The position numbers were made by a program, and so were the translations under genes. The notes beneath the pieces are model-generated. The model did not search any database, was not told where the DNA came from, and was given only the letters and a program-made list of their open reading frames with translations. A stretch of DNA of 64,000 bases from Chromatiales bacterium (ex Bugula neritina AB1) (GTDB lineage Bacteria; Pseudomonadota; Gammaproteobacteria; Granulosicoccales; Granulosicoccaceae): assembly GCA_001730015.1 (NCBI GenBank), contig MDLA01000125.1:47121-111120 (forward strand), given 5' to 3'. This document shows positions 1 through 64,000 of this stretch, in pieces (position 1 is the stretch's first letter; each line of letters begins with the position of its first letter).

Positions 1-826
1 CAACATCCAGTATCGGTTTGACAGGCTCGGAAACGAATGCGGCTAGATTGAACGACTTCAGTGGCAGCGTTAACCCTATAGTGTCAGTGATTGTTGTTGT
101 ATGGCCCGAGACGACAACAGCCACCTTTTTAGCATTAATTCTACCGCGGTTTGTTTCTACACCCTCTATACCGCCATCGGCCCCTCTAAGGAGTTTTTGC
201 ACGGCTGTATTCTGGTGTATTTCCACACCGAGATTGTCAGCGCCACGGGCATAGCCCCAGGCGACCGCATCGTGGCGACATACCGCAGCGTCAGTATGAA
301 CCATACCGCCAATTACAGGTAAGCGCGATTCGCTGTCACCTCCGGTGAGTGCCGGAATTCTTTTTCTTAACTCTTCTACAGTGATTGGCTCGTAGGTTGA
401 GCCATAGATGTCCATGGTCAGCATGCGACGCCGGATTTCACGCAGTTTAGGGTAGGTTTGCACAACATCGATCATGCTGCGCTTTGAGTACATCAGGTTG
501 TAGTTTAGATCACGGGTTAGATTGTCGTACAAGGACACCGATTTCACATAAAAAGGGATGCTCTGATCACGCATATAATTAGAGCGAATAGTGACTGTGT
601 TACGCGCAACATTACCGCCGCCGAGCCAACCTCTATCGAGTACTGCAATGTTAGAGAGGCCATGATTTTTGGCAAGATAATAAGCTGTTGCCAGACCATG
701 CCCACCGGCGCCGATAATAATTATATCGTATTCGGTTTTTAATTCAGGACTGCGCCAGGCCTGCTCCCAGTTTTTATGATGACTGAGAGCGTTACGCGCA
801 AGACTAAAGATCGAGTAAGTTTGCAT
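1..826 (-). CDS. soxB: Sarcosine oxidase beta subunit, 3' end cut by window edge
   Basis: I translated this from the minus strand; the ORF track omits it because its stop lies outside the window. About 275 N-terminal residues are visible. They open with MQTYSIFSLARNAL, then a Rossmann FAD-binding stretch (YDIIIIGAGGHGLATAYYLA) and RSNYMRDQSIPFY, all typical of the beta subunit of heterotetrameric sarcosine oxidase. The family oxidatively demethylates sarcosine to glycine, passing the one-carbon unit to tetrahydrofolate. The gene diverges from the transporter operon at 988. The expected soxDAG partners would lie to the left, out of view. This soxB shares only its name with the thiosulfohydrolase at 57.6 kb. 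Confidence 0.9.
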   Translation of the reverse strand, partial: MQTYSIFSLARNALSHHKNWEQAWRSPELKTEYDIIIIGAGGHGLATAYYLAKNHGLSNIAVLDRGWLGGGNVARNTVTIRSNYMRDQSIPFYVKSVSLYDNLTRDLNYNLMYSKRSMIDVVQTYPKLREIRRRMLTMDIYGSTYEPITVEELRKRIPALTGGDSESRLPVIGGMVHTDAAVCRHDAVAWGYARGADNLGVEIHQNTAVQKLLRGADGGIEGVETNRGRINAKKVAVVVSGHTTTITDTIGLTLPLKSFNLAAFVSEPVKPILDV

Positions 827-936
827 TAACCCTGAATTAAGATTTTATCGAAATAATCCTCGATAAATATACCATTTACCAGAATCCCCGCAAATTATTT
901 CTTGACATAGATACAGGTGCACGGCGAGGATGGGGG

Positions 937-950
937 GGTGATCGATCACC
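937..950. promoter_or_regulatory. 14-bp perfect palindrome between divergent genes, candidate operator
   Basis: The sequence GGTGATCGATCACC is a perfect inverted repeat. It lies 38 bp before the start of the binding-protein gene and downstream of a TTGACA hexamer at 902-907. The position between divergent sarcosine oxidase and transporter genes suits an operator. No regulator gene is adjacent and I cannot name the binding protein. The -10 element is unclear. Confidence 0.35.
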
Positions 951-987
951 GCAGTGAACATTGTCTGGTCAGTTACAGGAGGATACT

Positions 988-2517
988 ATGATCAAACGCA
1001 GAACACTTCTTAAAGGCGCCGTGGCGTCTGCCGGTTTGCTGTCGCTGGGCTTTTCCTTGCCGGCCGCAGCAGCACCGAAAAAGGGCGGGCGGCTGGTAAT
1101 CGGCACAACCGGCGGGGCTGTAGGCGATTCGCTTGATCCTAGAAAGCTTACATCGGTAGGTCACGGAATCATGGGCTATGCACTGGGTAACTGCCTCACC
1201 GAAATCGAAAAAGATGGCAACCTCGTTGGCGAGCTGGCTGAAAGCTGGGATTCAACCGCCGATGCAACCGTCTGGACATTTAATCTGCGCAAAGGCGTAA
1301 CCTTCCATAATGGCCAGGCTATGACATCCGCTGATGTTGTCTATTCCCTGAACCTGCATCGCGGGGAAGATTCAAAATCAGGCGCAAAAGGCCTGCTCGG
1401 AAGCATCACCGATATCAGCGCAGACGGCCCCGATGCAATCAAAGTATCGCTGTCTGCCGGTAACGCGGATATGCCGTATCTGATGGCAGATTTTCATCTG
1501 CTGATTGTGCCCGATGGAACAGAAGATTTTGCAAAAGCTGTGTTTACCGGCCCGTATATGCTGAAGGAATTTTTACCGGGCGAACGTCTGCTTGCCACAC
1601 GTAACCCCGATTACTGGAAAGCTGATCGCGCCCATGTAGACGAAGTCGAGGTACTATTTGTCGACGATACTACGGCCCGTATCAGTGGCCTGATGACCGG
1701 AGAAATCCATATCGCCGGACGCGTCGATCCGCAATCAGCAGCGCTCATCAGTTCTGCACCGGGAGTGCATATAGAAAATCATGCTGCCGCTGGTCACAGA
1801 CCGCTGTTAATGCTGTGTGATCGTGCGCCGTTTGATAATGCCGATCTCAGAATGGCAGTCAAGTACTCGCTCGATCGCGAGCAGATCCTTGAGACGGTAA
1901 TGGCCGGTTACGGTTCAATTGCTAACGATCACCCGATTCCGCCGTTTGATCCATTCCACGCCTCAGACATACCGCAGCGAACCTACGATCCTGACAAAGC
2001 AGCGCATCACCTGAAAAAATCAGGGTTCGATGGCACCTTGCCTCTGCACACGTCCAATACAACTTTTCCGGGTGCGGAAGCGATGGCGGCACTGGTGCAG
2101 CAGTCTGCGGCCGCCGCTGGTTTGAAAATGGATATCGTCCGTGAGCCTGCCGATGGCTTCTGGTCGAAGGTGTGGATGCAGAAATCGTTTGTGAGTGGTG
2201 CCTGGGGAGGCCGGCCAACAGCAGATATCATGTTAACTACCGCTTATTCGTCAGAGGCCGCCTGGAATGACACCATGTGGCGCAGAAAAGATTTCGACGA
2301 AAAACTGGTCGCGGCCAGAGCAGAAGTTGATTTTGACAAACGCAAGGCTCACTACCACGATCTACAGCTGATGATTCAAGAAGACGGCGGCGCAGGGATA
2401 CCGTTTTTTGTTAATAACGTCGATGGCGTTCGAGATAACGTAGAGGGCTTTTACCCGGCCGGTTCATTCGAGCTGTCGGGCATGCGGGTCACGGAGCGTG
2501 TCTGGCTTAACGCCTGA
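988..2517 (+). CDS. ABC transporter periplasmic binding protein, dipeptide/oligopeptide family 5
   Basis: A 509-residue solute-binding protein of the DppA/OppA (SBP_bac_5) family. It would capture a substrate in the periplasm for the permeases that follow. The N-terminus KRRTLLKGAVASAGLLSLG is a twin-arginine signal ending near AAAAP. WTFNLRKGVTFHNG is the family's hallmark segment. The ORF track starts at a TTG at 961, but AGGAGG lies just ahead of the ATG at 988, so I use 988. It is a close paralogue of the protein at 26233 (shared FNLRKGVTFHNG, NDHPI). The neighbouring methyltransferase-family gene and sarcosine oxidase suggest a methylated amine or betaine-like ligand rather than a peptide. 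That is inference. Confidence 0.9.
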   Translation: MIKRRTLLKGAVASAGLLSLGFSLPAAAAPKKGGRLVIGTTGGAVGDSLDPRKLTSVGHGIMGYALGNCLTEIEKDGNLVGELAESWDSTADATVWTFNLRKGVTFHNGQAMTSADVVYSLNLHRGEDSKSGAKGLLGSITDISADGPDAIKVSLSAGNADMPYLMADFHLLIVPDGTEDFAKAVFTGPYMLKEFLPGERLLATRNPDYWKADRAHVDEVEVLFVDDTTARISGLMTGEIHIAGRVDPQSAALISSAPGVHIENHAAAGHRPLLMLCDRAPFDNADLRMAVKYSLDREQILETVMAGYGSIANDHPIPPFDPFHASDIPQRTYDPDKAAHHLKKSGFDGTLPLHTSNTTFPGAEAMAALVQQSAAAAGLKMDIVREPADGFWSKVWMQKSFVSGAWGGRPTADIMLTTAYSSEAAWNDTMWRRKDFDEKLVAARAEVDFDKRKAHYHDLQLMIQEDGGAGIPFFVNNVDGVRDNVEGFYPAGSFELSGMRVTERVWLNA

Positions 2518-2519
2518 CG

Positions 2520-3482
2520 GTGCCTTCCTCGTCAATTGGATTGCTGGTTTCGAAGCGACTCGCTTCGGGGCTGGTGACGTTGCTTGTTGTCTCGCTGATG
2601 GTTTTCATCGGTACCGAGATACTACCGGGCGATGTAGCAGAACTGATTCTCGGCCAGCAAGCCACCCCTGAAGCGGTACAGGCAATTCGAGACGAACTCG
2701 GCCTCGACAGACCAGCGCCGGTGCGCTACTTCGAGTGGCTGGCCAATTTTATTCAGGGTGATTTAGGCCAGTCGCTGGTGAGTGGTCGCGAAATTTCTGA
2801 CCTCGTTGGTCGCAGGCTCGGTAATTCATTAATGCTGGCGGGCGTTGCTGCAGTGATTGCTATACCTCTGGCGATCGGGCTGGGTCTTCTCGCCGCACTA
2901 TACCAGGATAAAATAGCCGATAAAGGCATCACCGCTATCACCCTGATTTTCGTATCTATTCCCGACTTTCTGCTCGGGTACCTGCTGCTACTTTTTTGTG
3001 CGGTAAAACTTGGCTGGTTTCCGGCGTTGTCGCGTGTTTCAGATTCGATGACATTCGCCGAGCAACTGCACGCTATTGCGCTGCCCTGCCTGACGCTTGC
3101 ACTAGTGGTTTCAGCACATACCATGCGGTTGACTCGTGCGGCAGTGCTGTCGGTGATGAATCAGGCCTATATTGAAATGGCCGAGTTAAAAGGCGCTACC
3201 CGACGGCGCATTATATTACTCCATGCGCTGCCCAACGCGCTCTCACCTATTTTAAACATTGTGATGCTAACGCTTGCTTATCTGGTAGTGGGTGTGGTGG
3301 TCGTCGAAGCGGTGTTTAATTATTCCGGTATGGGGAGAATGATGATAGACGCGGTATCGAAACGGGATATGCCGCTTGTGCAGGCCTGCGGGTTAATTTT
3401 TGCCAGTGTTTATGTCCTGCTCAATCTAACCGCCGATATTTTATCTATTCTAACCAACCCCCGTCGCAGGAGACCTAAATGA
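2520..3482 (+). CDS. ABC transporter inner-membrane permease, DppB type
   Basis: A 320-residue permease of the DppB/OppB family with about six hydrophobic segments. The N-terminal half has the usual LPGDVAELILGQQATPEAV segment and LGLDRPAPVRYFEWL. The EAA loop for ATPase contact is visible around YIEMAELKGA and HALPNALSPI. The GTG start lies two bases after the binding-protein stop, so translation is probably coupled. The stop overlaps the next gene by four bases (ATGA). It should form the membrane channel together with the protein at 3479. Confidence 0.92.
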   Translation: MPSSSIGLLVSKRLASGLVTLLVVSLMVFIGTEILPGDVAELILGQQATPEAVQAIRDELGLDRPAPVRYFEWLANFIQGDLGQSLVSGREISDLVGRRLGNSLMLAGVAAVIAIPLAIGLGLLAALYQDKIADKGITAITLIFVSIPDFLLGYLLLLFCAVKLGWFPALSRVSDSMTFAEQLHAIALPCLTLALVVSAHTMRLTRAAVLSVMNQAYIEMAELKGATRRRIILLHALPNALSPILNIVMLTLAYLVVGVVVVEAVFNYSGMGRMMIDAVSKRDMPLVQACGLIFASVYVLLNLTADILSILTNPRRRRPK

Positions 3483-4306
3483 TTAGCCTGCTGCGGGAAT
3501 TCGATATAGGCGCCAGAATCGGTGTTTTTCTTGTTGTTGCTTTCCTGGCAGCGGTTTTTTTGTCACCGTTTTTCATGCCCTATACCGAGGTTGAAATTGC
3601 CGGTTCGGTGTGGGAACCACCCAGTTCGGCGCACTGGCTGGGAACCGATAATGTCGGTCGCGATCTACTAACGCGAATACTCGCCGGTGGCCGCATGACT
3701 GTCATCATCTCTCTGCTGGCTACTTGTGGAGCATTTCTGATCGGTTGCCCGCTGGGTATTTCTGCCGCCGTGGCAGGCGGCTGGTTTGATCTTATAACAA
3801 CGCGTGCGGTCGATGCGCTCATGGCGTTTCCCGGGTTGATTCTAGCGTTGATTCTATTATCAGCGATGGGCACATCAATCCCCTCGTTGTTACTGGTTAT
3901 GTCGATTCTTTCATCCACTATTGTTTTTCGCCTGACCCGGGCAGTCGCCTCTGATGTTGCGGCAATGGAATTTATAGAAGTTGCCCGATTGCGAGGCGAG
4001 TCGATGAGCTGGTTTTTGTTTATGGAAATCCTGCCCAATGTCGCGCCCACGCTACTGACTGAATTTGGCCTCCGATTTGTCTATGCTGCCATTCTGATTT
4101 CCTCGTTATCGTTTTTAGGCCTTGGTATTCAGCCGCCCTACGCCGATTTAGGCGGTATGGTTAAGGAAAACTCGCTGGCCATAACCTTTGGCCGTATGAC
4201 GCCTGTATTACCTGCGCTGGCACTGGCCCTGCTCGCTATCGGGGTAAACCTGATTGTCGATGGCTTGTTAAAGCGCAATGCAAACCTGGATCTGCATAGT
4301 GACTAA
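3479..4306 (+). CDS. ABC transporter inner-membrane permease, DppC type
   Basis: A 275-residue second permease of the DppC/OppC family. It carries HWLGTDNVGRDLLTRI in the N-terminal part and the EAA loop (FIEVARLRGESM, EILPNVAPTL). GLGIQPPYADLGGM near the C-terminus is typical of the family. It starts in an ATGA overlap with the DppB-type gene. Its stop lies inside the start region of the following ATPase gene, which supports one co-translated operon. It is paralogous to 23218-24324 but lacks the extra N-terminal membrane segments of that copy. Confidence 0.92.
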   Translation: MISLLREFDIGARIGVFLVVAFLAAVFLSPFFMPYTEVEIAGSVWEPPSSAHWLGTDNVGRDLLTRILAGGRMTVIISLLATCGAFLIGCPLGISAAVAGGWFDLITTRAVDALMAFPGLILALILLSAMGTSIPSLLLVMSILSSTIVFRLTRAVASDVAAMEFIEVARLRGESMSWFLFMEILPNVAPTLLTEFGLRFVYAAILISSLSFLGLGIQPPYADLGGMVKENSLAITFGRMTPVLPALALALLAIGVNLIVDGLLKRNANLDLHSD

Positions 4307-5942
4307 GCCGCTGCTGGAAATACGCAACCTGCGCGTAGAAACTCTGGTAAATCCGCGTCAGTCATCGGCTCAGGCTATAGAGATATTGAAGGGGTTGAAC
4401 CTGACCCTGAACGCCGGTGAAGTGATGGGGCTCATTGGAGAATCCGGGGCGGGTAAATCTACCCTGGGGCTGGCCGCGATGGGCTATGCGCGACGGGGCC
4501 TGCATTTATCAGCCGGGGAAGTGTGGCTGGCCGGGGTTGAATTACGCAGTGCCAGTGCAGAAGTGCTTCGTCAGTTCAGGGGTCGGAAAGTGAGCTATGT
4601 TGCGCAGAGTGCCGCCGCAGCATTTAACCCGGCGCATCGCCTACTGGGGCAGATACTGGAAGTAACACATATTCACCGGCAACTCGACACAACACGAGCG
4701 GCACAACGCGCAATAGCGCTTTTTAAGCGCATGGGTCTGCCCCATCCAGATACCTTTGGAACACGCTACCCTCACGAAGTATCCGGTGGTCAGCTGCAAC
4801 GCGCGATGACGGCAATGGCGCTGGCCGGAAATCCGGATCTCATCGTCTTCGATGAACCCACTACTGCGCTTGATGTCACTACGCAAATTGAAGTGATGGC
4901 AATGATCAGAGAAGTAATTACAGACGACAACACTGCGGCGCTCTATATAACGCACGATTTAGGGGTTGTCGCGCAGATTGCCGATAGAATAAAAGTACTG
5001 CGCGATGGTGAAGAAGTCGAAGAGCAGGCAACAGCCGAACTATTAGCCAACCCCGGGCAAGCGTACACACGTGCCTTGTTAAATGTACGTGGCATAGCAA
5101 CGGAAGGCAGTGCAGACGCAAGCTCCTGCAGCCTGACTGCAAGCCATATAAATGCGGCCTATGGTGATACAGATGTACTCTTCAATGTAAATATACAGGT
5201 GCGTCGAGGTTCCAGTCTGGCAATTGTTGGCGAGTCGGGGAGCGGTAAGTCGACTCTGGCACGTACCATCATGGGCTTACTGGCGCCGAAATCGGGGCAG
5301 ATAACCTTCAATAATTCGCCGCTGTCATCTGCACTTGCCGGTCGAACCGCTGAACAGCGAAAGTTGCTGCAGTTAATCTATCAGCAGCCTGATACCGCCT
5401 TGAACCCGCGACAAATCATCGGAGAGATCATCGGACGTTCTGCTCAGGTTTTTGCAGGGCTGTCTAAAGCGGCTTGCGGGGATCGAGTGCTGGAGCTGCT
5501 GGAGCTGGTCGATCTGCCTGTCAGCCTCGCAGCCCGGTATCCTAATCAATTGTCCGGAGGTCAGAAGCAACGAGTCTGTATAGCCCGTGCATTGGCAGCA
5601 GAACCGGAATTAATTATTTGCGATGAAGTCACATCGGCGCTCGATCCGTTGGTAGCAGACGGAATAATCGAGCTGTTGCTGCGGTTACAGCGCCAGTTTG
5701 GTGTATCGTATATTTTTATTACGCACGATATGGCAATGGTGCGGATGATCGCTGACGACGTAGTGGTTATGCAGGATGGTATTGTAGTTGAGCACGGCCC
5801 GAAGAATATCATCTTCGAAACCCCGGCCTCAGAGTATACCCGGTTGCTGCTATCTTCGACGCCTGAAATGCGGACAGACTGGCTGGATGAGCTGCTGGTT
5901 CAAAGAAAGAGCGCTTCTGAGACCCGTAGCCGGGTTCATTAA
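4299..5942 (+). CDS. Fused dipeptide-type ABC transporter ATPase (DppD-DppF in one chain)
   Basis: Two ATP-binding cassettes in one polypeptide. The first has GESGAGKST, VSGGQLQRAM and LIVFDEPTTALD. The second has [19 protein letters not shown] and LIICDEVTSALD. The chain should energise transport through the two permeases from the cytoplasmic face. The ORF track begins at ATG 4278, inside the permease gene. I prefer the GTG at 4299, giving VTKPLLEIRNL and the common GTGACTAA stop-start overlap. Length (547 residues) fits other fused DppDF proteins. A paralogue lies at 24464. Confidence 0.9.
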   Translation: MTKPLLEIRNLRVETLVNPRQSSAQAIEILKGLNLTLNAGEVMGLIGESGAGKSTLGLAAMGYARRGLHLSAGEVWLAGVELRSASAEVLRQFRGRKVSYVAQSAAAAFNPAHRLLGQILEVTHIHRQLDTTRAAQRAIALFKRMGLPHPDTFGTRYPHEVSGGQLQRAMTAMALAGNPDLIVFDEPTTALDVTTQIEVMAMIREVITDDNTAALYITHDLGVVAQIADRIKVLRDGEEVEEQATAELLANPGQAYTRALLNVRGIATEGSADASSCSLTASHINAAYGDTDVLFNVNIQVRRGSSLAIVGESGSGKSTLARTIMGLLAPKSGQITFNNSPLSSALAGRTAEQRKLLQLIYQQPDTALNPRQIIGEIIGRSAQVFAGLSKAACGDRVLELLELVDLPVSLAARYPNQLSGGQKQRVCIARALAAEPELIICDEVTSALDPLVADGIIELLLRLQRQFGVSYIFITHDMAMVRMIADDVVVMQDGIVVEHGPKNIIFETPASEYTRLLLSSTPEMRTDWLDELLVQRKSASETRSRVH

Positions 5943-5966
5943 ATAACACCGTGATATAGAAACACC

Positions 5967-7073
5967 ATGGCACAAACTCCAGCATTCAGTTCAAACCAGA
6001 TAGCCGGTGCCAGGTCGTTAATCGAAGGGGCTATCGGTGCCGTCCCCGGAGAGACTCTCGCTATCATTGCCGAAGATCCGGCGCTCGGTATTTACGACGA
6101 CAAAGTACCCGCGTGTGTTGCCGGAACGGCGAATAGCATGGGCATAAAATCGAGCATTATCACTGTGGGTAACTGCGCGGGTCTGGAGCAGATTCCGCCA
6201 GCAGTCACATCGGCTCTTATCCATTCAGATCACGTGCTTTTTCAGTCGCGCCTGGGCGATACCCTGCGTTTTTCTGATATACCCGGCGGTGCCGGCAAAA
6301 CCATGAGCTATGCACTGGATATCGACATACTCGGCAGTGCATCCTGCACGGTACCGCACCGGGTTTTGGAAAGAATTCGCAGCGCCTATGAGCAGCATGC
6401 CGATACCGCAGAGAGCTGGCGTGTCACCTGCCCGAACGGAACCGACATCAGCGGCACACAGGATATACAGGCGGTAGCGCGCGGGGAGGCGGAAGATTTC
6501 ACTGTTACCCGGTTTCCCGTCTGTGCGCCGCGGCCAATCTCGTGCAGCACCGCAACCGGTGTCGTTGCGATAACGCATTGGCTGATGGCTTCCGGAAACA
6601 AACCTTATCCGGACGATGAACTGCTGCTGCCCGATCTCATCATGGCGCAGGTGGAAAACGGCCGGATTATAGATCTAAGCGGTTCGGCAAAGCTGGTCGA
6701 TAAGGTTCGCTGCCACTATACGCGCGTTGGAAAATACCTGAACCTCGATCCCTGGGAAGTACACAGCTGGCACGCCGGTATTAACCCCGGGTGCTCCTAC
6801 CGGCATCGCGCAGAGAGCAATCTGGAACGCTGGGGTAAAGTTGCCTTCGCCAATCCGCGGTACCTTCATTTTCATACCTGCGGCAGCTACGCGCCCGGTG
6901 AAATTGCGTGGTCGCTCTTTGATGCAACGGTGGAGCTAAACGGCAAATTGTTCTGGAATAAAGGTGATTTTGTCTATCTGCAACACGCAGAAGTGCAGGC
7001 GATAGTGACAGAAGAAGGTTTGCAGCCGCTTGTTGTATCAACGGATATCGGTATCCCGGAGAGTCAGTCATGA
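5967..7073 (+). CDS. M29 aminopeptidase/NicX-like fold protein, function uncertain
   Basis: A 368-residue soluble protein without a signal peptide. The C-terminal part, with INPGCSYRH, then HFHTCGSYAPGE and a conserved acidic tail, reminds me of the AmpS/M29 and NicX (ring-cleaving dioxygenase) fold group. That is a weak match from memory. Its ATGA overlap with the methyltransferase-family gene and its place directly after a transporter suggest that it acts on the imported compound or an early intermediate. No strong ribosome-binding site precedes the ATG. A search of the translated protein against fold libraries would settle the family. Confidence 0.5.
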   Translation: MAQTPAFSSNQIAGARSLIEGAIGAVPGETLAIIAEDPALGIYDDKVPACVAGTANSMGIKSSIITVGNCAGLEQIPPAVTSALIHSDHVLFQSRLGDTLRFSDIPGGAGKTMSYALDIDILGSASCTVPHRVLERIRSAYEQHADTAESWRVTCPNGTDISGTQDIQAVARGEAEDFTVTRFPVCAPRPISCSTATGVVAITHWLMASGNKPYPDDELLLPDLIMAQVENGRIIDLSGSAKLVDKVRCHYTRVGKYLNLDPWEVHSWHAGINPGCSYRHRAESNLERWGKVAFANPRYLHFHTCGSYAPGEIAWSLFDATVELNGKLFWNKGDFVYLQHAEVQAIVTEEGLQPLVVSTDIGIPESQS

Positions 7074-8593
7074 CACGACGTTCCAGAAGAAACCAGCGCC
7101 GGGAATCAACAGCCAGACTCAGGCAATCGCCGTGGCGGGAGTTTAAAAATCCCTATCCCCCGATAGAAATTCTAGATCCGGATCAGCTGGATAAAATCCA
7201 CAACAATTCCATGCGTATTCTTAGTGATATAGGCATTAAGGTGCTTGATGATCGCTCGCGTAACTATCTTTCCAAAGCAGGTGCCCTGGTAGATGAGGCA
7301 ACGCAAATGGTGCGCTTTGACCCCGAAATGGTTCTGGAAATGGTGGCGCTAGCGCCGGAAACAACTCGGCTGCATGCGCGCAATGGTAACTATGATCTGA
7401 CCCTCGGTGGTAATAATATAATTTTTTCTTCGGTAATGTGTCCGCCGTTTGCAAACGATCTGGATCGTGGGAGGCGGGCTGGAACATTCGACGAAATGTG
7501 TGATTTCGTCAAAATAGTACATTCTATAAACGCTGTGCATCAGGCCGGTGGTGGTGGCTTCGAACCAATGGATCTGCCCGCAGAAACACGCCATCTGGAT
7601 GTAGGCTACGCACACGCCACGTTGACCGACAAAACCTGGAAATTCTGGAGTAATGGCCGTGAACGTGCACGCGATGGCATTTCCATGGCCAGAATTCTAA
7701 TGGGCATGACCGACGAGGAATTAATCGCCAAGCCGGTAATAACGGCACCTATAAATACCAACTCTCCACTGATGATCGACGCTGCAATGGCTGAGGGAAT
7801 AGTCGAAATGGCGCGCGTTGGCCAGCCGCTGATTATTGCCCCGTTCACCATGGCAGGTGCAATGAGTCCGGCAACTGAGGCCGGTGCTCTGTCGGTGCAG
7901 AATGCTGAAGCACTAGCTGGAATTGTATTGGCTCAGTCCGTTAGAGAAGGTGCCCCTGTGGTGTATGGCTCCTATTTAACCAATGTCAATATGCGTAGCG
8001 GTTCACCGTTATTTGGAACGCCCGTATTTGCAAAGACCACCTGGGCATCAGGGCAGCTGGCGCGTCGATACAAGCTGCCGTTCCGCTCGTCGCTGAATAC
8101 CGGCTCGAACCTTGTCGATGCCCAGTCGGCCTATGAAACAGAAATGTGTCTGTGGGCTGCCGTAACCGGCCACGCCAACATAATATTCGCCGCCGGTGGC
8201 TGGCTGGAAGGGGGATTGTCGGGCTCATTCGAAAAACTGATCCTCGACGCCGAACTGCTTCAGTTAATGACCCACAGTATGGAACCCATGATTGTCGATG
8301 AAGACACCCTGGCTTTTGATGCAATAAAAGAAGTCGGGCCGGGAGGGCATTTTTTCGGCGCTGCACACACGATAGAACGTTATAAAACGGCGTTCTATGA
8401 GCCAATACTGACCGACTCCCGCAATTATGAAACCTGGAAAGAACAAGGTGGTGATTCGGCGACTGATCGCGCAAACAAGTTGTGGAAGCAGATGCTGGCC
8501 GAATACGAGAAACCCGCAATGGATCCGGCGATCAATGAAGAACTGAAAGAATTTGTCGCGCGGCGTAAAGTCGAAATTGGCAACAGGCGGTAA
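7070..8593 (+). CDS. Trimethylamine methyltransferase (MttB) superfamily protein, non-pyrrolysine
   Basis: A 507-residue member of the MttB superfamily (COG5598). Segments such as DIGIKVLDDRSRNYLSKAGA, GGGGFEPMD and NTGSNLVDAQSAYE fit it. Archaeal MttB carries an in-frame amber codon read as pyrrolysine. This gene reads through with no internal stop, so it belongs to the non-pyrrolysine branch, which includes glycine-betaine:corrinoid methyltransferases. Those transfer a methyl group from a quaternary amine to a corrinoid protein. No corrinoid protein gene is visible nearby. The ATGA overlap ties it to the M29-like gene. Confidence 0.88.
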   Translation: MTRRSRRNQRRESTARLRQSPWREFKNPYPPIEILDPDQLDKIHNNSMRILSDIGIKVLDDRSRNYLSKAGALVDEATQMVRFDPEMVLEMVALAPETTRLHARNGNYDLTLGGNNIIFSSVMCPPFANDLDRGRRAGTFDEMCDFVKIVHSINAVHQAGGGGFEPMDLPAETRHLDVGYAHATLTDKTWKFWSNGRERARDGISMARILMGMTDEELIAKPVITAPINTNSPLMIDAAMAEGIVEMARVGQPLIIAPFTMAGAMSPATEAGALSVQNAEALAGIVLAQSVREGAPVVYGSYLTNVNMRSGSPLFGTPVFAKTTWASGQLARRYKLPFRSSLNTGSNLVDAQSAYETEMCLWAAVTGHANIIFAAGGWLEGGLSGSFEKLILDAELLQLMTHSMEPMIVDEDTLAFDAIKEVGPGGHFFGAAHTIERYKTAFYEPILTDSRNYETWKEQGGDSATDRANKLWKQMLAEYEKPAMDPAINEELKEFVARRKVEIGNRR

Positions 8594-8691
8594 TCTTATT
8601 CGGTGGGTGAATCTGTTTTAACCGTAGACGGTTCCGGTATCGCGCGGCGTCACCTAAAAATATTAAATAAATAATTTCTATAGGTACAACA

Positions 8692-9447
8692 ATGCATACC
8701 CCGCCCGACTACGAAGCTATTTATCCGCGCCCCCTATCCGGCGATACTGTAGCCGTGCCACCTCCAGCGTTGTTGCCGGCACGTATTCCGCTTCCAGGGG
8801 CAGACGTCACTCTGGAACCGATGGATGCGGCAAAACATGCAGCAGATTTGTACCAGGCTTCACATGGTAGTGAAGAGGCATTGCGAATCTGGGACTACCT
8901 GACCTACGGCCCTTGGCCGGATCTACCGTCGTACCAGAGTTATCTGCGTGGACAGTCTGCAAGCTTTGATCCGGTATTCTATGCAATACGATCTAATAAA
9001 ACCGGTAAATGCTGTGGCCAGGCCAGTTTTCTCGACAATCACGCACAGAACGGTGTGACCGAAATCGGGCATATATGGTTCGGGCCGGAACTGCAGCGTA
9101 CACGGGGCGCGACTGAAGCCTTATTCCTGATGCTCAAATATGCCATGAGTGATCTGGGCTATCGACGCATGCAGTGGCGTTGTAATGCGCTCAACGAAAA
9201 GTCTCGTGGTGCGGCGAAACGTCTGGGTTTTCGCTTTGAAGGAATATTCTATAACAGCCTTATATTTAAAGGTATGAACCGCGATACCGCCTGGTACTCG
9301 ATCCTTGATGATGAATGGCCCGAGGTAAAAAACAAGATTGAATCGTGGCTGGCGCCTGAAAATTTTGATGCGAGCGGCGCCCCGTTGTTGTCGTTGCGGC
9401 AGCTGATGGAAGACCGCAGTCCATCAACTCGCAGAGTAGATGAATAA
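8692..9447 (+). CDS. GNAT-family N-acetyltransferase, RimJ/RimL type
   Basis: A 251-residue protein. Residues from about 35 onward match the RimJ/RimL-like GNAT fold: LEPMDAAKHAADLY, then GHIWFGPELQRTRGATEAL, and RRMQWRCNALNEKSRGAAKR with LGFRFEG. These proteins transfer acetyl groups from acetyl-CoA to amines on small molecules or proteins. It follows the methyltransferase gene by 98 bp on the same strand and may share its transcript. The first 30 or so residues are a proline-rich lead with no recognised domain. The substrate is unknown. Confidence 0.85.
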   Translation: MHTPPDYEAIYPRPLSGDTVAVPPPALLPARIPLPGADVTLEPMDAAKHAADLYQASHGSEEALRIWDYLTYGPWPDLPSYQSYLRGQSASFDPVFYAIRSNKTGKCCGQASFLDNHAQNGVTEIGHIWFGPELQRTRGATEALFLMLKYAMSDLGYRRMQWRCNALNEKSRGAAKRLGFRFEGIFYNSLIFKGMNRDTAWYSILDDEWPEVKNKIESWLAPENFDASGAPLLSLRQLMEDRSPSTRRVDE

Positions 9448-9464
9448 AATAGGTACAAGGGTTA

Positions 9465-9499
9465 GCTGAAGCCGCAGGATGTCGGTGGGCAGCTTCAGC
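9465..9499. other. Stem-loop between convergent genes
   Basis: GCTGAAGC and GCTTCAGC form an 8-bp perfect stem with a 19-base loop, between the convergent acetyltransferase and RimK genes. No T-run follows, so it is not a clear intrinsic terminator. Confidence 0.3.
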
Positions 9500-9641
9500 G
9501 GCTGTGGAATGTTCCCGGCGTGTATCGATACGGCTTTCTGTGCAGCTGATTGATAGACAATCGCAATACTGTTAGTCAGTAATGCTTAGCCGCTGTGTGG
9601 CAATTCTGCCGGAGCGTCACCACCTCCGGTAGTCAGGCTGG

Positions 9642-10862
9642 TCAATCTTCATCTGCGTTTTCAGTCGAGCTTTCACCCAGTTCATCAGAGATCAGTTCTT
9701 TAACCTCTGGCCGACGGCGGCGGCGTGTTTTCGATGGTATCATTTCCCGCATTGACTCAAGCTTGCCAAAGCATAGTAATTTGTCTTCAGCTTCAAGGAT
9801 CCGATCAGAGCGGGGGTTGGGTATGACTTTATTGCCGCGGTATAGCGTGAGTACGTTTATATCTTTCTGGGTTAGTGTGCTGTCTTTAATTGATACTCCA
9901 ACAAAGTTTGATCCCTCCGGTACATATATCTCTGTGACACCGTAGCCTTTGCTTACGGTCAGCCGCTGCCGTATGTCGATCTCCGGGAAGTCTACCTGAG
10001 CCGATATATAATCGATCACCGAACCGGCAACGTCCAGCTCTGTGCAGCTTTCAATGCCTTCAAGCCCCGGTGAAGAATTAACCTCCATGATCTGCGGGCC
10101 ATTGGCACCTTCGAGCATATCGACACCAGCTACTCGCAGCCCTAGAATCTGCGAAGCCCTGACGGCGGTTTCCTGATACTTTTCGTCCAGTTCGACTGCT
10201 TCGGCTATGCCGCCCCGGTGCACATTGCTGCGAAACTCCTGACCCTGCGCAGTACGGCGCATAGCGGCTACCACACGATCACCAACGACAAACGCGCGAA
10301 TGTCTTTGCCCTTGCTTTCAGCAACAAATTTCTGGATCAATACATTTTGCTTTTGACTTTGCAGAAGTTCAATAATCGACTCGGCAGCTTTTTCCGATTC
10401 AGCCAGAAGCACGCCAATCCCCTGGGTACCTTCGATCAGTTTGATCACAACCGGTGCGCCGCCCACACGTTTGATCGCCGGTAGTACATCTTTTTTATCG
10501 CGTACAAACGTTGTTCGGGGAATACCGATATGATGGCGACTTAGAATTTGCAGGCTTCGCAGTTTGTCACGCGAATTTATAATGCCGTGCGCCGTGTTTG
10601 CACAAAATACATCCATCTCCTGAAACTGTCTGACCACCGCCGTGCCGTAGTAGGTGATTGAAGCGCCAATTCGAGGTAACACGGCGTCATAAGTGCTGAG
10701 CGGTTTCTGACGAAAATACAGATCGGGAATACCCTGTTGAAGGTCGATAGCAAACTTGAGTGTATCGAGCACTTTGACGGTATGATCTCTCTGCAAAGCT
10801 GCTTCTTTGAACCGCCTGGTGCTGTAGGAATTAAGTCCACGAGATAATATTGCGAGTTTCAT
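9642..10862 (-). CDS. rimK: RimK-type ATP-grasp glutamate ligase with C-terminal RCK_C-like domain
   Basis: A 406-residue protein. Residues 1 to about 295 are a RimK ATP-grasp ligase: MKLAILSRGLNSYSTRRF, NSRDKLRSLQIL, IEGTQGIGVLL, GKDIRAFVVGDRVVAAMRR and MEVNSSPGLEGIE are all typical. RimK adds glutamates to the C-terminus of ribosomal protein S6. E. coli RimK is about 300 residues. Here roughly 100 more follow, with YVPEGSNFVGVSIKD and RILEAEDKLLCFGK resembling the RCK_C (TrkA C-terminal) ligand-binding domain. A basic patch (KTRRRRRPEVK) and acidic tail end it. It diverges from rimB, its usual partner. Confidence 0.85.
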   Translation of the reverse strand: MKLAILSRGLNSYSTRRFKEAALQRDHTVKVLDTLKFAIDLQQGIPDLYFRQKPLSTYDAVLPRIGASITYYGTAVVRQFQEMDVFCANTAHGIINSRDKLRSLQILSRHHIGIPRTTFVRDKKDVLPAIKRVGGAPVVIKLIEGTQGIGVLLAESEKAAESIIELLQSQKQNVLIQKFVAESKGKDIRAFVVGDRVVAAMRRTAQGQEFRSNVHRGGIAEAVELDEKYQETAVRASQILGLRVAGVDMLEGANGPQIMEVNSSPGLEGIESCTELDVAGSVIDYISAQVDFPEIDIRQRLTVSKGYGVTEIYVPEGSNFVGVSIKDSTLTQKDINVLTLYRGNKVIPNPRSDRILEAEDKLLCFGKLESMREMIPSKTRRRRRPEVKELISDELGESSTENADED

Positions 10863-10912
10863 GTTGACCCAAACCTCTTATTATTTCACGCCGAAGGAGA
10901 AAGAACTGTATT

Positions 10913-11404
10913 ATGCATTTTGCGACTAATATACACGAGTTGGTTCCAATGAGAGATGATCTTCTAATCTTTGGGTGGCGGGAATGGGTCGCATTGCCGT
11001 CTCTCGGGGTGGCACGTATTAAAGCCAAGGTTGATACCGGTGCCCGCACTTCCGCTTTACACGCGGTGGAAATACGACCGTTTACGGAAAACGGTATCCA
11101 GCGCGTACAGTTCAGAGTGCAGCCAAAGCAACGCGACAGGCAAACCGAAATGCTTTGCGTGGCTGATGTTTTCGACCAGCGCACAGTTACTGATTCAGGA
11201 GGGCATCAGGAGGACCGCTGGGTAATATCAACAATGCTGTCTATCGGGGCCCACTCGTGGCCTATCGAGGTAACACTCACAGCGCGCAACGATATGAAAT
11301 TCCGCATGCTGTTAGGGCGCACCGCATTAAACGAACGCGCTCTGGTAGATTCCTCGGCATCGTATGTGGTTGGAAAAAAGCGCGAGAGGCGCGTGCTGAA
11401 ATAA
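10913..11404 (+). CDS. rimB: RimB-type retropepsin-like protease (DUF785/COG4067)
   Basis: A 163-residue protein with KVDTGARTSALHA, the aspartic-protease-like DTGA motif of the RimB/COG4067 family, and MLLGRTAL near the end. In Pseudomonas RimB works with RimK, trimming glutamate tails on ribosomal protein S6. It diverges from rimK across 50 bp, so both share one promoter region. ATG 10913 follows GAAGGAGA at a slightly long spacing. The alternative ATG at 10949 (MRDDLLIFGW) has no clear ribosome-binding site. Confidence 0.82.
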   Translation: MHFATNIHELVPMRDDLLIFGWREWVALPSLGVARIKAKVDTGARTSALHAVEIRPFTENGIQRVQFRVQPKQRDRQTEMLCVADVFDQRTVTDSGGHQEDRWVISTMLSIGAHSWPIEVTLTARNDMKFRMLLGRTALNERALVDSSASYVVGKKRERRVLK

Positions 11405-11529
11405 GTATTAGTTGAGACGCGAGTAGAGGGTCAATATACGCAATAGAATAGAGTGCTTTAAAATAAATTGCTAAAAATCATTAGCCGAATTAATTTCGGA
11501 TTGACAGTATGGTAGCGGGAAATATTAAA

Positions 11530-11716
11530 CCCTGGCGTTGCATAAATTTCCGGTCCGGAACCGCTGCGCTGCTTTTATAGCAGCGTCTAAGGCCCTGTAC
11601 AAATTTTTCCAGAGTATCACGTGGAATAACCAGGTTCGATCCAGTAGAAACACCGTGCAGCGCCTTTTATACAGCTCTATATACTTCTGATTTCGCAATT
11701 TTATGCAGCACCAGGG
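11530..11716 (+). mobile_element. 187-bp MITE, copy 1
   Basis: A non-coding element with imperfect terminal inverted repeats (CCCTGGCGTTGCATAAA and the complement of TTTATGCAGCACCAGGG). It is flanked by a 5-bp direct duplication TTAAA. An equally long copy in the same orientation lies at 20205-20391, and by eye the two are similar along their whole length. It is too short for a transposase and must be moved in trans. It sits between the convergent rimB and MDR genes in a 660-bp stretch that holds no gene. Confidence 0.8.
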
Positions 11717-11773
11717 TTAAATTAGCAGAACTTGTGTGCGAGTAATTATCGTATTGCAAAAATGTTGCGGATC

Positions 11774-11987
11774 GTTCACCCGCCACACCCTCTAAAACTA
11801 CCAATGCTCGACGTAGGGTATGGTGAGTGGTGCGAACCGTACCATCTAACCTATAAAGGTTGTTGTAGACGCTAACTCAAGACAATCTAAATTTGATTGA
11901 AATAGGCGCGGTTCGTTTCCCTCACCGCACCCTACAACACTACCAAAGCGCGACGTAGGGTATGGTGAGCGGTGCGAACCGTACCAT
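11774..11987. repeat. Tandem intergenic repeat with GTAGGGTATGGTGAG cores
   Basis: Two direct copies of about 72 bp (11774-11845 and 11915-11987) share ACTACCAA and CGACGTAGGGTATGGTGAG followed by GGTGCGAACCGTACCAT. Between them, 11906-11935 carries the reverse-complement form (GCGGTTCG...CTCACCGCACCCTAC), so the block can fold into alternative hairpins. A related palindromic copy lies at 29367-29457. I see no gene in 11405-12064. Confidence 0.7.
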
Positions 11988-12064
11988 TAAACGCCACACA
12001 GTCCGCAAGTAGAAAACAACCTCAATCGAAAGATCTCCACACCCCTTGTTTTAACGTTCCGAAT

Positions 12065-13045
12065 TCAGCACCGAAGCAATATTTTGCCACTGCGACCTTC
12101 GCGGTTAGCATGTTCCAGGGCGCTGGCGATATCAGTAAGCGGGTACTCCGCTTCAACCGGCACATGCAGCTCCGAACTTAAAAACTGCTGCGCCACTTTG
12201 GTGTACATATCGACTACCTGCTGGCGATTGGCCGTTTGAAAAAAACCAACCAGCCAGAACCCATGCAGTGAAATTCCTCGAACTATGGTATGAGTGGGCG
12301 TCAGCTGGCAGGGGTCTCCGGACAGAAAACCATAGTTCACTACCACCGCTCCATTGCTGAGTGTGTCGGCCATTCGCAGCATGGCATCACCGGCAATAGC
12401 ATCTATACCCAGCCGCACTTCAGCACCTGCACCTATGCGTTCACGCACACTGGCTGCCAGATCGGGGCCGTCTACAACGACAATATCAGCACCCAGTGCT
12501 TCCAGTTCCGGTATCAGCTCTGCGCGCCGTACCACGTTGATGCTATGGATTCCGCGGGCCTTGCAACCCTGAATCACATGGCGGCCTACCGCTGAATTGG
12601 CGGCATTTTGAATTATCCAGTCACCGCGATTCAGTGTTACATAGTTTTCCAGCATCAGGTACGCAGAAGGCGGGTTAGCCTTGAGCTGGGCTGCCGCGTT
12701 CCAGTCGAGTGCGGCCGGCAGCTTTACAAACTGAGCGCATTCACCGCTGACTTGCTCAGACCAGTTCGCCCTGCCCAGACTTAACACATGGTCTCCGACC
12801 TGGTATTCATCAACTCCGTCGCCCACGGCAATAACTTCTCCAGCGCCCTCGATACCAACAAAGGCCGGCAGGGATTCCGGCCCGGGGTAGCGATCTTCAA
12901 AAATCAGCAGATCGGCCGGGTTGATCGCACTCGCGCGAATCGCAACGTTGATCTGGCCAGCTGCCGGTGGTGGCAAATCATCAACTTCAATGCACTCGCA
13001 AGTGGTTTCGGGTGAGCCGTAGCGGACCAGTTGAATTCGTTTCAT
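12065..13045 (-). CDS. Zinc-independent MDR oxidoreductase, trans-2-enoyl reductase-like
   Basis: A 326-residue medium-chain dehydrogenase/reductase. ASAINPADLLIFEDRYP and the IEGAGEVIAVGDGVD segment fit the quinone oxidoreductase/mitochondrial enoyl reductase (MECR/ETR) branch. QNAANSAVGRHVIQGCKARG is that branch's form of the NAD(P)-binding glycine motif. The zinc-binding cysteines of alcohol dehydrogenases are absent. The family reduces activated double bonds with NADPH, and the substrate is unknown. It is convergent with rimB across the repeat-rich gap. Confidence 0.85.
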   Translation of the reverse strand: MKRIQLVRYGSPETTCECIEVDDLPPPAAGQINVAIRASAINPADLLIFEDRYPGPESLPAFVGIEGAGEVIAVGDGVDEYQVGDHVLSLGRANWSEQVSGECAQFVKLPAALDWNAAAQLKANPPSAYLMLENYVTLNRGDWIIQNAANSAVGRHVIQGCKARGIHSINVVRRAELIPELEALGADIVVVDGPDLAASVRERIGAGAEVRLGIDAIAGDAMLRMADTLSNGAVVVNYGFLSGDPCQLTPTHTIVRGISLHGFWLVGFFQTANRQQVVDMYTKVAQQFLSSELHVPVEAEYPLTDIASALEHANREGRSGKILLRC

Positions 13046-13335
13046 GTGCGACCTTTAAGTTCCTGTGTTGCTTTGTTATAGACTGACGCAGTTTCCGCTG
13101 TCAGCGTTCTATTATTAATGGTTAAACCCAGTATAACCGATCAGGTGGGCGGACAGGGCAGGTCACCGGGAGGTGCGGCTGAAGTGCAAATACCGATCGT
13201 TGTTTTCGAGGAAAGCGACATGCATCTTTGTAGTATCCTCGCCATGCCATAATAGACACAGACATGCGCCAGCCATGGCTGCATTCACTTTCACTTCACC
13301 GGCTCCACACCCACCATTTCAGGACTTCTTTTAAC

Positions 13336-14349
13336 ATGCCCTTTGCTGCGGAAAAACAACTCGTACTCGACCACTATGGCGCTCTGGAGTCGGCCACACC
13401 TGCAACTGTCAGTGACACACTCGCCGCTCGAACCAGCCCGCAATGGCACTGGCGTGGTATGCATCCATTCCACGAGCAGCATGGTGCAGCCGACGTTGCC
13501 GCCACTTTCTGGCAGCCCTTTCTTACCTCAATGAGCCGCATTCAGCGGCGCCCCGATATATTCTTCGCCAATGAAAATTCACTCGAAGGTGAACCCGGAG
13601 TCTGGGTTGTGTCGATGGGACATATCATGGGTTTGTTTGATCAGCCCTTTCTCGGCATTCCCGCCACCCGGAAAATAACCATGCTGCGCTATGCTGAATT
13701 CAACCGGGTTCTCGATGGCAGAATTGTCGAGACCGCTCTGTTTTGCGATCTGATACACCTGATGCATCAGGCAGGTTTGCAGCCACTGCCACCGCAAACC
13801 GGCGCCCATCTGATACAGCCCGGCCCCGCCACCCACGATGGCCTGCTCTACGAATCACAAAATCCGGCCGAGAGTACAAAAACACTGGAGCTGATCAATA
13901 ACATGATCGGCGATATTGCGGCTAATTCAAACACCGCTGAAAATCAACCGCCCAGAGATGCAACGCCACAAGCGGAACTGACGCGCTGCTGGCACGATGA
14001 CATGCTCTGGTGGGGGCCGGACGGCATAGGAGCCACGTTCACTATCGATCGCTACATAGAACAGCATCAGCGACCGTTCCGCACACAGCTGGGTGACCGT
14101 GTCTTTAATGGCCACATCGCCCGACTGACCGAAGGCAACTATGGCGGCTTCTTTGGCTGGCCCAATTTATCTCTTACACCGCTGGGTGGCTATATGGGCT
14201 TGCCGAAAGGCCCGCGAGCTGATATGCGTGTGGTCGATATCTACCGCCGTGACGGTGACAAGCTCGCGGAAAACTGGATCTTTATCGATATACTGCATTT
14301 TCTGAACATGCAGGGGCTGGATATACTCGGGCGCCTGCAAGAGCACTAG
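13336..14349 (+). CDS. Protein with two tandem SnoaL/NTF2-like domains
   Basis: About 337 residues. Two NTF2-like halves are visible. The first has WRGMHPFHEQHG and later GRIVETALFCDLIHLMHQAGL. The second has CWHDDMLWWGPDGIGATF and later KLAENWIFIDILHFLNMQGLD. The shared W-x-F/H and DxIHxxxQxGL pattern is that of SnoaL-like polyketide-cyclase/ester-cyclase proteins. Actual substrates of such double proteins are mostly unknown. The ORF track starts at 13264. I use ATG 13336 (MPFAAEKQ), which follows AGGAC and removes a non-conserved lead. Confidence 0.7.
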   Translation: MPFAAEKQLVLDHYGALESATPATVSDTLAARTSPQWHWRGMHPFHEQHGAADVAATFWQPFLTSMSRIQRRPDIFFANENSLEGEPGVWVVSMGHIMGLFDQPFLGIPATRKITMLRYAEFNRVLDGRIVETALFCDLIHLMHQAGLQPLPPQTGAHLIQPGPATHDGLLYESQNPAESTKTLELINNMIGDIAANSNTAENQPPRDATPQAELTRCWHDDMLWWGPDGIGATFTIDRYIEQHQRPFRTQLGDRVFNGHIARLTEGNYGGFFGWPNLSLTPLGGYMGLPKGPRADMRVVDIYRRDGDKLAENWIFIDILHFLNMQGLDILGRLQEH

Positions 14350-14474
14350 GCAATTCAATTTCACGTACCCTGCCGATCGAGACATTAGCGATTGCGTTAG
14401 CCCGCGTATATGAACATAATTAACGCACTGCCAAATCACTCGTCAGGAGAATCGCGGCGTGGAGACACCATCCC

Positions 14475-15218
14475 GTGGCTGAAACGCCGATTATAGAAGC
14501 ACAGGGTCTCGACAAATACTACGGCACATTCCAGGCGCTGAAAAATATCAGTTTGTCGGTGCAGCAGGGCGAGCGGGTGGTTATCTGCGGGCCGTCTGGG
14601 TCCGGAAAATCAACACTTATTCGCTGCTTCAACGGGCTTGAAAATCATAACAGCGGCAAGCTGGTGGTCGATGGCATCGAAGTCTATGAAGGCTCCCCCG
14701 AGATTCGCAAGTTGCGGCAGGAAGTGGGCATGGTTTTCCAGCAGTTCAACTTATTCCCGCATCTTACTGTGCTCGAAAATCTCACCATTGGCCCGATTCG
14801 GGTGCGCAAAGTAAATAAAAGCGTTGCTGACGAAAATGCCCGCAAATACCTTGAGCGGGTACAAATTCCTGATCAGGCAGATAAATACCCGAGCCAGCTT
14901 TCGGGTGGCCAGCAGCAGCGCGTAGCAATCGCACGGTCGCTGTGTATGGAAACGCGGGTTATGTTGTTCGACGAACCAACGTCCGCCCTCGATCCCGAAA
15001 TGATAAACGAAGTGCTCGATGTCATGGTGAGCCTCGCAGAAACAGGAATGACCATGGTCGTGGTAACCCACGAAATGGGCTTTGCGCGCAAAGTAGCCGA
15101 TACCATGGTTTTCATGGACGAAGGCCAGATAGTCGAAATGGCCCCGCCGGAGCAATTTTTCACTCAGCCGAAGACCGAACGGTGCCGGGCGTTTCTTGAT
15201 CAGATTCTGGTGCATTAG
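14475..15218 (+). CDS. Polar amino-acid ABC transporter ATPase (GlnQ/AapP type)
   Basis: A 247-residue single cassette with [24 protein letters not shown] and [12 protein letters not shown]. The segment [16 protein letters not shown] is characteristic of the polar amino-acid (GlnQ/HisP/AapP) family. The start is GTG. It is first in an operon with permease, binding protein and second permease, and powers uptake from the cytoplasmic face. The order ATPase-permease-binding protein-permease differs from the common binding protein-first order. Confidence 0.93.
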
Positions 15219-15235
15219 CCGCATGGGCCACTAAA

Positions 15236-16063
15236 TTGAGCAATACGCTAACAGGCTACACACCGCCCAGACCGCCGGCACTGTCGCGCTTTTTTGCGTC
15301 AGCACTGGTATCGGTTGCGGTATATCTTGTTGCCATGGGTTTAATCATATACTCGGCCTATAGCGGTGCCGTGGCGATGGGCTATAACTGGCAGTGGTAC
15401 CGCGTACCTAAATATTTTTATACATTCACTACAGACGGTTTCCAGTGGGGGGAGATTTCCGTTGGTCTGGTGAAAACGGTCGGCTTATCGCTGCAGGCGT
15501 TTTTAATTGCACTGCTGCTCGGCATTGCTGTCGCACTGCTCAGGTTATCGGGTCTGCTTGTCGGTTCGGCAATTGCCACCGTCTTTCTGGAGGTCGTCCG
15601 CAACACGCCACTGCTAGTGTTGCTTTATCTGTTTTACTACGTACTGGGGCCGATCTTTGATCTGGATCGCTATACCGCCAGTATTCTATGCCTTGCGGTG
15701 TACCATGCTGCCATGATCTCAGAAATCTTCCGTGCCGGAATTAACGCCGTACCCGCTGGCCAGTGGGAAGGAGCGAAATCTATTGGTATGTCGACGGCAC
15801 AATCGTATCGCTACATTATATTGCCCCAGTCTGTCCGCTTTATGTTGCCCCCCTTGACTGGCGAGGCAGTTAACATGATAAAAAGCTCCGCTATTGTCAG
15901 TGTTATTGCCGTGGCAGAACTGACAACCATCGGTCGTAATATAATTTCCGAAACCTACATGAGCTTTGAAATCTGGTTCACGATTGCAGCCGTTTATCTG
16001 GTTGTAACCGTGTTTCTTTCCGTTGGTGTGTCGTTGCTGGAGCGTCGCTACGCCAACAAATAA
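15236..16063 (+). CDS. Polar amino-acid ABC transporter permease (HisM/GlnP type), first
   Basis: A 275-residue inner-membrane permease starting at TTG, 17 bp after the ATPase gene. One N-terminal hydrophobic segment precedes a loop. Then comes the GlnP/HisM core with FLEVVRNTPLLVLLYLFYY, and EIFRAGINAVPAGQWEGAKS as the ATPase-contact loop. It should pair with the permease at 17025. The long N-terminal segment recalls the AapQ/BztB group of general amino-acid transporters, but length is shorter. Confidence 0.9.
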   Translation: MSNTLTGYTPPRPPALSRFFASALVSVAVYLVAMGLIIYSAYSGAVAMGYNWQWYRVPKYFYTFTTDGFQWGEISVGLVKTVGLSLQAFLIALLLGIAVALLRLSGLLVGSAIATVFLEVVRNTPLLVLLYLFYYVLGPIFDLDRYTASILCLAVYHAAMISEIFRAGINAVPAGQWEGAKSIGMSTAQSYRYIILPQSVRFMLPPLTGEAVNMIKSSAIVSVIAVAELTTIGRNIISETYMSFEIWFTIAAVYLVVTVFLSVGVSLLERRYANK

Positions 16064-16111
16064 CGCAGCCCGGCTGTTGCGGGTAAATTTTAAATCGAGG
16101 AGAAATCACCC

Positions 16112-16945
16112 ATGAACCTTAAACGACGCCTAATTACAACCGCTATGGCGGTGGTTGTAGCCGGGGCTGTAGCGGCACCGGCAATGGCACAGAAGGCAAG
16201 CCAGGCGCTGTCTTCAGAAAGTGTTATCGAAACCATAAAAAAACGCGGCGCAATAAAAATAGGGCTTTCTATATTCAAGCCATGGTCCATGCGTGATAAA
16301 AACGGTGACCTCATCGGTTTCGAGCTCGACGTCGGTCGCAAGCTCGCCGAAGACATGGGCGTGGAAGCGGAATTTATTCCAACTGCCTGGGACGGAATTA
16401 TCCCAGCGCTGGTATCCGGCAAATTCGATGTCATTATCAGTGGCATGACCACCACCCCACAAAGAAACCTCACCGTTAACTTTTCAGACCCGTATGCGTA
16501 TTCGGGTATGACCATACTGGCCAACACAAAACTGACAGAAGGCATGGAGCTTGCCGATTTCAACAGCCCTGATGTCACCTTTGCAGCGCGTCGGGGTGCA
16601 ACACCCGCAACGATTATCGCCAATATGTTCCCTGAAGCCGAGCTGTTGTTATTCGATGAAGACGGCGCATCAACCCAGGAAGTACTGAACGGCAAGGCAC
16701 ACGCAACCATGGCATCAGAGCCTACGCCATCGAGCGAAGCACGCCGCTATCCGGAAACTCTGAGCGTACCGTACGACACCGCTTTTGCAGCCACCGGAGA
16801 AGCATTTGCCATGCGCAAAGGTGATCCGGACGCCACCAACTACTTTAATAACTGGATCAATATCCAGCACCGCAACGGCTGGCTGAAGTCGCGAAATGAT
16901 TACTGGTTTCGCGGTAATGAATGGGCAGACCTTGTTCCCGAATAG
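16112..16945 (+). CDS. Polar amino-acid ABC transporter periplasmic binding protein (family 3)
   Basis: A 277-residue family 3 binding protein with a Sec signal peptide (basic LKRRLITT, then a hydrophobic AMAVVVAGAVAAPAMAQ). IKIGLSIFKPWSMRDKNGDL and GFELDVGRKLAEDMGVEAEF are typical lobe-1 elements, and FDVIISGMTTTPQRN is the family signature. GAGGAGAAAT precedes the ATG. It supplies substrate to the two permeases that flank it. The ligand, probably a polar amino acid or related compound, cannot be read from sequence. Confidence 0.92.
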   Translation: MNLKRRLITTAMAVVVAGAVAAPAMAQKASQALSSESVIETIKKRGAIKIGLSIFKPWSMRDKNGDLIGFELDVGRKLAEDMGVEAEFIPTAWDGIIPALVSGKFDVIISGMTTTPQRNLTVNFSDPYAYSGMTILANTKLTEGMELADFNSPDVTFAARRGATPATIIANMFPEAELLLFDEDGASTQEVLNGKAHATMASEPTPSSEARRYPETLSVPYDTAFAATGEAFAMRKGDPDATNYFNNWINIQHRNGWLKSRNDYWFRGNEWADLVPE

Positions 16946-17024
16946 TGTGTAGCGCAATTACCTTTAAGTGCGGATCACACCTGCTTCGCAGTGCCGTTAT
17001 CTTAAGTAGCGGTACTCTATAGCG

Positions 17025-17915
17025 ATGAGGCAATCGAGAAAAAAACTGCACTGGCTCGACATAGTTCTGCTTGTCGGGCTGGTGCTGGTTGCCGGCATTA
17101 TCTGGTATCGCATAGAAGGTACGCTTAACTACAAATGGCGTTGGGATATCATTCCCAACTACATATTGCGCTGGCACCCGGAGAAAGAACGCTGGGTAGC
17201 AAACCTGTTGCTGCAGGGAGTGATCAATACCATTCGCATCAGCTTGTATGCGAGTATTCTGGCGTTGATTTTCGGCACAATTCTAGGCATAGCCCGTTGC
17301 TCGAAAAATCTTGCCGTTCGCATGCTGGCCAGAACCTACCTTGAAATCTTGCGTAACATACCACCTGTTGTGGTTATCTTTATATTCTTCTTTTTTCTTT
17401 CCGAACAGGTAATTACCGCATTTGGTATTGAAGACTGGTCTCGTGCGATAGCCCGAAGCGATGACCCCGCAGTGTGGGAGTTCTTCTTTGGCGACATGCG
17501 CCGTTTTCCCTCACTGATTTCCGGCGTTATCGTGCTCGCATTGTTTGAGAGTGCATTTGTTGGTGAAATCGTCAGGGCGGGAATTCAATCAGTAGACAAA
17601 GGCCAGCATGAGGCCGCACAGTCAATTGGCATGACAAAAACCGATCAGCTGCGTTTTATTGTTCTGCCACAGGCGATGAAAAAAGTAGTGCCGCCAATGG
17701 CGAATCAGTTTATCTCTCTAATCAAAGACAGCTCCATTATTTCTCTAATATCGGTTCAGGAACTCACCTTTAAAACCGTTGAGCTTGTCGCTTCCACCCG
17801 CGCAATATTCGAAGCGTGGCTGACAACCGCCGCATTTTATTTTCTGATCTGTTTCAGTTTGTCGGTATTGTTTCGACGGCTTGAGAAAAAGCCGGATTCA
17901 GCACAAACCAAATAA
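17025..17915 (+). CDS. Polar amino-acid ABC transporter permease (HisQ/GlnP type), second
   Basis: A 296-residue permease that begins with a basic MRQSRKKLHW and one hydrophobic segment. The core carries YLEILRNIPPVVVIFIFFFF and EIVRAGIQSVDKGQHEAAQS, the expected ATPase-contact loop. It lies 79 bp after the binding protein and completes the four-gene transporter. An insertion around WSRAIARSDDPAVWEFFFGD between membrane segments is longer than in the first permease. Confidence 0.9.
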   Translation: MRQSRKKLHWLDIVLLVGLVLVAGIIWYRIEGTLNYKWRWDIIPNYILRWHPEKERWVANLLLQGVINTIRISLYASILALIFGTILGIARCSKNLAVRMLARTYLEILRNIPPVVVIFIFFFFLSEQVITAFGIEDWSRAIARSDDPAVWEFFFGDMRRFPSLISGVIVLALFESAFVGEIVRAGIQSVDKGQHEAAQSIGMTKTDQLRFIVLPQAMKKVVPPMANQFISLIKDSSIISLISVQELTFKTVELVASTRAIFEAWLTTAAFYFLICFSLSVLFRRLEKKPDSAQTK

Positions 17916-17978
17916 CAGGTTTGGTCAAATAGCAGCGAGAATAAACGGGTGTCTAAATCCAGCGGAGCGTCAACGTAA

Positions 17979-18569
17979 ATGAGTGATCAGGAAACCATTA
18001 GAGTCTACGATAATAAAATTGACGACTATCTGGGTATGGTCGACGATCACGGCCCGGATGCCGTACTTTCAAGCTTTATGTCCAAGGTGACCCCCGGTGG
18101 ATTTGTGCTTGATCTGGGCTGTGGCCCGGCGCACAGTTCATCAGTCATGCGTGCTAATGGTTTCTTGGTCGATCCGGTAGATGCATCTGAGGGCATGGTG
18201 AAAATTGCCAACGAAAAATTCGACATCAATGCCCGTGTAGCCGTGTTTGAAGATATAAACTCTACAGCGGAGTACGATGGTATCTGGGCTAACTTCAGCC
18301 TGTTGCATGCAGCGGCAGATGATTTGCCCGATATTATAAAAGCACTGCATAAAGCCATGAAGGCAGGCGGTGTGTTTCATCTCGGAATGAAAATCGGCAG
18401 CGGCGCGTCACGCGATAAATTTGGGCGACTCTACACGTATTATTCACAGCAGCAGCTGTGTGATTATCTGCTTGCTGCAGGATTCACCATTGATGAAATC
18501 GAGACAACAGAAGGTACGGGTCTGGCGGGAGAGCTGGAGTCGTGGATCAGCATTTGCAGCATTGCCTGA
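17979..18569 (+). CDS. Class I SAM-dependent methyltransferase
   Basis: A 196-residue protein with VLDLGCGPAHSS (motif I), VDPVDASEGMVKIA (motif II) and YDGIWANFSLLHAA (motif IV region), the pattern of small-molecule methyltransferases. It lies 63 bp after the amino-acid transporter on the same strand and may be co-transcribed. The acceptor substrate is not evident. It is convergent with the broken dehydrogenase at 18644. Confidence 0.85.
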   Translation: MSDQETIRVYDNKIDDYLGMVDDHGPDAVLSSFMSKVTPGGFVLDLGCGPAHSSSVMRANGFLVDPVDASEGMVKIANEKFDINARVAVFEDINSTAEYDGIWANFSLLHAAADDLPDIIKALHKAMKAGGVFHLGMKIGSGASRDKFGRLYTYYSQQQLCDYLLAAGFTIDEIETTEGTGLAGELESWISICSIA

Positions 18570-18599
18570 TTGCTCCGGATGTTCCAGCGCACGCTAATT

Positions 18600-18625
18600 C
18601 CAGGTATGCCCAGGTATGCCCAGGT
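18600..18625. repeat. Short 10-bp tandem repeat
   Basis: CCAGGTATGC occurs twice in tandem followed by a partial third unit, just before the 3' end of the broken dehydrogenase. No function is suggested. Confidence 0.5.
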
Positions 18626-18643
18626 TACAGGGCACAGTTCGAA

Positions 18644-19687
18644 TTAGCTAAAATCTGTAATCACTGAAATTCCCGATCGCGAATGCTTATCGAAATTTGC
18701 GAGTGCGTCTATAGAAGCATGCAGGTCTATTTTTTCGTAAATCAGGCGTTCAGGGGCCAGTAGGCCGCTCTTGATCATATCGAGCATTGCATCGTAACGG
18801 TGCGCCTGCATGCCATGACTGCCAATAATCTCCAGCTCATGGCCCATGACCAGATCCATTGGAATGGGAGGGGTGCTGGCGCTACCCAGCATCCAGCCAA
18901 GCTGAATGTGGCGGCCACGTTTGCGCAGGTTTTTAACGGAATTTACGCAAGTGGATTCTATCCCGAGCGCATCGATTGAAATATCGGCGCCGCCGTTGGT
19001 AATTGCTTTTACCGCTTCAACCACGTTGGCAGTTTCGGCGGCGTTGATCACTTCTTCAGCACCTATGGAGCGCGCAAGGTCCAGGCTTTTTTCGGATATA
19101 TCAATTGCAATCGGTCGCGCACCCATTGCCCGTGTAATCATAATCGCTGACAGTCCTACTCCACCACAGCCGTGCACTGCCACCTAGTTACCGGGACCGA
19201 CACGCCCCTGATCGACTACGGCGCGAAATGAAGTAACAAAGCGGCAGCCGAGGCTTGCGGCAGTGGCGAAGTCCATATTATCCGGAATTCCTACCAGATT
19301 CAGATCAGCGTGGTGTGCCTCAACCAGCTGGGCAAAAGACCCCCAGTGCGTGAATCCCGGCTGGAACTGATTGTCGCAAACCTGCTGGTTGCCTGAGTAG
19401 CATTCACGGCAGGCACCGCAGCCACCGACGAAAGGCACAGTTACCCGATCGCCGACACGCCAGTTTTTAACATCACGCCCGACGGCAGCCACGATTCCAG
19501 CAAGTTCATGCCCTGGTACATGAGGTAAACTGATGACCGGATCATGACCGCGCCAACCTGAAAAGTCGCTTCTGCAAACACCCGAAGCCTCAACCTTGAT
19601 TACAACGCCGTGTGATGCAGGAGTAGGATCCGGAACGGTCTGCACCGTAGGGGCTAAGTTAAAATTTTCATAGACGACAGCTTTCAA
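18644..19687 (-). pseudogene. Zinc-dependent alcohol dehydrogenase split by one in-frame amber codon
   Basis: The ORFs at 19184-19687 and 18644-19183 are the two halves of one MDR alcohol dehydrogenase in the same frame. The first half has [27 protein letters not shown] and the structural zinc cysteines [15 protein letters not shown]. The second half starts with the NAD-binding VAVHGCGGVGLSA. They are separated only by TAG at 19184-19186, where the family has Trp (G-x-W-V-A-V). A TGG-to-TAG change explains it. The product would be a truncated, inactive catalytic domain unless the amber codon is suppressed. It lies downstream of the two rid genes. Confidence 0.85.
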
Positions 19688-19704
19688 AGTGATTCCTACG
19701 TTTG

Positions 19705-20115
19705 TTATTTGAATCGGTCATAGGGCACAACGGCGACAGGAGTCAGCTCGACCAGAAAATCTTCATGGCCCAGCCCGGCTACTCTAACCGATGTGCTCAC
19801 AGGTGGATTTGCCTTAGACAAAAATTCATTTCTGACCGCCTGTATAGAAGCAAGATCTGCCAATTCTAAAAAGTAAGTGGTGATCGATATAATATCATTA
19901 ATCGATCCGCCAACTTCCAGCAATAAATTTTCAATATTGCGGAAGCACTGTCTGGTTTGCCCGGCAACATCTCCCTTGCCGACAATATTCTCTTCAGCAT
20001 CCCAGGCAACCTGACCGGTTAGATGAATAACCCTTCCTTCGGGTTGAATAACTCCCATGCTGAAGCCGCGACCATGGGGTCTCCACACTTTTGACGATTC
20101 AATATGCCGAGTCAT
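19705..20115 (-). CDS. RidA/YjgF-family protein
   Basis: A 136-residue Rid-superfamily protein. [38 protein letters not shown] and [20 protein letters not shown] align well with the family. RidA deaminates reactive enamine/imine intermediates. Other subfamilies act in specific catabolic routes. It lies just upstream of the broken dehydrogenase and downstream of a second Rid gene, with the MITE between them, suggesting one original catabolic operon. Confidence 0.88.
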
Positions 20116-20204
20116 AAATTCACCTGTGCTACCTGATATTGTTTCGTGCCACCAGTTTAGCCCTTATTATTCTCTTTGATTGCAGTGATGGATTGATAAT
20201 ATTA

Positions 20205-20391
20205 CCCTGGTGTTGCATAAAATTCCGGCCCGGAACCGCTGCGCTGCTTCTATAGCAGCATCTAATGCGCAGTACTCATTTTTTCTGAATATCACTTAGA
20301 ATGACTAGGCTCAATCCAGCAGAAACTCCGTGCAGCGCCTTTTATATCGCTCTATAAGCTTCTGAACGCGAAATTTAATGCAACACCAGGG
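20205..20391 (+). mobile_element. 187-bp MITE, copy 2
   Basis: Same length, orientation and ends as the copy at 11530 (CCCTGGTGTTGCATAAA ... AATGCAACACCAGGG). It is flanked by ATTA on both sides. The right-hand ATTA supplies the TAA stop of the Rid gene at 20393. It separates two rid genes that read in the same direction. The stretch 20116-20392 holds nothing else that I can identify. Confidence 0.8.
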
Positions 20392-20392
20392 A

Positions 20393-20749
20393 TTATTGAT
20401 TTCTCGCAGCGGTCACGGTAATTTCAATCAGCCAATTTCCACCAAGCTCAACTCCAAGGCACGCTCTTTGAGGCCAATGCTTCGGATTTGTCCCGATCCA
20501 TTCGTTCCATGCCTTATCCATGATTGGTTTTTCGTCTATATTCGCGATAAAAACCTGTGCCGACAGTATTCTAGATTTGTCAGATCCCAGCCCCACCAGG
20601 TTTTGCTGCAGGGTATTAAGAGCCTGTTCGGTTTGGTGGATTAAATCGAGACTTTCGTCGCTAGCTGTTACTACCGTCCAGACCAGATCTCTATAGGCCG
20701 TCGACTGGTTTCTCCCTGCTGGATAGTCACCGCTTTTGCGTTCAATCAA
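20393..20749 (-). CDS. Second RidA-family protein
   Basis: A 118-residue Rid-superfamily protein (TVVTASDESLDLIHQTEQALNT, LGSDKSRILSAQVFIANI, CLGVELGGNWLIEITVTAA). The start is TTG with GAGGGA at good spacing. The stop TAA falls exactly in the target-site duplication of the MITE. The arginine expected for imine-hydrolysing RidA near the RVAG-like segment is not obvious here, so it may belong to another Rid subfamily. Confidence 0.8.
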   Translation of the reverse strand: MIERKSGDYPAGRNQSTAYRDLVWTVVTASDESLDLIHQTEQALNTLQQNLVGLGSDKSRILSAQVFIANIDEKPIMDKAWNEWIGTNPKHWPQRACLGVELGGNWLIEITVTAARNQ

Positions 20750-20830
20750 ATTTTTCCCTCAGGGTTTTGTTGCTTTGTACGGGCTGATCACTTTGGGGTA
20801 ATGCCTGTGTTACGCAATACTGTTCTGATA

Positions 20831-21184
20831 CTACTCAGTCCAAATGCCAGCTTGTACAATTTTTCCATCCCTTTCTTCAAGATACAGCTTTTCCAGATAT
20901 TCTTCTTTAGACAAAGTGCTGGTAAGTCTGAAAACAACCAGAATACGCTCAGGCTTTCGGATCACTCCAAGAAAATCAAATTTTCTTGAGAAGGCGGTGA
21001 GATAGGTTCCTTCCTGCCATTGCTTTTCAACGTTAGCTTTGAGCTCGTCGTTAGATGAGTCTTCAATCGGCATATATTTTGAAAACAGATCCCAGTTTTT
21101 ATCTCTTGCGCCCGCGATAGCATTTTTCAATATAGGCTCGGCGACTTCAAAAATTTGTGCTTCGGACATTTCCAGAAGTTTCAT
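20831..21184 (-). CDS. Hypothetical small protein
   Basis: A 117-residue protein with no signal peptide. GGAG lies seven bases before the ATG, and the start overlaps the preceding membrane-protein gene by 38 bp, which argues that it is real and coupled. The alternating pattern KFDFLGVIRKPERILVVFRL suggests a small alpha+beta fold of NTF2-like type. I do not recognise the family. Confidence 0.55.
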   Translation of the reverse strand: MKLLEMSEAQIFEVAEPILKNAIAGARDKNWDLFSKYMPIEDSSNDELKANVEKQWQEGTYLTAFSRKFDFLGVIRKPERILVVFRLTSTLSKEEYLEKLYLEERDGKIVQAGIWTE

Positions 21185-21527
21185 GCGTTACTCCAGTTGC
21201 TGATTCAGATAGTGTTTTAATTTTCATGCGTAAATCGTTAATTGGTTTTATCAGCATCAGGGTTATCGGGACGACTGAAACAAGAAAGACAGCTCCAGCC
21301 AGCCAGAGAGTATTGCCGCTGGAAAACCAGGCGATCACCCCCGATACGAAACCGGCAAGGGCGAGCGCAATCTGCATCGGTGCTGCCCGTTTGTACATCG
21401 GAGGGAAAAAACGGCCGCCGACAGAAGCCCCGGCTTCAAGCGCAGCCGGGTGCTGGGCCAAAGAGATGTAGATCGCTGCTCCGAAAAATGTGCCGCGGGA
21501 AAATAAAGCGATAATCGAAAATATCAT
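21147..21527 (-). CDS. DUF1772-like small membrane protein
   Basis: About 126 residues with three to four hydrophobic segments. The conserved FGAAIYISLAQHPAALEAG and FFPPMYKRAAPMQ segments fit DUF1772 (anthrone oxygenase-like) proteins. The ORF track begins upstream at 21584. I prefer ATG 21527 because AAGGA sits just before it. It overlaps the following hypothetical gene. The role in bacteria is unclear. Confidence 0.7.
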   Translation of the reverse strand: MIFSIIALFSRGTFFGAAIYISLAQHPAALEAGASVGGRFFPPMYKRAAPMQIALALAGFVSGVIAWFSSGNTLWLAGAVFLVSVVPITLMLIKPINDLRMKIKTLSESATGVTHETSGNVRSTNF

Positions 21528-21611
21528 GTGATCCTTGTCTTTTGTCTGGCAACCGGCGGAGTAAAAAAATTGGCTTCGATCCATTTACGACGTGCTGATC
21601 CGAAGTCCCCG

Positions 21612-21980
21612 TTACCTGTAGAGTCTTCTTGTGTATTGCAATATTCGGTGTATTAATGATTTTGAAGATGGTGTTGTTGAAACCTCTACTTCAGTTTCAC
21701 TACTGCCGTTGTTGCTGACTATACGAAATGCCGTAGCTTCAAGGCACATTTCGGAGTAACTAAGATTCATCCGATCACATTTATGGGTAAATTTCTCGCC
21801 CATCTTTTCTATAGTTTCGCCATCCCAGACTACAGAGCAGTACCATATCGAGTTGTCGAAATCATTCTCTGTAACTTTGCCAGTCCAACCGCCAATGTCA
21901 AAATGAAAGTCGGGATCGATTGTCCCCTCGATAACTTCAACCGTGTCTCCAACTTTGAAATCGCAACTGGGTGTATTCAT
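21612..21980 (-). CDS. Hypothetical protein with SH3-like barrel pattern
   Basis: About 122 residues from ATG 21980 (MNTPSCDFKVGDTVEVI). An upstream TTG/ATG near 22049 would add about 23 residues. FKVGDTVEVIEGTIDPDFHF followed by GGWTGKV resembles a small SH3-like barrel found in several uncharacterised bacterial proteins. Conserved catalytic residues are not evident. It is the outermost gene of this minus-strand group, divergent from the second dipeptide-type operon. Confidence 0.5.
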   Translation of the reverse strand: MNTPSCDFKVGDTVEVIEGTIDPDFHFDIGGWTGKVTENDFDNSIWYCSVVWDGETIEKMGEKFTHKCDRMNLSYSEMCLEATAFRIVSNNGSSETEVEVSTTPSSKSLIHRILQYTRRLYR

Positions 21981-22222
21981 GTTACAAATCCGAAAGTCAC
22001 CTTTAGCCCAATCAGTAAAATACCACATCAGTTGTACTTTCATATCCAATTAAAAATAGACGGGTAAGATTCGGGTTGGTTTGTTTCTGATAAAAGACAA
22101 AAAGGCAGACAGATGAAGAAATAGCCATACGCGACGCCAGACGTTGAAAGACAAAAAATCCAGCCGGGCAAATGTTATCCTGTGAACTTGCCAAATAGCG
22201 CGAATCTGCGAGCGAGGACTGG

Positions 22223-23221
22223 TTGCGGTCAGTTTCAACGATAATTCTTCAAAGATTGGGCCTCGGTGCCCTGACTCTGGTGGTGGTATCACTGGTTATT
22301 TTCTGTGCAGTCGAGATGCTGCCGGGAGACTTTGCCGAGGCGATTCTCGGTCAGGGGGCAACACCTGAGTCCGTAGCCGCCATCCGTGATCAGCTCGGGT
22401 TGGACAAACCGGTAACACAGCGCTATTTCAGCTGGCTCGCCAGTGCTTTACAGGGTGATTTCGGCGTCAGCTTTGCGCGGCTTAACTTTGCTTCGAATTT
22501 TGGAACATCAACCAACACCCACCAGATTACCGTTGCCGATCAGCTGCGACCGCGATTCCTCAATACCCTGTTTCTGGCGGCAGTAGCTGCCTGCATTGCG
22601 GTTCCATTGTCTCTGACCATCGGCATTCTTGCCGCTCTCTACCGCAATTCCATTTTTGATCGGGTGGCGAATGTTTTCACGTTAACCTCAATCTCAAGCC
22701 CGGAATTTTTTGTCGCCTATATTCTTATTCTGTTTCTGGCGGTACTTAATCCAATTCTTCCATCGCTGTCGAATATTTACGACACCATGGATTTTGCCGA
22801 ACGCCTCAAAGCAACGCTGCTCCCTGCATTGGTGCTCACACTGGTGGTCACCGCACACATGATGCGCATGACGCGCGCCGCCATTATCAATTTACTCGCC
22901 TCACCGTATATTGAAATGGCCCGCCTCAAAGGACTGTCGCCACTGCGAGTCATACTATTTCATGCGCTGCCGAATGCGCTGGCGCCAATTATCAACGTAA
23001 TCGCACTGAACCTCGCTTATCTGGTAACCGGGGTAGTTATCGTTGAAGTGGTGTTTGTGTATCCGGGGGTAGGGCAGTTGTTTGTCGACAGCGTCAAGAT
23101 CAGAGACATGCCACTGGTACAGGCCTGCTGCCTTATCTTTGCAGCCGCCTATGTTCTTCTGAATTTGCTGGCGGACATCATGTCTATTATTTCCAACCCA
23201 CGTTTAAGACACCCGAAATGA
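22223..23221 (+). CDS. ABC transporter permease, DppB type (second system)
   Basis: A 332-residue DppB-family permease starting at TTG. It shares LPGDFAEAILGQGATPESVA and HALPNALAPI with the copy at 2520, so the two are paralogues. It carries an extra short stretch (NFGTSTNTHQITVADQ) before the second membrane segment. It is the first gene of the second dipeptide-type operon and overlaps the next gene by ATGA. It should form the channel with the protein at 23218. Confidence 0.92.
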   Translation: MRSVSTIILQRLGLGALTLVVVSLVIFCAVEMLPGDFAEAILGQGATPESVAAIRDQLGLDKPVTQRYFSWLASALQGDFGVSFARLNFASNFGTSTNTHQITVADQLRPRFLNTLFLAAVAACIAVPLSLTIGILAALYRNSIFDRVANVFTLTSISSPEFFVAYILILFLAVLNPILPSLSNIYDTMDFAERLKATLLPALVLTLVVTAHMMRMTRAAIINLLASPYIEMARLKGLSPLRVILFHALPNALAPIINVIALNLAYLVTGVVIVEVVFVYPGVGQLFVDSVKIRDMPLVQACCLIFAAAYVLLNLLADIMSIISNPRLRHPK

Positions 23222-24324
23222 TCACCTCACTGTCCCGTGGTTTTCTGATCGCAGCGCTGCTCTATGGTGTCGTGATTTCGTGGCCGGCCCTAAGCGAGGG
23301 CGGCGTGAGCGGCTGGTGGGCAGCAGCCAGAGGGGTCGGCATTCTGCGCTATCTGTTCTGGCTGAGTGCAGTCATTGCTGTTGCAATGGCAGCGTCCTGG
23401 GTGTTCCGCGAACTGTTGCGCCGCACCATGCCCGAAATCATTGCCAAGCCCATGCGCCAGGCACCGTTGACTGCCGCCTTCGGTATCATGATCATTCTAG
23501 CCTATGTAATTGTTGCCGTCGGGGCTCCGGCTATAGCGCCGTTTGGCGAGGCCGAGATATTTGAGAAAATCAATGTGCTTCCGGGCGGTGATGCCGAGCT
23601 CGGTGGTGATCCCAACCACTTTCTCGGCACTGATCAAATCGGTCGCGATATTTTATCGCGGCTTATTTATGGCGCGCGCAATACCGTTGGCATTGCTTTT
23701 CTCACCACGGTGCTGTCATTTGTTATCGGTGTAACTCTCGGGTTTCTGGCGGCGACGCTGGGTGGCTGGGTCGATCAGTTCTTTTCGCGCTCTATCGATG
23801 TACTCATGGCGATCCCGCAACTGATTTTCGCGCTGCTGCTGATGACCATCGCCTCCGAGTGGGCCTACCGCTCCGGCATATCACTCACCTGGTTTATGAT
23901 CCTGATTATCGCGGTACTCGACTCCACACGCGTGTTCCGGCTGGCGCGTGCCGTCGGTTTGAATATCGTGGTAATGGACTACATCGAAGCGGCCAAAGTA
24001 CGCGGCGAAACCCTCGCACATATTGTATTCAGAGAAATACTGCCGAACGCCTTTGCACCGCTGCTTGCTGAATTCGGCCTGCGCTTCTGCTTTGTATTCC
24101 TCACCATTGCCTCGCTGAGCTTCCTCGGTATTGGTATCCAGCCGCCGCTGGCCGACTGGGGCACCATGGTTCGCGATCTCTCACAGTTTATCAATTTTGC
24201 CGTCTACGACCCGCTCACCGCCTCTTTGCCGCTGATGGCAGCAGGTGCGATTGCGCTGTTAACGGTTGCAGTTAACTTTGTGGTCGACTGGATGCTGCAA
24301 AATACCTCGGGTCTGAAAGAATGA
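23218..24324 (+). CDS. ABC transporter permease, DppC type (second system), N-terminally extended
   Basis: A 368-residue DppC-family permease. About 80 residues with two hydrophobic segments precede the usual core, which is absent from its paralogue at 3479. The core shows FLGTDQIGRDILSRLIYGAR and LSFLGIGIQPPLADWG. The contact loop is YIEAAKVRGETL with EILPNAFAPL. It starts in ATGA overlap with the DppB gene. The extension might be a fused small membrane protein. Confidence 0.9.
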   Translation: MITSLSRGFLIAALLYGVVISWPALSEGGVSGWWAAARGVGILRYLFWLSAVIAVAMAASWVFRELLRRTMPEIIAKPMRQAPLTAAFGIMIILAYVIVAVGAPAIAPFGEAEIFEKINVLPGGDAELGGDPNHFLGTDQIGRDILSRLIYGARNTVGIAFLTTVLSFVIGVTLGFLAATLGGWVDQFFSRSIDVLMAIPQLIFALLLMTIASEWAYRSGISLTWFMILIIAVLDSTRVFRLARAVGLNIVVMDYIEAAKVRGETLAHIVFREILPNAFAPLLAEFGLRFCFVFLTIASLSFLGIGIQPPLADWGTMVRDLSQFINFAVYDPLTASLPLMAAGAIALLTVAVNFVVDWMLQNTSGLKE

Positions 24325-24463
24325 TTATTCGGCCAGTGGCAGGCGAATTCTATAATCCCGTGTCCGCCTATATATGCGGCCGGCAGCTGCGCTGCACATG
24401 CAAATTCAGGCCAGTACAGACCAGAGCAGTACAAGTCAATTCAGTGCAAACCAGGGCAGCCCA

Positions 24464-26128
24464 ATGAGTGAATTGCTGGTAAAAATACGCAATTTGCACA
24501 TTGAAGGCCGTGCCGACGAACAGTGGCTGCCAATAATCAACGGAGTCGATCTCAACCTGCAGCGCGGCCGGGTTCTGGGCTTAATCGGTGAGAGCGGGGC
24601 GGGTAAGTCTACCCTTGGTCTCGCGGCAATGGGCTTTACCCGCGACGGCTGCCGCATCAGCGGTGGCAGCGTGGAGTTCGGCGGGGTCGATCTGCTCGCA
24701 CTAACGCGAACCCAGCGTCGCGCGCTGCTGGGAAAGCGCATTGCCTACGTGGCGCAATCGGCTGCAGCGTCGTTTAATCCGGCGCATAAAATCTTGAGCC
24801 AGCACACTGAAGCACCGGTATATCACGGCGTGATGACCCGCTCGGAAAGTGAAGCCGATGGCATGGAACTGTACCGTCGCCTGCGCCTCCCCGATCCGGA
24901 TCAAATCGGTTTTCGCTACCCGCATCAGGTATCGGGAGGCCAGTTACAGCGCGCGATGACAGCGATGGCCATGTCGTGCCGGCCAGATCTGATAATTTTC
25001 GACGAACCCACTACCGCGCTTGATGTCACCACGCAGATAGAAGTACTGGCGTCCATTCGAGAAATCGTTGAGCAGTTCGGTACAGCTGCCATCTATATAA
25101 CTCACGATCTCGCCGTGGTTGCGCAAATGGCAGACGATATAAAAGTGCTGTTGCGCGGTGACGAGGTCGAGCAGGCCGACACCCGAACCATGTTGTCGCA
25201 GCCGGTTGAAGACTATACAAAATCACTGTGGGCTGTGCGCAGCTTCCAGCGGCCGCAGAAACCACCAGTAGATGAGGCCGCTACCCCGGTGGTTAAAATA
25301 GATGGCATCACCGCTGCCTATGGCCGCTCGCTGGATGTTCTGCATAACGTAAGTTTCGATATACACCGTGGCCGCACTGTTGCCGTGGTGGGGGAGTCGG
25401 GTTCCGGCAAGTCTACCGTTGCGCGTAGTATCATGGGCTTGCTGCCGCCGCGCAACGGGCAGATAATATTCAATGGCGCGCCATTACCTGCAAGCTATAA
25501 AAAGCGTAGCAAAGAGCAGCTGCGGCAAGTGCAGATGATCTACCAGATGGCCGATACCGCACTGAACCCGAGAGTGCGTATCAAAGATATCATCGGTCGA
25601 CCGGTCGAATTTTACAGAGGGCTCAAAGGCAGGCAGAAAGAGCAGCGTGTCGCGCAATTGCTGGAGCAGATAGAGCTTGATCCCGCTCAGTATATGCAAC
25701 GCCGCCCCACAGAATTATCGGGCGGGCAGAAGCAGCGCATCGGAATAGCGCGGGCACTGGCAGCCGAGCCTGAATTTATCATTTGCGATGAAGTCACCTC
25801 CGCTCTGGATCAGCTGGTGGCCGAGGGAATTCTACGCTTGCTGGCACGGCTTCAGGATGAACTCGGGCTGGCCTATATGTTCATCACCCACGATCTCGCC
25901 ACCGTGCGCGCAATCGCAGACGAGGTCGTTGTGATGAAAGAAGGAGTTGTTGTCGAAGCCGGGCCGAAAGGCGACATGTTCACTCCGCCACATCACCCCT
26001 ATACCGATCTGCTGCTGAGCTCGGTTCCGGAAATGGATCCCGACTGGCTGACCCGGGTACTGGCAGATCGAGGGGTGGACAACATTGGAGATGCAGCGAT
26101 GGCCAAATTGGATAACAGGCACCGGTAG
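24464..26128 (+). CDS. Fused dipeptide-type ABC ATPase (second system)
   Basis: Two cassettes in one chain of 554 residues. Cassette 1 has GESGAGKST, VSGGQLQRAM and IIFDEPTTALD. Cassette 2 has [19 protein letters not shown] and IICDEVTSALD. It is paralogous to 4299-5942. The ORF track begins at 24374, but the first 30 residues are a low-complexity Gln/Ser run. ATG 24464 (MSELLVKIRNLHIE) matches the start of the other copy. It should power the two permeases before it. Confidence 0.9.
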   Translation: MSELLVKIRNLHIEGRADEQWLPIINGVDLNLQRGRVLGLIGESGAGKSTLGLAAMGFTRDGCRISGGSVEFGGVDLLALTRTQRRALLGKRIAYVAQSAAASFNPAHKILSQHTEAPVYHGVMTRSESEADGMELYRRLRLPDPDQIGFRYPHQVSGGQLQRAMTAMAMSCRPDLIIFDEPTTALDVTTQIEVLASIREIVEQFGTAAIYITHDLAVVAQMADDIKVLLRGDEVEQADTRTMLSQPVEDYTKSLWAVRSFQRPQKPPVDEAATPVVKIDGITAAYGRSLDVLHNVSFDIHRGRTVAVVGESGSGKSTVARSIMGLLPPRNGQIIFNGAPLPASYKKRSKEQLRQVQMIYQMADTALNPRVRIKDIIGRPVEFYRGLKGRQKEQRVAQLLEQIELDPAQYMQRRPTELSGGQKQRIGIARALAAEPEFIICDEVTSALDQLVAEGILRLLARLQDELGLAYMFITHDLATVRAIADEVVVMKEGVVVEAGPKGDMFTPPHHPYTDLLLSSVPEMDPDWLTRVLADRGVDNIGDAAMAKLDNRHR

Positions 26129-26232
26129 AGATATAGAATTTGAATGTCTGAATCAAACGTGCCAATGCACTTGCCTGGAGGCCGGAAGACCGGTCGATTA
26201 ACTTAACTTTGAAAAGCTGAGGATAACCCTAA

Positions 26233-27786
26233 ATGACTTACGAACTGAATCGCCGCGGATTTCTGCGGGCCGGAGTGGCAGCTGGTGTGATGGCCGCAAC
26301 CGGAAGCCGTATGACACCGGCGTTCGCCGCGCCCAAAATGGGCGGCACACTGCGCATGGGTATTGCCGGTGCCAATACATCAGACAGCTGGGATGGTCGA
26401 ACCCACTCCGACAGCTTCATGATCATGATGGGCCACGGCACGGTATTCGACTGCCTGACCGAAGTCGGCGCAGACGGTCAGCTCAAAGGCGAACTTGCCG
26501 AAAGCTGGGAGCCCAGTGCCGATGCTAAAACCTGGACATTCAATCTGCGCAAGGGTGTTACCTTCCACAACGGCAAGCCTTTCAACGCAGACGATGTTAT
26601 CGCCTCATTGAATCTGCATACCGCTGACGACGCGAAATCTGCGGCTAAGCCGATTGTTGCATCTATCGCCGAAATGAAAAAGATGAACGACCACCAGGTG
26701 CAGATGGTACTGAAAGCCGGCAACGCCGATTTTCCGTTCCTGCTGTCTGACTACCACATTGTGATTCATCCGGCCGATGGTATTGAAGAGTCAATTGCCA
26801 AAGGTATCGGTACCGGCGGCTACATGGTTGAAAACCATGATCCGGGTGTGCGCACTATTGTGAAAAAATACGGCAATCACTACAAGTCAGATGCCTGCTT
26901 TTTCGACAGCATAGAGCAAATCGCCATTAACGATTCCAGCGCCCGCATGAACGCGCTAATGACAGGCCAGGTCGATGCCATCAACCGGGTCGACTTTAAA
27001 ACCGAAATTTTGATGAAGCGCAACCCGAACATCAATATCTTTGAAGTCACCGGCAACCAGCACTTCACCTTCCCTATGCTGACCGGCGTAGAGCCGTTCA
27101 ACAACCCCGATGTCCGGCTGGCGCTGAAACTTGCGTTCAACCGGCAGGAACTCGTCGACAAGATACTGCAGGGGCACGGTGCCGTAGCCAACGATCACCC
27201 GATCGGGCCAGCCAACCAGTACTTCCACAAAGATCTGGCGCAGCGCGAATATGACCCCGAGCAAGCCAGGTCACTGCTGAAGAAAGCCGGAATGGAAGGG
27301 CTGACTGTAGATTTGTCGGCCGCTAACGCCGCCTTCCCGGGTGCCGTTGATGCCAGCCAGTTGCTGCAGGCGTCAGCAAAAGCCGCCGGTATCAATATCA
27401 AGCTCACACAAGAGCCCGATGATGGTTACTGGTCTAATGTGTGGCTTAAAAAGCCGTGGGTTGCCTGCTACTGGTCTGGCCGTGCAACTGAAGACTGGAT
27501 GTTCTCCACCGCCTATGAATCCGGTGTACCATGGAATGACACCGCCTGGGAAAATGCGCGCTTTCAGGAGCTGCTGCTGCTCGGCCGTGCAGAACTCGAT
27601 ACCGCTAAGCGCGAGGCGATATACCACGAAATGCAAGAGCTGTGTTCCAATGACGGCGCGACGGTTGTGCCCATGTATGCCAACTACGTTGATGCGCACT
27701 CGAAGAAGCTCACCAACAGCGGCACCATTGGTAACTCATGGCAGATGGATAGCTCGCGAATTGCCGAACGCTGGTGGTTTGCCTAG
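26233..27786 (+). CDS. ABC transporter periplasmic binding protein, family 5 (second system)
   Basis: A 517-residue DppA/OppA-family protein. NRRGFLRAGVAAGVMAATG is a twin-arginine signal, with likely cleavage near AFAA. WTFNLRKGVTFHNG and NDHPIG match the paralogue at 988. In this operon the binding protein comes last, before an intrinsic terminator, whereas in the first system it comes first. Several loops differ between the two, so ligands may differ. The downstream Rieske oxygenase hints at an oxidisable aromatic or amine ligand, but a terminator separates them. Confidence 0.9.
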   Translation: MTYELNRRGFLRAGVAAGVMAATGSRMTPAFAAPKMGGTLRMGIAGANTSDSWDGRTHSDSFMIMMGHGTVFDCLTEVGADGQLKGELAESWEPSADAKTWTFNLRKGVTFHNGKPFNADDVIASLNLHTADDAKSAAKPIVASIAEMKKMNDHQVQMVLKAGNADFPFLLSDYHIVIHPADGIEESIAKGIGTGGYMVENHDPGVRTIVKKYGNHYKSDACFFDSIEQIAINDSSARMNALMTGQVDAINRVDFKTEILMKRNPNINIFEVTGNQHFTFPMLTGVEPFNNPDVRLALKLAFNRQELVDKILQGHGAVANDHPIGPANQYFHKDLAQREYDPEQARSLLKKAGMEGLTVDLSAANAAFPGAVDASQLLQASAKAAGINIKLTQEPDDGYWSNVWLKKPWVACYWSGRATEDWMFSTAYESGVPWNDTAWENARFQELLLLGRAELDTAKREAIYHEMQELCSNDGATVVPMYANYVDAHSKKLTNSGTIGNSWQMDSSRIAERWWFA

Positions 27787-27822
27787 AAATTCCATGGCCT
27801 TAAACGCAGTAACCTGAAGTAA

Positions 27823-27852
27823 AAAAACGCCCTGTTCGCAGGGCGTTTTTCT
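27823..27852 (+). terminator. Rho-independent terminator with TTCG tetraloop
   Basis: AACGCCCTG-TTCG-CAGGGCGTT forms a strong GC-rich stem with a stable tetraloop, followed by TTTTTCTTTT. It ends the second dipeptide-type transporter operon, 37 bp after its last stop codon. The A-run on the other side could allow some activity on the minus strand. Confidence 0.9.
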
Positions 27853-27942
27853 TTTGTATTCCCGGTCTGGAAACCGCGACCGCTTTGCGCTTATGCCAGT
27901 GCTGATGCATGATAGTGAATCCGCATAACCATCCACGGCTTT

Positions 27943-29265
27943 ATGACTGAAGAAACACTGGTTCCGTACTCCGGCTACTTTCAACGAGACGTTCCCGCAG
28001 AAGACCCCGAGCTGACCCACGTCGGCCCCGGCACCGCCTGCGGCGAATACCTGCGTCGCTACTGGCAGCCGGTAGCCATGTCAAACGAGATCAAAGACCT
28101 GCCGGTTCCGGTGCGAATTCTCGGTGAAGACCTGGTGATTTTCCGCGATCAGTCCGGGCGGCTCGGTTTGCTGCACCGCCACTGTGCGCATCGCGGCGCA
28201 TCGCTCGAATACGGCATTATTATGGACTGCGGCATCAAGTGCTGTTACCACGGCTGGCATTTTGATATCGACGGCCGCTTGATCGATGCGCCGTCAGAAC
28301 CCATTGGCAGCCCGGTGCGCGACCGTGTAATTCAGGGAGCCTACCCGTTGCACGAGCACGACGGACTGGTATTCGCCTACATGGGGCCGCCCGAATTAAA
28401 ACCCGAATTCCCGATTTACGACACCATGTGCCTCGGCACGGCATCGAAAACATTTTCACTGAGCATGCCCGCCAACTGGTTGCAGGCGTATGAAAACACC
28501 CAAGACCCGATTCATGTTATTCATTTGCATGCGCTGTCGAGCGGCGTGCAGTTCGGCGCAGCATCCGGTGTAGAGCAGCTTATCGACTACCGCGACACCC
28601 CGCTCGGCATGATGAACATCCAGACCCGCCGCGTTGGCGAAATGCTGTGGACGCGCACCACCGATTCGATATTCCCCAACGGCAACCAGACCGGCGCCAT
28701 CTGGGAAGAGGCAGAAGGGAAAAAAATGTTTCAGCGGGTATCGATGCTGCGCTGGATGGTACCCATCGATAACACCAACACGCTCACCATTGGCTGGCGC
28801 TATTTCAGCGACCAGCTCGACCCGCGCGGCCAGGACGATCCATCAATCGTCGGCAAAGAAAGCATCGACTTTGTCGGCCAGACCGCCGGTCGCAGCTATG
28901 AAGAACGACAGCGCCAGCCCGGCGACTATGAAGTGCAAGTGTCACAACGGCCCATAGCTATTCATGCGCTCGAACACCGCGTAACCTCTGACCGCGGCGT
29001 CACACGGCTGCGGCGCTTGCTGCGCGAGCGCGTGCGCGCCCACCAGTCAACCGGAGAAGCGCCATTGCCGCGTCTGAATGAAGCCGGCCAGGTCGCCACC
29101 TATTGTCAGGACTCCGTATACCCGGTGGCGCCAGCCACAGACGATGATCAGCTCATGAAAAAATTCGGCAGTCGAATTGCCGATGCCGTGTTAGCAAGCG
29201 ACCGCCTGCAGCACGAGCAGCGCCCGGCTGAAATCGAAAAGATCTGCCAGAGCGAATTTTCGTGA
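27943..29265 (+). CDS. Rieske non-haem iron oxygenase, alpha subunit
   Basis: A 440-residue ring-hydroxylating-type oxygenase. The Rieske [2Fe-2S] motif is CAHRGASLEYG followed by CCYHGWHF. The mononuclear iron site is NTQDPIHVIHLH (D-x2-H-x3-H). Length and order fit the phthalate-4,5-dioxygenase/demethylase branch, which hydroxylates or demethylates small substrates using a separate reductase. No reductase gene is nearby. A terminator separates it from the transporter upstream and a 366-bp gap from lysW downstream, so its pathway is uncertain. Confidence 0.9.
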   Translation: MTEETLVPYSGYFQRDVPAEDPELTHVGPGTACGEYLRRYWQPVAMSNEIKDLPVPVRILGEDLVIFRDQSGRLGLLHRHCAHRGASLEYGIIMDCGIKCCYHGWHFDIDGRLIDAPSEPIGSPVRDRVIQGAYPLHEHDGLVFAYMGPPELKPEFPIYDTMCLGTASKTFSLSMPANWLQAYENTQDPIHVIHLHALSSGVQFGAASGVEQLIDYRDTPLGMMNIQTRRVGEMLWTRTTDSIFPNGNQTGAIWEEAEGKKMFQRVSMLRWMVPIDNTNTLTIGWRYFSDQLDPRGQDDPSIVGKESIDFVGQTAGRSYEERQRQPGDYEVQVSQRPIAIHALEHRVTSDRGVTRLRRLLRERVRAHQSTGEAPLPRLNEAGQVATYCQDSVYPVAPATDDDQLMKKFGSRIADAVLASDRLQHEQRPAEIEKICQSEFS

Positions 29266-29366
29266 TCATATGCCAGTCGTCGGATCAAATCCGCACAGTT
29301 TAATCGTGGATTAGTACGGTAATAACCTGATCGCCAAATCGCCACTCAACAGCAGCAAGGTAGTAA

Positions 29367-29457
29367 CGTAGGATGTGGTGAGTAAAACGAACCGCATCAA
29401 TAGAGTGCAGAGTACAGAGCAAAGAAGGTGCGGTTCGTATGCTCACCTCACCCTACG
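29367..29457. repeat. Long imperfect palindrome with GTAGGRTG...GAACCGCA arms
   Basis: The left arm 29367-29398 (CGTAGGATGTGGTGAG ... CGAACCGCATC) and right arm 29427-29457 (GGTGCGGTTCG ... CACCCTACG) are near-complementary and enclose 28 bases. It is the same repeat family as 11774-11987. It fills the middle of the gap 29266-29630, which holds no other feature that I can support. Confidence 0.7.
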
Positions 29458-29630
29458 CAGTATGGGGTATCAAAGGGCAATAAGAAGCAATTAGCACACA
29501 AACACGCAACAGCCCACCACTCCATCATCCCGCCACAAATTACCTGTTCGCGAAGTCGCGGCTGTACAGCAGCAGATTCACAGTGCAAAATCGGTCGGTT
29601 CCTTAATTTATTACTCAGCAGGAGAATTTC

Positions 29631-29795
29631 ATGGCATCTTGTCCCGTATGTGACGCCGATGTAGAAACCGCAGACGACACTGTCGTCGGTGAACTGATGA
29701 CTTGCGACGATTGTGGTTGCGAACTTGAAGTATTATCACTTGATCCCGCCAGGCTCGGTGAAGCACCCGAAGCCGAGGAGGACTGGGGCGAGTGA
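29631..29795 (+). CDS. lysW: LysW-type amino-group carrier protein
   Basis: A 54-residue protein too short for the ORF track. It begins [12 protein letters not shown], has a second pair of cysteines (CDDCGC) for a zinc ribbon, is strongly acidic, and ends in EEDWGE, the hallmark C-terminus of LysW. In this family the gamma-carboxyl of the last Glu is joined to the alpha-amino group of the substrate, which then stays carrier-bound through the pathway. AGGAG lies before the ATG. Its stop overlaps the GTG of lysX (GTGA), so the two are co-translated. The acidic surface normally docks the basic faces of LysX, LysZ, LysY and LysJ. Confidence 0.95.
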
Positions 29796-30655
29796 GCGGC
29801 GCTGCAGCGGGCACGGGCCCGACCATCGGATTGCTGCATTCACTGATCCGCAAGGATGAAAAAATGCTGCTCGACGCCTTCAAGCGCTATGGCGTCAAGC
29901 CTGTGATGATCGACGATCGCAAGCTGATTATGGATTTCAACTCAGCGCCCGAGGTCGATGTATTACTGGAGCGCTCAATCAACCACTCACGCGCGCTGCA
30001 TGCACTGCGGTTGTTTGAAAGCGCCGGTATACGCTGCATTAATACGCACGATGTCGCGCGCGTCTGCGGCGATAAAATGCTCACCACCTGCGCCCTCACC
30101 GAACACAATGTACCGCAGCCGAGGAGCCGCGTCGCCTTCACTGAAGAATCGGCAGTCGAAGCGATAGAAGAGCTGGGCTACCCGGTTGTGCTAAAACCGG
30201 CGGTTGGCTCGTGGGGGCGGCTGTTGTCGAAAGTCAACGATCGCGATGCCGCTGAATCGATCCTCGAACACAAAACCGTGCTCGGCAGTTACCACCATTC
30301 TATTTTCTATATACAAGACTACGTAGAAAAAGCCGGTCGCGATATCCGCACCTTTGTTGTCGGCGATGAATGCATTGCCGCCATCTATCGAACCTCGGAA
30401 CACTGGATCACCAATACTGCGCGCGGCGCTGTGGCCAGCAAGTGCGACTTAACACCTGAAATAGCCGAAATATCGCTGAATGCAGCAGTGGCATGCGGTG
30501 GCGGCGTCGTGGCTGTCGACTTATTCGAAACCACTGAAGGCCTGCTGGTGAACGAAGTTAACTACACCATGGAATTTAAAAACAGCGTCGATACCACCGG
30601 CGTCGATATCCCCGGCAAAATTGTCGAATACGCTATTGCCGAGGCGGGCAGATGA
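29792..30655 (+). CDS. lysX: LysX-type ATP-grasp ligase, LysW-substrate ligase
   Basis: A 287-residue ATP-grasp ligase. [20 protein letters not shown], then [17 protein letters not shown], and NTARGA with [12 protein letters not shown] are characteristic of LysX/ArgX. It joins the C-terminal Glu of LysW to the amino group of an amino acid, alpha-aminoadipate for lysine or glutamate for arginine. I cannot tell which from sequence alone. It starts at GTG inside the lysW stop and overlaps lysY by four bases (ATGA). Confidence 0.92.
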
Positions 30656-31677
30656 TCAAAGTATCTATTGTTGGCGGTTCCGGCTACGCCGGAGGAGACC
30701 TGCTGCGGGTACTGCTGTTTCACCCGCAAGTTGAAATCGTACAGGTAACCTCTGAGCGCCACGCCGGTAAACTCGTAACCACCGTGCACCCGAATTTACG
30801 CAAACTCACCAAACTGAAGTTTGCAACCATAGACGAACTCGAACCGTGCGATGTATTGTTTCTGGGCCTGCCGCACGGCCATGTAATGAAACGCATTGGC
30901 GAATTCGAAGCACTGGCCGGCACACTTATAGACTTGTCAGCCGATTTCCGTCTCAACGACGCGGAACTCTATAAAAAATGGTACGGCAGCGAGCACGCCT
31001 GCCCGGAACGCCTGACAGACTTTGTCTACGGCATACCTGAGTTACACCGCGAAGAAATGAAAAGCGCGAAACGCATTGCCAGCGCCGGCTGCAATGCCAC
31101 TGCAACTATTCTGGCACTGCACCCGCTGTATAAAGCCGGGCTGGTGGAATCGGCTGTGGTTGAAGTAAAGGCTGGTTCCAGCCAGGGCGGCAATAGCGCA
31201 AGTGATGCCAGCCATCACCCCGAGCGCAGCGGTGCGGTTCGATCATACAAGCCAACCGGCCACCGGCACGTGGGCGAAATGCAGCAGGAACTCAACGCAG
31301 ACACTATTCATTTTTCGGCAACCTCTATAGAAATGGTGCGTGGCATTCTGGCAACCTGCCACGTGTTTCTAAATGAATCCCTGACCGAAAAAGATATCTG
31401 GAAGCTGTATCGCGGTGCTTATGGTCAGGAGCCTTTTATTCGCATAGTCAAAGAGCGCAGCGGTATTCACCGCTACCCCGAGCCCAAGCTGCTGGCCGGT
31501 GGAAACTATTGTGATATCGGCTTTGAGATCGACAACCACAGTAACCGACTGGTTGTGGTCAGCGCACTCGACAACCTGATGAAAGGTGCAGCAGGGCAGG
31601 CGGTGCAGGCGTTTAATATCGCCCACGGCTTCGATGAAACACTCGGGCTTGAATTTCCCGGCTTGCATCCGGTTTAG
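30652..31677 (+). CDS. lysY: LysY/ArgC-type LysW-acyl-phosphate reductase
   Basis: A 341-residue NADPH-dependent semialdehyde dehydrogenase of the ArgC family. [17 protein letters not shown] is the nucleotide-binding loop, and the catalytic cysteine is in [37 protein letters not shown], longer than in typical ArgC, matches the LysY branch. It reduces the carrier-bound acyl phosphate made by LysZ to a semialdehyde. It is co-translated with lysX. The reductase precedes the kinase here, with the amidohydrolase gene between them. Confidence 0.9.
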
Positions 31678-31786
31678 TGCTTAGTTTTAAAAGCGATAGC
31701 TAAATTCAACCGCCTGCATCAATCCCCATCGTCAACTATCAGCCCTAAAGCAAGAGAGAGTCTGCATGAGAGAGTCTGCCTGAACC

Positions 31787-32437
31787 ATGTGCCGTATATT
31801 ACTGGTGCGTTCAGCCACACCGTTCAATCTAATTGACCACCTGCAACCATTTGCACAATTATCACAAGGCAGCCGTGAGTATCAGGGGCATGGCTGGGGC
31901 TGTTCCTGGTTGCCGCTTGCAAGTGAAGACGCAACAGGGTGGCAGCACTACCACTGTATTGATCCAATCTGGCAAGACAACCTTCAGCAGTTCGGCCGCA
32001 CCAGTTTATTGCTGGTGCACGCCCGCAGTGCTTTTCGTGATGAAGGGATTGTGGTGGAAAATAATATGCCCTTCACCGATGGCGAAAGCGTATTTATTTT
32101 CAATGGCGAATTGCGCGGTGTGAAAATAAAATCGGAAGGCCGGATCGGGGCTGAAAAAATCTATAATTATATTCGTCGAATGGATAAGGGCGACAAATGC
32201 CTGGCGTTGGAAAAGGCCGTATCGATTATCAATAAAAGAACCAGCTACGTGCGAGCAATGAATATAATTTTGTCCGACGGAAAATCGGCTCAGGTATCGT
32301 CCACCTACAATGAAGATCCGGACTACTTCCAGATGCATCGAAAATCGAGCAATGGCGTGGATATAATCTGCTCGCAGCAATATCCCGGTGAAACCGACTG
32401 GCAGAAAGTTAGTAATTTCCATACCGCCAACGTCTAA
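31787..32437 (+). CDS. YafJ/EgtC/DUG3-type class II amidohydrolase in LysW cluster
   Basis: A 216-residue Ntn-type glutamine amidotransferase domain standing alone. Cys2 (MCRILLV) is the expected nucleophile after Met removal. GHGWGCSWLP, LLVHARSAFRDEG, ENNMPFTDGE and FNGEL follow the YafJ/DUG3/EgtC pattern. No synthase domain is attached, so it is more likely an amidohydrolase than an ammonia donor. Relatives DUG3 and EgtC cleave gamma-glutamyl bonds. LysW links substrates through a gamma-glutamyl isopeptide bond, so this protein could release product in place of LysK. That last step is inference. It lies between lysY and lysZ, and GAGAGAG precedes the ATG. Confidence 0.8.
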   Translation: MCRILLVRSATPFNLIDHLQPFAQLSQGSREYQGHGWGCSWLPLASEDATGWQHYHCIDPIWQDNLQQFGRTSLLLVHARSAFRDEGIVVENNMPFTDGESVFIFNGELRGVKIKSEGRIGAEKIYNYIRRMDKGDKCLALEKAVSIINKRTSYVRAMNIILSDGKSAQVSSTYNEDPDYFQMHRKSSNGVDIICSQQYPGETDWQKVSNFHTANV

Positions 32438-32495
32438 CCATAAATTATTCATCCGGCTCATAACACACCGGTTTAAAAGCAAGGGACAAGAACTC

Positions 32496-33287
32496 GTGTA
32501 CATTATAAAAATAGGCGGCGGCGAAAAGATCAATATAGAAGGCATTGTGTCTGATCTGGCCGCCACAGAAAAACCCTTCATTATTGTGCATGGTGCCAAT
32601 GCGCTGCGTGATCAGATTGCCGAAAAAATGGGTATGCAAAAGCAGGTGTTAACCTCGGTTTCCGGCTACAGCAGCGTATTCTCCGATGAAAACGCCATAG
32701 ACGCTATCCTCATGAGCTATGCCGGAATCCGCAACAAGCGCATTGTCGAAGCCTGCCAGAAGCTCAATGTTAACGCCGTTGGCCTGTCAGGCATTGATGG
32801 CGGAATGGTGCAGGGCAAGCGCAACAAAGGAATTCGTGTACGCGAAAACGGCAAAACGCTTATCAAGCGTGATTTTTCCGGCAAACCGGTACAGATCAAT
32901 AGCGAATTGCTCTCATTGTTGCTCGACAATGGCTATAACCCGGTACTGTGCATTCCCATTGCCGATGAAAACGGCTTCGCCATCAACTCGGAAAACGACG
33001 ACATAGTCACCTGCCTGGCCGCCGCCACCAACCCGGAATGCATTTTCCAGTTTATCGAAGCCCCCGGCTTTATGGATGATCCGGCGGATGAATCATCGCT
33101 GGTAAAAACGCTTTCCGGTAGTGAGCTTGCAGCGCGCGAAGAGCAAGTCGAAGGCCGTATGAAGCGCAAGATGCTGGCGCTGCGTAAACTGTATGAGCAG
33201 GGCGGCGCGCGCGTAGTCATTGCCGATGGCCGGGTTGAGCACCCGCTGGCAGATGCTTTGTCCGGCGCGGGCACCGTAATCAGTTAA
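32496..33287 (+). CDS. lysZ: LysZ-type LysW-substrate kinase (amino acid kinase family)
   Basis: A 263-residue amino-acid kinase. IIKIGGGEKINIEG at the N-terminus and GLSGIDGGMVQGKRNK, PVQINSELLSLLLDNGY and INSENDDIVTCLAA match LysZ/ArgB of carrier-protein pathways. It phosphorylates the side-chain carboxyl of the carrier-bound substrate for LysY. The ORF track starts at 32388 inside the previous gene. GTG 32496 gives the family's usual N-terminus and has AAGGGA upstream. Confidence 0.9.
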   Translation: MYIIKIGGGEKINIEGIVSDLAATEKPFIIVHGANALRDQIAEKMGMQKQVLTSVSGYSSVFSDENAIDAILMSYAGIRNKRIVEACQKLNVNAVGLSGIDGGMVQGKRNKGIRVRENGKTLIKRDFSGKPVQINSELLSLLLDNGYNPVLCIPIADENGFAINSENDDIVTCLAAATNPECIFQFIEAPGFMDDPADESSLVKTLSGSELAAREEQVEGRMKRKMLALRKLYEQGGARVVIADGRVEHPLADALSGAGTVIS

Positions 33288-33485
33288 TGGCTAGTTTCCG
33301 TACATAAACCGGGGCGTAACGAGGATCATTCAGGTGCGTGAGATTTCGCCTGCCACCTGCGGGCGTTATTAGCCGATGCCGTTAGCGAGGCTTCAAATAA
33401 ATGAAAGCAGCACCGTGCCTGGTTTGCGTGAAAAGACTGTGGGGTTGATAATCACCCAACACAGCTAACGCGCAAGGCAGCAACA

Positions 33486-34646
33486 TTGAGCAATCCCGAT
33501 TACCAGGCACTCGAAAACACCTACGGTTTAACCCTCTACCCGAAACGCGATGCGGTACTGGTTCGCGGCAAAGGGGCACTGCTTTACGACGAGCACAACA
33601 ATGAATACATTGATTGTGCAGCGGGCATAGGAGTCGCGAATGTCGGCCACTGTCACCCGGATGTTGTCGCCGCCATTCAGAAGCAGGCAGGCGAGCTGAT
33701 GGTGGTACCCAATACTCTCTACAACGACAAACGCTCACAACTGCTGCAAAAGCTGGTACAGCTGTCGCCCGACAGCATTGAGCGGGCCTACCTGTGCAAC
33801 TCCGGCACCGAAGCCGTCGAAGCTGCACTGAAGTTTGCCCGCGTCTCCACCGGCCGCACCGAATACGTAACCGCCATGCGCGGCTTTCACGGTCGCACCA
33901 TGGGTGCCGTCAGCGCCACCTTCACCAAAAAATACCGCGATCCGTTTGCCCCGCTGGTGCCGGGTTTCAGCTACGTGCCGCTGAACAAAATAGATAAGCT
34001 CGATGCCGCTGTAACGGAAAAAACAGCAGCCGTAATGCTTGAGCTGGTACAAGGTGAAGGCGGAGTCAATCTCGCCGATCGCGCCTATATCGATGCCGTA
34101 AAGCGCATTTGCGATGAGCGTGGCGCGTTGTTAATTGTCGATGAAATCCAGACCGGCTTTTGCCGCACCGGGCGGTTTTTTGCCTGCGAGCACTTTGACC
34201 TGCAACCCGACATGATCACCGTCGCCAAGGCCATTGCCGCCGGTATCCCGATGGGCGCGACTCTGCTTGGGGAAAAAATCAAGGTAGAGCCGGGTATGCA
34301 CGGTACTACGTTTGGCGGCAATCCTATAGCCAGTGCTGCGGCGCTGGCGACACTTGGCGTAATGGAAAACGAAAACCTCGCCAGTCGCGCTGAAGAAATG
34401 GGCAGCTATCTGCAGGAGAAGCTTGCCGAGAAGCCAATGAGTCAGGTGCGATCAGTACGACGGTTGGGGTTGATGATCGGTTTAGAGCTGAAAGTGAAGG
34501 TACAGCCGGTGCTGGAGGAGTTGATGCGGCGGCGGGTGATAGCACTGCCAGCCGGCGCTACGGTATTGCGTATGCTACCACCGCTGGTTATTGATAAGTC
34601 GCAGATTGATCGGGTGGTTGAGCAACTGCATGAGTTGTTGGCGTAA
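33486..34646 (+). CDS. lysJ: LysJ/ArgD-type PLP aminotransferase
   Basis: A 386-residue class III aminotransferase starting at TTG (AAGG upstream). CAAGIGVANVGHCHPDVV, LCNSGTEAVEAALKFAR, GFHGRTMGAVSAT, VDEIQTGFCRTGRFFACE and the PLP lysine segment DMITVAKAIAAGIPMGA are all present. In LysW pathways it aminates the carrier-bound semialdehyde, giving LysW-lysine or LysW-ornithine. It lies 198 bp after lysZ and ends the cluster. The TIR gene starts only 28 bp later. Confidence 0.9.
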   Translation: MSNPDYQALENTYGLTLYPKRDAVLVRGKGALLYDEHNNEYIDCAAGIGVANVGHCHPDVVAAIQKQAGELMVVPNTLYNDKRSQLLQKLVQLSPDSIERAYLCNSGTEAVEAALKFARVSTGRTEYVTAMRGFHGRTMGAVSATFTKKYRDPFAPLVPGFSYVPLNKIDKLDAAVTEKTAAVMLELVQGEGGVNLADRAYIDAVKRICDERGALLIVDEIQTGFCRTGRFFACEHFDLQPDMITVAKAIAAGIPMGATLLGEKIKVEPGMHGTTFGGNPIASAAALATLGVMENENLASRAEEMGSYLQEKLAEKPMSQVRSVRRLGLMIGLELKVKVQPVLEELMRRRVIALPAGATVLRMLPPLVIDKSQIDRVVEQLHELLA

Positions 34647-34674
34647 TTGGAGTTTGTAACAGGGAGTATGTGTT

Positions 34675-36297
34675 GTGGCAGAGAAGGTTGCTAAAACTAA
34701 AATATGGGTCAGCTATAGTGGTCTGGCCAGTAGTAAGCTTTTAAACGACGTCGATACTTTTCTAGAGTCGACAGAGTGCGAATTAAAGCGGTTTGAGCGC
34801 TCGGTAGCGGCGGGTGCTAAGCGGAGCGAAAATTCGCTCGATGCTGCCTATAAAGACGACAAAGACTCGCCAGATCTTAACGGTGAAACGGTAAAGCAGT
34901 ATTACCTGAGCCCCGGCGAGTCGATCAATAGCCTGATTGTCACCATTGCCTATCAGTCACGGCTATTGTTTTGCTTGAGCGATGAGTATTTCCTCAGCCC
35001 GTATTGTCTGGCAGAGCTGGCTTGTAGTTTGTGTTTTACCGATTCACTCGGTTTTAGATTTATTGATCAGATGTCTGATCGCTACGATCTAAAAGAAATA
35101 CTGTTAGGGGAGCAGCTTGTTAAGTGTCAGGTACCGGGTGGTAAAGCGCGGAAAATGCGCTTAAACGAGGCCCTGGCGGAAACCATGAAAGCTCGCTATG
35201 AAGGTGATCAAAGTGATGTATCTACTGACGTTTCGTTTTTGATGGATGCAGAACAGTACGAAAAATTATTAGAAAAATTACCTGACAAGATATTCTGTGA
35301 GCCTGAAGCTGCGCTTGTTAAAGATACGATAGTTAATCTCGCCAGGGTGTGTTTTTTTTCTGGTACGCAATACGATTCGATCAATAATTTCAGTAACTGG
35401 ATTGAAAGCAACTCGATTGCGAGTAGAGTTTTCAATGCCGTCGATTGGAAAAAAAGTAACAATCTCTTCAGTGGTGCGGCGGCAAATGTTTATCTGGATT
35501 ACAAAACTGGGCGTTCAGATAACGCAGAAACCAGAGTTGACTTGATCGAGTTGCTGCAAGAATATAAATCGAACTCGGTTCAGCGACGCCAGCTGCCAGC
35601 TTGGGTTGATTTTATAAAAGTGCTGGCAGGGTTCGTTGCGCAGTCTCTCGTTAGTGAGCAATGGTTAAACTCGGTTGCTGCAGCTCCGGGCAGCGTAATA
35701 TTTATAGAAAGAAACGAGGGAAGTAGTAGCGGTTTTCAGGCGTGCATCGGTCATGCAGCACTGACCGGTAGTGGCGCAAAGCTGAAGCTTGATCGCCGGG
35801 TGCAGAAGCCGGTGTCTGAGTCTCTTGTCGATATAGGCGTTATGCCGGAATTTCCGCTCAAGCAGGGCCGGTCGTTTTCACGGCAGTTTGTTTGTGCGCT
35901 GTGGTCGAATTTGAGAAACCTGCCAATTGAAGAAATACCCGACTCAGATTCCGGTAACCCAACCGGGCTGGACCGGGAGCAACGTGGACTGCTGTGCTCG
36001 TGGATTCGAGAGCAGCAGCGCTTTCGTGGTGCTGGAGCCTGTGCACTATATCTTGACCTGAAGGATTATGAAATAAACGAGCAATGGGAGGGTAAGTTGA
36101 TGCAGGCACTGCGCGACTTGCGAGACAACGGTGCCCGTCGGCCACTACATGATTTGCGCATTAACACGCTGGTGGTACCGGTCGCAGCAGATCGAGCTAA
36201 TGTGCAGGTGCTAAAAGATGGTTCAGATTACTTTGACCGGTTTAACCTGGTGAACAAAATATTGGAGCTGGAATTCGATGACCCGCAAACAAATTAG
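34675..36297 (+). CDS. TIR-domain protein, candidate effector of a conflict system
   Basis: A 540-residue protein starting at GTG with AGGGAG upstream. Residues 8 to about 115 look like a TIR domain: KIWVSYSG is the first strand, and LLFCLSDEYFLSPYCLAELA is the S-x(n)-C-x2-EL region with the candidate catalytic Glu. Many bacterial TIR domains cleave NAD+. The remainder has no domain that I recognise, although the last 160 residues (CSWIREQQRFRGAG, DLRINTLVVPV) look like a compact fold. Its stop overlaps the MoxR gene by 20 bp, so it belongs with the MoxR/FGE/DGR genes rather than with lysJ. Confidence 0.65.
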   Translation: MAEKVAKTKIWVSYSGLASSKLLNDVDTFLESTECELKRFERSVAAGAKRSENSLDAAYKDDKDSPDLNGETVKQYYLSPGESINSLIVTIAYQSRLLFCLSDEYFLSPYCLAELACSLCFTDSLGFRFIDQMSDRYDLKEILLGEQLVKCQVPGGKARKMRLNEALAETMKARYEGDQSDVSTDVSFLMDAEQYEKLLEKLPDKIFCEPEAALVKDTIVNLARVCFFSGTQYDSINNFSNWIESNSIASRVFNAVDWKKSNNLFSGAAANVYLDYKTGRSDNAETRVDLIELLQEYKSNSVQRRQLPAWVDFIKVLAGFVAQSLVSEQWLNSVAAAPGSVIFIERNEGSSSGFQACIGHAALTGSGAKLKLDRRVQKPVSESLVDIGVMPEFPLKQGRSFSRQFVCALWSNLRNLPIEEIPDSDSGNPTGLDREQRGLLCSWIREQQRFRGAGACALYLDLKDYEINEQWEGKLMQALRDLRDNGARRPLHDLRINTLVVPVAADRANVQVLKDGSDYFDRFNLVNKILELEFDDPQTN

Positions 36298-37249
36298 TAA
36301 AACGCGCTCACGCTCATTGCCAGCAGAACTGCCAGAGTCTATCAAACTACCCCCCATCGGTAGCTGGCAGCACGACAGCGCCCACAGTTTTGACGATGAT
36401 CAACGCCACGCGATATCCGCTGCGTGGTACGCCGATCGACCGCTACTGGTCCGTGGTGAACCCGGTCTAGGAAAAAGCCAGATTGCACGTGCAATTGCCG
36501 CGAGTTGGCAATGGCGTTTGGTGACCACCGTTATTCATGGAAGAACTGAGGTCGATGATCTTCTCTATACCATCGATTATGTCGAACGTCTGGCCGACGC
36601 CAATGCCAGTGTGAAAGGCAAAATTGAGGTCAAGGATCTAGCGGACTACGTCAAGCACGGGCCGGTCTGGCAAGCACTGGATGGCGATAGCCAAAGTGGT
36701 TGGCCTGAAGGTGGCTATGGCAAAAAAAGAAAAGTTCAAGGCGAACCCGGCTGCATATTGTTACTCGATGAAATCGACAAAGCGCAAAGCGATGTACCCA
36801 ACGCATTGCTCGAAGTATTGAACAGCAAATCCTTTACTGTTCCACAAACCGGGCAGGTAGTATCGGCTGGTGCGCCGCTATTTATTGTAGTGACTGCCAA
36901 TGATCAACGCACGCTGCCCGCCGCCTTCATGCGCCGTTGCGCAGTGCTGGATCTGGATCTCGGTAGCGATGAAGCCGAGCGCTTTCGCCAGATTGCGCAA
37001 GCACACAGCGATGCAGAATTGCTGCAAGGGATCGATGCTGACACCATTGATGAAGTAGCCAAGTGCGTAGCGCAGTATCGGAAAAAAGTCCCCGAGGGAT
37101 ACTACCAACCCGGCACCTCCGAAATGCTCGACATACTGCACGTGATCGACCGCAGTGACAAACTGCCAGACGCCGATCTGGAAAAATGCTTAACCATTCT
37201 GTCGAAATTTCTGCTGAAAAAAGGCTTTCGTACCGACGAGGCTGATTGA
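36278..37249 (+). CDS. MoxR-type AAA+ ATPase
   Basis: A 323-residue AAA+ protein. Walker A is GEPGLGKS at residues 60-67, Walker B is ILLLDEIDKA near 160, and sensor 1 is FIVVTANDQRTLP near 205. HGRTEVDDLLYTIDY after Walker A fits the MoxR/AAA_5 group. MoxR ATPases usually act with a von Willebrand-type partner. Here the likely partner is the next gene, whose ATG overlaps this stop as TGATG. The RRCAVLDLDL segment is the arginine-finger region. Confidence 0.88.
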   Translation: MTRKQISKTRSRSLPAELPESIKLPPIGSWQHDSAHSFDDDQRHAISAAWYADRPLLVRGEPGLGKSQIARAIAASWQWRLVTTVIHGRTEVDDLLYTIDYVERLADANASVKGKIEVKDLADYVKHGPVWQALDGDSQSGWPEGGYGKKRKVQGEPGCILLLDEIDKAQSDVPNALLEVLNSKSFTVPQTGQVVSAGAPLFIVVTANDQRTLPAAFMRRCAVLDLDLGSDEAERFRQIAQAHSDAELLQGIDADTIDEVAKCVAQYRKKVPEGYYQPGTSEMLDILHVIDRSDKLPDADLEKCLTILSKFLLKKGFRTDEAD

Positions 37250-39864
37250 TGCTGGCTGATCTGCTACAGGAGATTCTAGATTCAGAGTCAGAGCAGTCAC
37301 TGCTCGCTCGCGCCAATGCATTAGGATTAGAGCTGGCGCCCGGCCAGCGATTAGCGAGTGAGCCGGAAGAATCGGGCGGCAGTGAAACCCGGCCACCGCC
37401 ACCCACTATAGAACCACCGCAGGTTGGTGAATCAGGCGAATTCAGTTTCAATATTGCGCGCATAGTCAATCGCCAACAGCTTGTTGTACACGATACAGAA
37501 TCTGCATTGTCCGGCTATCAGGCGCTAGACCCGGAATCACCGCAAGTACAGCAAGACAATCGACCCATTCGCTGCCGCGCGGAACCACTGCTGGATCAAC
37601 GCCGTCTGCAACTGGCTCTGGAGCAATCACTGGTTGCCAGTCACAGCGGCAACCGACTCGATGCCAAGCGCCTGTCGCAGCGTTTGGCGCGACAGGAGTC
37701 GCCCGCTCCGCTGCCCAGGCGTGAGTATCCAGCACCTCGTAGTCTGAGCCTGGTATTAATTGACGAGTGCCAGCCGCTGTTGTCAGATCAGTTGGCGTTG
37801 TGCCATATGTTGCAAGCCCTGCCAGCTGCAATCCGTCCCGAACTGATCGCCAGAGCCATACACCATCCGCAGACTGGCTGGCTGTCTGGCAATCACAAAG
37901 ATCTGCCCGTGTATCTATTGCAGAGACACTACGCTGCGGCTGGTGGTGCGGTGCTGATTGTAGGTGATCCAGCTAATCCCGGTGTTGTGCTGCTCTCACT
38001 ACTGGCCCGGTTGCAGTTGCGTATTTCGGATTGTTTATGGTTAAGCCCGGTCGCACACCCGTTGGCAATTCTGTGGGATCTGCCAGCCACCAGCCGCGCC
38101 AAGGATAACGCGCTAGTCTGGCTGCTTGCGTTACTGGCTTCTTGCCCGGTCATTACTTCCTATATGGTGCGTCGGCTGCGGCGCTTGCTTGGTGCAGGAA
38201 TGGAGGTGGAATTAGCGTTCTATGCTCACAATTCGGTGCAATGGTATGAGTCAGCCAATTGGGGCCGGGTGGTTGAACAGCGCCTGGAATATTCCGAGAA
38301 ATTAAAACAGTTTGCGCAGCAGCACCCGCAACGTATGGATCGGTGCATTGATGAGTTGTGGAAGTCAATAGAGGATCATCCTCGCTTTTACCGATTGGAA
38401 GCGAGCATTGCATGGCGAAACGCCGCCGTTGAATGGGCAGGGCAGCCACACATAGCAGACGATATAGAGGCGCTCGATGAGTATCTCGGGCAGATCGGCA
38501 AGTCACTGCAAACGGGTGCTATAGGTGGTATTGAATATGCCAGCTGTATTTTGCAATTGTCTGCGCGCAATAAAGACAGCACCGAATACCCGGAACTTTT
38601 ACACAGCGTTGTGCAACTCGCTCAGCGGCAATGGCTGGAGTACTATCCCGACTCGATGCCAATGGAAGGTAGCAACCCCACGGCCGGCCAGCAGAACCCG
38701 GTTGCAGCGCAGTTGTTTTTTGACGGGCACAAACTGCTTCTCGACGATCCGGCTAGCCATAAAGGGGTGGTGCTCTGTGATCTATTAGTCGCTCCGGCAG
38801 GGTTGGTCATTGAAATTAACAATGCTCGGGCGGTGCTGTCTCATGGGGAGAGCTTGCAGGTGGATGCCGCTCAAAAAATTGCCGTGTTTGATGCAGAGCA
38901 CCGTATCGATATTGAAATTCTAGATGAAACTGAATTATGTTGGGCCAGCGCGGTGGATCAACGCACAGCGGCTCAAGTGTTTGCTACCGCTGATGGCGAT
39001 ATTCTCGACAATACTATAGAAGGTTTGAGGGTTCGGCAAGAGGGTCAGCTGCCATCCGATTCCCAACTGCAGATCGATGAATACGGACTCAGTAACGAAG
39101 TTGTATTGTTCGGTGTGCCGCTGCGTTTTCGCTATATCCCACCGGGTGATTTTGTTTTGGGATCTCCCGAAGATGAACCAGAGCGCGAAGACAACGAACA
39201 GCAGCACACCGTCTCTCTAACCAATGGATTTTGGCTGGCTGATACCGCTTGTTCACAGCGCTTGTGGCAAGCGGTAACCGGGAAAAACCCGAGTCATTTT
39301 AAGGGCGATGACTTGCCTGTCGAGCAGATCAGTTGGGAAGATGTGCAAGGATTCTGCGAACGGCTCAACGCCAATAGGGCAGCCAGCGGATTGCCATACC
39401 GTTTGCCGACAGAAGCAGAGTGGGAATACGCCTGTCGCGCCGGAACGCAAACCGTTTTTAGTTGGGGGAATGAATTAAGTGTGGAGCTTGCTAATTACAA
39501 TGGCCATTACCCCTATAACGATGGTGAAAAGGGAATATTCCGTCAGAGAACGGTCGATGTTCGAACCTTTGATGCTAACCCCTGGGGGCTATACCAAATG
39601 CATGGCAACGTTTATGAGTGGTGTCAGGATTTCTATGGCGACTATCCTGAAGGCGATGTCATTGATCCTAAGGGTGCCGATGCCGGCGATGATCGTGTGC
39701 TGCGCGGCGGCAGTTGGATCGGCAGCGGCGGGAGGCTTCGCTCTGCTAACCGTGACGCCAACGCGCCCGGCGACCGTAACTTCCACATTGGCTTTCGTCT
39801 TGCCCAGTCCGCGCGACCTGAAAGCAAGCCAGCAAAAAAAGAAAAACGAGCCAGCCGCAGATGA
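37249..39864 (+). CDS. SAV_2336-like/FGE-sulfatase fusion, DGR target 1
   Basis: An 871-residue protein in two parts. Residues about 160-320 include SLSLVLIDECQPLLSDQLA and GGAVLIVGDPANPG, which recall the degenerate vWA-like N-terminal region of SAV_2336-type proteins that accompany MoxR ATPases. MIDAS residues are not preserved. This part is a tentative match. From about 620 to the end it is a formylglycine-generating-enzyme (FGE/SUMF1) domain with C-type lectin fold (YIPPGDFVLGSPEDEPERE, LPTEAEWEYACRAG, NPWGLYQMHGNVYEW). VR1 covers residues 812-853 near the C-terminus. I use ATG 37249, in TGATG overlap with moxR, not the TTG at 37246. Confidence 0.85.
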   Translation: MLADLLQEILDSESEQSLLARANALGLELAPGQRLASEPEESGGSETRPPPPTIEPPQVGESGEFSFNIARIVNRQQLVVHDTESALSGYQALDPESPQVQQDNRPIRCRAEPLLDQRRLQLALEQSLVASHSGNRLDAKRLSQRLARQESPAPLPRREYPAPRSLSLVLIDECQPLLSDQLALCHMLQALPAAIRPELIARAIHHPQTGWLSGNHKDLPVYLLQRHYAAAGGAVLIVGDPANPGVVLLSLLARLQLRISDCLWLSPVAHPLAILWDLPATSRAKDNALVWLLALLASCPVITSYMVRRLRRLLGAGMEVELAFYAHNSVQWYESANWGRVVEQRLEYSEKLKQFAQQHPQRMDRCIDELWKSIEDHPRFYRLEASIAWRNAAVEWAGQPHIADDIEALDEYLGQIGKSLQTGAIGGIEYASCILQLSARNKDSTEYPELLHSVVQLAQRQWLEYYPDSMPMEGSNPTAGQQNPVAAQLFFDGHKLLLDDPASHKGVVLCDLLVAPAGLVIEINNARAVLSHGESLQVDAAQKIAVFDAEHRIDIEILDETELCWASAVDQRTAAQVFATADGDILDNTIEGLRVRQEGQLPSDSQLQIDEYGLSNEVVLFGVPLRFRYIPPGDFVLGSPEDEPEREDNEQQHTVSLTNGFWLADTACSQRLWQAVTGKNPSHFKGDDLPVEQISWEDVQGFCERLNANRAASGLPYRLPTEAEWEYACRAGTQTVFSWGNELSVELANYNGHYPYNDGEKGIFRQRTVDVRTFDANPWGLYQMHGNVYEWCQDFYGDYPEGDVIDPKGADAGDDRVLRGGSWIGSGGRLRSANRDANAPGDRNFHIGFRLAQSARPESKPAKKEKRASRR
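39682..39807 (+). repeat. DGR variable repeat 1 (VR1)
   Basis: Aligned over 126 bp with the TR at 41469-41594 there are no gaps and 13 substitutions, every one at a TR adenine. Examples are AAC to GGC, AAC to TTC, CTA to CTT and GAC to GGC. None of the 96 non-adenine TR positions differs. Codons changed are mostly surface AAC positions of the lectin-like fold. Weaker similarity continues about 12 bp to the left. The invariant 3' stretch ATTGGCTTTCGTCTTGCC is the likely homing-initiation end. Confidence 0.97.
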
Positions 39865-39901
39865 CCGCCAATGCGCAGCATCAGCGGGCATCAGCGGCTG
39901 G
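39851..39901 (+). other. Hairpin 43 bp after VR1, candidate DGR homing structure
   Basis: CCAGCCGC-A-GATG-A-CCGC pairs with GCGG-G-CATC-A-GCGGCTGG around a 15-base loop. It includes the stop codon of target 1. A similar hairpin with the shared segment CCGCCAAT follows VR2. In the Bordetella phage DGR a hairpin just past the VR promotes homing. The loop here is much larger than that one. Confidence 0.75.
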
Positions 39902-39955
39902 CGTAACGCGACCCCTTTCTAATGTGGTGCCGACCATTTGGAGCAGACTACAGCG

Positions 39956-40447
39956 ATGAGCAAGAGCCAATACCGCAGTTTTTTCCTCGCAGCCAATGAT
40001 GATGGCGCAGCCAGCGAAGCGCTGAATCGATTTATTCGCAGTCACGTTATATTGAGTGTGGAGCGGGAATATTGCGCTGCGCCGGTTCCGGGTTGGGCGT
40101 TTTGCGTTGTTTTTGAAGCGTCGAAAACAGCCGATGCTCCAGAGTCGAAAAATACTGGCAAAGGAAAGGTCGACTATCGAGCACTATTATCGGCCGATCT
40201 TCAGTTGGTGTTTGATCGCATGCGCGACGTACGGGCGGAGTTAGCTGATGCGGAAGGCAAGAAACGTTATCACGTGCTGACCGATGCTCATTTGTATGCG
40301 CTGCTGCAGCAATCTGTAACGACAGTAGCTGAATTAAAAAATGTCACCAAAATCAACGACGATCGGGCTAAGAAGTACGCAGAGCCGTTCCTCGTGGTCC
40401 TGCGTGAATTGCACCAATCTACACAGACGGCAGCACCGCCCGAATGA
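39956..40447 (+). CDS. HRDC-domain DGR accessory protein
   Basis: A 163-residue protein. Residues about 80-155 (FDRMRDVRAELADAEGKKRY, LTDAHLYALLQQSVTTVAEL, then DDRAKKYAEPFLVVLREL) match the HRDC nucleic-acid-binding helical domain known from RecQ and RNase D. HRDC proteins are one of the recurrent DGR accessory types, used where the Avd protein is absent, and no Avd gene is seen here. The start at ATG 39956 is preferred over the TTG at 39938. It overlaps the reverse transcriptase gene by ATGA, so they are co-translated. Confidence 0.85.
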   Translation: MSKSQYRSFFLAANDDGAASEALNRFIRSHVILSVEREYCAAPVPGWAFCVVFEASKTADAPESKNTGKGKVDYRALLSADLQLVFDRMRDVRAELADAEGKKRYHVLTDAHLYALLQQSVTTVAELKNVTKINDDRAKKYAEPFLVVLRELHQSTQTAAPPE

Positions 40448-41427
40448 AGCGCTGCGCCATAGAGCTGAGAGAGATTGCAGAGTGGCATAGCGTGATGCAC
40501 GCAGCCCGGCTTGCCGCACGCGGCAAGCGGGAACGTGAACCGGTTAAGCGTTTTTTCAGCACGCTGGAGCAGTCGGTTAGTTTAGTGCAGAGCGCATTAT
40601 TGCAGGCGCGGTTGCCGCGTGGGGAATTCACACGGTTCATTATCAATGACCCGAAACGGCGCGAAATACATGCAGCACCGTTTGCTGATAGAGTGGCCCA
40701 CCACGCGATAATCTCAAAGCTTGGCCCGCCATTAGATAAGTGGCAGCCTGATACCAGTTTTGCCTGCCGTGAAGGAAAGGGGGTCCATGCGGCGGCAAAA
40801 TATGCACAGCGGCAGTGTCGTCGTGCACCGGTCTATATTAAGCTCGATATCAGTGGCTATTTTCAGCATATTGATCATCGTATACTCCAGAGCATTCTTG
40901 CTCGACGGCTTCAGGGCGAGTGTTTGAAGCTGGTCTCTTCGGTTCTACAGTGCTTCAACGATAGCAACGGTAAAGGACTGCCGATAGGCGCACTCACCTC
41001 GCAGCATTTCGCCAATACCTACCTGGTGCTAGCCGACCGCTGGGCGATGGCGCAACCGGAGACGGTAGCGCATTGCCGGTATATGGATGATACGGTGCTG
41101 TGGTGCCATAGCCTTGCTGATGCACGCAAACTGGTTGCCGGTTACCGTGAGTATGTGGGCGATGAACTGGCACTGGTGCCGAAGCAAGCGGTGATTCAGC
41201 GTTCCGCACAGGGACTCGGGTTTTGTGGTTTGCGAATATTCCCGAATCGCATTCATGCCGGAAGGCGACGGTTGCGGCGCTTCGTTGCACGGCTCAGGTA
41301 CTGGGAGCGTGCCTGGGAGCGCGGGGCAATTTCCGATCTCGATCTGCAGCGAAATAGTCAGGCGTGTCTGGCCTCGCTGCTACCGGCTGACACACTGCGC
41401 TGGCGACAAAGGCAATTTGGAGTTTGA
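40444..41427 (+). CDS. DGR reverse transcriptase
   Basis: A 327-residue reverse transcriptase without extra domains. YIKLDISGYFQHIDHRIL (residues near 132-148) is the first catalytic Asp region. GLPIGALTSQHFANTYL near 178 carries the SQ form typical of DGR and related bacterial RTs rather than the retroviral SP. YMDD at 213-216 is the catalytic box. LGFCGLRIFP follows. Size fits stand-alone DGR RTs. It would copy TR RNA with errors at adenines into cDNA that replaces VR sequence. Confidence 0.95.
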   Translation: MKRCAIELREIAEWHSVMHAARLAARGKREREPVKRFFSTLEQSVSLVQSALLQARLPRGEFTRFIINDPKRREIHAAPFADRVAHHAIISKLGPPLDKWQPDTSFACREGKGVHAAAKYAQRQCRRAPVYIKLDISGYFQHIDHRILQSILARRLQGECLKLVSSVLQCFNDSNGKGLPIGALTSQHFANTYLVLADRWAMAQPETVAHCRYMDDTVLWCHSLADARKLVAGYREYVGDELALVPKQAVIQRSAQGLGFCGLRIFPNRIHAGRRRLRRFVARLRYWERAWERGAISDLDLQRNSQACLASLLPADTLRWRQRQFGV

Positions 41428-41468
41428 TGGCAATGTGCGGCACAATAGCAATCGGGACAAGTGCACAA

Positions 41469-41594
41469 GCAGGCGATAATCGTGTGCTGCGCGGCGGCAG
41501 TTGGATCAACAACGGCAGGAGGCTACGCTCTGCTAACCGTAACGCCAACACGCCCGACAACCGTAACAACCACATTGGCTTTCGTCTTGCCCAG
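41469..41594 (+). repeat. DGR template repeat (TR)
   Basis: A 126-bp core between the RT gene and target 2, with 30 adenines, many in AAC codons in the frame of the targets (N at codons 4, 14, 15, 23, 25, 27, 31, 33, 34). It is the donor for both VRs. Its 3' flank (CAGCTCCACG) differs from the VR flanks (CAGTCCGCGC), as expected for TR versus VR ends. It has no hairpin at the VR-like distance. The local ORF in the track (41424-41705) reflects its origin from a target gene and is probably not translated. Confidence 0.96.
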
Positions 41595-41697
41595 CTCCAC
41601 GTGGCGTGCATTGGACAAGTCTTGCGGACCAGCGCTTGTTCCTGCCAGTGTCCAGGTTTCTTTCTAGAGATACTGGCGAAAACCAGAGGTGCGGGCT

Positions 41698-42663
41698 GTG
41701 AGTAGGCGCTGGCCGAAATCCGCTCGCGACCTCGCCCCCTGGCTGGATGACGCTCCGCTGCCTGGTTCCGACTGGCGGAAATATCCCCCTGATAATTTTC
41801 CTCCCTCAGCGGCAGTATCTTATGGTCGTGATGAATACGGGCTGTGGTATGAATTTGCAGTGAGAGGTGTTGTACAGAAGATGCGCTGGATTGTTCCCGG
41901 TGAGTTTCTAATGGGGTCACCCGGTAATGAACCTGAGCGGGAGGAGTATGAGCGACAGCATTCTGTGCAATTGACGCAGGGATTCTGGCTGGCTGATACA
42001 GCTTGTACTCAGGCGCTCTGGACAGCAGTGATGAACAATAATCCGAGTCATTTTAAGGGGGAAAGCCAGCCTGTTGAGACAGTAAGTCACGATGAGGTAT
42101 TAGAGTATTGCCAGCGTTTAAATGAATTGGTACCGGAGTTATCCGTCGGTCTCCCGAGTGAAGCGCAATGGGAATATGCCTGCCGTGCCGGTAGTACCAC
42201 TGCTTTCTGGTGGGGGGATGAACTATTGCCAGAGCAAGCTAATTTTAAAGCATCCAATCCGTACAATAATTCCCCCGAGGGGGAGTGGCAGGGAAAAACT
42301 GTTCCGGTGATTACTTACCCTCCAAATCCCTGGGGGCTGTATCAGATGCATGGCAACGTTTGGGAATGGTGTCTAGATGGGCTAAGAAATTATTCCGATG
42401 ATGCTGAGGTTGATCCTGTAGGTCCCCTAGCAGGCGATGATCCTGTAGGTCCCCTAGCAGGCGATGATCCTGTAGGTCCCCTAGCAGGCGATGATCCTGT
42501 AGGTCCCCTAGCAGGCGATGATCGTGTGCTGCGCGGCGGCAGTTGGGTCAACCACGGCAGGTGGCTGCGCTCTGCTTACCGTCTCGCCAACACGCCCGGC
42601 ACCCGTAACTCCCACATTGGCTTTCGTCTTGCCCAGTCCGCGCCCAAAGAAAGCAAGCAATAG
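41698..42663 (+). CDS. Stand-alone FGE-sulfatase-domain protein, DGR target 2
   Basis: A 321-residue protein made almost entirely of an FGE/SUMF1 domain (WIVPGEFLMGSPGNEPERE, LPSEAQWEYACRAGSTTAFW, NPWGLYQMHGNVWEWC). It shares this domain with target 1 but lacks the SAV_2336-like part. VR2 covers residues 272-313, just before the C-terminus. A run of four 9-residue DPVGPLAGD repeats precedes VR2. No signal peptide is visible, so it is probably cytoplasmic. Start: GTG 41698 with AGAGGTG upstream is preferred over GTG 41689. Confidence 0.9.
   Translation: MSRRWPKSARDLAPWLDDAPLPGSDWRKYPPDNFPPSAAVSYGRDEYGLWYEFAVRGVVQKMRWIVPGEFLMGSPGNEPEREEYERQHSVQLTQGFWLADTACTQALWTAVMNNNPSHFKGESQPVETVSHDEVLEYCQRLNELVPELSVGLPSEAQWEYACRAGSTTAFWWGDELLPEQANFKASNPYNNSPEGEWQGKTVPVITYPPNPWGLYQMHGNVWEWCLDGLRNYSDDAEVDPVGPLAGDDPVGPLAGDDPVGPLAGDDPVGPLAGDDRVLRGGSWVNHGRWLRSAYRLANTPGTRNSHIGFRLAQSAPKESKQ
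42412..42519 (+). repeat. Four tandem 27-bp repeats at the 5' edge of VR2
   Basis: The 27-bp unit GATCCTGTAGGT...GCAGGCGAT is present four times without a mismatch, coding DPVGPLAGD each time. The last nine bases (GCAGGCGAT) of unit 4 are the first nine bases of VR2. Target 1 has no such repeat at the same place. Perfect identity suggests recent expansion. Confidence 0.95.
42511..42636 (+). repeat. DGR variable repeat 2 (VR2)
   Basis: Aligned with TR over 126 bp without gaps there are 12 substitutions, all at TR adenines, for example AAC to CTC, AAC to TCC, AGG to TGG and AAC to TAC. VR2 and VR1 share few of these changes (both have AAT to GAT and GAC to GGC), so they were diversified separately. 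The 3' invariant end matches VR1. Confidence 0.97.
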
Positions 42664-42680
42664 CAAGCCAGTAGGCCAGG

Positions 42681-42729
42681 GTGCAGACGGCCGCCAATCC
42701 GAAGCATGAGGATCAGCGGACGGCAGCAC
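42681..42729 (+). other. Hairpin 44 bp after VR2, candidate DGR homing structure
   Basis: GTGCAGACGGCCGC pairs with GCGGACGGCAGCAC at 11 of 14 positions around a 21-base loop. It shares CCGCCAAT and GATCAGCGG-like segments with the hairpin after VR1, and its distance from the VR end is almost the same. Confidence 0.7.
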
Positions 42730-43069
42730 TCTGGGCGGCTGTCCGAGAATGAATGATCTACTGCGGACGCGATATTTTGGCCAGCTATTACGATCGATTG
42801 AGTTGAATATGAATAACTATTCGCCTAAATCGATCAGAAATATCTGATTCAAAACCTCACGCCCTCGCTACGACCCTCACTCTCGAACAGCCACCTGGCC
42901 TTGGATTTTTCGGCTTCAAAAGGCATTAACCAAGACTCTATAACGCAGCGCTCCAGTAAGTTATAATCAGCAACGCCGTAGCACTAGCGGTAAAATTACT
43001 GTTGCATTCATGCCTCCGGCAGGCACACTGAAACAGACGATTGACACAGTCGTGTAACTTAGGGAATTC
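42730..43069. other. Intergenic stretch without a recognisable gene
   Basis: Between the VR2 hairpin and the SYLF lipoprotein gene I find no credible ORF, repeat or terminator. It probably holds the promoter of the lipoprotein gene, but no clear -35/-10 pair stands out. Confidence 0.4.
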
Positions 43070-43654
43070 ATGAATCGAATGAAATTACGAATTGAGATAC
43101 TGGCGGTATTGGTTGTTGTGGCCAGCTTGCTTGGCGGGTGCTCAACTACACCGAAAAATACCACCGAGGATCACCGCCAGACCATTCTGGCAATGCGTGA
43201 TCGAACCCTGAATGAATTCTACGCGCTTAAAGACAGCGCGCGGGCTGAAATTGAAAAGGCACCGGGCTATGCAGTGTTCAACAGTGCCGGTATCAAATTG
43301 CTGGTCGTCGGTGCCGGTGGTGGCAGGGGGGTTGTAGTCGATAATCGCACCGGTAAAAATACCTACATGAATATGGCGGAGCTCGGCGCGGGTCTCGGGC
43401 TTGGCTTAAAAGATGTGCGGGTGGTTTTTGTATTCCACGATGCAGAAGCACTGGATGATTTTATCTCAAACGGTGTGACCATCGGTGCCAATGCAACAGC
43501 GGCTGCCAAGTATGAAGACAGTGGAGATGCCGGAGGCGGCGAGCTGGTGGTGAATAATATATCAATCTACCAGATTACCGATAGCGGGCTTGCGCTGGAG
43601 CTGATGATCTCTGGAACCAAATACTGGCCTGATGGCAGGCTTAATAGTCTGTAG
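43070..43654 (+). CDS. SYLF/Ysc84-domain lipoprotein
   Basis: A 194-residue protein with a lipoprotein signal ending in LLGGC (lipobox), so it should be anchored in the outer or inner membrane. The rest is a SYLF (Ysc84) lipid-binding domain: KAPGYAVFNSAGIKLLVVGAG, GGRGVVVDNRTGKNTYMNM and LGAGLGLGLKDVRVVFVF. Such lipoproteins are common in gammaproteobacteria, with no settled function. Confidence 0.88.
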   Translation: MNRMKLRIEILAVLVVVASLLGGCSTTPKNTTEDHRQTILAMRDRTLNEFYALKDSARAEIEKAPGYAVFNSAGIKLLVVGAGGGRGVVVDNRTGKNTYMNMAELGAGLGLGLKDVRVVFVFHDAEALDDFISNGVTIGANATAAAKYEDSGDAGGGELVVNNISIYQITDSGLALELMISGTKYWPDGRLNSL

Positions 43655-43690
43655 TTTTGTCTATGAACGTAGTCGAAGCCGCAGCAGTTT

Positions 43691-43735
43691 AATCCGCATT
43701 ATTCGTGGGGTGGCGAAGGTATCGCGCAGATCTTA
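43691..43735. repeat. Single arm of the 161-bp palindromic element
   Basis: AATCCGCATTATTCGTGGGG followed by TGGCGAAGGTATCGCGCAGAT matches the right arm of 51651-51811 read on the other strand. Only one arm is present. It lies a few bases after the 3' end of the GGDEF-EAL gene. Confidence 0.6.
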
Positions 43736-43740
43736 CTTAT

Positions 43741-45776
43741 TCACGCACAGAGCCTGCTTTCGTTTTCAAGCAGGCGGGTAAACGCGGCAAAGTCTATGGC
43801 CTTTTCAAACAGAAACCCCTGATACTCGTGGCAGCCCAGGGTTTTAAGTGATTCCAGCTGGGGTTGTGTTTCCACCCCTTCGGCGACTACATCGAGCTCA
43901 AACAAGTGCGCCATCGATACGATCAGTTCGACTATCGGTCGGGCGGTATCAATTACCTGTATAAATGAACGGTCTATTTTCAGCGTGCCGAGCGGGTATC
44001 GATGCAGGTAGGCCAGATTGGAATAGCCAGTGCCAAAATCATCGAGCGCAATACCAAAGCCGTAATCGACCAGGGCATGGAGTTTATCGATGGTTGCCTG
44101 ATCGTGGCCGAGCAGTACAGACTCGGTAATCTCCAGTTCTATGTGCTGCGGGCTGCCCTGATTCTGCTCGATCATGGTTATCAGGTCCTGCACCAGATTT
44201 TCTTCACCAAACTGCAGCGGTGACAGATTGACCGACAGACGCAGATCAAAACCGAGCTTTGCCCATTCAACCTGCGCGCAAACAGATTCTTCAAAAACAG
44301 TTTTACCCAGTGCGTTGATCAAACCACACGCTTCGCAAACCGGAATAAAGGTGGCGGGGGAGATCATGCCTCTGGTCGGGTGAATCCAGCGCACCAGTGA
44401 TTCCGCACCAACCACTCTGTTTGTCTGTACGTCTACGCGCGGTTGAAAGTACGTTGCAAACTGCTTTTCGGCAAGGGCAGTGCGCAGTTCCGATTCAAGA
44501 CTGATGCGCTGTTCCATGGCATCGCTCAGATCCTGTGAAAAGAACGCGAAGTTGTTGCGGCCATTATCTTTGGCGTGGTACATGGCCAGATCAGCGTGGC
44601 GCATCAGCTCATCAATCTTCTGGCCGTCGTCCGGAAACATACTGATCCCGATTGATGGCGTAACCTTTAGATCACGCCCCTGAATAGACACCGGCTGCGA
44701 AACAGCGTTTCGAATCCGGTTGGCTATATTGATCGGGGTCAGGTTCTCTTTGATCGGGCCGACCAGCAGCAGGAATTCATCTCCGCCCAGGCGCGCCACG
44801 GCGTATTGTTCCGGGTCCAGGGTGGTCAGGCGGCTCGCAATCTCCACCAGCAGCTCATCGCCCGCGGCATGGCCCAGGGTATCGTTAACGTCTTTGAAAT
44901 GATCGAGGTCAACAAAGATCAGTGCACCGCGCCTGCCGCTGGCGAGCAGTTGGTCTATGCGCGCCTGAAAGCCGCTGGTTACATGGTTTCGGTTCGGCAG
45001 TTTGGTTAGCGTATCGTGCTCGGCAAGGAACTGCGCGCGCTCTTCGGTTGCCTTCAGTTTAGATACATCCACTTCGCTGATCAGCCAGGCGTGATCACCG
45101 GAAACGGCATCAAAACAGCGGCGTGCGGTGATATCGTGCCAGCGCTTCCCGAATGCTGTCTGTGTGGCGGCGACGGCGTTGATCTCATTGACATTCGCGC
45201 CAGTGAGCATTTGCATGGTAAGCGGGCTGTCGAAGTGCTCATGCAGTGTTTCGGCGGTGGCACGCACGACACTGCGTGCCGCCGGGTTGCGGTAAAGCGG
45301 TTCGCCGGTTGCTGAATACAGCGTTATCATCACCGAGGTATGCAATAGGCTTCGGCACTGCGCAGCCCGTCAGCCGTCAGCTGTTGTTCCTGCAGCGCTT
45401 CGCAGAACATTGCCATGCGACCGTCGTCGAGGCAGATCCCCGAAAAAACAATTTCTATGGTTTGCGGCTCACCATTGGGGTAGAGCGTCCAGATTTCGCA
45501 GAATTCAGCGTTTTCGTCTCGAATAAAATCATTCTGGTATTGCAGCAGTCGCTTGGCGACGGCGGGCGACATGTCATTGCCCAGTTCACGCCCCAGCAGT
45601 TCATCGAGAGAATCGGCCTGCCAGAGTGCCAGGCTGCCGGAGTTGGCCCACAGAATTCTGCCGTGGTCGATATCAAAGACCCATGCAGGTTGCTTGAGCC
45701 GGTTCATGTCGCGCAGCCGGTGCAAAATCGACTGGTCGCTTTGTTCGGCCCCGGTACTGGAGGCGGCTGGAATCAT
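43741..45776 (-). pseudogene. PAS-GGDEF-EAL cyclic-di-GMP protein split by a 1-base frameshift
   Basis: Two overlapping ORFs make one protein of about 675 residues. 45330-45776 encodes a PAS domain (AWVFDIDHGRILWANSGSLA). 43741-45345 carries a second PAS-like region, then GGDEF (RLGGDEFLLLV) and EAL (AESLVRWIHP, ELEITESVLLG, DDFGTGYSNLAYL). The first ORF ends SAEAYCIPR. Restoring one C (GCC-TA to GCC-CTA, near 45348) gives SAEALLHTSVMITLYS and joins both. The intact protein would make or break cyclic-di-GMP. Whether the shift is real or a sequencing error cannot be told here. The GGDEF-EAL part might still start at an internal codon. Confidence 0.8.
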
Positions 45777-46163
45777 CGGTTTCGGTCTGGCGTAGCCGGC
45801 CCCTCAGGCTGTCGTGATTCTGATTTCATTCGCTTTATCAGTTACCAATGTGGTTGAACAGCAAATTCCGGCGGCAGGGGAAGGCGCGTGCGTCGGGTTT
45901 CAGTGACTTTTCAGTGCGGCAGTTTCCCCTGTCGCATTTCTCTAAATATAAGAATTCTGTCGGCTGGTTCCGTTTTTTCTGAGCACGGTTTTGCGTGCTC
46001 AGGGTAAAAGGAGTGGGGATTTCCGCGCTGGAGTTGCACAGTGGAATCTGAAACCAGGATGCTGGAAATCGGCAGGGTGCGTGGGTGTTACGTAGAATAG
46101 CGGGTATTTATAGAAATTCCTGTGCGAACGGTTATACCTGTTAACCGTGTTGTTGCACCGATT
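45777..46163. other. Gene-free stretch with a 9-bp stem-loop
   Basis: CTGAGCACG and CGTGCTCAG (45979-46002) form a perfect stem with a six-base loop. The T-run lies before it on the plus strand, so it does not read as an intrinsic terminator in either direction. I see no gene in this stretch. It may contain the promoter of the PAS-GGDEF-EAL gene. Confidence 0.4.
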
Positions 46164-46931
46164 TTATTCCAGCGCTTCAGTCGCCGCCTGAGTCAGTGAT
46201 TTAATCATCTGCCGGTATGGCACAGGTCCATAGCTAATACGGCCGACGCCCAGCTCTGCAAGCCTGCTGTTAGGCGGCACGTGCGGCAGTGCGATGATAT
46301 TGACTGGCAGATTGACTTCCTCACACAAACGACCAATCAGTTTTTCATCGGCCAGGCCGGGGGCGAAAAATCCGTCTGCGCCTGCCTGTTCATAGGCTGA
46401 GGCGCGGTTGATTGCATCGCTTAGCATGTCGTCGTTGTGGGTGTCGGGTCTGGCTTTGAGGAAAATATCGGTTCTGGCGTTAACAAAGCCGTGGGTGCCG
46501 TTGCTACTGGCGGCTTTTCGGGCAGCGGCTACCCGCGCGGTTTGTACTTCTATACTGTAGAGCTCACTGGTGCCGACGATCTGATCTTCGAAGTTAAAGC
46601 CAACGATTCCTCTATCCATTGCCTGGCCAATGGTATCGGCGACTGCAGAGGTGCTTTCACCGTAGCCACCTTCAAGATCCATAGTCACCGGCAAATCAAC
46701 AGCGGCAATAATGCGTTCTATATTTTGCAGAGCCAGCTCCAATGGCATTTTTTCTCCGTCGGCAAAGCCCTGGGCCATGGCAACGGGAGCGCTGCCTGTG
46801 GCCAGTGCTTTGGCTCCTGTGCCAGCGACGGCGGCGGCACTGCCGGCATCCCATATATTGAATAGAATAATCGGCTTGCCCGGTATGTGCAGGCTGCGAA
46901 AAAGATCTGCCTGTTCGCTTTGAGTGGCCAT
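46164..46931 (-). CDS. Isocitrate lyase/PEP mutase family protein
   Basis: About 255 residues. LFNIWDAGSAAAVAGTGAKA, VTMDLEGGYGES, GFNFEDQIVG and FVNARTDIFL define the PEP mutase/isocitrate lyase superfamily, with the DLEGGYG metal-binding and ED-x-V loops. Members cleave or rearrange C-C or C-P bonds of 2-oxo or hydroxy acids, such as oxaloacetate and 2-methylisocitrate. The usual catalytic KKCGH loop is absent, so it belongs to the broader uncharacterised branch. ATG 46931 with GGAAG upstream is preferred over the ORF start at 47003. Confidence 0.82.
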   Translation of the reverse strand: MATQSEQADLFRSLHIPGKPIILFNIWDAGSAAAVAGTGAKALATGSAPVAMAQGFADGEKMPLELALQNIERIIAAVDLPVTMDLEGGYGESTSAVADTIGQAMDRGIVGFNFEDQIVGTSELYSIEVQTARVAAARKAASSNGTHGFVNARTDIFLKARPDTHNDDMLSDAINRASAYEQAGADGFFAPGLADEKLIGRLCEEVNLPVNIIALPHVPPNSRLAELGVGRISYGPVPYRQMIKSLTQAATEALE

Positions 46932-47088
46932 AATAGTGCTTCCGTATTTATAGATGCTGGAATAAATCAGGTTTGGACAAAACAGGTTAATACAAATGAA
47001 CAACCAGCGCCAACTGTTGTTTTTCTAACGCATCGGTTGAAAAATCAGTTAGATCTGCTGCTTTGGTTTAACACAGGACGGCCGGTTT

Positions 47089-47799
47089 TTACTCATACTG
47101 ATTGTGTCGCCGAACCCAGGCCATCGGGTAGTCGAGTTTGTCTTCATCGCGGCCTTTGGGCAACAGATCAAGGTACTGGTAAATTGAATTCATGTTGTCG
47201 AGTCCGCGGGAGTAACACGAATAGGTGTGGTAGATTGCGTTGCTCTCGTCTTTGGCAAATACACTAATGCCGGGCAGTTCATCCATGCTGGTCTCGGTCG
47301 GGCGGAAGTTGTAATCAACCGGTCCGGCGTCTCGCTGTTCCTGCGAGAATGAAACATTGAAGTCTTTGTTGAAGGTAGAGCCGTTGGCCGATACCCAGTT
47401 AAAGTTCCACCCCATCTGCTGTTTGTATTGCAGTATTTTATCAAGCGGTGCGTTGGATACAGCAACAAAAGCGGTGTCACGTGCTTCAAGGTGAATGGTG
47501 GTGCCATCGTAGCAATCGGCCCATAGGCTGCACGAAGGGCAGCCCCCATCCCAGTCTTCTCCCATCATAAAGTGCTGCACAATCAATTGACTGTGGGGCC
47601 CGAACAGATCGGCCAGCGCGAGCGGCCCCGCGGTGGACTGGAACTGGTAGGGCTGATCTATTAATACCCAGGGGAGTTCGCGTCTGAGTTCACTGACGGC
47701 GTCCCGCTGGCGCTGCAGTTGCTTCTCGGCCGAGAGCAGCACCCGGCGCGCTTCCAGCCATTCAGAGCGTGAGACACTTTTTTGATTCGACATTGCCAT
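47089..47799 (-). CDS. DUF899 thioredoxin-like protein
   Basis: A 236-residue protein of the DUF899 family. LADLFGPHSQLIVQHFMMG and GCPSCSLWADCYDG (with CxxC) define it, and FNKDFNVSFSQEQ and SCYSRGLDNMN are also characteristic. The fold is thioredoxin-like. The biochemical role is unknown. AGGAAC lies before the ATG. It is adjacent to the AHSA1/ArsR pair on the same strand, and such combinations recur. Confidence 0.88.
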   Translation of the reverse strand: MAMSNQKSVSRSEWLEARRVLLSAEKQLQRQRDAVSELRRELPWVLIDQPYQFQSTAGPLALADLFGPHSQLIVQHFMMGEDWDGGCPSCSLWADCYDGTTIHLEARDTAFVAVSNAPLDKILQYKQQMGWNFNWVSANGSTFNKDFNVSFSQEQRDAGPVDYNFRPTETSMDELPGISVFAKDESNAIYHTYSCYSRGLDNMNSIYQYLDLLPKGRDEDKLDYPMAWVRRHNQYE

Positions 47800-47835
47800 G
47801 TTCCTGTTTTGTTAAATGTCTGTTTTGCCTTGTCC

Positions 47836-48276
47836 TCAGGCAGAGCTGGTTTGAGTGTGTAGCAGCGTATCAATTACTTCCAGTATCTGTGTCCAGCCCT
47901 TCTCGTGGTTGTTGCGCATTTCTTCGCTAATGAATTTTATGTGGTTGATTATTACCCGTACTCCGTTGTCTGCCGGTTTGAAATCTATAGTCACGGTAGA
48001 GTCATCGGTGGAAAAAGGTGATTCCCAGGTAAATGCAATTTGCGAGAAAGGGTTCAGTGTCAGATAAGTGCCTGTGTGCGGCATCTGGCGCTCGGAAGAT
48101 TCCATCAGTATCAGGTAGCGACCGCCTTCAACTGCGTCGACTTCGGCTTTGCTGACAACCACCCCGTCGTCCGGAGTCATGAACTGCTTAAGCATCTGTG
48201 GATCAAGCCAGGCGTTGTATAGAGTCTCTGCCGGAGCATCTATAATCCGTTCTACGGTTAACGTGAGTTCAGTCAT
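47836..48276 (-). CDS. SRPBCC/AHSA1-domain protein
   Basis: A 146-residue AHSA1-like protein. TVERIIDAPAETLYNAWLDP starts the fold, and VVSKAEVDAVEGGRYLILME, FTWESPF and NNHEKGWTQILEVIDTLL complete it. These START-like proteins have a hydrophobic cavity, and their ligands are mostly unknown. It overlaps the ArsR regulator gene by eight bases, the standard ArsR-AHSA1 pairing, and is presumably under its control. Confidence 0.88.
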   Translation of the reverse strand: MTELTLTVERIIDAPAETLYNAWLDPQMLKQFMTPDDGVVVSKAEVDAVEGGRYLILMESSERQMPHTGTYLTLNPFSQIAFTWESPFSTDDSTVTIDFKPADNGVRVIINHIKFISEEMRNNHEKGWTQILEVIDTLLHTQTSSA

Positions 48277-48604
48277 CGAATTCTCCTAATTGCCTGCTGA
48301 GTTTGTCCAGACGAAGTGCCCAGATTGAATTTAGCTTACTAAGCCATTGCTCTATTTCTGTAACCGGACCTGTGGTCGCTTCTATTAAATGGATACGTCC
48401 ATGGGTTGTTCTAGTAACCAGTTCTGCGTTTTCCAGTACCTTTATGTGTTTCGATACGGCGTTCAGACTTATGCTGTAACAGGAAGCCAGATCAGTCACT
48501 CGTGTAGGGCCCTGTTGGATTAAATCTGTGATAATTTCACGGCGGGTGCTGTCACTGATCGCCTTTAGAGTTCGTGAGAGCCTTTCATCCTTTTGTTCAA
48601 CCAT
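48269..48604 (-). CDS. ArsR-family transcriptional repressor
   Basis: A 111-residue winged-helix protein from ATG 48604 (MVEQKDERLSRTLKAISDST). RREIITDLIQQGPTRVTDLA and YSISLNAVSKHIKVLENAEL contain the recognition helix. No metal-binding cysteine cluster is evident, as in the subgroup paired with AHSA1 proteins. A palindrome covers its start codon and is a likely autoregulatory operator. The ORF track start at 48685 adds residues unlike the family. Confidence 0.88.
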   Translation of the reverse strand: MVEQKDERLSRTLKAISDSTRREIITDLIQQGPTRVTDLASCYSISLNAVSKHIKVLENAELVTRTTHGRIHLIEATTGPVTEIEQWLSKLNSIWALRLDKLSRQLGEFDD

Positions 48605-48613
48605 ATGGTTGAA
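48596..48613. promoter_or_regulatory. 18-bp perfect palindrome over the arsR start, likely operator
   Basis: TTCAACCATATGGTTGAA is perfectly symmetric and includes the ATG of the ArsR gene. This shape and place fit ArsR-type autoregulation of an ArsR-AHSA1 operon. Confidence 0.7.
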
Positions 48614-48837
48614 TATACCAAAATAGCAGGGAAGTGCAAGTGGTTTTGGTATTTGCTGTGCTGGCGGCTGGCTAGTACAGAGCAATCTCGCGGGCGTTAT
48701 AGTTTAGTGGTTTCGTGCCACAAGGGGCTTGTGGTGCTTGTCATGCACAGTTAAACGCGGGCACAGATAAACCGGTATACTGCGAATAGCGGACTCGGTG
48801 GCTCTTATTTGCTATAAGGTTTGCTATAAGGCAAGTG

Positions 48838-49512
48838 TCAGTAGGAGATAAGCTCTGCAGACAGGTGTTGAGTGTCGTTGATTGCGACAACCGAGGGTAC
48901 TTTTTCTTCAAAGTGCAGCAGCGTGACACTGGTATTCGCCAGCTGCAGGCGTTCCTGATCCGGTAAAAACTGCTGTAATAGCAGATTTTTGAAGTCAGCG
49001 TGTATCAGGCACAGTACGACGATATCCTGACCATAGAATGTTTCAAGTAAACGCTCTGCCTGTTGCTCTGCGCGTACCGCCGCTTGTGCATGGGTTTCTG
49101 CGTTTTCCAGTCTGAACCAGCCGTTATCATCTATATCGTCAGGGATTATATATTCAGGGTAGCGCTCCTGCAGCTGCGAGCGGCTAAGGCCGGGTGCGCC
49201 GATCATCTGCCCGGGCAGGTGGCCGTCATAGCAGCCGCCCACTTCATAGAGTTCCGTCCAGATCTGTGGTTTTTTCGCCAGTAGTGTGGCCATTGGCCGA
49301 AGTGTCTGGATGGTGCGGGTGAAGGCGCTGGTCAGCAGCAGGTCTGGTTCCAGTTCACCTGTGGCTTTCTGATGAAAGCGCTCACCAAGCAACTGCGCCT
49401 GCTGCTGCCCGCGTTCGGTGAGCAGCGGGTCGTTAACACGCTGTGCATCCGGTAGTGCGTTGTTTGCAGATTCGCCGTGGCGAACCAGATACAGTTTCAA
49501 ACCGTTCTGCAT
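48838..49512 (-). CDS. Histidine phosphatase (phosphoglycerate mutase-like) family protein
   Basis: A 224-residue protein. KLYLVRHGESANN holds the RHGE catalytic His, and LLTSAFTRTIQTLRPMA has the second conserved Arg. IVVLCLIHADF supplies the second His. Insertions of about 30 residues in the middle (CYDGHLPGQMIGAPGLSRSQ) mark an uncharacterised branch. The substrate is unknown. It lies 45 bp after the typA stop and may be read from the same transcript. Confidence 0.85.
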   Translation of the reverse strand: MQNGLKLYLVRHGESANNALPDAQRVNDPLLTERGQQQAQLLGERFHQKATGELEPDLLLTSAFTRTIQTLRPMATLLAKKPQIWTELYEVGGCYDGHLPGQMIGAPGLSRSQLQERYPEYIIPDDIDDNGWFRLENAETHAQAAVRAEQQAERLLETFYGQDIVVLCLIHADFKNLLLQQFLPDQERLQLANTSVTLLHFEEKVPSVVAINDTQHLSAELISY

Positions 49513-49557
49513 TGGATGAGCCGTTCCTTTTGCCTGCGACGGGCAGCTTATTACGGG

Positions 49558-51390
49558 TTATGCAGCAGCCTGACGTGAAGCGCGCTTGCGATCAGTTTCC
49601 TTTAGAATTTTCTTGCGAAGCCTGATGCTTTCCGGTGTGACTTCAACCAGTTCATCGTCTTCTATAAATTCCAGTGCCTGTTCCAGCGTATGCTTGATAT
49701 GCGGCGTTAGCGTTAGTGCTTCATCTGTGCCTGAGGCGCGCACGTTGGTGAGCTGCTTGCCTTTAGTGGCATTGACGGTGAGATCATTCGAGCGAGTATG
49801 CAGGCCGATAATCTGGCCTTCGTAGATTTCCACAGCATGGCCGAGGAACAGGCGACCACGGTCCTGCAGGTTGAACAGTGAGAAACCGGCTGTTTTGCCG
49901 TTGCACATAGAAACCAGCACGCCGTTCTGACGAGCCGCAACTTTGCCTGCTTTTACTTCACCGTAGTGATCAAACACACTGGTGAGAATACCGGAGCCGG
50001 AGGTGAGCGTAAGAAATTGACCGCGAAAACCAATCAAACCGCGCGATGGAATAATAAACTCCATTTTAACCCGGCCTTTGCCGTCGGGTTCCATGTTGGT
50101 TAGCTCCGCTTTGCGAAGCCCGAGCTCTTCCATTACCGCGCCCTGATTCTGCTCCTCAACATCTACCACTACCTGCTCGAAGGGTTCCTGTATCACGCCG
50201 TCTATTTCTTTCTGGATCACTTCCGGGCGGGAGACGCCAAGCTCAAAGCCTTCGCGTCGCATGGTTTCGATCAGTACCGACAGATGCAGTTCACCGCGGC
50301 CGGAGACTTTGAATTTGTCTGCTGAATCGCCTTCTTCGACGCGCAGCGCTACGTTGTGAATGAGCTCCTGCTGCAGACGCTCGCGGATGTTTCGCGACGT
50401 TACGTATTTGCCTTCTTTGCCGGCAAACGGTGAATCGTTGACGCGGAATGTCATGCTGACAGTCGGTTCATCGACTGAAAGAGGGGGCAGCGCTTCCACG
50501 TGGTCGGGATCGCAGAGGGTGTCGGAGATGCCGAGGCCGTCGATGCCGGTGATGCAGACGATATCGCCGGCAGAGGCGCGGTCTGTGTCTACGCGTTCCA
50601 GACCCATATAGCCCTTCACATTAAGTACGCGGCCTTTGCGCTCTTTGCCTTCGGCGGTTTTGATTACCACCTGCTGGTTCGGCTTGAGGCGCCCGCGAGT
50701 GACGCGGCCCACACCGATAACGCCCACGTAGCTGTCGTAGTCGAGTGCGGAGATCTGCATTTGAAAAGTACCGGCTACATCGACGTCGGGGCTGGGTACT
50801 TTTTCGGTGATCATTTCGAACAGCGGCGTCATGTCTTCAGCCATCTCTTCGGGTTCCAGTCCGGCGATACCGTTGATTGCAGAGGTATAGATGATCGGGA
50901 AGTCGAGTTGCTCGTCGGTGGCGCCGAGGCGGTCGAAGAGATCAAACACCTGATCCATAACCCAGTCGGGGCGTGCACCGGGCCGGTCGATCTTGTTGAT
51001 AACCACAATCGGTTTCAGGCCCTGCTCGAATGCCTTGGAGGTGACAAAGCGGGTTTGCGGCATCGGGCCATCGACGGCATCGACCAGCAGCAGTACGCTG
51101 TCGACCATTGACAGCACGCGTTCTACCTCGCCACCGAAATCGGCGTGGCCGGGGGTGTCGACAATATTAATGCGGTAGTCGCGCCACTCGATTGCGGTGT
51201 TCTTGGCTAGAATGGTTATGCCGCGCTCTTTTTCCTGATCGTTTGAGTCCATGATGCGCTCTGCATCCTGTGACTTGCGATCGAGCGTTCCCGATTGATT
51301 GAGGAGTTTGTCAACCAGCGTGGTTTTGCCATGATCGACGTGCGCAATGATTGCGATATTTCTGAGATTATCAGTGGGAGTTTGATGCAT
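49558..51390 (-). CDS. typA: Ribosome-associated GTPase TypA/BipA
   Basis: A 610-residue translational GTPase with full-length architecture. The G1-G4 motifs [23 protein letters not shown] and NKID are all near the N-terminus. [16 protein letters not shown] and the [16 protein letters not shown] region in the C-terminal domain are specific to BipA. It binds ribosomes and helps 50S assembly, especially in the cold. Base composition and motif spacing are ordinary. I see no sign of transfer. Confidence 0.97.
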
Positions 51391-51650
51391 AGGAACGTAC
51401 GATGCGGTAAAGCAGGCTAAGCCCGTCAGGTTTAAAGAAATTTTGCGCGATTATACAGATTGCGGGCCGAATAAATACGGGCGTCTTGTGGTTGATTGTA
51501 ATTTATGCGCAACGAAGTCGGTAAATAGCCCCGGTCTGGCGGTACTTTTCTGCTCAGGCGCTGTTTTACGCGAGTTTATGTGGCGCAGAATCGCTGCACG
51601 TGCGGCGACTTGTGACTAGCAATATCAGCTATTGTTCAGTACAGGCACTA

Positions 51651-51811
51651 ACCCGCATTATTCACGGGCTTGACGGGGCCTCACTTGATCTTTCGATTCC
51701 ACAGAGAATTTCTTCTCTTGCTAATATCAGTAAGTATTCGACGCGAGAAGAAAATCCACTGTGAAAGCAAATCTCTGCGCGATATCCTCGTCACCCCATG
51801 AATAATGCGGG
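51651..51811. repeat. 161-bp long imperfect palindrome, dispersed element
   Basis: The outer arms are CCCGCATTATTCACGGG and its near-complement CATGAATAATGCGGG. The inner arms CACAGAGAATTTCTTCTC and GAGAAGAAAATCCACTGTG also pair. The whole element can fold as one long hairpin. Single-arm relatives lie at 43691-43735 and 53431-53500. The rest of the gap 51391-51888 between typA and the MBL-rhodanese gene holds nothing I can support as a gene. Confidence 0.75.
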
Positions 51812-51888
51812 CTAAAAACGCTGTTAACTATTGAATTATAGTGATTTTCCAGCGTTTTATAAGGCTTTTGCTGCAGTTTGATCAATTT

Positions 51889-53211
51889 TTATTCAAATTC
51901 CATCGCCCGATAGATTTGATCGGCGTTTCTTGCTGCCAGTTCGGTGAAGGTATCGAGGTGGCGATAGGCTGACTGGTCAACCTTGTAGGCGTCGATCAGG
52001 GTGCCGCCTTCGTCAAGCAGGGTGCCAATTACCTGCCGCATGTGCTGCAGGTATCCGAGTGTGTATTTTTCGACCTCAGCCATCACTGTCGGGTCGCCGT
52101 GGCCGGGTATTACCGTTTGCGCTCCAAGTGCGGCAAATGCCTCCCAGGTTTCAATCCATGCAGCCGTGTCGGTGTGTTCAAACACGGGTAACAAGCGCTG
52201 ATGAAAAGCTATATCGCCGGCTATTACCAGCTTGCGCTCAGGCATCCACAGGACGATATCACCGGGGCTGTGCGCCGGCCCGAGGTTGAGTATTTCAATG
52301 GTTTCGCCGCCGAGTTCTATAACGCGCCGGTCAGAGAATAGTTCGTCAGGTAGCGACAGCTCGGTGCCCATGGCTTTATCGCGGTTTCTGCTTTTCATGC
52401 GATCAAGAACGTCTTCACCGGTTTCTTCGATTTCTGTTTGCGTATCTTCATGGGCTATTACAATCGCGCCCTGCTGCTGCCAGTAGTTCATGCCAAGCAT
52501 GGCGTGGCCCTGACCATTTTCCAGCACGACGTATTTCACCGGCTGATCAGTGCGCTGTTTTATCTCATTGTGCAGGGCTTGCGCGAGCAGGTAGTTATCG
52601 CCAGCGTTCATTACTACCACGCCATCGTCGGTGATGATAAAGCTCAGGTTATTGTTGTGGCCTGAATTCTCGTAGGTGGGCGGTGCGGTGGCGCCAATAG
52701 CACTCCAGATACCATCGGCGACCTGCACGGGCTTGCGATAGAGCATGGTGCCGGGAGCTGAATCGGGCTGAATGACCGGCAGATCGGCATCGCGCCAGGC
52801 GAAAAAACCATCGGTGTAGTTATAGACGTTTTCATAGCCCAGCTGCATGAGGGTTTGCGCTGCCAGCGGACTGCGTTGATTGATGCCGCAGAATACAACA
52901 ATGGGCGTAGTTCTATCGGGTACGGCAACGTCTATTCGAAACTCAAGCCAGCCACGATTTATATTTAGCGGATGAAAGCCTGCGTCTATAGTGCCACCCA
53001 GGGTTGCTATTTCTGTGGGTGTTCGAACATCAATGAGCTGAATTTCAGGTTCGACGCTAATTAGTGACTGCAGTTCGGCGGTACTGATATTGTTTATAGA
53101 ACCGATAGCCTGCTGCAGTATGTTGTCGGCACTTTTATTTTCATCTGCAGAAGTAATAAAAGTGGCAAATAGTAGTGTTGGTAAAAGAGGTGCCCGTGTC
53201 TTGCTGATCAT
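51889..53211 (-). CDS. Rhodanese plus metallo-beta-lactamase-fold protein with degenerate zinc site
   Basis: A 440-residue protein with a Sec-like signal. Residues about 40-150 are a rhodanese domain with an active-site Cys in VVFCGINQRSPLAA. The second part is a metallo-beta-lactamase fold. Its HxHxDH motif is replaced by the sequence NGQGHA, while the later ligands in GPAHSPGD, IAGDIAFH and IPGHGDP remain. Rhodanese domains carry persulfide sulfur, fitting the sox neighbourhood. It may be a SoxH-like periplasmic protein that lost one metal site. It is divergent from the MBL gene at 53516. Confidence 0.85.
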   Translation of the reverse strand: MISKTRAPLLPTLLFATFITSADENKSADNILQQAIGSINNISTAELQSLISVEPEIQLIDVRTPTEIATLGGTIDAGFHPLNINRGWLEFRIDVAVPDRTTPIVVFCGINQRSPLAAQTLMQLGYENVYNYTDGFFAWRDADLPVIQPDSAPGTMLYRKPVQVADGIWSAIGATAPPTYENSGHNNNLSFIITDDGVVVMNAGDNYLLAQALHNEIKQRTDQPVKYVVLENGQGHAMLGMNYWQQQGAIVIAHEDTQTEIEETGEDVLDRMKSRNRDKAMGTELSLPDELFSDRRVIELGGETIEILNLGPAHSPGDIVLWMPERKLVIAGDIAFHQRLLPVFEHTDTAAWIETWEAFAALGAQTVIPGHGDPTVMAEVEKYTLGYLQHMRQVIGTLLDEGGTLIDAYKVDQSAYRHLDTFTELAARNADQIYRAMEFE

Positions 53212-53430
53212 TCGCCCGGTCCGTTTATTTTGTCTATGCGTGCAGCTGTATATGCCACTATAATAGCGGTTGATAGGTTTATTTGCGATTCTTGTCAGTT
53301 TGATACTGTTGTAGCAAAGTGACTATGTCTACTGGCATATGTCGTTCTATATAGATCTGAACCATGCAATATACAGCCATGTAGTGCACAGCCATGCAGT
53401 GTAGGGTGCCTGTGCGCAATAAGAATCCGG

Positions 53431-53500
53431 CGCCAGAGAAATTTCGCTGTAAAAGACTATCGCCACGCGATATGCTCGCCATACCATGAATTATCCGGCT
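53431..53500. repeat. Divergent copy of the palindromic element arm
   Basis: CGCGATATGCTCGCCATACC followed by ATGAATTATCCGGCT matches the right arm of 51651-51811. CGCCAGAGAAATTTCGCTGT upstream resembles its inner arm. The ATG at 53486 used by the ORF track lies inside it. Confidence 0.5.
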
Positions 53501-53515
53501 ACGGGAGCGAACAAA

Positions 53516-54451
53516 GTGACTTCAAAACAAAGGCGGCAATTTCTGGCTGGCAGTGTGGCGATGGCATCTGGTGTGTTAATTCCGGCGCTGTTGCCCGCTA
53601 CCGTTCGGGCCGCACTGACAACCACGTGGGGCGACGGCGAGGTTACTGTTATCAGTGATGGGCATCTGTCGCTGCCGGCAAGCTTCATCGCGCCGCAGGG
53701 AATAGAAGTCACAGAGCTTGAGGCGCTGCTGGCGAAATATCAGTTGCCGACAGACCGCGCAACCCCCGATTGCAATATCACCTTGTGGCGAACAGAAAAT
53801 CGTCTGGTATTGTTTGATGTCGGCGCCGGGCCGAATTTCATGCCCAGTGCCGGTCAATTGCTCGCAAACATGGAAGAGCTTGGAATCGACCCTGCAGATA
53901 TCACCGATGTCGTCTTTACCCATGCGCACCCGGATCACCTCTGGGGTCTTATCGATGACTTCGACGAATTGGCGTTTCCGGAAGCGGCTTATTACATGGG
54001 CCGGGCGGAATGGGATTTCTGGCGCGCAGATGCCACGCTGGAAAAAATGCCGGAGGCGCGAAAATCGTTTGTAGTCGGGGCGCGTAATCGATTTGCCTAT
54101 CTCGAAGATCGCATTCAGTTGTTTGATGCCGGTGATGAAATTATTACCGGCCTTGAGGCGATAGATACAGCCGGGCATACGCCGGGGCACATGGCGTTTG
54201 CCGTGCACATCGGTAGTGAAAGTCTGGTGCTGGCGGGTGATGCTATCACTAATGTGGCGTTGTCTTTCGAACGACCGGACTGGCCATCGGCCTCGGACCA
54301 CGACCCCGAAGCGGGCCGTAAAACGCGCCGTAGGTTACTGGACCGACTGGCTGGCGATAACAGCCGGTTGGTGGGTTATCACCTGCCACATCCGGGGTTT
54401 GGCCGTGTGCTCGCAGAAGGTGATCATTTTCTTTTTGAGGCAGATGGCTGA
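53516..54451 (+). CDS. Tat-exported metallo-beta-lactamase-fold hydrolase
   Basis: About 311 residues. SKQRRQFLAGSVAMASGVL is a twin-arginine signal. THAHPDHLWG is the intact HxHxDH zinc motif, with later ligands in DTAGHTPGH, VLAGDAIT and YHLPHPGFG. Periplasmic zinc hydrolases of this type recur beside sox genes, but their substrate is not settled. GTG 53516 has GGGAG upstream and removes a lead lying in a repeat. The ORF track ATG 53486 is the alternative. Confidence 0.85.
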   Translation: MTSKQRRQFLAGSVAMASGVLIPALLPATVRAALTTTWGDGEVTVISDGHLSLPASFIAPQGIEVTELEALLAKYQLPTDRATPDCNITLWRTENRLVLFDVGAGPNFMPSAGQLLANMEELGIDPADITDVVFTHAHPDHLWGLIDDFDELAFPEAAYYMGRAEWDFWRADATLEKMPEARKSFVVGARNRFAYLEDRIQLFDAGDEIITGLEAIDTAGHTPGHMAFAVHIGSESLVLAGDAITNVALSFERPDWPSASDHDPEAGRKTRRRLLDRLAGDNSRLVGYHLPHPGFGRVLAEGDHFLFEADG

Positions 54452-54483
54452 AGATTCTTCGAATGGGTGTTTGCCCTGGAGCT

Positions 54484-54879
54484 TTAACCTGCTGGTGGAT
54501 TGCAGTAGAGATCGTGCAGGGTGGTGATTAAAGAACTGACTTTCGCGTCTGCGATGCTGTAATAGGCTAACCGACCGTCGCGACGGCAGGCAAGCAGGTT
54601 TTCCAGGCGCATTCGGGCCAGATGCTGCGATATCGTTGCCTGAGCCAGGCCGGTCGCCCGTTCAATTTCTGAAACTGACATTTCACCACCCTGCAAGGTG
54701 CACAATATCAGCAGCCGACCTTCGTGTGCCATTGCCTTGAGCATTCCAGTCGCAGCCTGAACCTGTGCTGCGAGTACGGCGGGGTCGCTACCGTTTACTG
54801 CGGCAGGGGTGTCTGCTGCTTTGCTGTTTACTTTTCGGTGGGAGGGTGGCATCTGCACAGGTGTAACGTTCAGTGGCAC
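54484..54879 (-). CDS. soxR: ArsR-family regulator of SqrR/BigR/SoxR (persulfide-sensing) type
   Basis: About 131 residues. A winged helix is formed by LKAMAHEGRLLILCTLQGGE and GLAQATISQHLARMRLENL. Cys in LLILC and Cys in DLYCNP align with the two cysteines that SqrR and BigR oxidise to a tetrasulfide bridge in reactive sulfur. A third Cys (LLACRRDG) lies between. It diverges from the sox operon and is its obvious repressor. The GTG start at 54879 has poor spacing. ATG 54852 is an alternative that also keeps the domain intact. Confidence 0.85.
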   Translation of the reverse strand: MPLNVTPVQMPPSHRKVNSKAADTPAAVNGSDPAVLAAQVQAATGMLKAMAHEGRLLILCTLQGGEMSVSEIERATGLAQATISQHLARMRLENLLACRRDGRLAYYSIADAKVSSLITTLHDLYCNPPAG

Positions 54880-54948
54880 CTCTGTGGTAGTGGCGCTGTG
54901 GATTGGTGGCGTTTTTTACGGCATTATATCGATTGCGGTAACTGGTGC

Positions 54949-54974
54949 ATATGAGCCTATTCACTTTTGCATAT
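54949..54974. promoter_or_regulatory. Candidate operator between soxR-like gene and soxX
   Basis: ATATG and CATAT arms are separated by 16 bases in an AT-rich stretch of the 172-bp divergent promoter region. It is weak as a dyad and offered only as a place to look for the regulator's site. Confidence 0.25.
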
Positions 54975-55051
54975 TGTACCAAAACCAGAGCTTGTCTATT
55001 GTTAGGTGATAGGTGCCACACCGAAACCGTTAACCAGAGGAATGTGAGTCT

Positions 55052-55531
55052 ATGATGCGCACGAAGAACCGGTTTATCCGATCCGCGTTGTCCATTGTGT
55101 TTGCCGGGTCGGTTTTCTGCCTCGAAGCCAGTGCTGATTCCCCCGTACTGCCGGCAGATGTGCAGTTCAGCGATATGGCCGTTTCTGCATCATTAACCGG
55201 TGTTGCCGGAGATGCCGCAGCAGGGCGGAAAATATTTGCCAATCGCAAACAGGGTAATTGCCTGGCATGCCACGCCGCAACCGATCTGAAAGAGCAATTG
55301 TTTCACGGTGGAGTTGGCCCGTCTCTCGATGGAGCAGGCAGCCGCTGGTCGGAAGGGCAGTTGAGAGCCATAGTGGTCAATGCGAAAACCATGTTCAGCA
55401 GCGAGACCGTTATGCCGGGCTTCTATACGCTTGAAGTTGGAGCAGATGTACGAAAAGATCTGATCGGCAAGACCATACTCAGCGCGCAGCAGGTGGAAGA
55501 TGTGGTCGCCTACCTGACTACTTTAAAATAG
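55052..55531 (+). CDS. soxX: SoxX, monohaem cytochrome c subunit of SoxAX
   Basis: A 159-residue protein with a Sec signal. Haem is bound at CLACH, and MPGFYTLEVG near the end contains the distal Met of SoxX. GVGPSLDGAGSRWSEGQLRA is typical of the family. SoxAX joins thiosulfate oxidatively to SoxY in the periplasm. It is the first gene of the sox operon, followed by soxY after 41 bp. Confidence 0.92.
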   Translation: MMRTKNRFIRSALSIVFAGSVFCLEASADSPVLPADVQFSDMAVSASLTGVAGDAAAGRKIFANRKQGNCLACHAATDLKEQLFHGGVGPSLDGAGSRWSEGQLRAIVVNAKTMFSSETVMPGFYTLEVGADVRKDLIGKTILSAQQVEDVVAYLTTLK

Positions 55532-55572
55532 ATACCTCAAATATATTTGTGCCCTCCAAAGGAGACTCAACA

Positions 55573-56028
55573 ATGAAGATTAACAGGCGCAGTGCCCTAC
55601 GAAAGACCGGGCAGATCGCTCTGGCGAGTGTGTTTGGCGGCAACATCGTCAACGTTCTTGCTGATGCGGCAGCCACAAGCAAGGCAATTGCTGAATTTGC
55701 CGGAGACGCCACTCCAGCAGCAGGTACCATCACGTTAACAGCCCCGGAAATAGCCGAGAATGGCAACACGGTACCAATCTCGGTTTCAGTTGAAAGCCCG
55801 ATGACAGAAGAATCCTATGTTGAATCGGTGATGATTGTCGCCGAAGACAACCCCAACCCGGAAGTGGCCACTTTTCACTTTACACCAGCCAGCGGAGTAG
55901 CCCGCGCTTCAACACGTATGCGGCTGGCTAAAACACAAAACGTTATTGCGGTGGCGAAAATGAACGACGGTTCGGTATTCACAGACACCCGCAATGTGAA
56001 AGTTACAATCGGCGGTTGCGGCGGATAG
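55573..56028 (+). CDS. soxY: SoxY, sulfur-carrier protein
   Basis: A 151-residue protein. NRRSALRKTGQIALASVFGG is a Tat signal and the C-terminus is GGCGG, where the Cys carries the sulfur intermediate on a swinging arm. AAGGAGA precedes ATG 55573. The ORF track's start at 55549 adds eight residues. SoxY works as a heterodimer with SoxZ, which follows 15 bp downstream and has no signal of its own, so the pair is probably exported together. Confidence 0.96.
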   Translation: MKINRRSALRKTGQIALASVFGGNIVNVLADAAATSKAIAEFAGDATPAAGTITLTAPEIAENGNTVPISVSVESPMTEESYVESVMIVAEDNPNPEVATFHFTPASGVARASTRMRLAKTQNVIAVAKMNDGSVFTDTRNVKVTIGGCGG

Positions 56029-56043
56029 AGACGGAGAAAAACA

Positions 56044-56370
56044 ATGGCAGCAAAACCCAGAGTCAAGGTTCCCAAAAAAGCATCGGCCGGGGATATCATC
56101 ACCATCAAAACACTGATCAGCCATAAAATGGAATCAGGTCAGCGCAAAGATAAAAAAACCGGTAACGTCATACCGCGCAAAATTATTAATAAGTTCAGTT
56201 GTGAATTTAATGGTAATGCTGTGTTCAGTTGTGATCTGGACCCGGCGGTTTCTGCAAACCCGTACCTCGAATTCAGTGCGCGTGTTAATGAATCGGGGAC
56301 TTTCAGGTTTTCCTGGACCGACGATGACGGCACTGTGACTGAAGCCGAAAAAAATATAGTAGTATCCTGA
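56044..56370 (+). CDS. soxZ: SoxZ, sulfur-carrier complex partner
   Basis: A 108-residue protein with the SoxZ pattern: KPRVKVPKKASAGDIITIKT, LISHKMESGQRKD and FRFSWTDDDGTVTEAEKNI. It has no signal and no cysteine except one in a strand. It forms SoxYZ with the preceding gene product. Its start has GGAGAAAA upstream. Confidence 0.96.
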   Translation: MAAKPRVKVPKKASAGDIITIKTLISHKMESGQRKDKKTGNVIPRKIINKFSCEFNGNAVFSCDLDPAVSANPYLEFSARVNESGTFRFSWTDDDGTVTEAEKNIVVS

Positions 56371-56508
56371 GGCATTTTGCTCAGGCGGGTGTATATGCGC
56401 GTCGGTACTCTTTGCGGGGTACGGCGTAATGAAACTAATAACACTAAATAGCCCGGTCCGAATAGCTGATTTTATTGTTGGATTCCGGGGCTGATCTGGA
56501 GCGAGTTC

Positions 56509-57372
56509 GTGAGAAAAATGTTGCGGTGGTCATACGGCCTGACAAGTGGTTTATTGCTAACCGGGCTGACAGCAGCGGTGATAGCCGATCCGGTCGATGA
56601 TGTGCTTGTTATAGACGAAGAAATCGAAATGATGACGCGAGTCGCGCCACCTGAGGGCCACCCGTTATCGGAGGTAATCTCCGGCTGGCACTATCGAACT
56701 CCCGAAACCCGTGCTCTGGAGGCTGATAGTTTTCAAAACCCCGGTCTGCTTGGCGTGGAACAGGGTGAATCTATCTGGTACACCGTAGATGGTACTGAAG
56801 GTAAATCCTGCGGCACCTGCCATGGTGATGCCGGGGAGTCTATGAAGGCGGTTGGTTCAAGTTACCCGAAATGGCATAAAGCCACTAACCGCCCGATCAA
56901 TGTAGAGCTTCAGATCAACCAGTGTCGCGTAAACAATATGGGCGCAGAGGCCTACAAGTTTGATAAAAGCGGCCAGAAGCCACTAACAGCCTATATCAAG
57001 CATCAGGCGCTGGGTAATCCGGTTGAAGTGAACCTGGATGAAGGCGATATGCAGGCCTGGTGGGAGAAAGGCAAGGAACTCTACTACAAGCGTACCGGCC
57101 AGCTGAATCTGTCGTGTGCTTCCTGCCATGAGAAAAACAACGGCAACTATATTCGCGCTGATCATCTGAGCCAGGGTAACGTTAACGGCTTCCCGACTTA
57201 TCGACTCAAGCAAGGTACCCTGATTTCGCTTCACAATCGATTTCGAGGCTGTATTCGTGATACTCGTGCCGAGTTTCCGGCAGCATTTTCCGATGACTTA
57301 ATGGCGCTGGAACTCTATGTGACATGGCGTGGTACGGGTCTTTCTGTTGAGACACCCGGAGTGCGTCAGTAG
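56509..57372 (+). CDS. soxA: SoxA, diheme cytochrome c subunit of SoxAX
   Basis: A 287-residue protein with a Sec signal and GTG start. Haem sites are CGTCH and CASCH, making this the diheme form. The catalytic Cys haem ligand is in FRGCIRDTRAEFP near the C-terminus. SoxAX catalyses the first step, forming the disulfide bond between thiosulfate and SoxY. It lies 138 bp after soxZ, with no terminator seen. Confidence 0.94.
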   Translation: MRKMLRWSYGLTSGLLLTGLTAAVIADPVDDVLVIDEEIEMMTRVAPPEGHPLSEVISGWHYRTPETRALEADSFQNPGLLGVEQGESIWYTVDGTEGKSCGTCHGDAGESMKAVGSSYPKWHKATNRPINVELQINQCRVNNMGAEAYKFDKSGQKPLTAYIKHQALGNPVEVNLDEGDMQAWWEKGKELYYKRTGQLNLSCASCHEKNNGNYIRADHLSQGNVNGFPTYRLKQGTLISLHNRFRGCIRDTRAEFPAAFSDDLMALELYVTWRGTGLSVETPGVRQ

Positions 57373-57626
57373 CGGCTACTTGTGTAGCGTAAGCGGCCAG
57401 CCAGATATATATTTTTATACCTGCGGGCAGTCGTCGTTAGTACCGGCGCTGCTTGGCAGGTGAATAACCCGCTTTATATAATTCGAACACCGTTTGCGGC
57501 CAAAAGGCGTTACAGGCTTCGCAGAGCCGGAACTTCGCAAACCCGCAATACTACTCAATAATCCGGCGCCCTGAGCGGGAGCTCCAGGGTGCATGGTGAG
57601 GTAGTGCCGACCTAACCGGAACCCCG

Positions 57627-59318
57627 ATGTTTACCCGTAGAGATTTTCTGCAATATGCTTCTGTAACCGCTGCCGTCACCGGCTTTTCCGGGGGACTGAC
57701 GCGAGTAGCTGCTCAGCAGCGTCTGCAGCAGGAAGACCTTTTGCAATTCGATGCAAAAGGCCAGGTAACCCTGCTGCACCTGACTGATATCCACGCACAG
57801 CTAAAGCCTATTTATTTCCGTCCGCCGTCAGAGAATTTTGGTGTTGGCGCGTTTGAAGGAATACCACCGCATCTGATCGGTGATGACTTCCTCAGGCATT
57901 TTAATATTGATCGCGGAACGGCGCTGGCTTATGCGCACACCATGGTTGACTACGTCAATATGGCGCAAACCTATGGACGGCTCGGCGGGCTTGATCGCAC
58001 GGCAACATTGGTGAAATCTATACGGGCGGAGCGCGGCGAGAACAAGGTGCTGATGCTCGACGGTGGCGATACCTGGCAAGGCTCCTATACCTGCCTTAAA
58101 ACCAATGCGCAGGACATGGTCGATTGCATGAGCCTGCTAAAGCCCGATGCCATGGTCGGTCACTGGGAATTTACCCTGGGTGCTGATCGCGTACTGGAAA
58201 TCATAGACGGCCTGGACTATCCGTTCCTGGCCAGCAATATCGTTGATCTCGACTGGGAAGAACCGGTGTTCGAGAGCACTGCGTTTTATGAAAAAGGCGG
58301 GGTGAAAGTTGCGGTTATCGGCCAGGCAATGCCCTATACGCCTATTTCGAACCCGCGGTATATGTTTCCGGAGTGGTCGTTCGGGCTGCGTACCGGCCTG
58401 CTGCAGGAAAATGTAAACAACGCCCGGGACGAGGGTGCCGAGGTGGTGGTTCTGCTTTCGCACAACGGCTTTGATGTCGACCAGAAACTGGCAGGCGTTA
58501 TAACGGGGCTCGATGTCATTCTAACCGGCCACACGCACGACGCTGTACCCCATGCGCTGAAAATCGGCAATACCCTGGTGATGTCATCGGGTTCGCACGG
58601 CAAGTATCTGGGGCGCATTGATTTGCAGGTGAAAGGCGGCAAAGTGGTGGATCATAGCTCCACGTTAATACCGGTATTTTCTGATGTGATCACGCCTGAC
58701 CCGGAAATGAAGGCAAAAATAGATGAAGTACGGGCGCCCTATGAAAAAGAGGTCACCCGGGTGATTGGTAAAACGGAAGGTCTTCTCTACCGCCGGGGCA
58801 ATTTCAACGGCACCTGGGATGATCTGATCTGCGAAGGCATGATGGAAGAGCGCGATGCCGAGTTGGCATTCAGCCCGGGGTTCCGCTGGGGTACTACGCT
58901 GCTGCCCGGTCAGGATATCACCATTGATGATCTATACACCGAAACCGCCATGACCTACCCTTCGGTTTATCGCCTTGAATTCAGCGGAAAGCAAATTAAA
59001 GATATTCTCGAAGATGTCTGCGACAATCTGTTTAATAAAGACCCGTTCTTTCAGCAGGGTGGTGACATGGTTCGAGTCGGTGGTATGGGCTATACCTGCG
59101 CACCGAAAGAATCTATAGGGTCGCGCATCAGCAATATGACTCTGCTGAAAACCGGTGAACCGATTGATCCTAACCGCTCCTATACGGTAGCCGGATGGGC
59201 GTCTGTTAATGAAGGCGTGGAAGGGCCCGCAATTTACGACCTGATGGAAACCTATATCAGTAAGCAAGATACTATTAATGTACCTGAAAATGAGGCGGTC
59301 AAAATTATTGGCGTGTAA
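57627..59318 (+). CDS. soxB: SoxB, dimanganese thiosulfohydrolase
   Basis: A 563-residue protein of the 5'-nucleotidase superfamily with a Tat signal (TRRDFLQYASVTAAV). HLTDIHAQL, LDGGDTWQGS, VGHWEFTLG and LTGHTHDAVP carry the metal ligands. It hydrolyses the sulfone sulfate from SoxYZ-bound thiosulfonate in the periplasm. It follows soxA by 254 bp, a gap with no gene that could hold an extra promoter. Confidence 0.96.
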   Translation: MFTRRDFLQYASVTAAVTGFSGGLTRVAAQQRLQQEDLLQFDAKGQVTLLHLTDIHAQLKPIYFRPPSENFGVGAFEGIPPHLIGDDFLRHFNIDRGTALAYAHTMVDYVNMAQTYGRLGGLDRTATLVKSIRAERGENKVLMLDGGDTWQGSYTCLKTNAQDMVDCMSLLKPDAMVGHWEFTLGADRVLEIIDGLDYPFLASNIVDLDWEEPVFESTAFYEKGGVKVAVIGQAMPYTPISNPRYMFPEWSFGLRTGLLQENVNNARDEGAEVVVLLSHNGFDVDQKLAGVITGLDVILTGHTHDAVPHALKIGNTLVMSSGSHGKYLGRIDLQVKGGKVVDHSSTLIPVFSDVITPDPEMKAKIDEVRAPYEKEVTRVIGKTEGLLYRRGNFNGTWDDLICEGMMEERDAELAFSPGFRWGTTLLPGQDITIDDLYTETAMTYPSVYRLEFSGKQIKDILEDVCDNLFNKDPFFQQGGDMVRVGGMGYTCAPKESIGSRISNMTLLKTGEPIDPNRSYTVAGWASVNEGVEGPAIYDLMETYISKQDTINVPENEAVKIIGV

Positions 59319-59406
59319 GCGCCTTTGCTGAGTTTGCCTGTTTTTTTATCAAATACATGTAATTATTCATATATGTGAATTCATAACTATTCTGGAAGAA
59401 ATTCAA

Positions 59407-60765
59407 GTGAAACAAAGTACACCACAGGACCCGGCGTCCGGGTTGAAGGTTCGATCAGAAGATCCACTGGTGGAATCCGAAAGCAAGGTCGGTGATATAA
59501 ATTTACCTGACATGGGGCGGCGCAAGATAATTGCCGGCGCAATGGGTGCCGGGCTGGGTACCGTCGCGGCAGGTGGAGCGGCGCTTGCCAGTGTACCCAC
59601 TCCGGACCCGCTCATTACTGAAGTACAGGACTGGAACCGTTACCTGGGCGACGGCGTAGATGCACGCCCCTATGGCAGACCATCGTCATTTGAAAAAAAC
59701 GTAGTGCGGCGAGATGTATCGTGGTTGACCGCAGATTCTAAATCGTCAGTTAACTTTACGCCGCTGCACGAGCTCGACGGAATTATCACACCGAACGGCT
59801 TGTGCTTTGAGCGGCATCATGGCGGTATTGCAGAAATAGACCCGGCAGATCACCGGGTGATGATCAATGGTCTGGTCGATACGCCGCTGGTGTTCACACT
59901 GCAGGATGTGCTTCGCTTTCCGCGTGAAAATCGACTTTATTTTCTGGAATGCGCAGCCAACACCGGCATGGAGTGGCGTGGTGCGCAGCTCAACGGCTGT
60001 CAATATACGCATGGCATGGTGCACAACGTTATGTACACGGGTGTTCCATTGAAGTATCTGCTGGCGGAAGCAGGGGTAAAAAGCAGGGGTAAGTGGCTGC
60101 TGCCGGAAGGTGCTGATCCATCGCATATGACCCGGTCTATACCGATAGAAAAAGGCCTGGACGACTGCCTGGTTGCGTTCAAAATGAATGGCGAGGCGCT
60201 GCGACCGGAACAGGGCTATCCGCTGCGGCTGGTAGTACCCGGGTGGGAAGGCAATATGTGGGTGAAGTGGTTGCGGCGTATTGAAGTGGGCGATCAGCCG
60301 TGGCATCAGCGGGAGGAAACGTCTAAATATACGGATTTACTGGAAGATGGCAGAGCCAGGCGTTTTACCTGGACAATGGATGTGAAGTCGGTGGTCACTA
60401 ATCCGAGCCCGCAGGCGCCGATTCGCCATGGCAGAGGGCATATGGTTGCAACCGGCCTGGCGTGGTCGGGGCATGGCAGGGTTAAACGGGTAGATGTATC
60501 ACTTGACGGCGGCCGCAACTGGCAGCATGCCCGCCTGGACGGTCCGTCGCTGTCGAAATCGGTGCATCGGTTTTACTATGAATTTAACTGGGATGGAAAA
60601 CCAATGCTGATACAAAGTCGTGCTATCGATGAGCAGGGCCATGTGCAGCCGACCAAGCAACAGTTGCGTGCGGCCCGGGGCGTTAATTCTATATATCACA
60701 ACAACAGTATTCAGACCTGGCTGGTCGGCAACGATGGAGGAGTTGAAAATGTTGAAGTATCTTAA
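59407..60765 (+). CDS. soxC: SoxC, molybdenum subunit of sulfane dehydrogenase
   Basis: A 452-residue sulfite-oxidase-family protein with a Tat signal (RRKIIAGAMGAGLGTVAAGG) and GTG start. The molybdenum-ligating Cys is in FLECAANTGMEWRG. HRFYYEFNWDGKP lies in the dimerisation domain. SoxCD oxidises the sulfane sulfur left on SoxYZ, so the organism should oxidise thiosulfate fully without sulfur globules. soxD overlaps its 3' end. Confidence 0.94.
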   Translation: MKQSTPQDPASGLKVRSEDPLVESESKVGDINLPDMGRRKIIAGAMGAGLGTVAAGGAALASVPTPDPLITEVQDWNRYLGDGVDARPYGRPSSFEKNVVRRDVSWLTADSKSSVNFTPLHELDGIITPNGLCFERHHGGIAEIDPADHRVMINGLVDTPLVFTLQDVLRFPRENRLYFLECAANTGMEWRGAQLNGCQYTHGMVHNVMYTGVPLKYLLAEAGVKSRGKWLLPEGADPSHMTRSIPIEKGLDDCLVAFKMNGEALRPEQGYPLRLVVPGWEGNMWVKWLRRIEVGDQPWHQREETSKYTDLLEDGRARRFTWTMDVKSVVTNPSPQAPIRHGRGHMVATGLAWSGHGRVKRVDVSLDGGRNWQHARLDGPSLSKSVHRFYYEFNWDGKPMLIQSRAIDEQGHVQPTKQQLRAARGVNSIYHNNSIQTWLVGNDGGVENVEVS

Positions 60766-61825
60766 CTTTCCGCTGCTGTGTGCTCTGCTGTGCTCGGGTT
60801 TTAATGTAAATGCACTGGCCGATGTTGCTAAGGGCGAAAAACTCTATCGGCAATGCCAGGGTTGTCACTCAATCGGCCCGGAGGCTGCAAACGGTTTTGG
60901 CCCGCAGCTCAATGGTGTATTTGAACGTGGCCCGGGTGGCGCTGATAAATTCGATTATTCACCAGCCTTTGATCGTGCGGTACGGCAGGGTATGCGCTGG
61001 ACCGATGTGTCCCTCGATGAATTTCTAAAAGCGCCGCGAAACTATATACCGGATACCCGCATGGCCTTTCCCGGTGTTAAAAATAAAGAAGACCGGCAGG
61101 AAATTATCGCCTATCTGAAACTGGTGGGCCTGGATGGCGAATTGCCTGAAACGGCAAAGCAGAAAGCCAGACGCTTGCGACTAACCCCACGCAAGCTGGC
61201 TGCAGAAACAGAAATACCGGCTCATGGTGTCTTGCATCTGGGTCGCCCCGCTTTGCCGGAAGAGGTTGTTGCCTGGGATATAGATATCCGCCCGGATGGC
61301 AAAGGTCTGCCAGAAGGGAGTGGCAGTGTGGAATATGGCACCGAGGTATATGAAGCCGGTTGCGCTGCCTGCCACGGAATATTCGGCGAAGGCCTGGGCC
61401 GCTGGCCGGTACTGGCGGGTGGCCATGATACACTCACAGATGAGCGACCGGAAAAAACAATCGGGTCATACTGGCCTTATCTGTCAACGGTATTTGACTA
61501 CATTCGACGTGCGATGCCGTTTGGCAATGCACGCTCACTAAGCGACGATGATATCTACGCCGTCACCGCCTACCTGTTGTATCTGAATGATCAGGTGGAC
61601 GAAGATTTTGTGCTAACCTCGGAAAACTTTAATAGCATACGCTTACCGAATGAGGCTAATTTCATTGCCGATAATCGCCAGTCCGAAGAGGCTGTTGCAA
61701 GTGCTGGTGAACCCTGTATGAGCAACTGTTTCCCTGAGCCGGCTGTGGTAACCGAGCGCGCCAGAATACTCGACGTGACCCCGGATAAAGACTCCGATGA
61801 AGACAGTTCAACCATTATTGATTAA
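60749..61825 (+). CDS. soxD: SoxD, diheme cytochrome c subunit of sulfane dehydrogenase
   Basis: A 358-residue protein from ATG 60749 (MLKYLNFPLLCALLCSG signal), with GGAGG upstream. The ORF track starts far upstream inside soxC. Haem sites are CQGCH near the N-terminus and CAACH around residue 205. The first half resembles mitochondrial-type cytochrome c (GPQLNGVFERGPGG). It passes electrons from SoxC to the respiratory chain. It overlaps soxC by 17 bp. Confidence 0.92.
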   Translation: MLKYLNFPLLCALLCSGFNVNALADVAKGEKLYRQCQGCHSIGPEAANGFGPQLNGVFERGPGGADKFDYSPAFDRAVRQGMRWTDVSLDEFLKAPRNYIPDTRMAFPGVKNKEDRQEIIAYLKLVGLDGELPETAKQKARRLRLTPRKLAAETEIPAHGVLHLGRPALPEEVVAWDIDIRPDGKGLPEGSGSVEYGTEVYEAGCAACHGIFGEGLGRWPVLAGGHDTLTDERPEKTIGSYWPYLSTVFDYIRRAMPFGNARSLSDDDIYAVTAYLLYLNDQVDEDFVLTSENFNSIRLPNEANFIADNRQSEEAVASAGEPCMSNCFPEPAVVTERARILDVTPDKDSDEDSSTIID

Positions 61826-61835
61826 TAATAACTCC

Positions 61836-62501
61836 ATGAGATCATTGCTAGTGTGTTGTGTTTCTATTGCCATCTCGACCATGTCAATGGCAGCTTTCGC
61901 ACAGGAAGGAAAAAACCTGTTTCGCCAGTGCGCATCGTGTCATGTGCTCGAAGCTGACGGGCCGGCGCGTATCGGCCCGCATCTGGCTGAACTGGGCGGG
62001 CGCAAAGCCGCCAGTGTGGCTGGCTATCGCTACTCTGATGCCTTGCTCGATCATTCCCGGCAAGGTTTGGTATGGACTGAAGAAACACTGGATCAATTTC
62101 TAGCGTCACCTGCTGCGTTTGTGCCAGGCACAAAAATGGGCTTTGCCGGTGTTAGCGATGCAGCTCGTCGGTCTGTACTGGTCATCTGGTTACTTGATGC
62201 CACAGCCGATGCAAATTCGACAGAATCAACTGCAATCAGAGACGACGTAAAAGCCGTGTTATCGCAAGAGGCCGATGCAGACTACGGCGAATATCTGGCT
62301 GGTGAATGCCTCACCTGCCACAAAGCAGAAGGTTCAGCAGGCGGAGTGCCATCGATTGTGGGTTTGCCGGCAGAGCGGTTCGTTCGTGCTATTCTCGACT
62401 ACAGAAACGGCACCCGGACAAATCAGGTTATGGGGCTAATGGCTGGAAATCTGGCAGATGCCGAAATCGCTGCGCTGGCGCTGTATTTTTCTACGTTGTA
62501 G
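61836..62501 (+). CDS. Diheme cytochrome c at the end of the sox operon
   Basis: About 221 residues with a Sec signal (MRSLLVCCVSIAIS). Haem sites are CASCH near residue 35 and CLTCH near 160. Each half resembles a small class I cytochrome c, the first like SoxD's (IGPHLAELGGRKAAS). It lies ten bases after soxD and probably accepts electrons from SoxAX or SoxCD, taking the place of SoxE. No SoxF flavoprotein follows. The start at 61836 is chosen because 61797 is inside soxD. Its ribosome-binding site is weak. Confidence 0.8.
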   Translation: MRSLLVCCVSIAISTMSMAAFAQEGKNLFRQCASCHVLEADGPARIGPHLAELGGRKAASVAGYRYSDALLDHSRQGLVWTEETLDQFLASPAAFVPGTKMGFAGVSDAARRSVLVIWLLDATADANSTESTAIRDDVKAVLSQEADADYGEYLAGECLTCHKAEGSAGGVPSIVGLPAERFVRAILDYRNGTRTNQVMGLMAGNLADAEIAALALYFSTL

Positions 62502-62553
62502 ATAATATAAATAGTGTGATCTTAGGTAAAATAGCTGGATTTTTAGAAGGATA

Positions 62554-62942
62554 CTATTTTCGCGCATCGTGACAATTGCAAGTGCCACTCCAGTTGAGTA
62601 TTTTGCGATCAGCGGTTAATAGTAATGCGCCGGATGTCATCGCGGTTGCAGTAATGATTCTGTCTGCAGCGTCGCCAGAAAACTCGTTTAGGGAGGCAGC
62701 TGAGATTCCGATTGATCCGTCAGCTGGTATTTCAACCAGTCCTGAGTGAATTAAGCTATTTCTTAGAGACTCGGTTGTTTGATTGAGTGTGATGCGCTTT
62801 TTGAGAGACAGCATTTCAATTTCCCACCAGCTGATTGCTGAGTTAGACAATGAATCTGCTGCTAATCCCTCATCGCATAGTATCCTAAAGAAGTGGCGTT
62901 ACTGACGAGCCAAAGCAGGGTATGTGTATCGAGCAGGGTCAC
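62554..62942 (-). pseudogene. VapC-type PIN toxin remnant, frameshifted
   Basis: The track ORF (62554-62850) covers the C-terminal two-thirds of a PIN domain (SAISWWEIEMLSLKKRI, DAADRIITATAM). Upstream, GTG 62942 starts VTLLDTHTLLWLVSNATSLG, the N-terminal PIN strand with the first catalytic Asp, in another frame. A shift near 62880-62890 separates them, so no full toxin is made. Confidence 0.8.
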
Positions 62943-63165
62943 GAGCCTGCATCCCATTGCTCAGAAATAGGCTCAATAATGTCCCCATTGATCTGAACCT
63001 GATCTTGACAGAATCCACATAGGGTCGCTACTTTTTTTGATAGGGTACAAACTGACCGACAGGCTTGCCGTTTTTGGTCACTAATACTGGTTCACCAGAT
63101 TCAGCAAACTGATCCATGACTTTCAAGCAAGTTGCTTTAAACTCGGATGCTTTGATGGTTTTCAT
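62939..63165 (-). pseudogene. Phd/YefM-type antitoxin remnant, frameshifted in a poly-A run
   Basis: MKTIKASEFKATCLKVMDQF and PVLVTKNGKPVGQFVPYQ begin a Phd/YefM antitoxin. After a run of seven A (63032-63038 as T on the plus strand) the frame stops. One more A would continue into INGDIIEPISEQWDAGS, the normal toxin-binding tail, ending in TGA that overlaps the vapC GTG. The DNA-binding half could still be made. Confidence 0.8.
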
Positions 63166-63184
63166 AAATGATAGTTTTCTTTTG

Positions 63185-63210
63185 GTGACTATGGTCATGA
63201 CTATAGTGAC
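63185..63210. promoter_or_regulatory. 26-bp dyad upstream of the antitoxin remnant
   Basis: GTGACTATGGTCATGACTATAGTGAC is symmetric at 22 of 26 positions around TCATGA, 20 bp ahead of the phd-like start. It is the expected place for an autoregulatory operator. Confidence 0.45.
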
Positions 63211-63258
63211 AATACTAATCATATGCTACCAGATTTCACCAGGTTAAAGAGACGGGTT

Positions 63259-63609
63259 ATGAAAAAAGGAATTCCATTTCAAACGATCGATTGGTCCGCC
63301 GTTCCGAGAACGGAGCACAAAGGAACTACCGGTGTAGCGTATTGGCAAACACTGGAGTTTGAAGGTTTAAGAGTCAGGCATGTAGAGTACTCCGAAAACT
63401 ATGAAGCAGATCATTGGTGTGAGAAGGGGCATATTGTCTATTGCCTGAAGGGCGAGGTTACCAACGAACTGCAATCCGGAGAGTCATCGGTGCTACGGCC
63501 TGGTATGTCGTATATTGTATCTGATGGTCTTAGTTCACATCGGTCAGTAACCAGAACCGGCGTTCATCTGCTGATTATTGATGGTGATTTTTTAGGAGTG
63601 CCATCGTGA
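63259..63609 (+). CDS. DHCW-motif cupin-fold protein
   Basis: A 116-residue protein from ATG 63259 (MKKGIPFQTIDWSAVPRTEH). EADHWCEKGHIVYCLKGEV is the family's DHxC signature in a single cupin barrel, and VLRPGMSYIVSDGLSSHRS follows. The function is unknown. The ORF track start at 63223 is inside the divergent promoter of the antitoxin remnant and lacks a ribosome-binding site. Confidence 0.85.
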   Translation: MKKGIPFQTIDWSAVPRTEHKGTTGVAYWQTLEFEGLRVRHVEYSENYEADHWCEKGHIVYCLKGEVTNELQSGESSVLRPGMSYIVSDGLSSHRSVTRTGVHLLIIDGDFLGVPS

Positions 63610-64000
63610 CTTGGTTGGGGTTGGTGGCTGTGGGACAGTCGGTGGGTACCGGAGCAATAATAGATCAGATGATGTAAGATCAGAGGATAATAGAAGTAAT
63701 AGGGAAATTATAATTATCGGTGGAATATATATAATTTCTGAAATATATATTGAATGACAGGTATAGCTGTCATTGTACACGGTTCCTGCTCGGTTGAAGG
63801 TGTGCGATGGGTGGAAAAATATGGATGAAATGTTTGTTTGGTGATTGATGCACGGTGATTGCAGAGGGGAAGGTTGGGCGGCTCGTTATACGCTGGTGCG
63901 GTTCGTTTCGAGGCTGGGTAAGTATTCTTAATTGAGGTAAAATCGAGAAATCCGGTCATGCTAGAACCGAGTTGAAATATGAAAACGATCAATCACGACA
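63610..64000. other. Gene-free stretch at window end
   Basis: No credible gene. The minus-strand ORFs in the track here have low-complexity, non-protein-like composition. Near 63893, CTGGTGCGGTTCGTTTCG resembles half of the GTAGGGTG repeat family. AT-rich runs such as ATTATAATTATCGG precede it. Confidence 0.4.

Follow-up and report, generated by a model that had tools for sequence, protein, structure and literature searches.

The LysW (AmCP) pathway to lysine or ornithine makes use of a carrier protein, a ligase, a kinase, a reductase and an aminotransferase, encoded in the order W-X-Y-Z-J, and of the M20 metallopeptidase LysK for release of the product. For Gemmatimonadota, ornithine synthesis by a LysW-L-glutamate route has been reported in a genome-based survey (PMC11651109). 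Gamma-glutamyl bonds are also cut by class II enzymes in other pathways, i.e., by EgtC, the ergothioneine amidohydrolase, which acts on a gamma-glutamyl amide, and by Dug2p-Dug3p, which acts on that of glutathione and is also able to pass the gamma-glutamyl group on (PMC6508711). In the Pup system a protein ending in Gln or Glu becomes attached to an amine via the gamma-carboxyl of this last residue. The Pup gene of some actinobacteria specifies a terminal Gln (PupQ), which is deamidated by Dop, and this one enzyme also cleaves the Pup isopeptide, whereby Pup is removed from proteins (PMC8599861).

In the window, by which we mean the whole stretch of 64,000 nucleotides analyzed here, the genes for carrier, ligase, reductase, kinase and aminotransferase are all found in the order known from the LysW pathway, whereas LysK is absent and an Ntn cysteine amidohydrolase, to which LysK is non-homologous, is encoded between lysY and lysZ (Table 1). 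We use the label GAT, coined in the present analysis, for this protein.

The lysW operon and the fold of GAT

The cluster in the window reads lysW-X-Y-GAT-Z-J, and LysW, LysX, LysY, LysZ, and LysJ all score above their family cut-offs. The tail of LysW is located directly at the stop codon and is the same as in the solved LysW/ArgW, i.e., it has the C-terminal Glu and the EDWGE motif. The GTG given for lysZ in Table 1 is the probable start; a longer reading from a GTG at 32388, chosen by the ORF tool, would overlap the GAT gene, and most lysZ homologs are 263 aa long. The preliminary description had stated that the cluster is without LysK, and this can be extended to the genome as a whole, in which the best score against TIGR01902 was 64 bits with a cut-off of 163.

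Table 1. Positions of the lysW operon and of other features in the window.
Feature	Position	Strand	Description
lysW, amino-group carrier protein	29631..29795	+	TIGR01206 65.3 bits (cut-off 53.2), Pfam Zn_ribbon_LysW; C-terminus EEDWGE
lysX, ATP-grasp ligase loading amino acid onto LysW	29792..30655	+	TIGR02144 348 bits (cut-off 275.6); best PDB matches 3vpd, 1uc8
lysY (ArgC-like), carrier-bound acyl-phosphate reductase	30652..31677	+	TIGR01850 400.5 bits (cut-off 233.6)
GAT (proposed LysW-product release enzyme)	31787..32437	+	Stand-alone class II Ntn amidohydrolase; Cys2 nucleophile, Arg80, Asn106-Gly107, Gly121 at class II Asp place
lysZ, carrier-bound amino acid kinase	32496..33287	+	NF010659 [LysW]-aminoadipate kinase 236.6 bits (cut-off 223)
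lysJ, carrier-bound aminotransferase	33486..34646	+	TIGR00707 433.7 bits (cut-off 410); best match LysJ_Th_th
Dipeptide-type ABC transporter set, first	961-8593		Followed by MttB-family methyltransferase
Dipeptide-type ABC transporter set, second	22223-29265		Directly upstream of lysW
Rieske protein, with second transporter set	27943-29265
TIR-like protein and MoxR-like AAA ATPase	34675-37249		Between lysJ and retroelement targets
Diversity-generating retroelement	37246-42663		Directly downstream of operon
Retroelement target proteins (two)	37246-39864; 41689-42663		FGE-sulfatase fold
Retroelement accessory	39938-40447		HRDC domain
Retroelement reverse transcriptase	40444-41427
Retroelement template repeat	41450-41616
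Retroelement variable repeats	39663-39829; 42492-42658
Tandem repeat, perfect, 27 nt	42411-42518		Asp-Pro-Val-Gly-Pro-Leu-Ala-Gly-Asp
Sulfur-oxidation (sox-like) looking cluster	51889-62501		Several c-type cytochromes; from translations only

The GAT open reading frame encodes 216 aa with the N-terminus Met-Cys-Arg. A family profile of 18 members had the class II GATase 3mdn and EgtC (4zfj-4zfl) as its top matches in the PDB, and the AlphaFold model made from the alignment of this profile (pLDDT 85, pTM 0.86) gave EgtC 4zfj/4zfk/4zfl as the best folds in Foldseek (TM 0.78, probability 1.00). The matches of the model, i.e., EgtC, 3mdn, 1te5, GlmS, and PurF, place GAT within the Ntn fold. A stand-alone class II domain with Cys2 between lysY and lysZ, as first described, is therefore confirmed by the ORF, the fold and the flanking family matches, and the EgtC-like pattern holds as well, EgtC being the best model fold and, with 3mdn, the top PDB match of the family profile.

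The similarity to EgtC does not amount to membership, as the EgtC model TIGR03442 matched GAT weakly (39.1 bits, E 5e-10), i.e., below its equivalog score of 218.65. Besides the fold, GAT shares with EgtC the Cys2, the arginine of the VRSA/ARSA motif, and the N-P-F and N-G motifs, but the Asp of the D/TDSE motif is changed to Gly and the loop between FNGEL and GRIGAE is ~16 residues shorter than in the aligned EgtCs. The context is also different, GAT being surrounded by LysW genes and not by egtB/egtD, and EgtB/EgtD-like neighbors, judged by eye from translations, were seen at three EgtC loci encountered incidentally (L030-L032). Similarly, GAT is a stand-alone class II domain like the DUG3/YafJ-type hydrolases, but its substrate site is altered and the window GAT stays under the Pfam GATase cut-offs, GATase_6 being below its gathering score. 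No Dug2-like gene recurred in the GAT module among the neighborhoods compared.

The window holds several features outside of the operon. Of the 44 mismatches between the repeats of the retroelement, 20-21, i.e., nearly half, are at template adenines, and the other listed mismatches are near the two repeat ends. In the gene for the second target protein, the perfect 27-nt tandem repeat immediately precedes the variable repeat. The protein encoded downstream of lysJ was judged TIR-like in its N-terminus by eye and has no Pfam match; together with the MoxR-like ATPase it is possibly part of a conflict system that is linked to the retroelement.

Distribution of GAT and LysK

GAT was found in 54 genomes of Gammaproteobacteria, "Deltaproteobacteria" and Gemmatimonadota, and was linked to LysW genes in 53 of these; in the remaining genome (G543) it is located on another contig than lysWXY and is still present. 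It occurs in ~12% of the sampled Gemmatimonadota and is scattered in Proteobacteria, and no relative was found in the plasmid collection searched. In a single scan of GTDB genomes, 17 relatives with 43-79% identity were recovered, which come from Granulosicoccaceae, other Gammaproteobacteria, "Deltaproteobacteria"/Thermodesulfobacteriota, and Gemmatimonadota. The gene follows lysY in the LysW operon in 17/17 of these relatives, and the order is lysW-X-Y-GAT-Z-J where contigs allow (the loci L008, L012, and L024 end at contig ends); at L010, lysZ and lysJ are not adjacent to the GAT locus. Because the gene order after lysY is shared by all 17 relatives, and because dN is 0.14 and dS saturated between the window GAT and its closest sampled relative, the GAT gene is not the result of chance.

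The genes flanking the module differ by lineage. The second dipeptide ABC transporter set with the Rieske protein was found only in the window and at L008, the Gemmatimonadota flanks hold SecA and a nucleotide adenylyltransferase or pitrilysin-like gene, and those of the Thermodesulfobacteriota group NrfD-like and MoeB-like genes. As the flanks are unrelated between lineages, the six genes constitute a closed module. The flanking genes were also considered as a clue to the product, and were dropped since they are not conserved across lineages. A different arrangement was observed in three Gemmatimonadota (G609, G648, and G547; loci L042, L043, and L044), where an ORF of double length, apparently a lysZ-lysJ fusion, is found in the place of lysJ and there is no separate lysZ. 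Both GAT and LysX are divergent in these genomes, and GAT is still located between lysY and the double-length lysJ.

The presence of LysK was defined by the TIGR01902 cut-off (163 bits), and this model was shown to work in control genomes. No LysK above the cut-off was found in any of the 54 GAT genomes, including the window genome and the genomes of the 17 relatives. Among 298 Gemmatimonadota sampled, LysX was found in 38, of which 35 carry GAT and no LysK; in the remaining three, G398, G581, and G654, LysK is present and GAT is not. The operon of these three reads W-X-Y-Z-J-K and contains no GAT; LysK scores 285-330 bits and its gene is ~4 kb away from that of LysX. For G398, which was the one tested, LysK was found to match 5xoy, a [LysW]-lysine hydrolase of solved structure. 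Of 369 Gammaproteobacteria, five have LysX, and GAT was found in exactly these five. The mutual exclusion of lysK and GAT in LysW clusters, which the preliminary description had proposed as a check, is thus as predicted. The chance of the LysX/GAT co-occurrence is 1 in C(369,5), i.e., ~2e-11, a naive figure before relatedness is considered, and that of the GAT/LysK exclusion in Gemmatimonadota is 1/8436, also a naive figure. On the LysX tree, GAT and LysK are separated by a single change, so that the exclusion holds without exception but does not consist of independent trials; a reading of it as many independent events was rejected for this reason. It could reflect two old operon lineages. Rooting of the LysX tree with Thermus and archaeal LysX was attempted, gave long branches, and was not trusted.

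Active site and the proposed release reaction

Loading, phosphorylation, reduction and transamination are covered by the other five genes of the module, so that release is the missing step and GAT the remaining gene. It is therefore likely that GAT serves as the LysW-product release enzyme in place of LysK, and that the operon encodes a novel form of the LysW pathway, in which release is left to an enzyme of another fold.

The active site is well conserved. Cys2 is present in 53/53 complete GAT proteins, and 54/54 keep the class II Arg for the alpha-carboxylate (Arg80), the Asn-Gly oxyanion hole (Asn106-Gly107), and the N-x-P-F motif. In simulations of a PurF-type class II enzyme, the corresponding Arg binds the substrate carboxylate (PMC7953260). 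Position 121 is Gly in 54/54 GAT proteins, whereas EgtC and 3mdn have Asp there. This Asp belongs to the TDSE motif of class II enzymes, and in GlmS and PurF it binds the alpha-amine of glutamine. The combination of a retained Arg and a lost Asp fits a protein C-terminal gamma-glutamyl residue, the alpha-carboxylate of which is free while the alpha-nitrogen is engaged in a peptide bond. The site would thus appear to favor a C-terminal gamma-glutamyl substrate, e.g., loaded LysW, over free glutamine. The basic residues 124, 151, and 156 are conserved in 54/54 GAT proteins and not in the EgtCs compared, and enzymes acting on such carriers bind the acidic protein electrostatically (PMC9303977).

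In the proposed reaction, LysX would form an amide between the amino group of an acidic amino acid and the gamma-carboxyl of the last Glu of LysW, and LysZ, LysY, and LysJ would then phosphorylate, reduce and transaminate the carrier-bound substrate. Cys2 of GAT, which becomes N-terminal once Met is removed, would attack the gamma-glutamyl amide of loaded LysW, whereby a LysW-gamma-glutamyl thioester would form and the basic amino acid depart; hydrolysis of the thioester would regenerate LysW. The original suggestion of an Ntn-type enzyme that replaces LysK in release is supported by the exclusion pattern and by the site with its retained Arg and Asp-to-Gly change. No paper linking LysW to a release enzyme of amidotransferase fold was found in the mostly open-access literature covered.

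The alternative offered at the outset was that GAT is a glutaminase which provides ammonia for amidation of the carrier-bound substrate. GAT does belong within the class II glutamine amidotransferase superfamily, but the six-gene module holds no synthetase or other amidating partner, the aminotransferase LysJ needs no free ammonia, and it is precisely the Asp for the alpha-amine of free glutamine that has become Gly throughout the family. As EgtC, to which the fold is closest, is a hydrolase, and as the release step would be left without an enzyme, a role in ammonia supply is highly improbable. The loss of the same Asp bears on the possibility that GAT acts downstream on a free gamma-glutamyl metabolite and not on the carrier. 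This would be in line with EgtC and DUG3, the substrates of which are small gamma-glutamyl compounds, but no member retains the residue that would hold the alpha-amine of a free gamma-glutamyl group, the module is not accompanied by genes for the synthesis or use of such a metabolite, and the co-occurrence with LysX is strict; we find such an activity very unlikely.

Gln-ended LysW and the product of the module

In seven GAT-operon loci LysW ends in EDWGQ directly before the stop, the last codon being CAA or CAG. These fall into three lineages, i.e., L016; G378 and G282; and G504, G492, G426, and G516 (loci L016, L036, L040, L041, L047, L050, and L051), and on the LysX tree the Glu/Gln end differs by three changes. 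A Gln-ended LysW is without a gamma-carboxylate for LysX and would therefore need deamidation before loading. By analogy, a class II enzyme that accepts a C-terminal Gln would deamidate LysW via the same acyl-enzyme. It is conceivable, although we put this forward only tentatively, that GAT is dual-function, i.e., an Ntn counterpart of Dop that deamidates Gln-ended LysW and, once the amino acid is complete, cuts it off at this very gamma-glutamyl position, and that LysW was thereby free to change its last residue between Glu and Gln on at least three occasions. The likeness to Dop is one of analogy only, as Dop has a glutamine-synthetase fold and needs ATP/Pi whereas GAT has the Ntn fold. The counts do not establish that Gln ends are exclusive to GAT operons, as they were found in 7/51 GAT operons and 0/7 of the M20 type, all seven of which end in Glu (Fisher p = 0.58). 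In NF041070, the model for archaeal LysW, Gln is scored nearly as well as Glu, so Gln ends may exist elsewhere.

The Gln-ended carriers could also be explained if GAT were mainly a maturase or repair enzyme, which deamidates the C-terminal Gln or strips misloaded LysW, and if release of the product were left to an M20 peptidase not linked to the operon. Such a division of labor is suggested by the occurrence of Gln ends in three lineages and by the precedent of Dop, where PupQ deamidation and Pup isopeptide cleavage are carried out by one enzyme (PMC8599861). Other M20 peptidases (M20 paralogs) do occur in GAT genomes and one of these might release the product. However, most GAT operons encode a Glu-ended LysW and yet all retain GAT, no M20 peptidase of LysK grade was found in any GAT genome, and the LysK operons do without GAT. 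A function confined mainly to maturation or repair is therefore unlikely, and release by GAT is the reading that we retain.

The gene content of the Gemmatimonadota bears on what is released. ArgJ was found in 125 of 298 genomes overall and in 0/35 of those with GAT (hypergeometric 1e-9, relatedness ignored), and it is present in 2/3 of the LysX genomes with LysK. A canonical ornithine transcarbamylase (OTC) was over the cut-off in 32/35 and lysA (diaminopimelate decarboxylase) in 33/35 of the GAT-bearing genomes, and six Gemmatimonadota genomes were checked for ArgC, the single strong one in each being the LysY of the operon. Taken together, the lack of ArgJ, the presence of OTC and lysA, and the single ArgC indicate that the module is likely an ornithine route in Gemmatimonadota and that lysine is made via the DAP route; the product is thus probably ornithine for arginine. 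This cannot be carried over to the proteobacterial hosts because the ArgJ/ArgC route is also present there; those searched, including the window organism, have ArgJ or ArgJ fragments together with a second ArgC. The LysX motif EF[K/R]NS of the GAT operons resembles that of Thermus LysX and not Sulfolobus ArgX (FKGF), and does not point to glutamate. The same motif is found in LysX of the three LysK operons, and in haloarchaea the LysX motif alone did not set specificity (PMC10433800). In four of the genomes with Gln-ended LysW (G426, G492, G516, and G504; loci L036, L037, L040, L041, and L047) a divergent OTC-like gene was observed beside an M20 gene. These genomes perhaps have an acetylcitrulline-type arginine route, in which case the LysW module may make something else there.

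If GAT is indeed the release enzyme, the LysW pathway has undergone, at its last step, a non-homologous swap from an M20 metalloenzyme to an Ntn cysteine hydrolase, and a function is assigned to a protein family that has stayed under the Pfam and NCBIfam cut-offs. For the class II fold this suggests a substrate rule, in which loss of the Asp for the alpha-amine goes along with gain of a protein tail, and the Gln-ended LysW variants tie the LysW and Pup carriers together through one chemical trick. In most LysX genomes sampled, the LysW-ornithine operon of the Gemmatimonadota survey carries GAT and is without LysK, and GAT would fill an apparent gap in reconstructions of the LysW pathway such as the one in that survey (PMC11651109).
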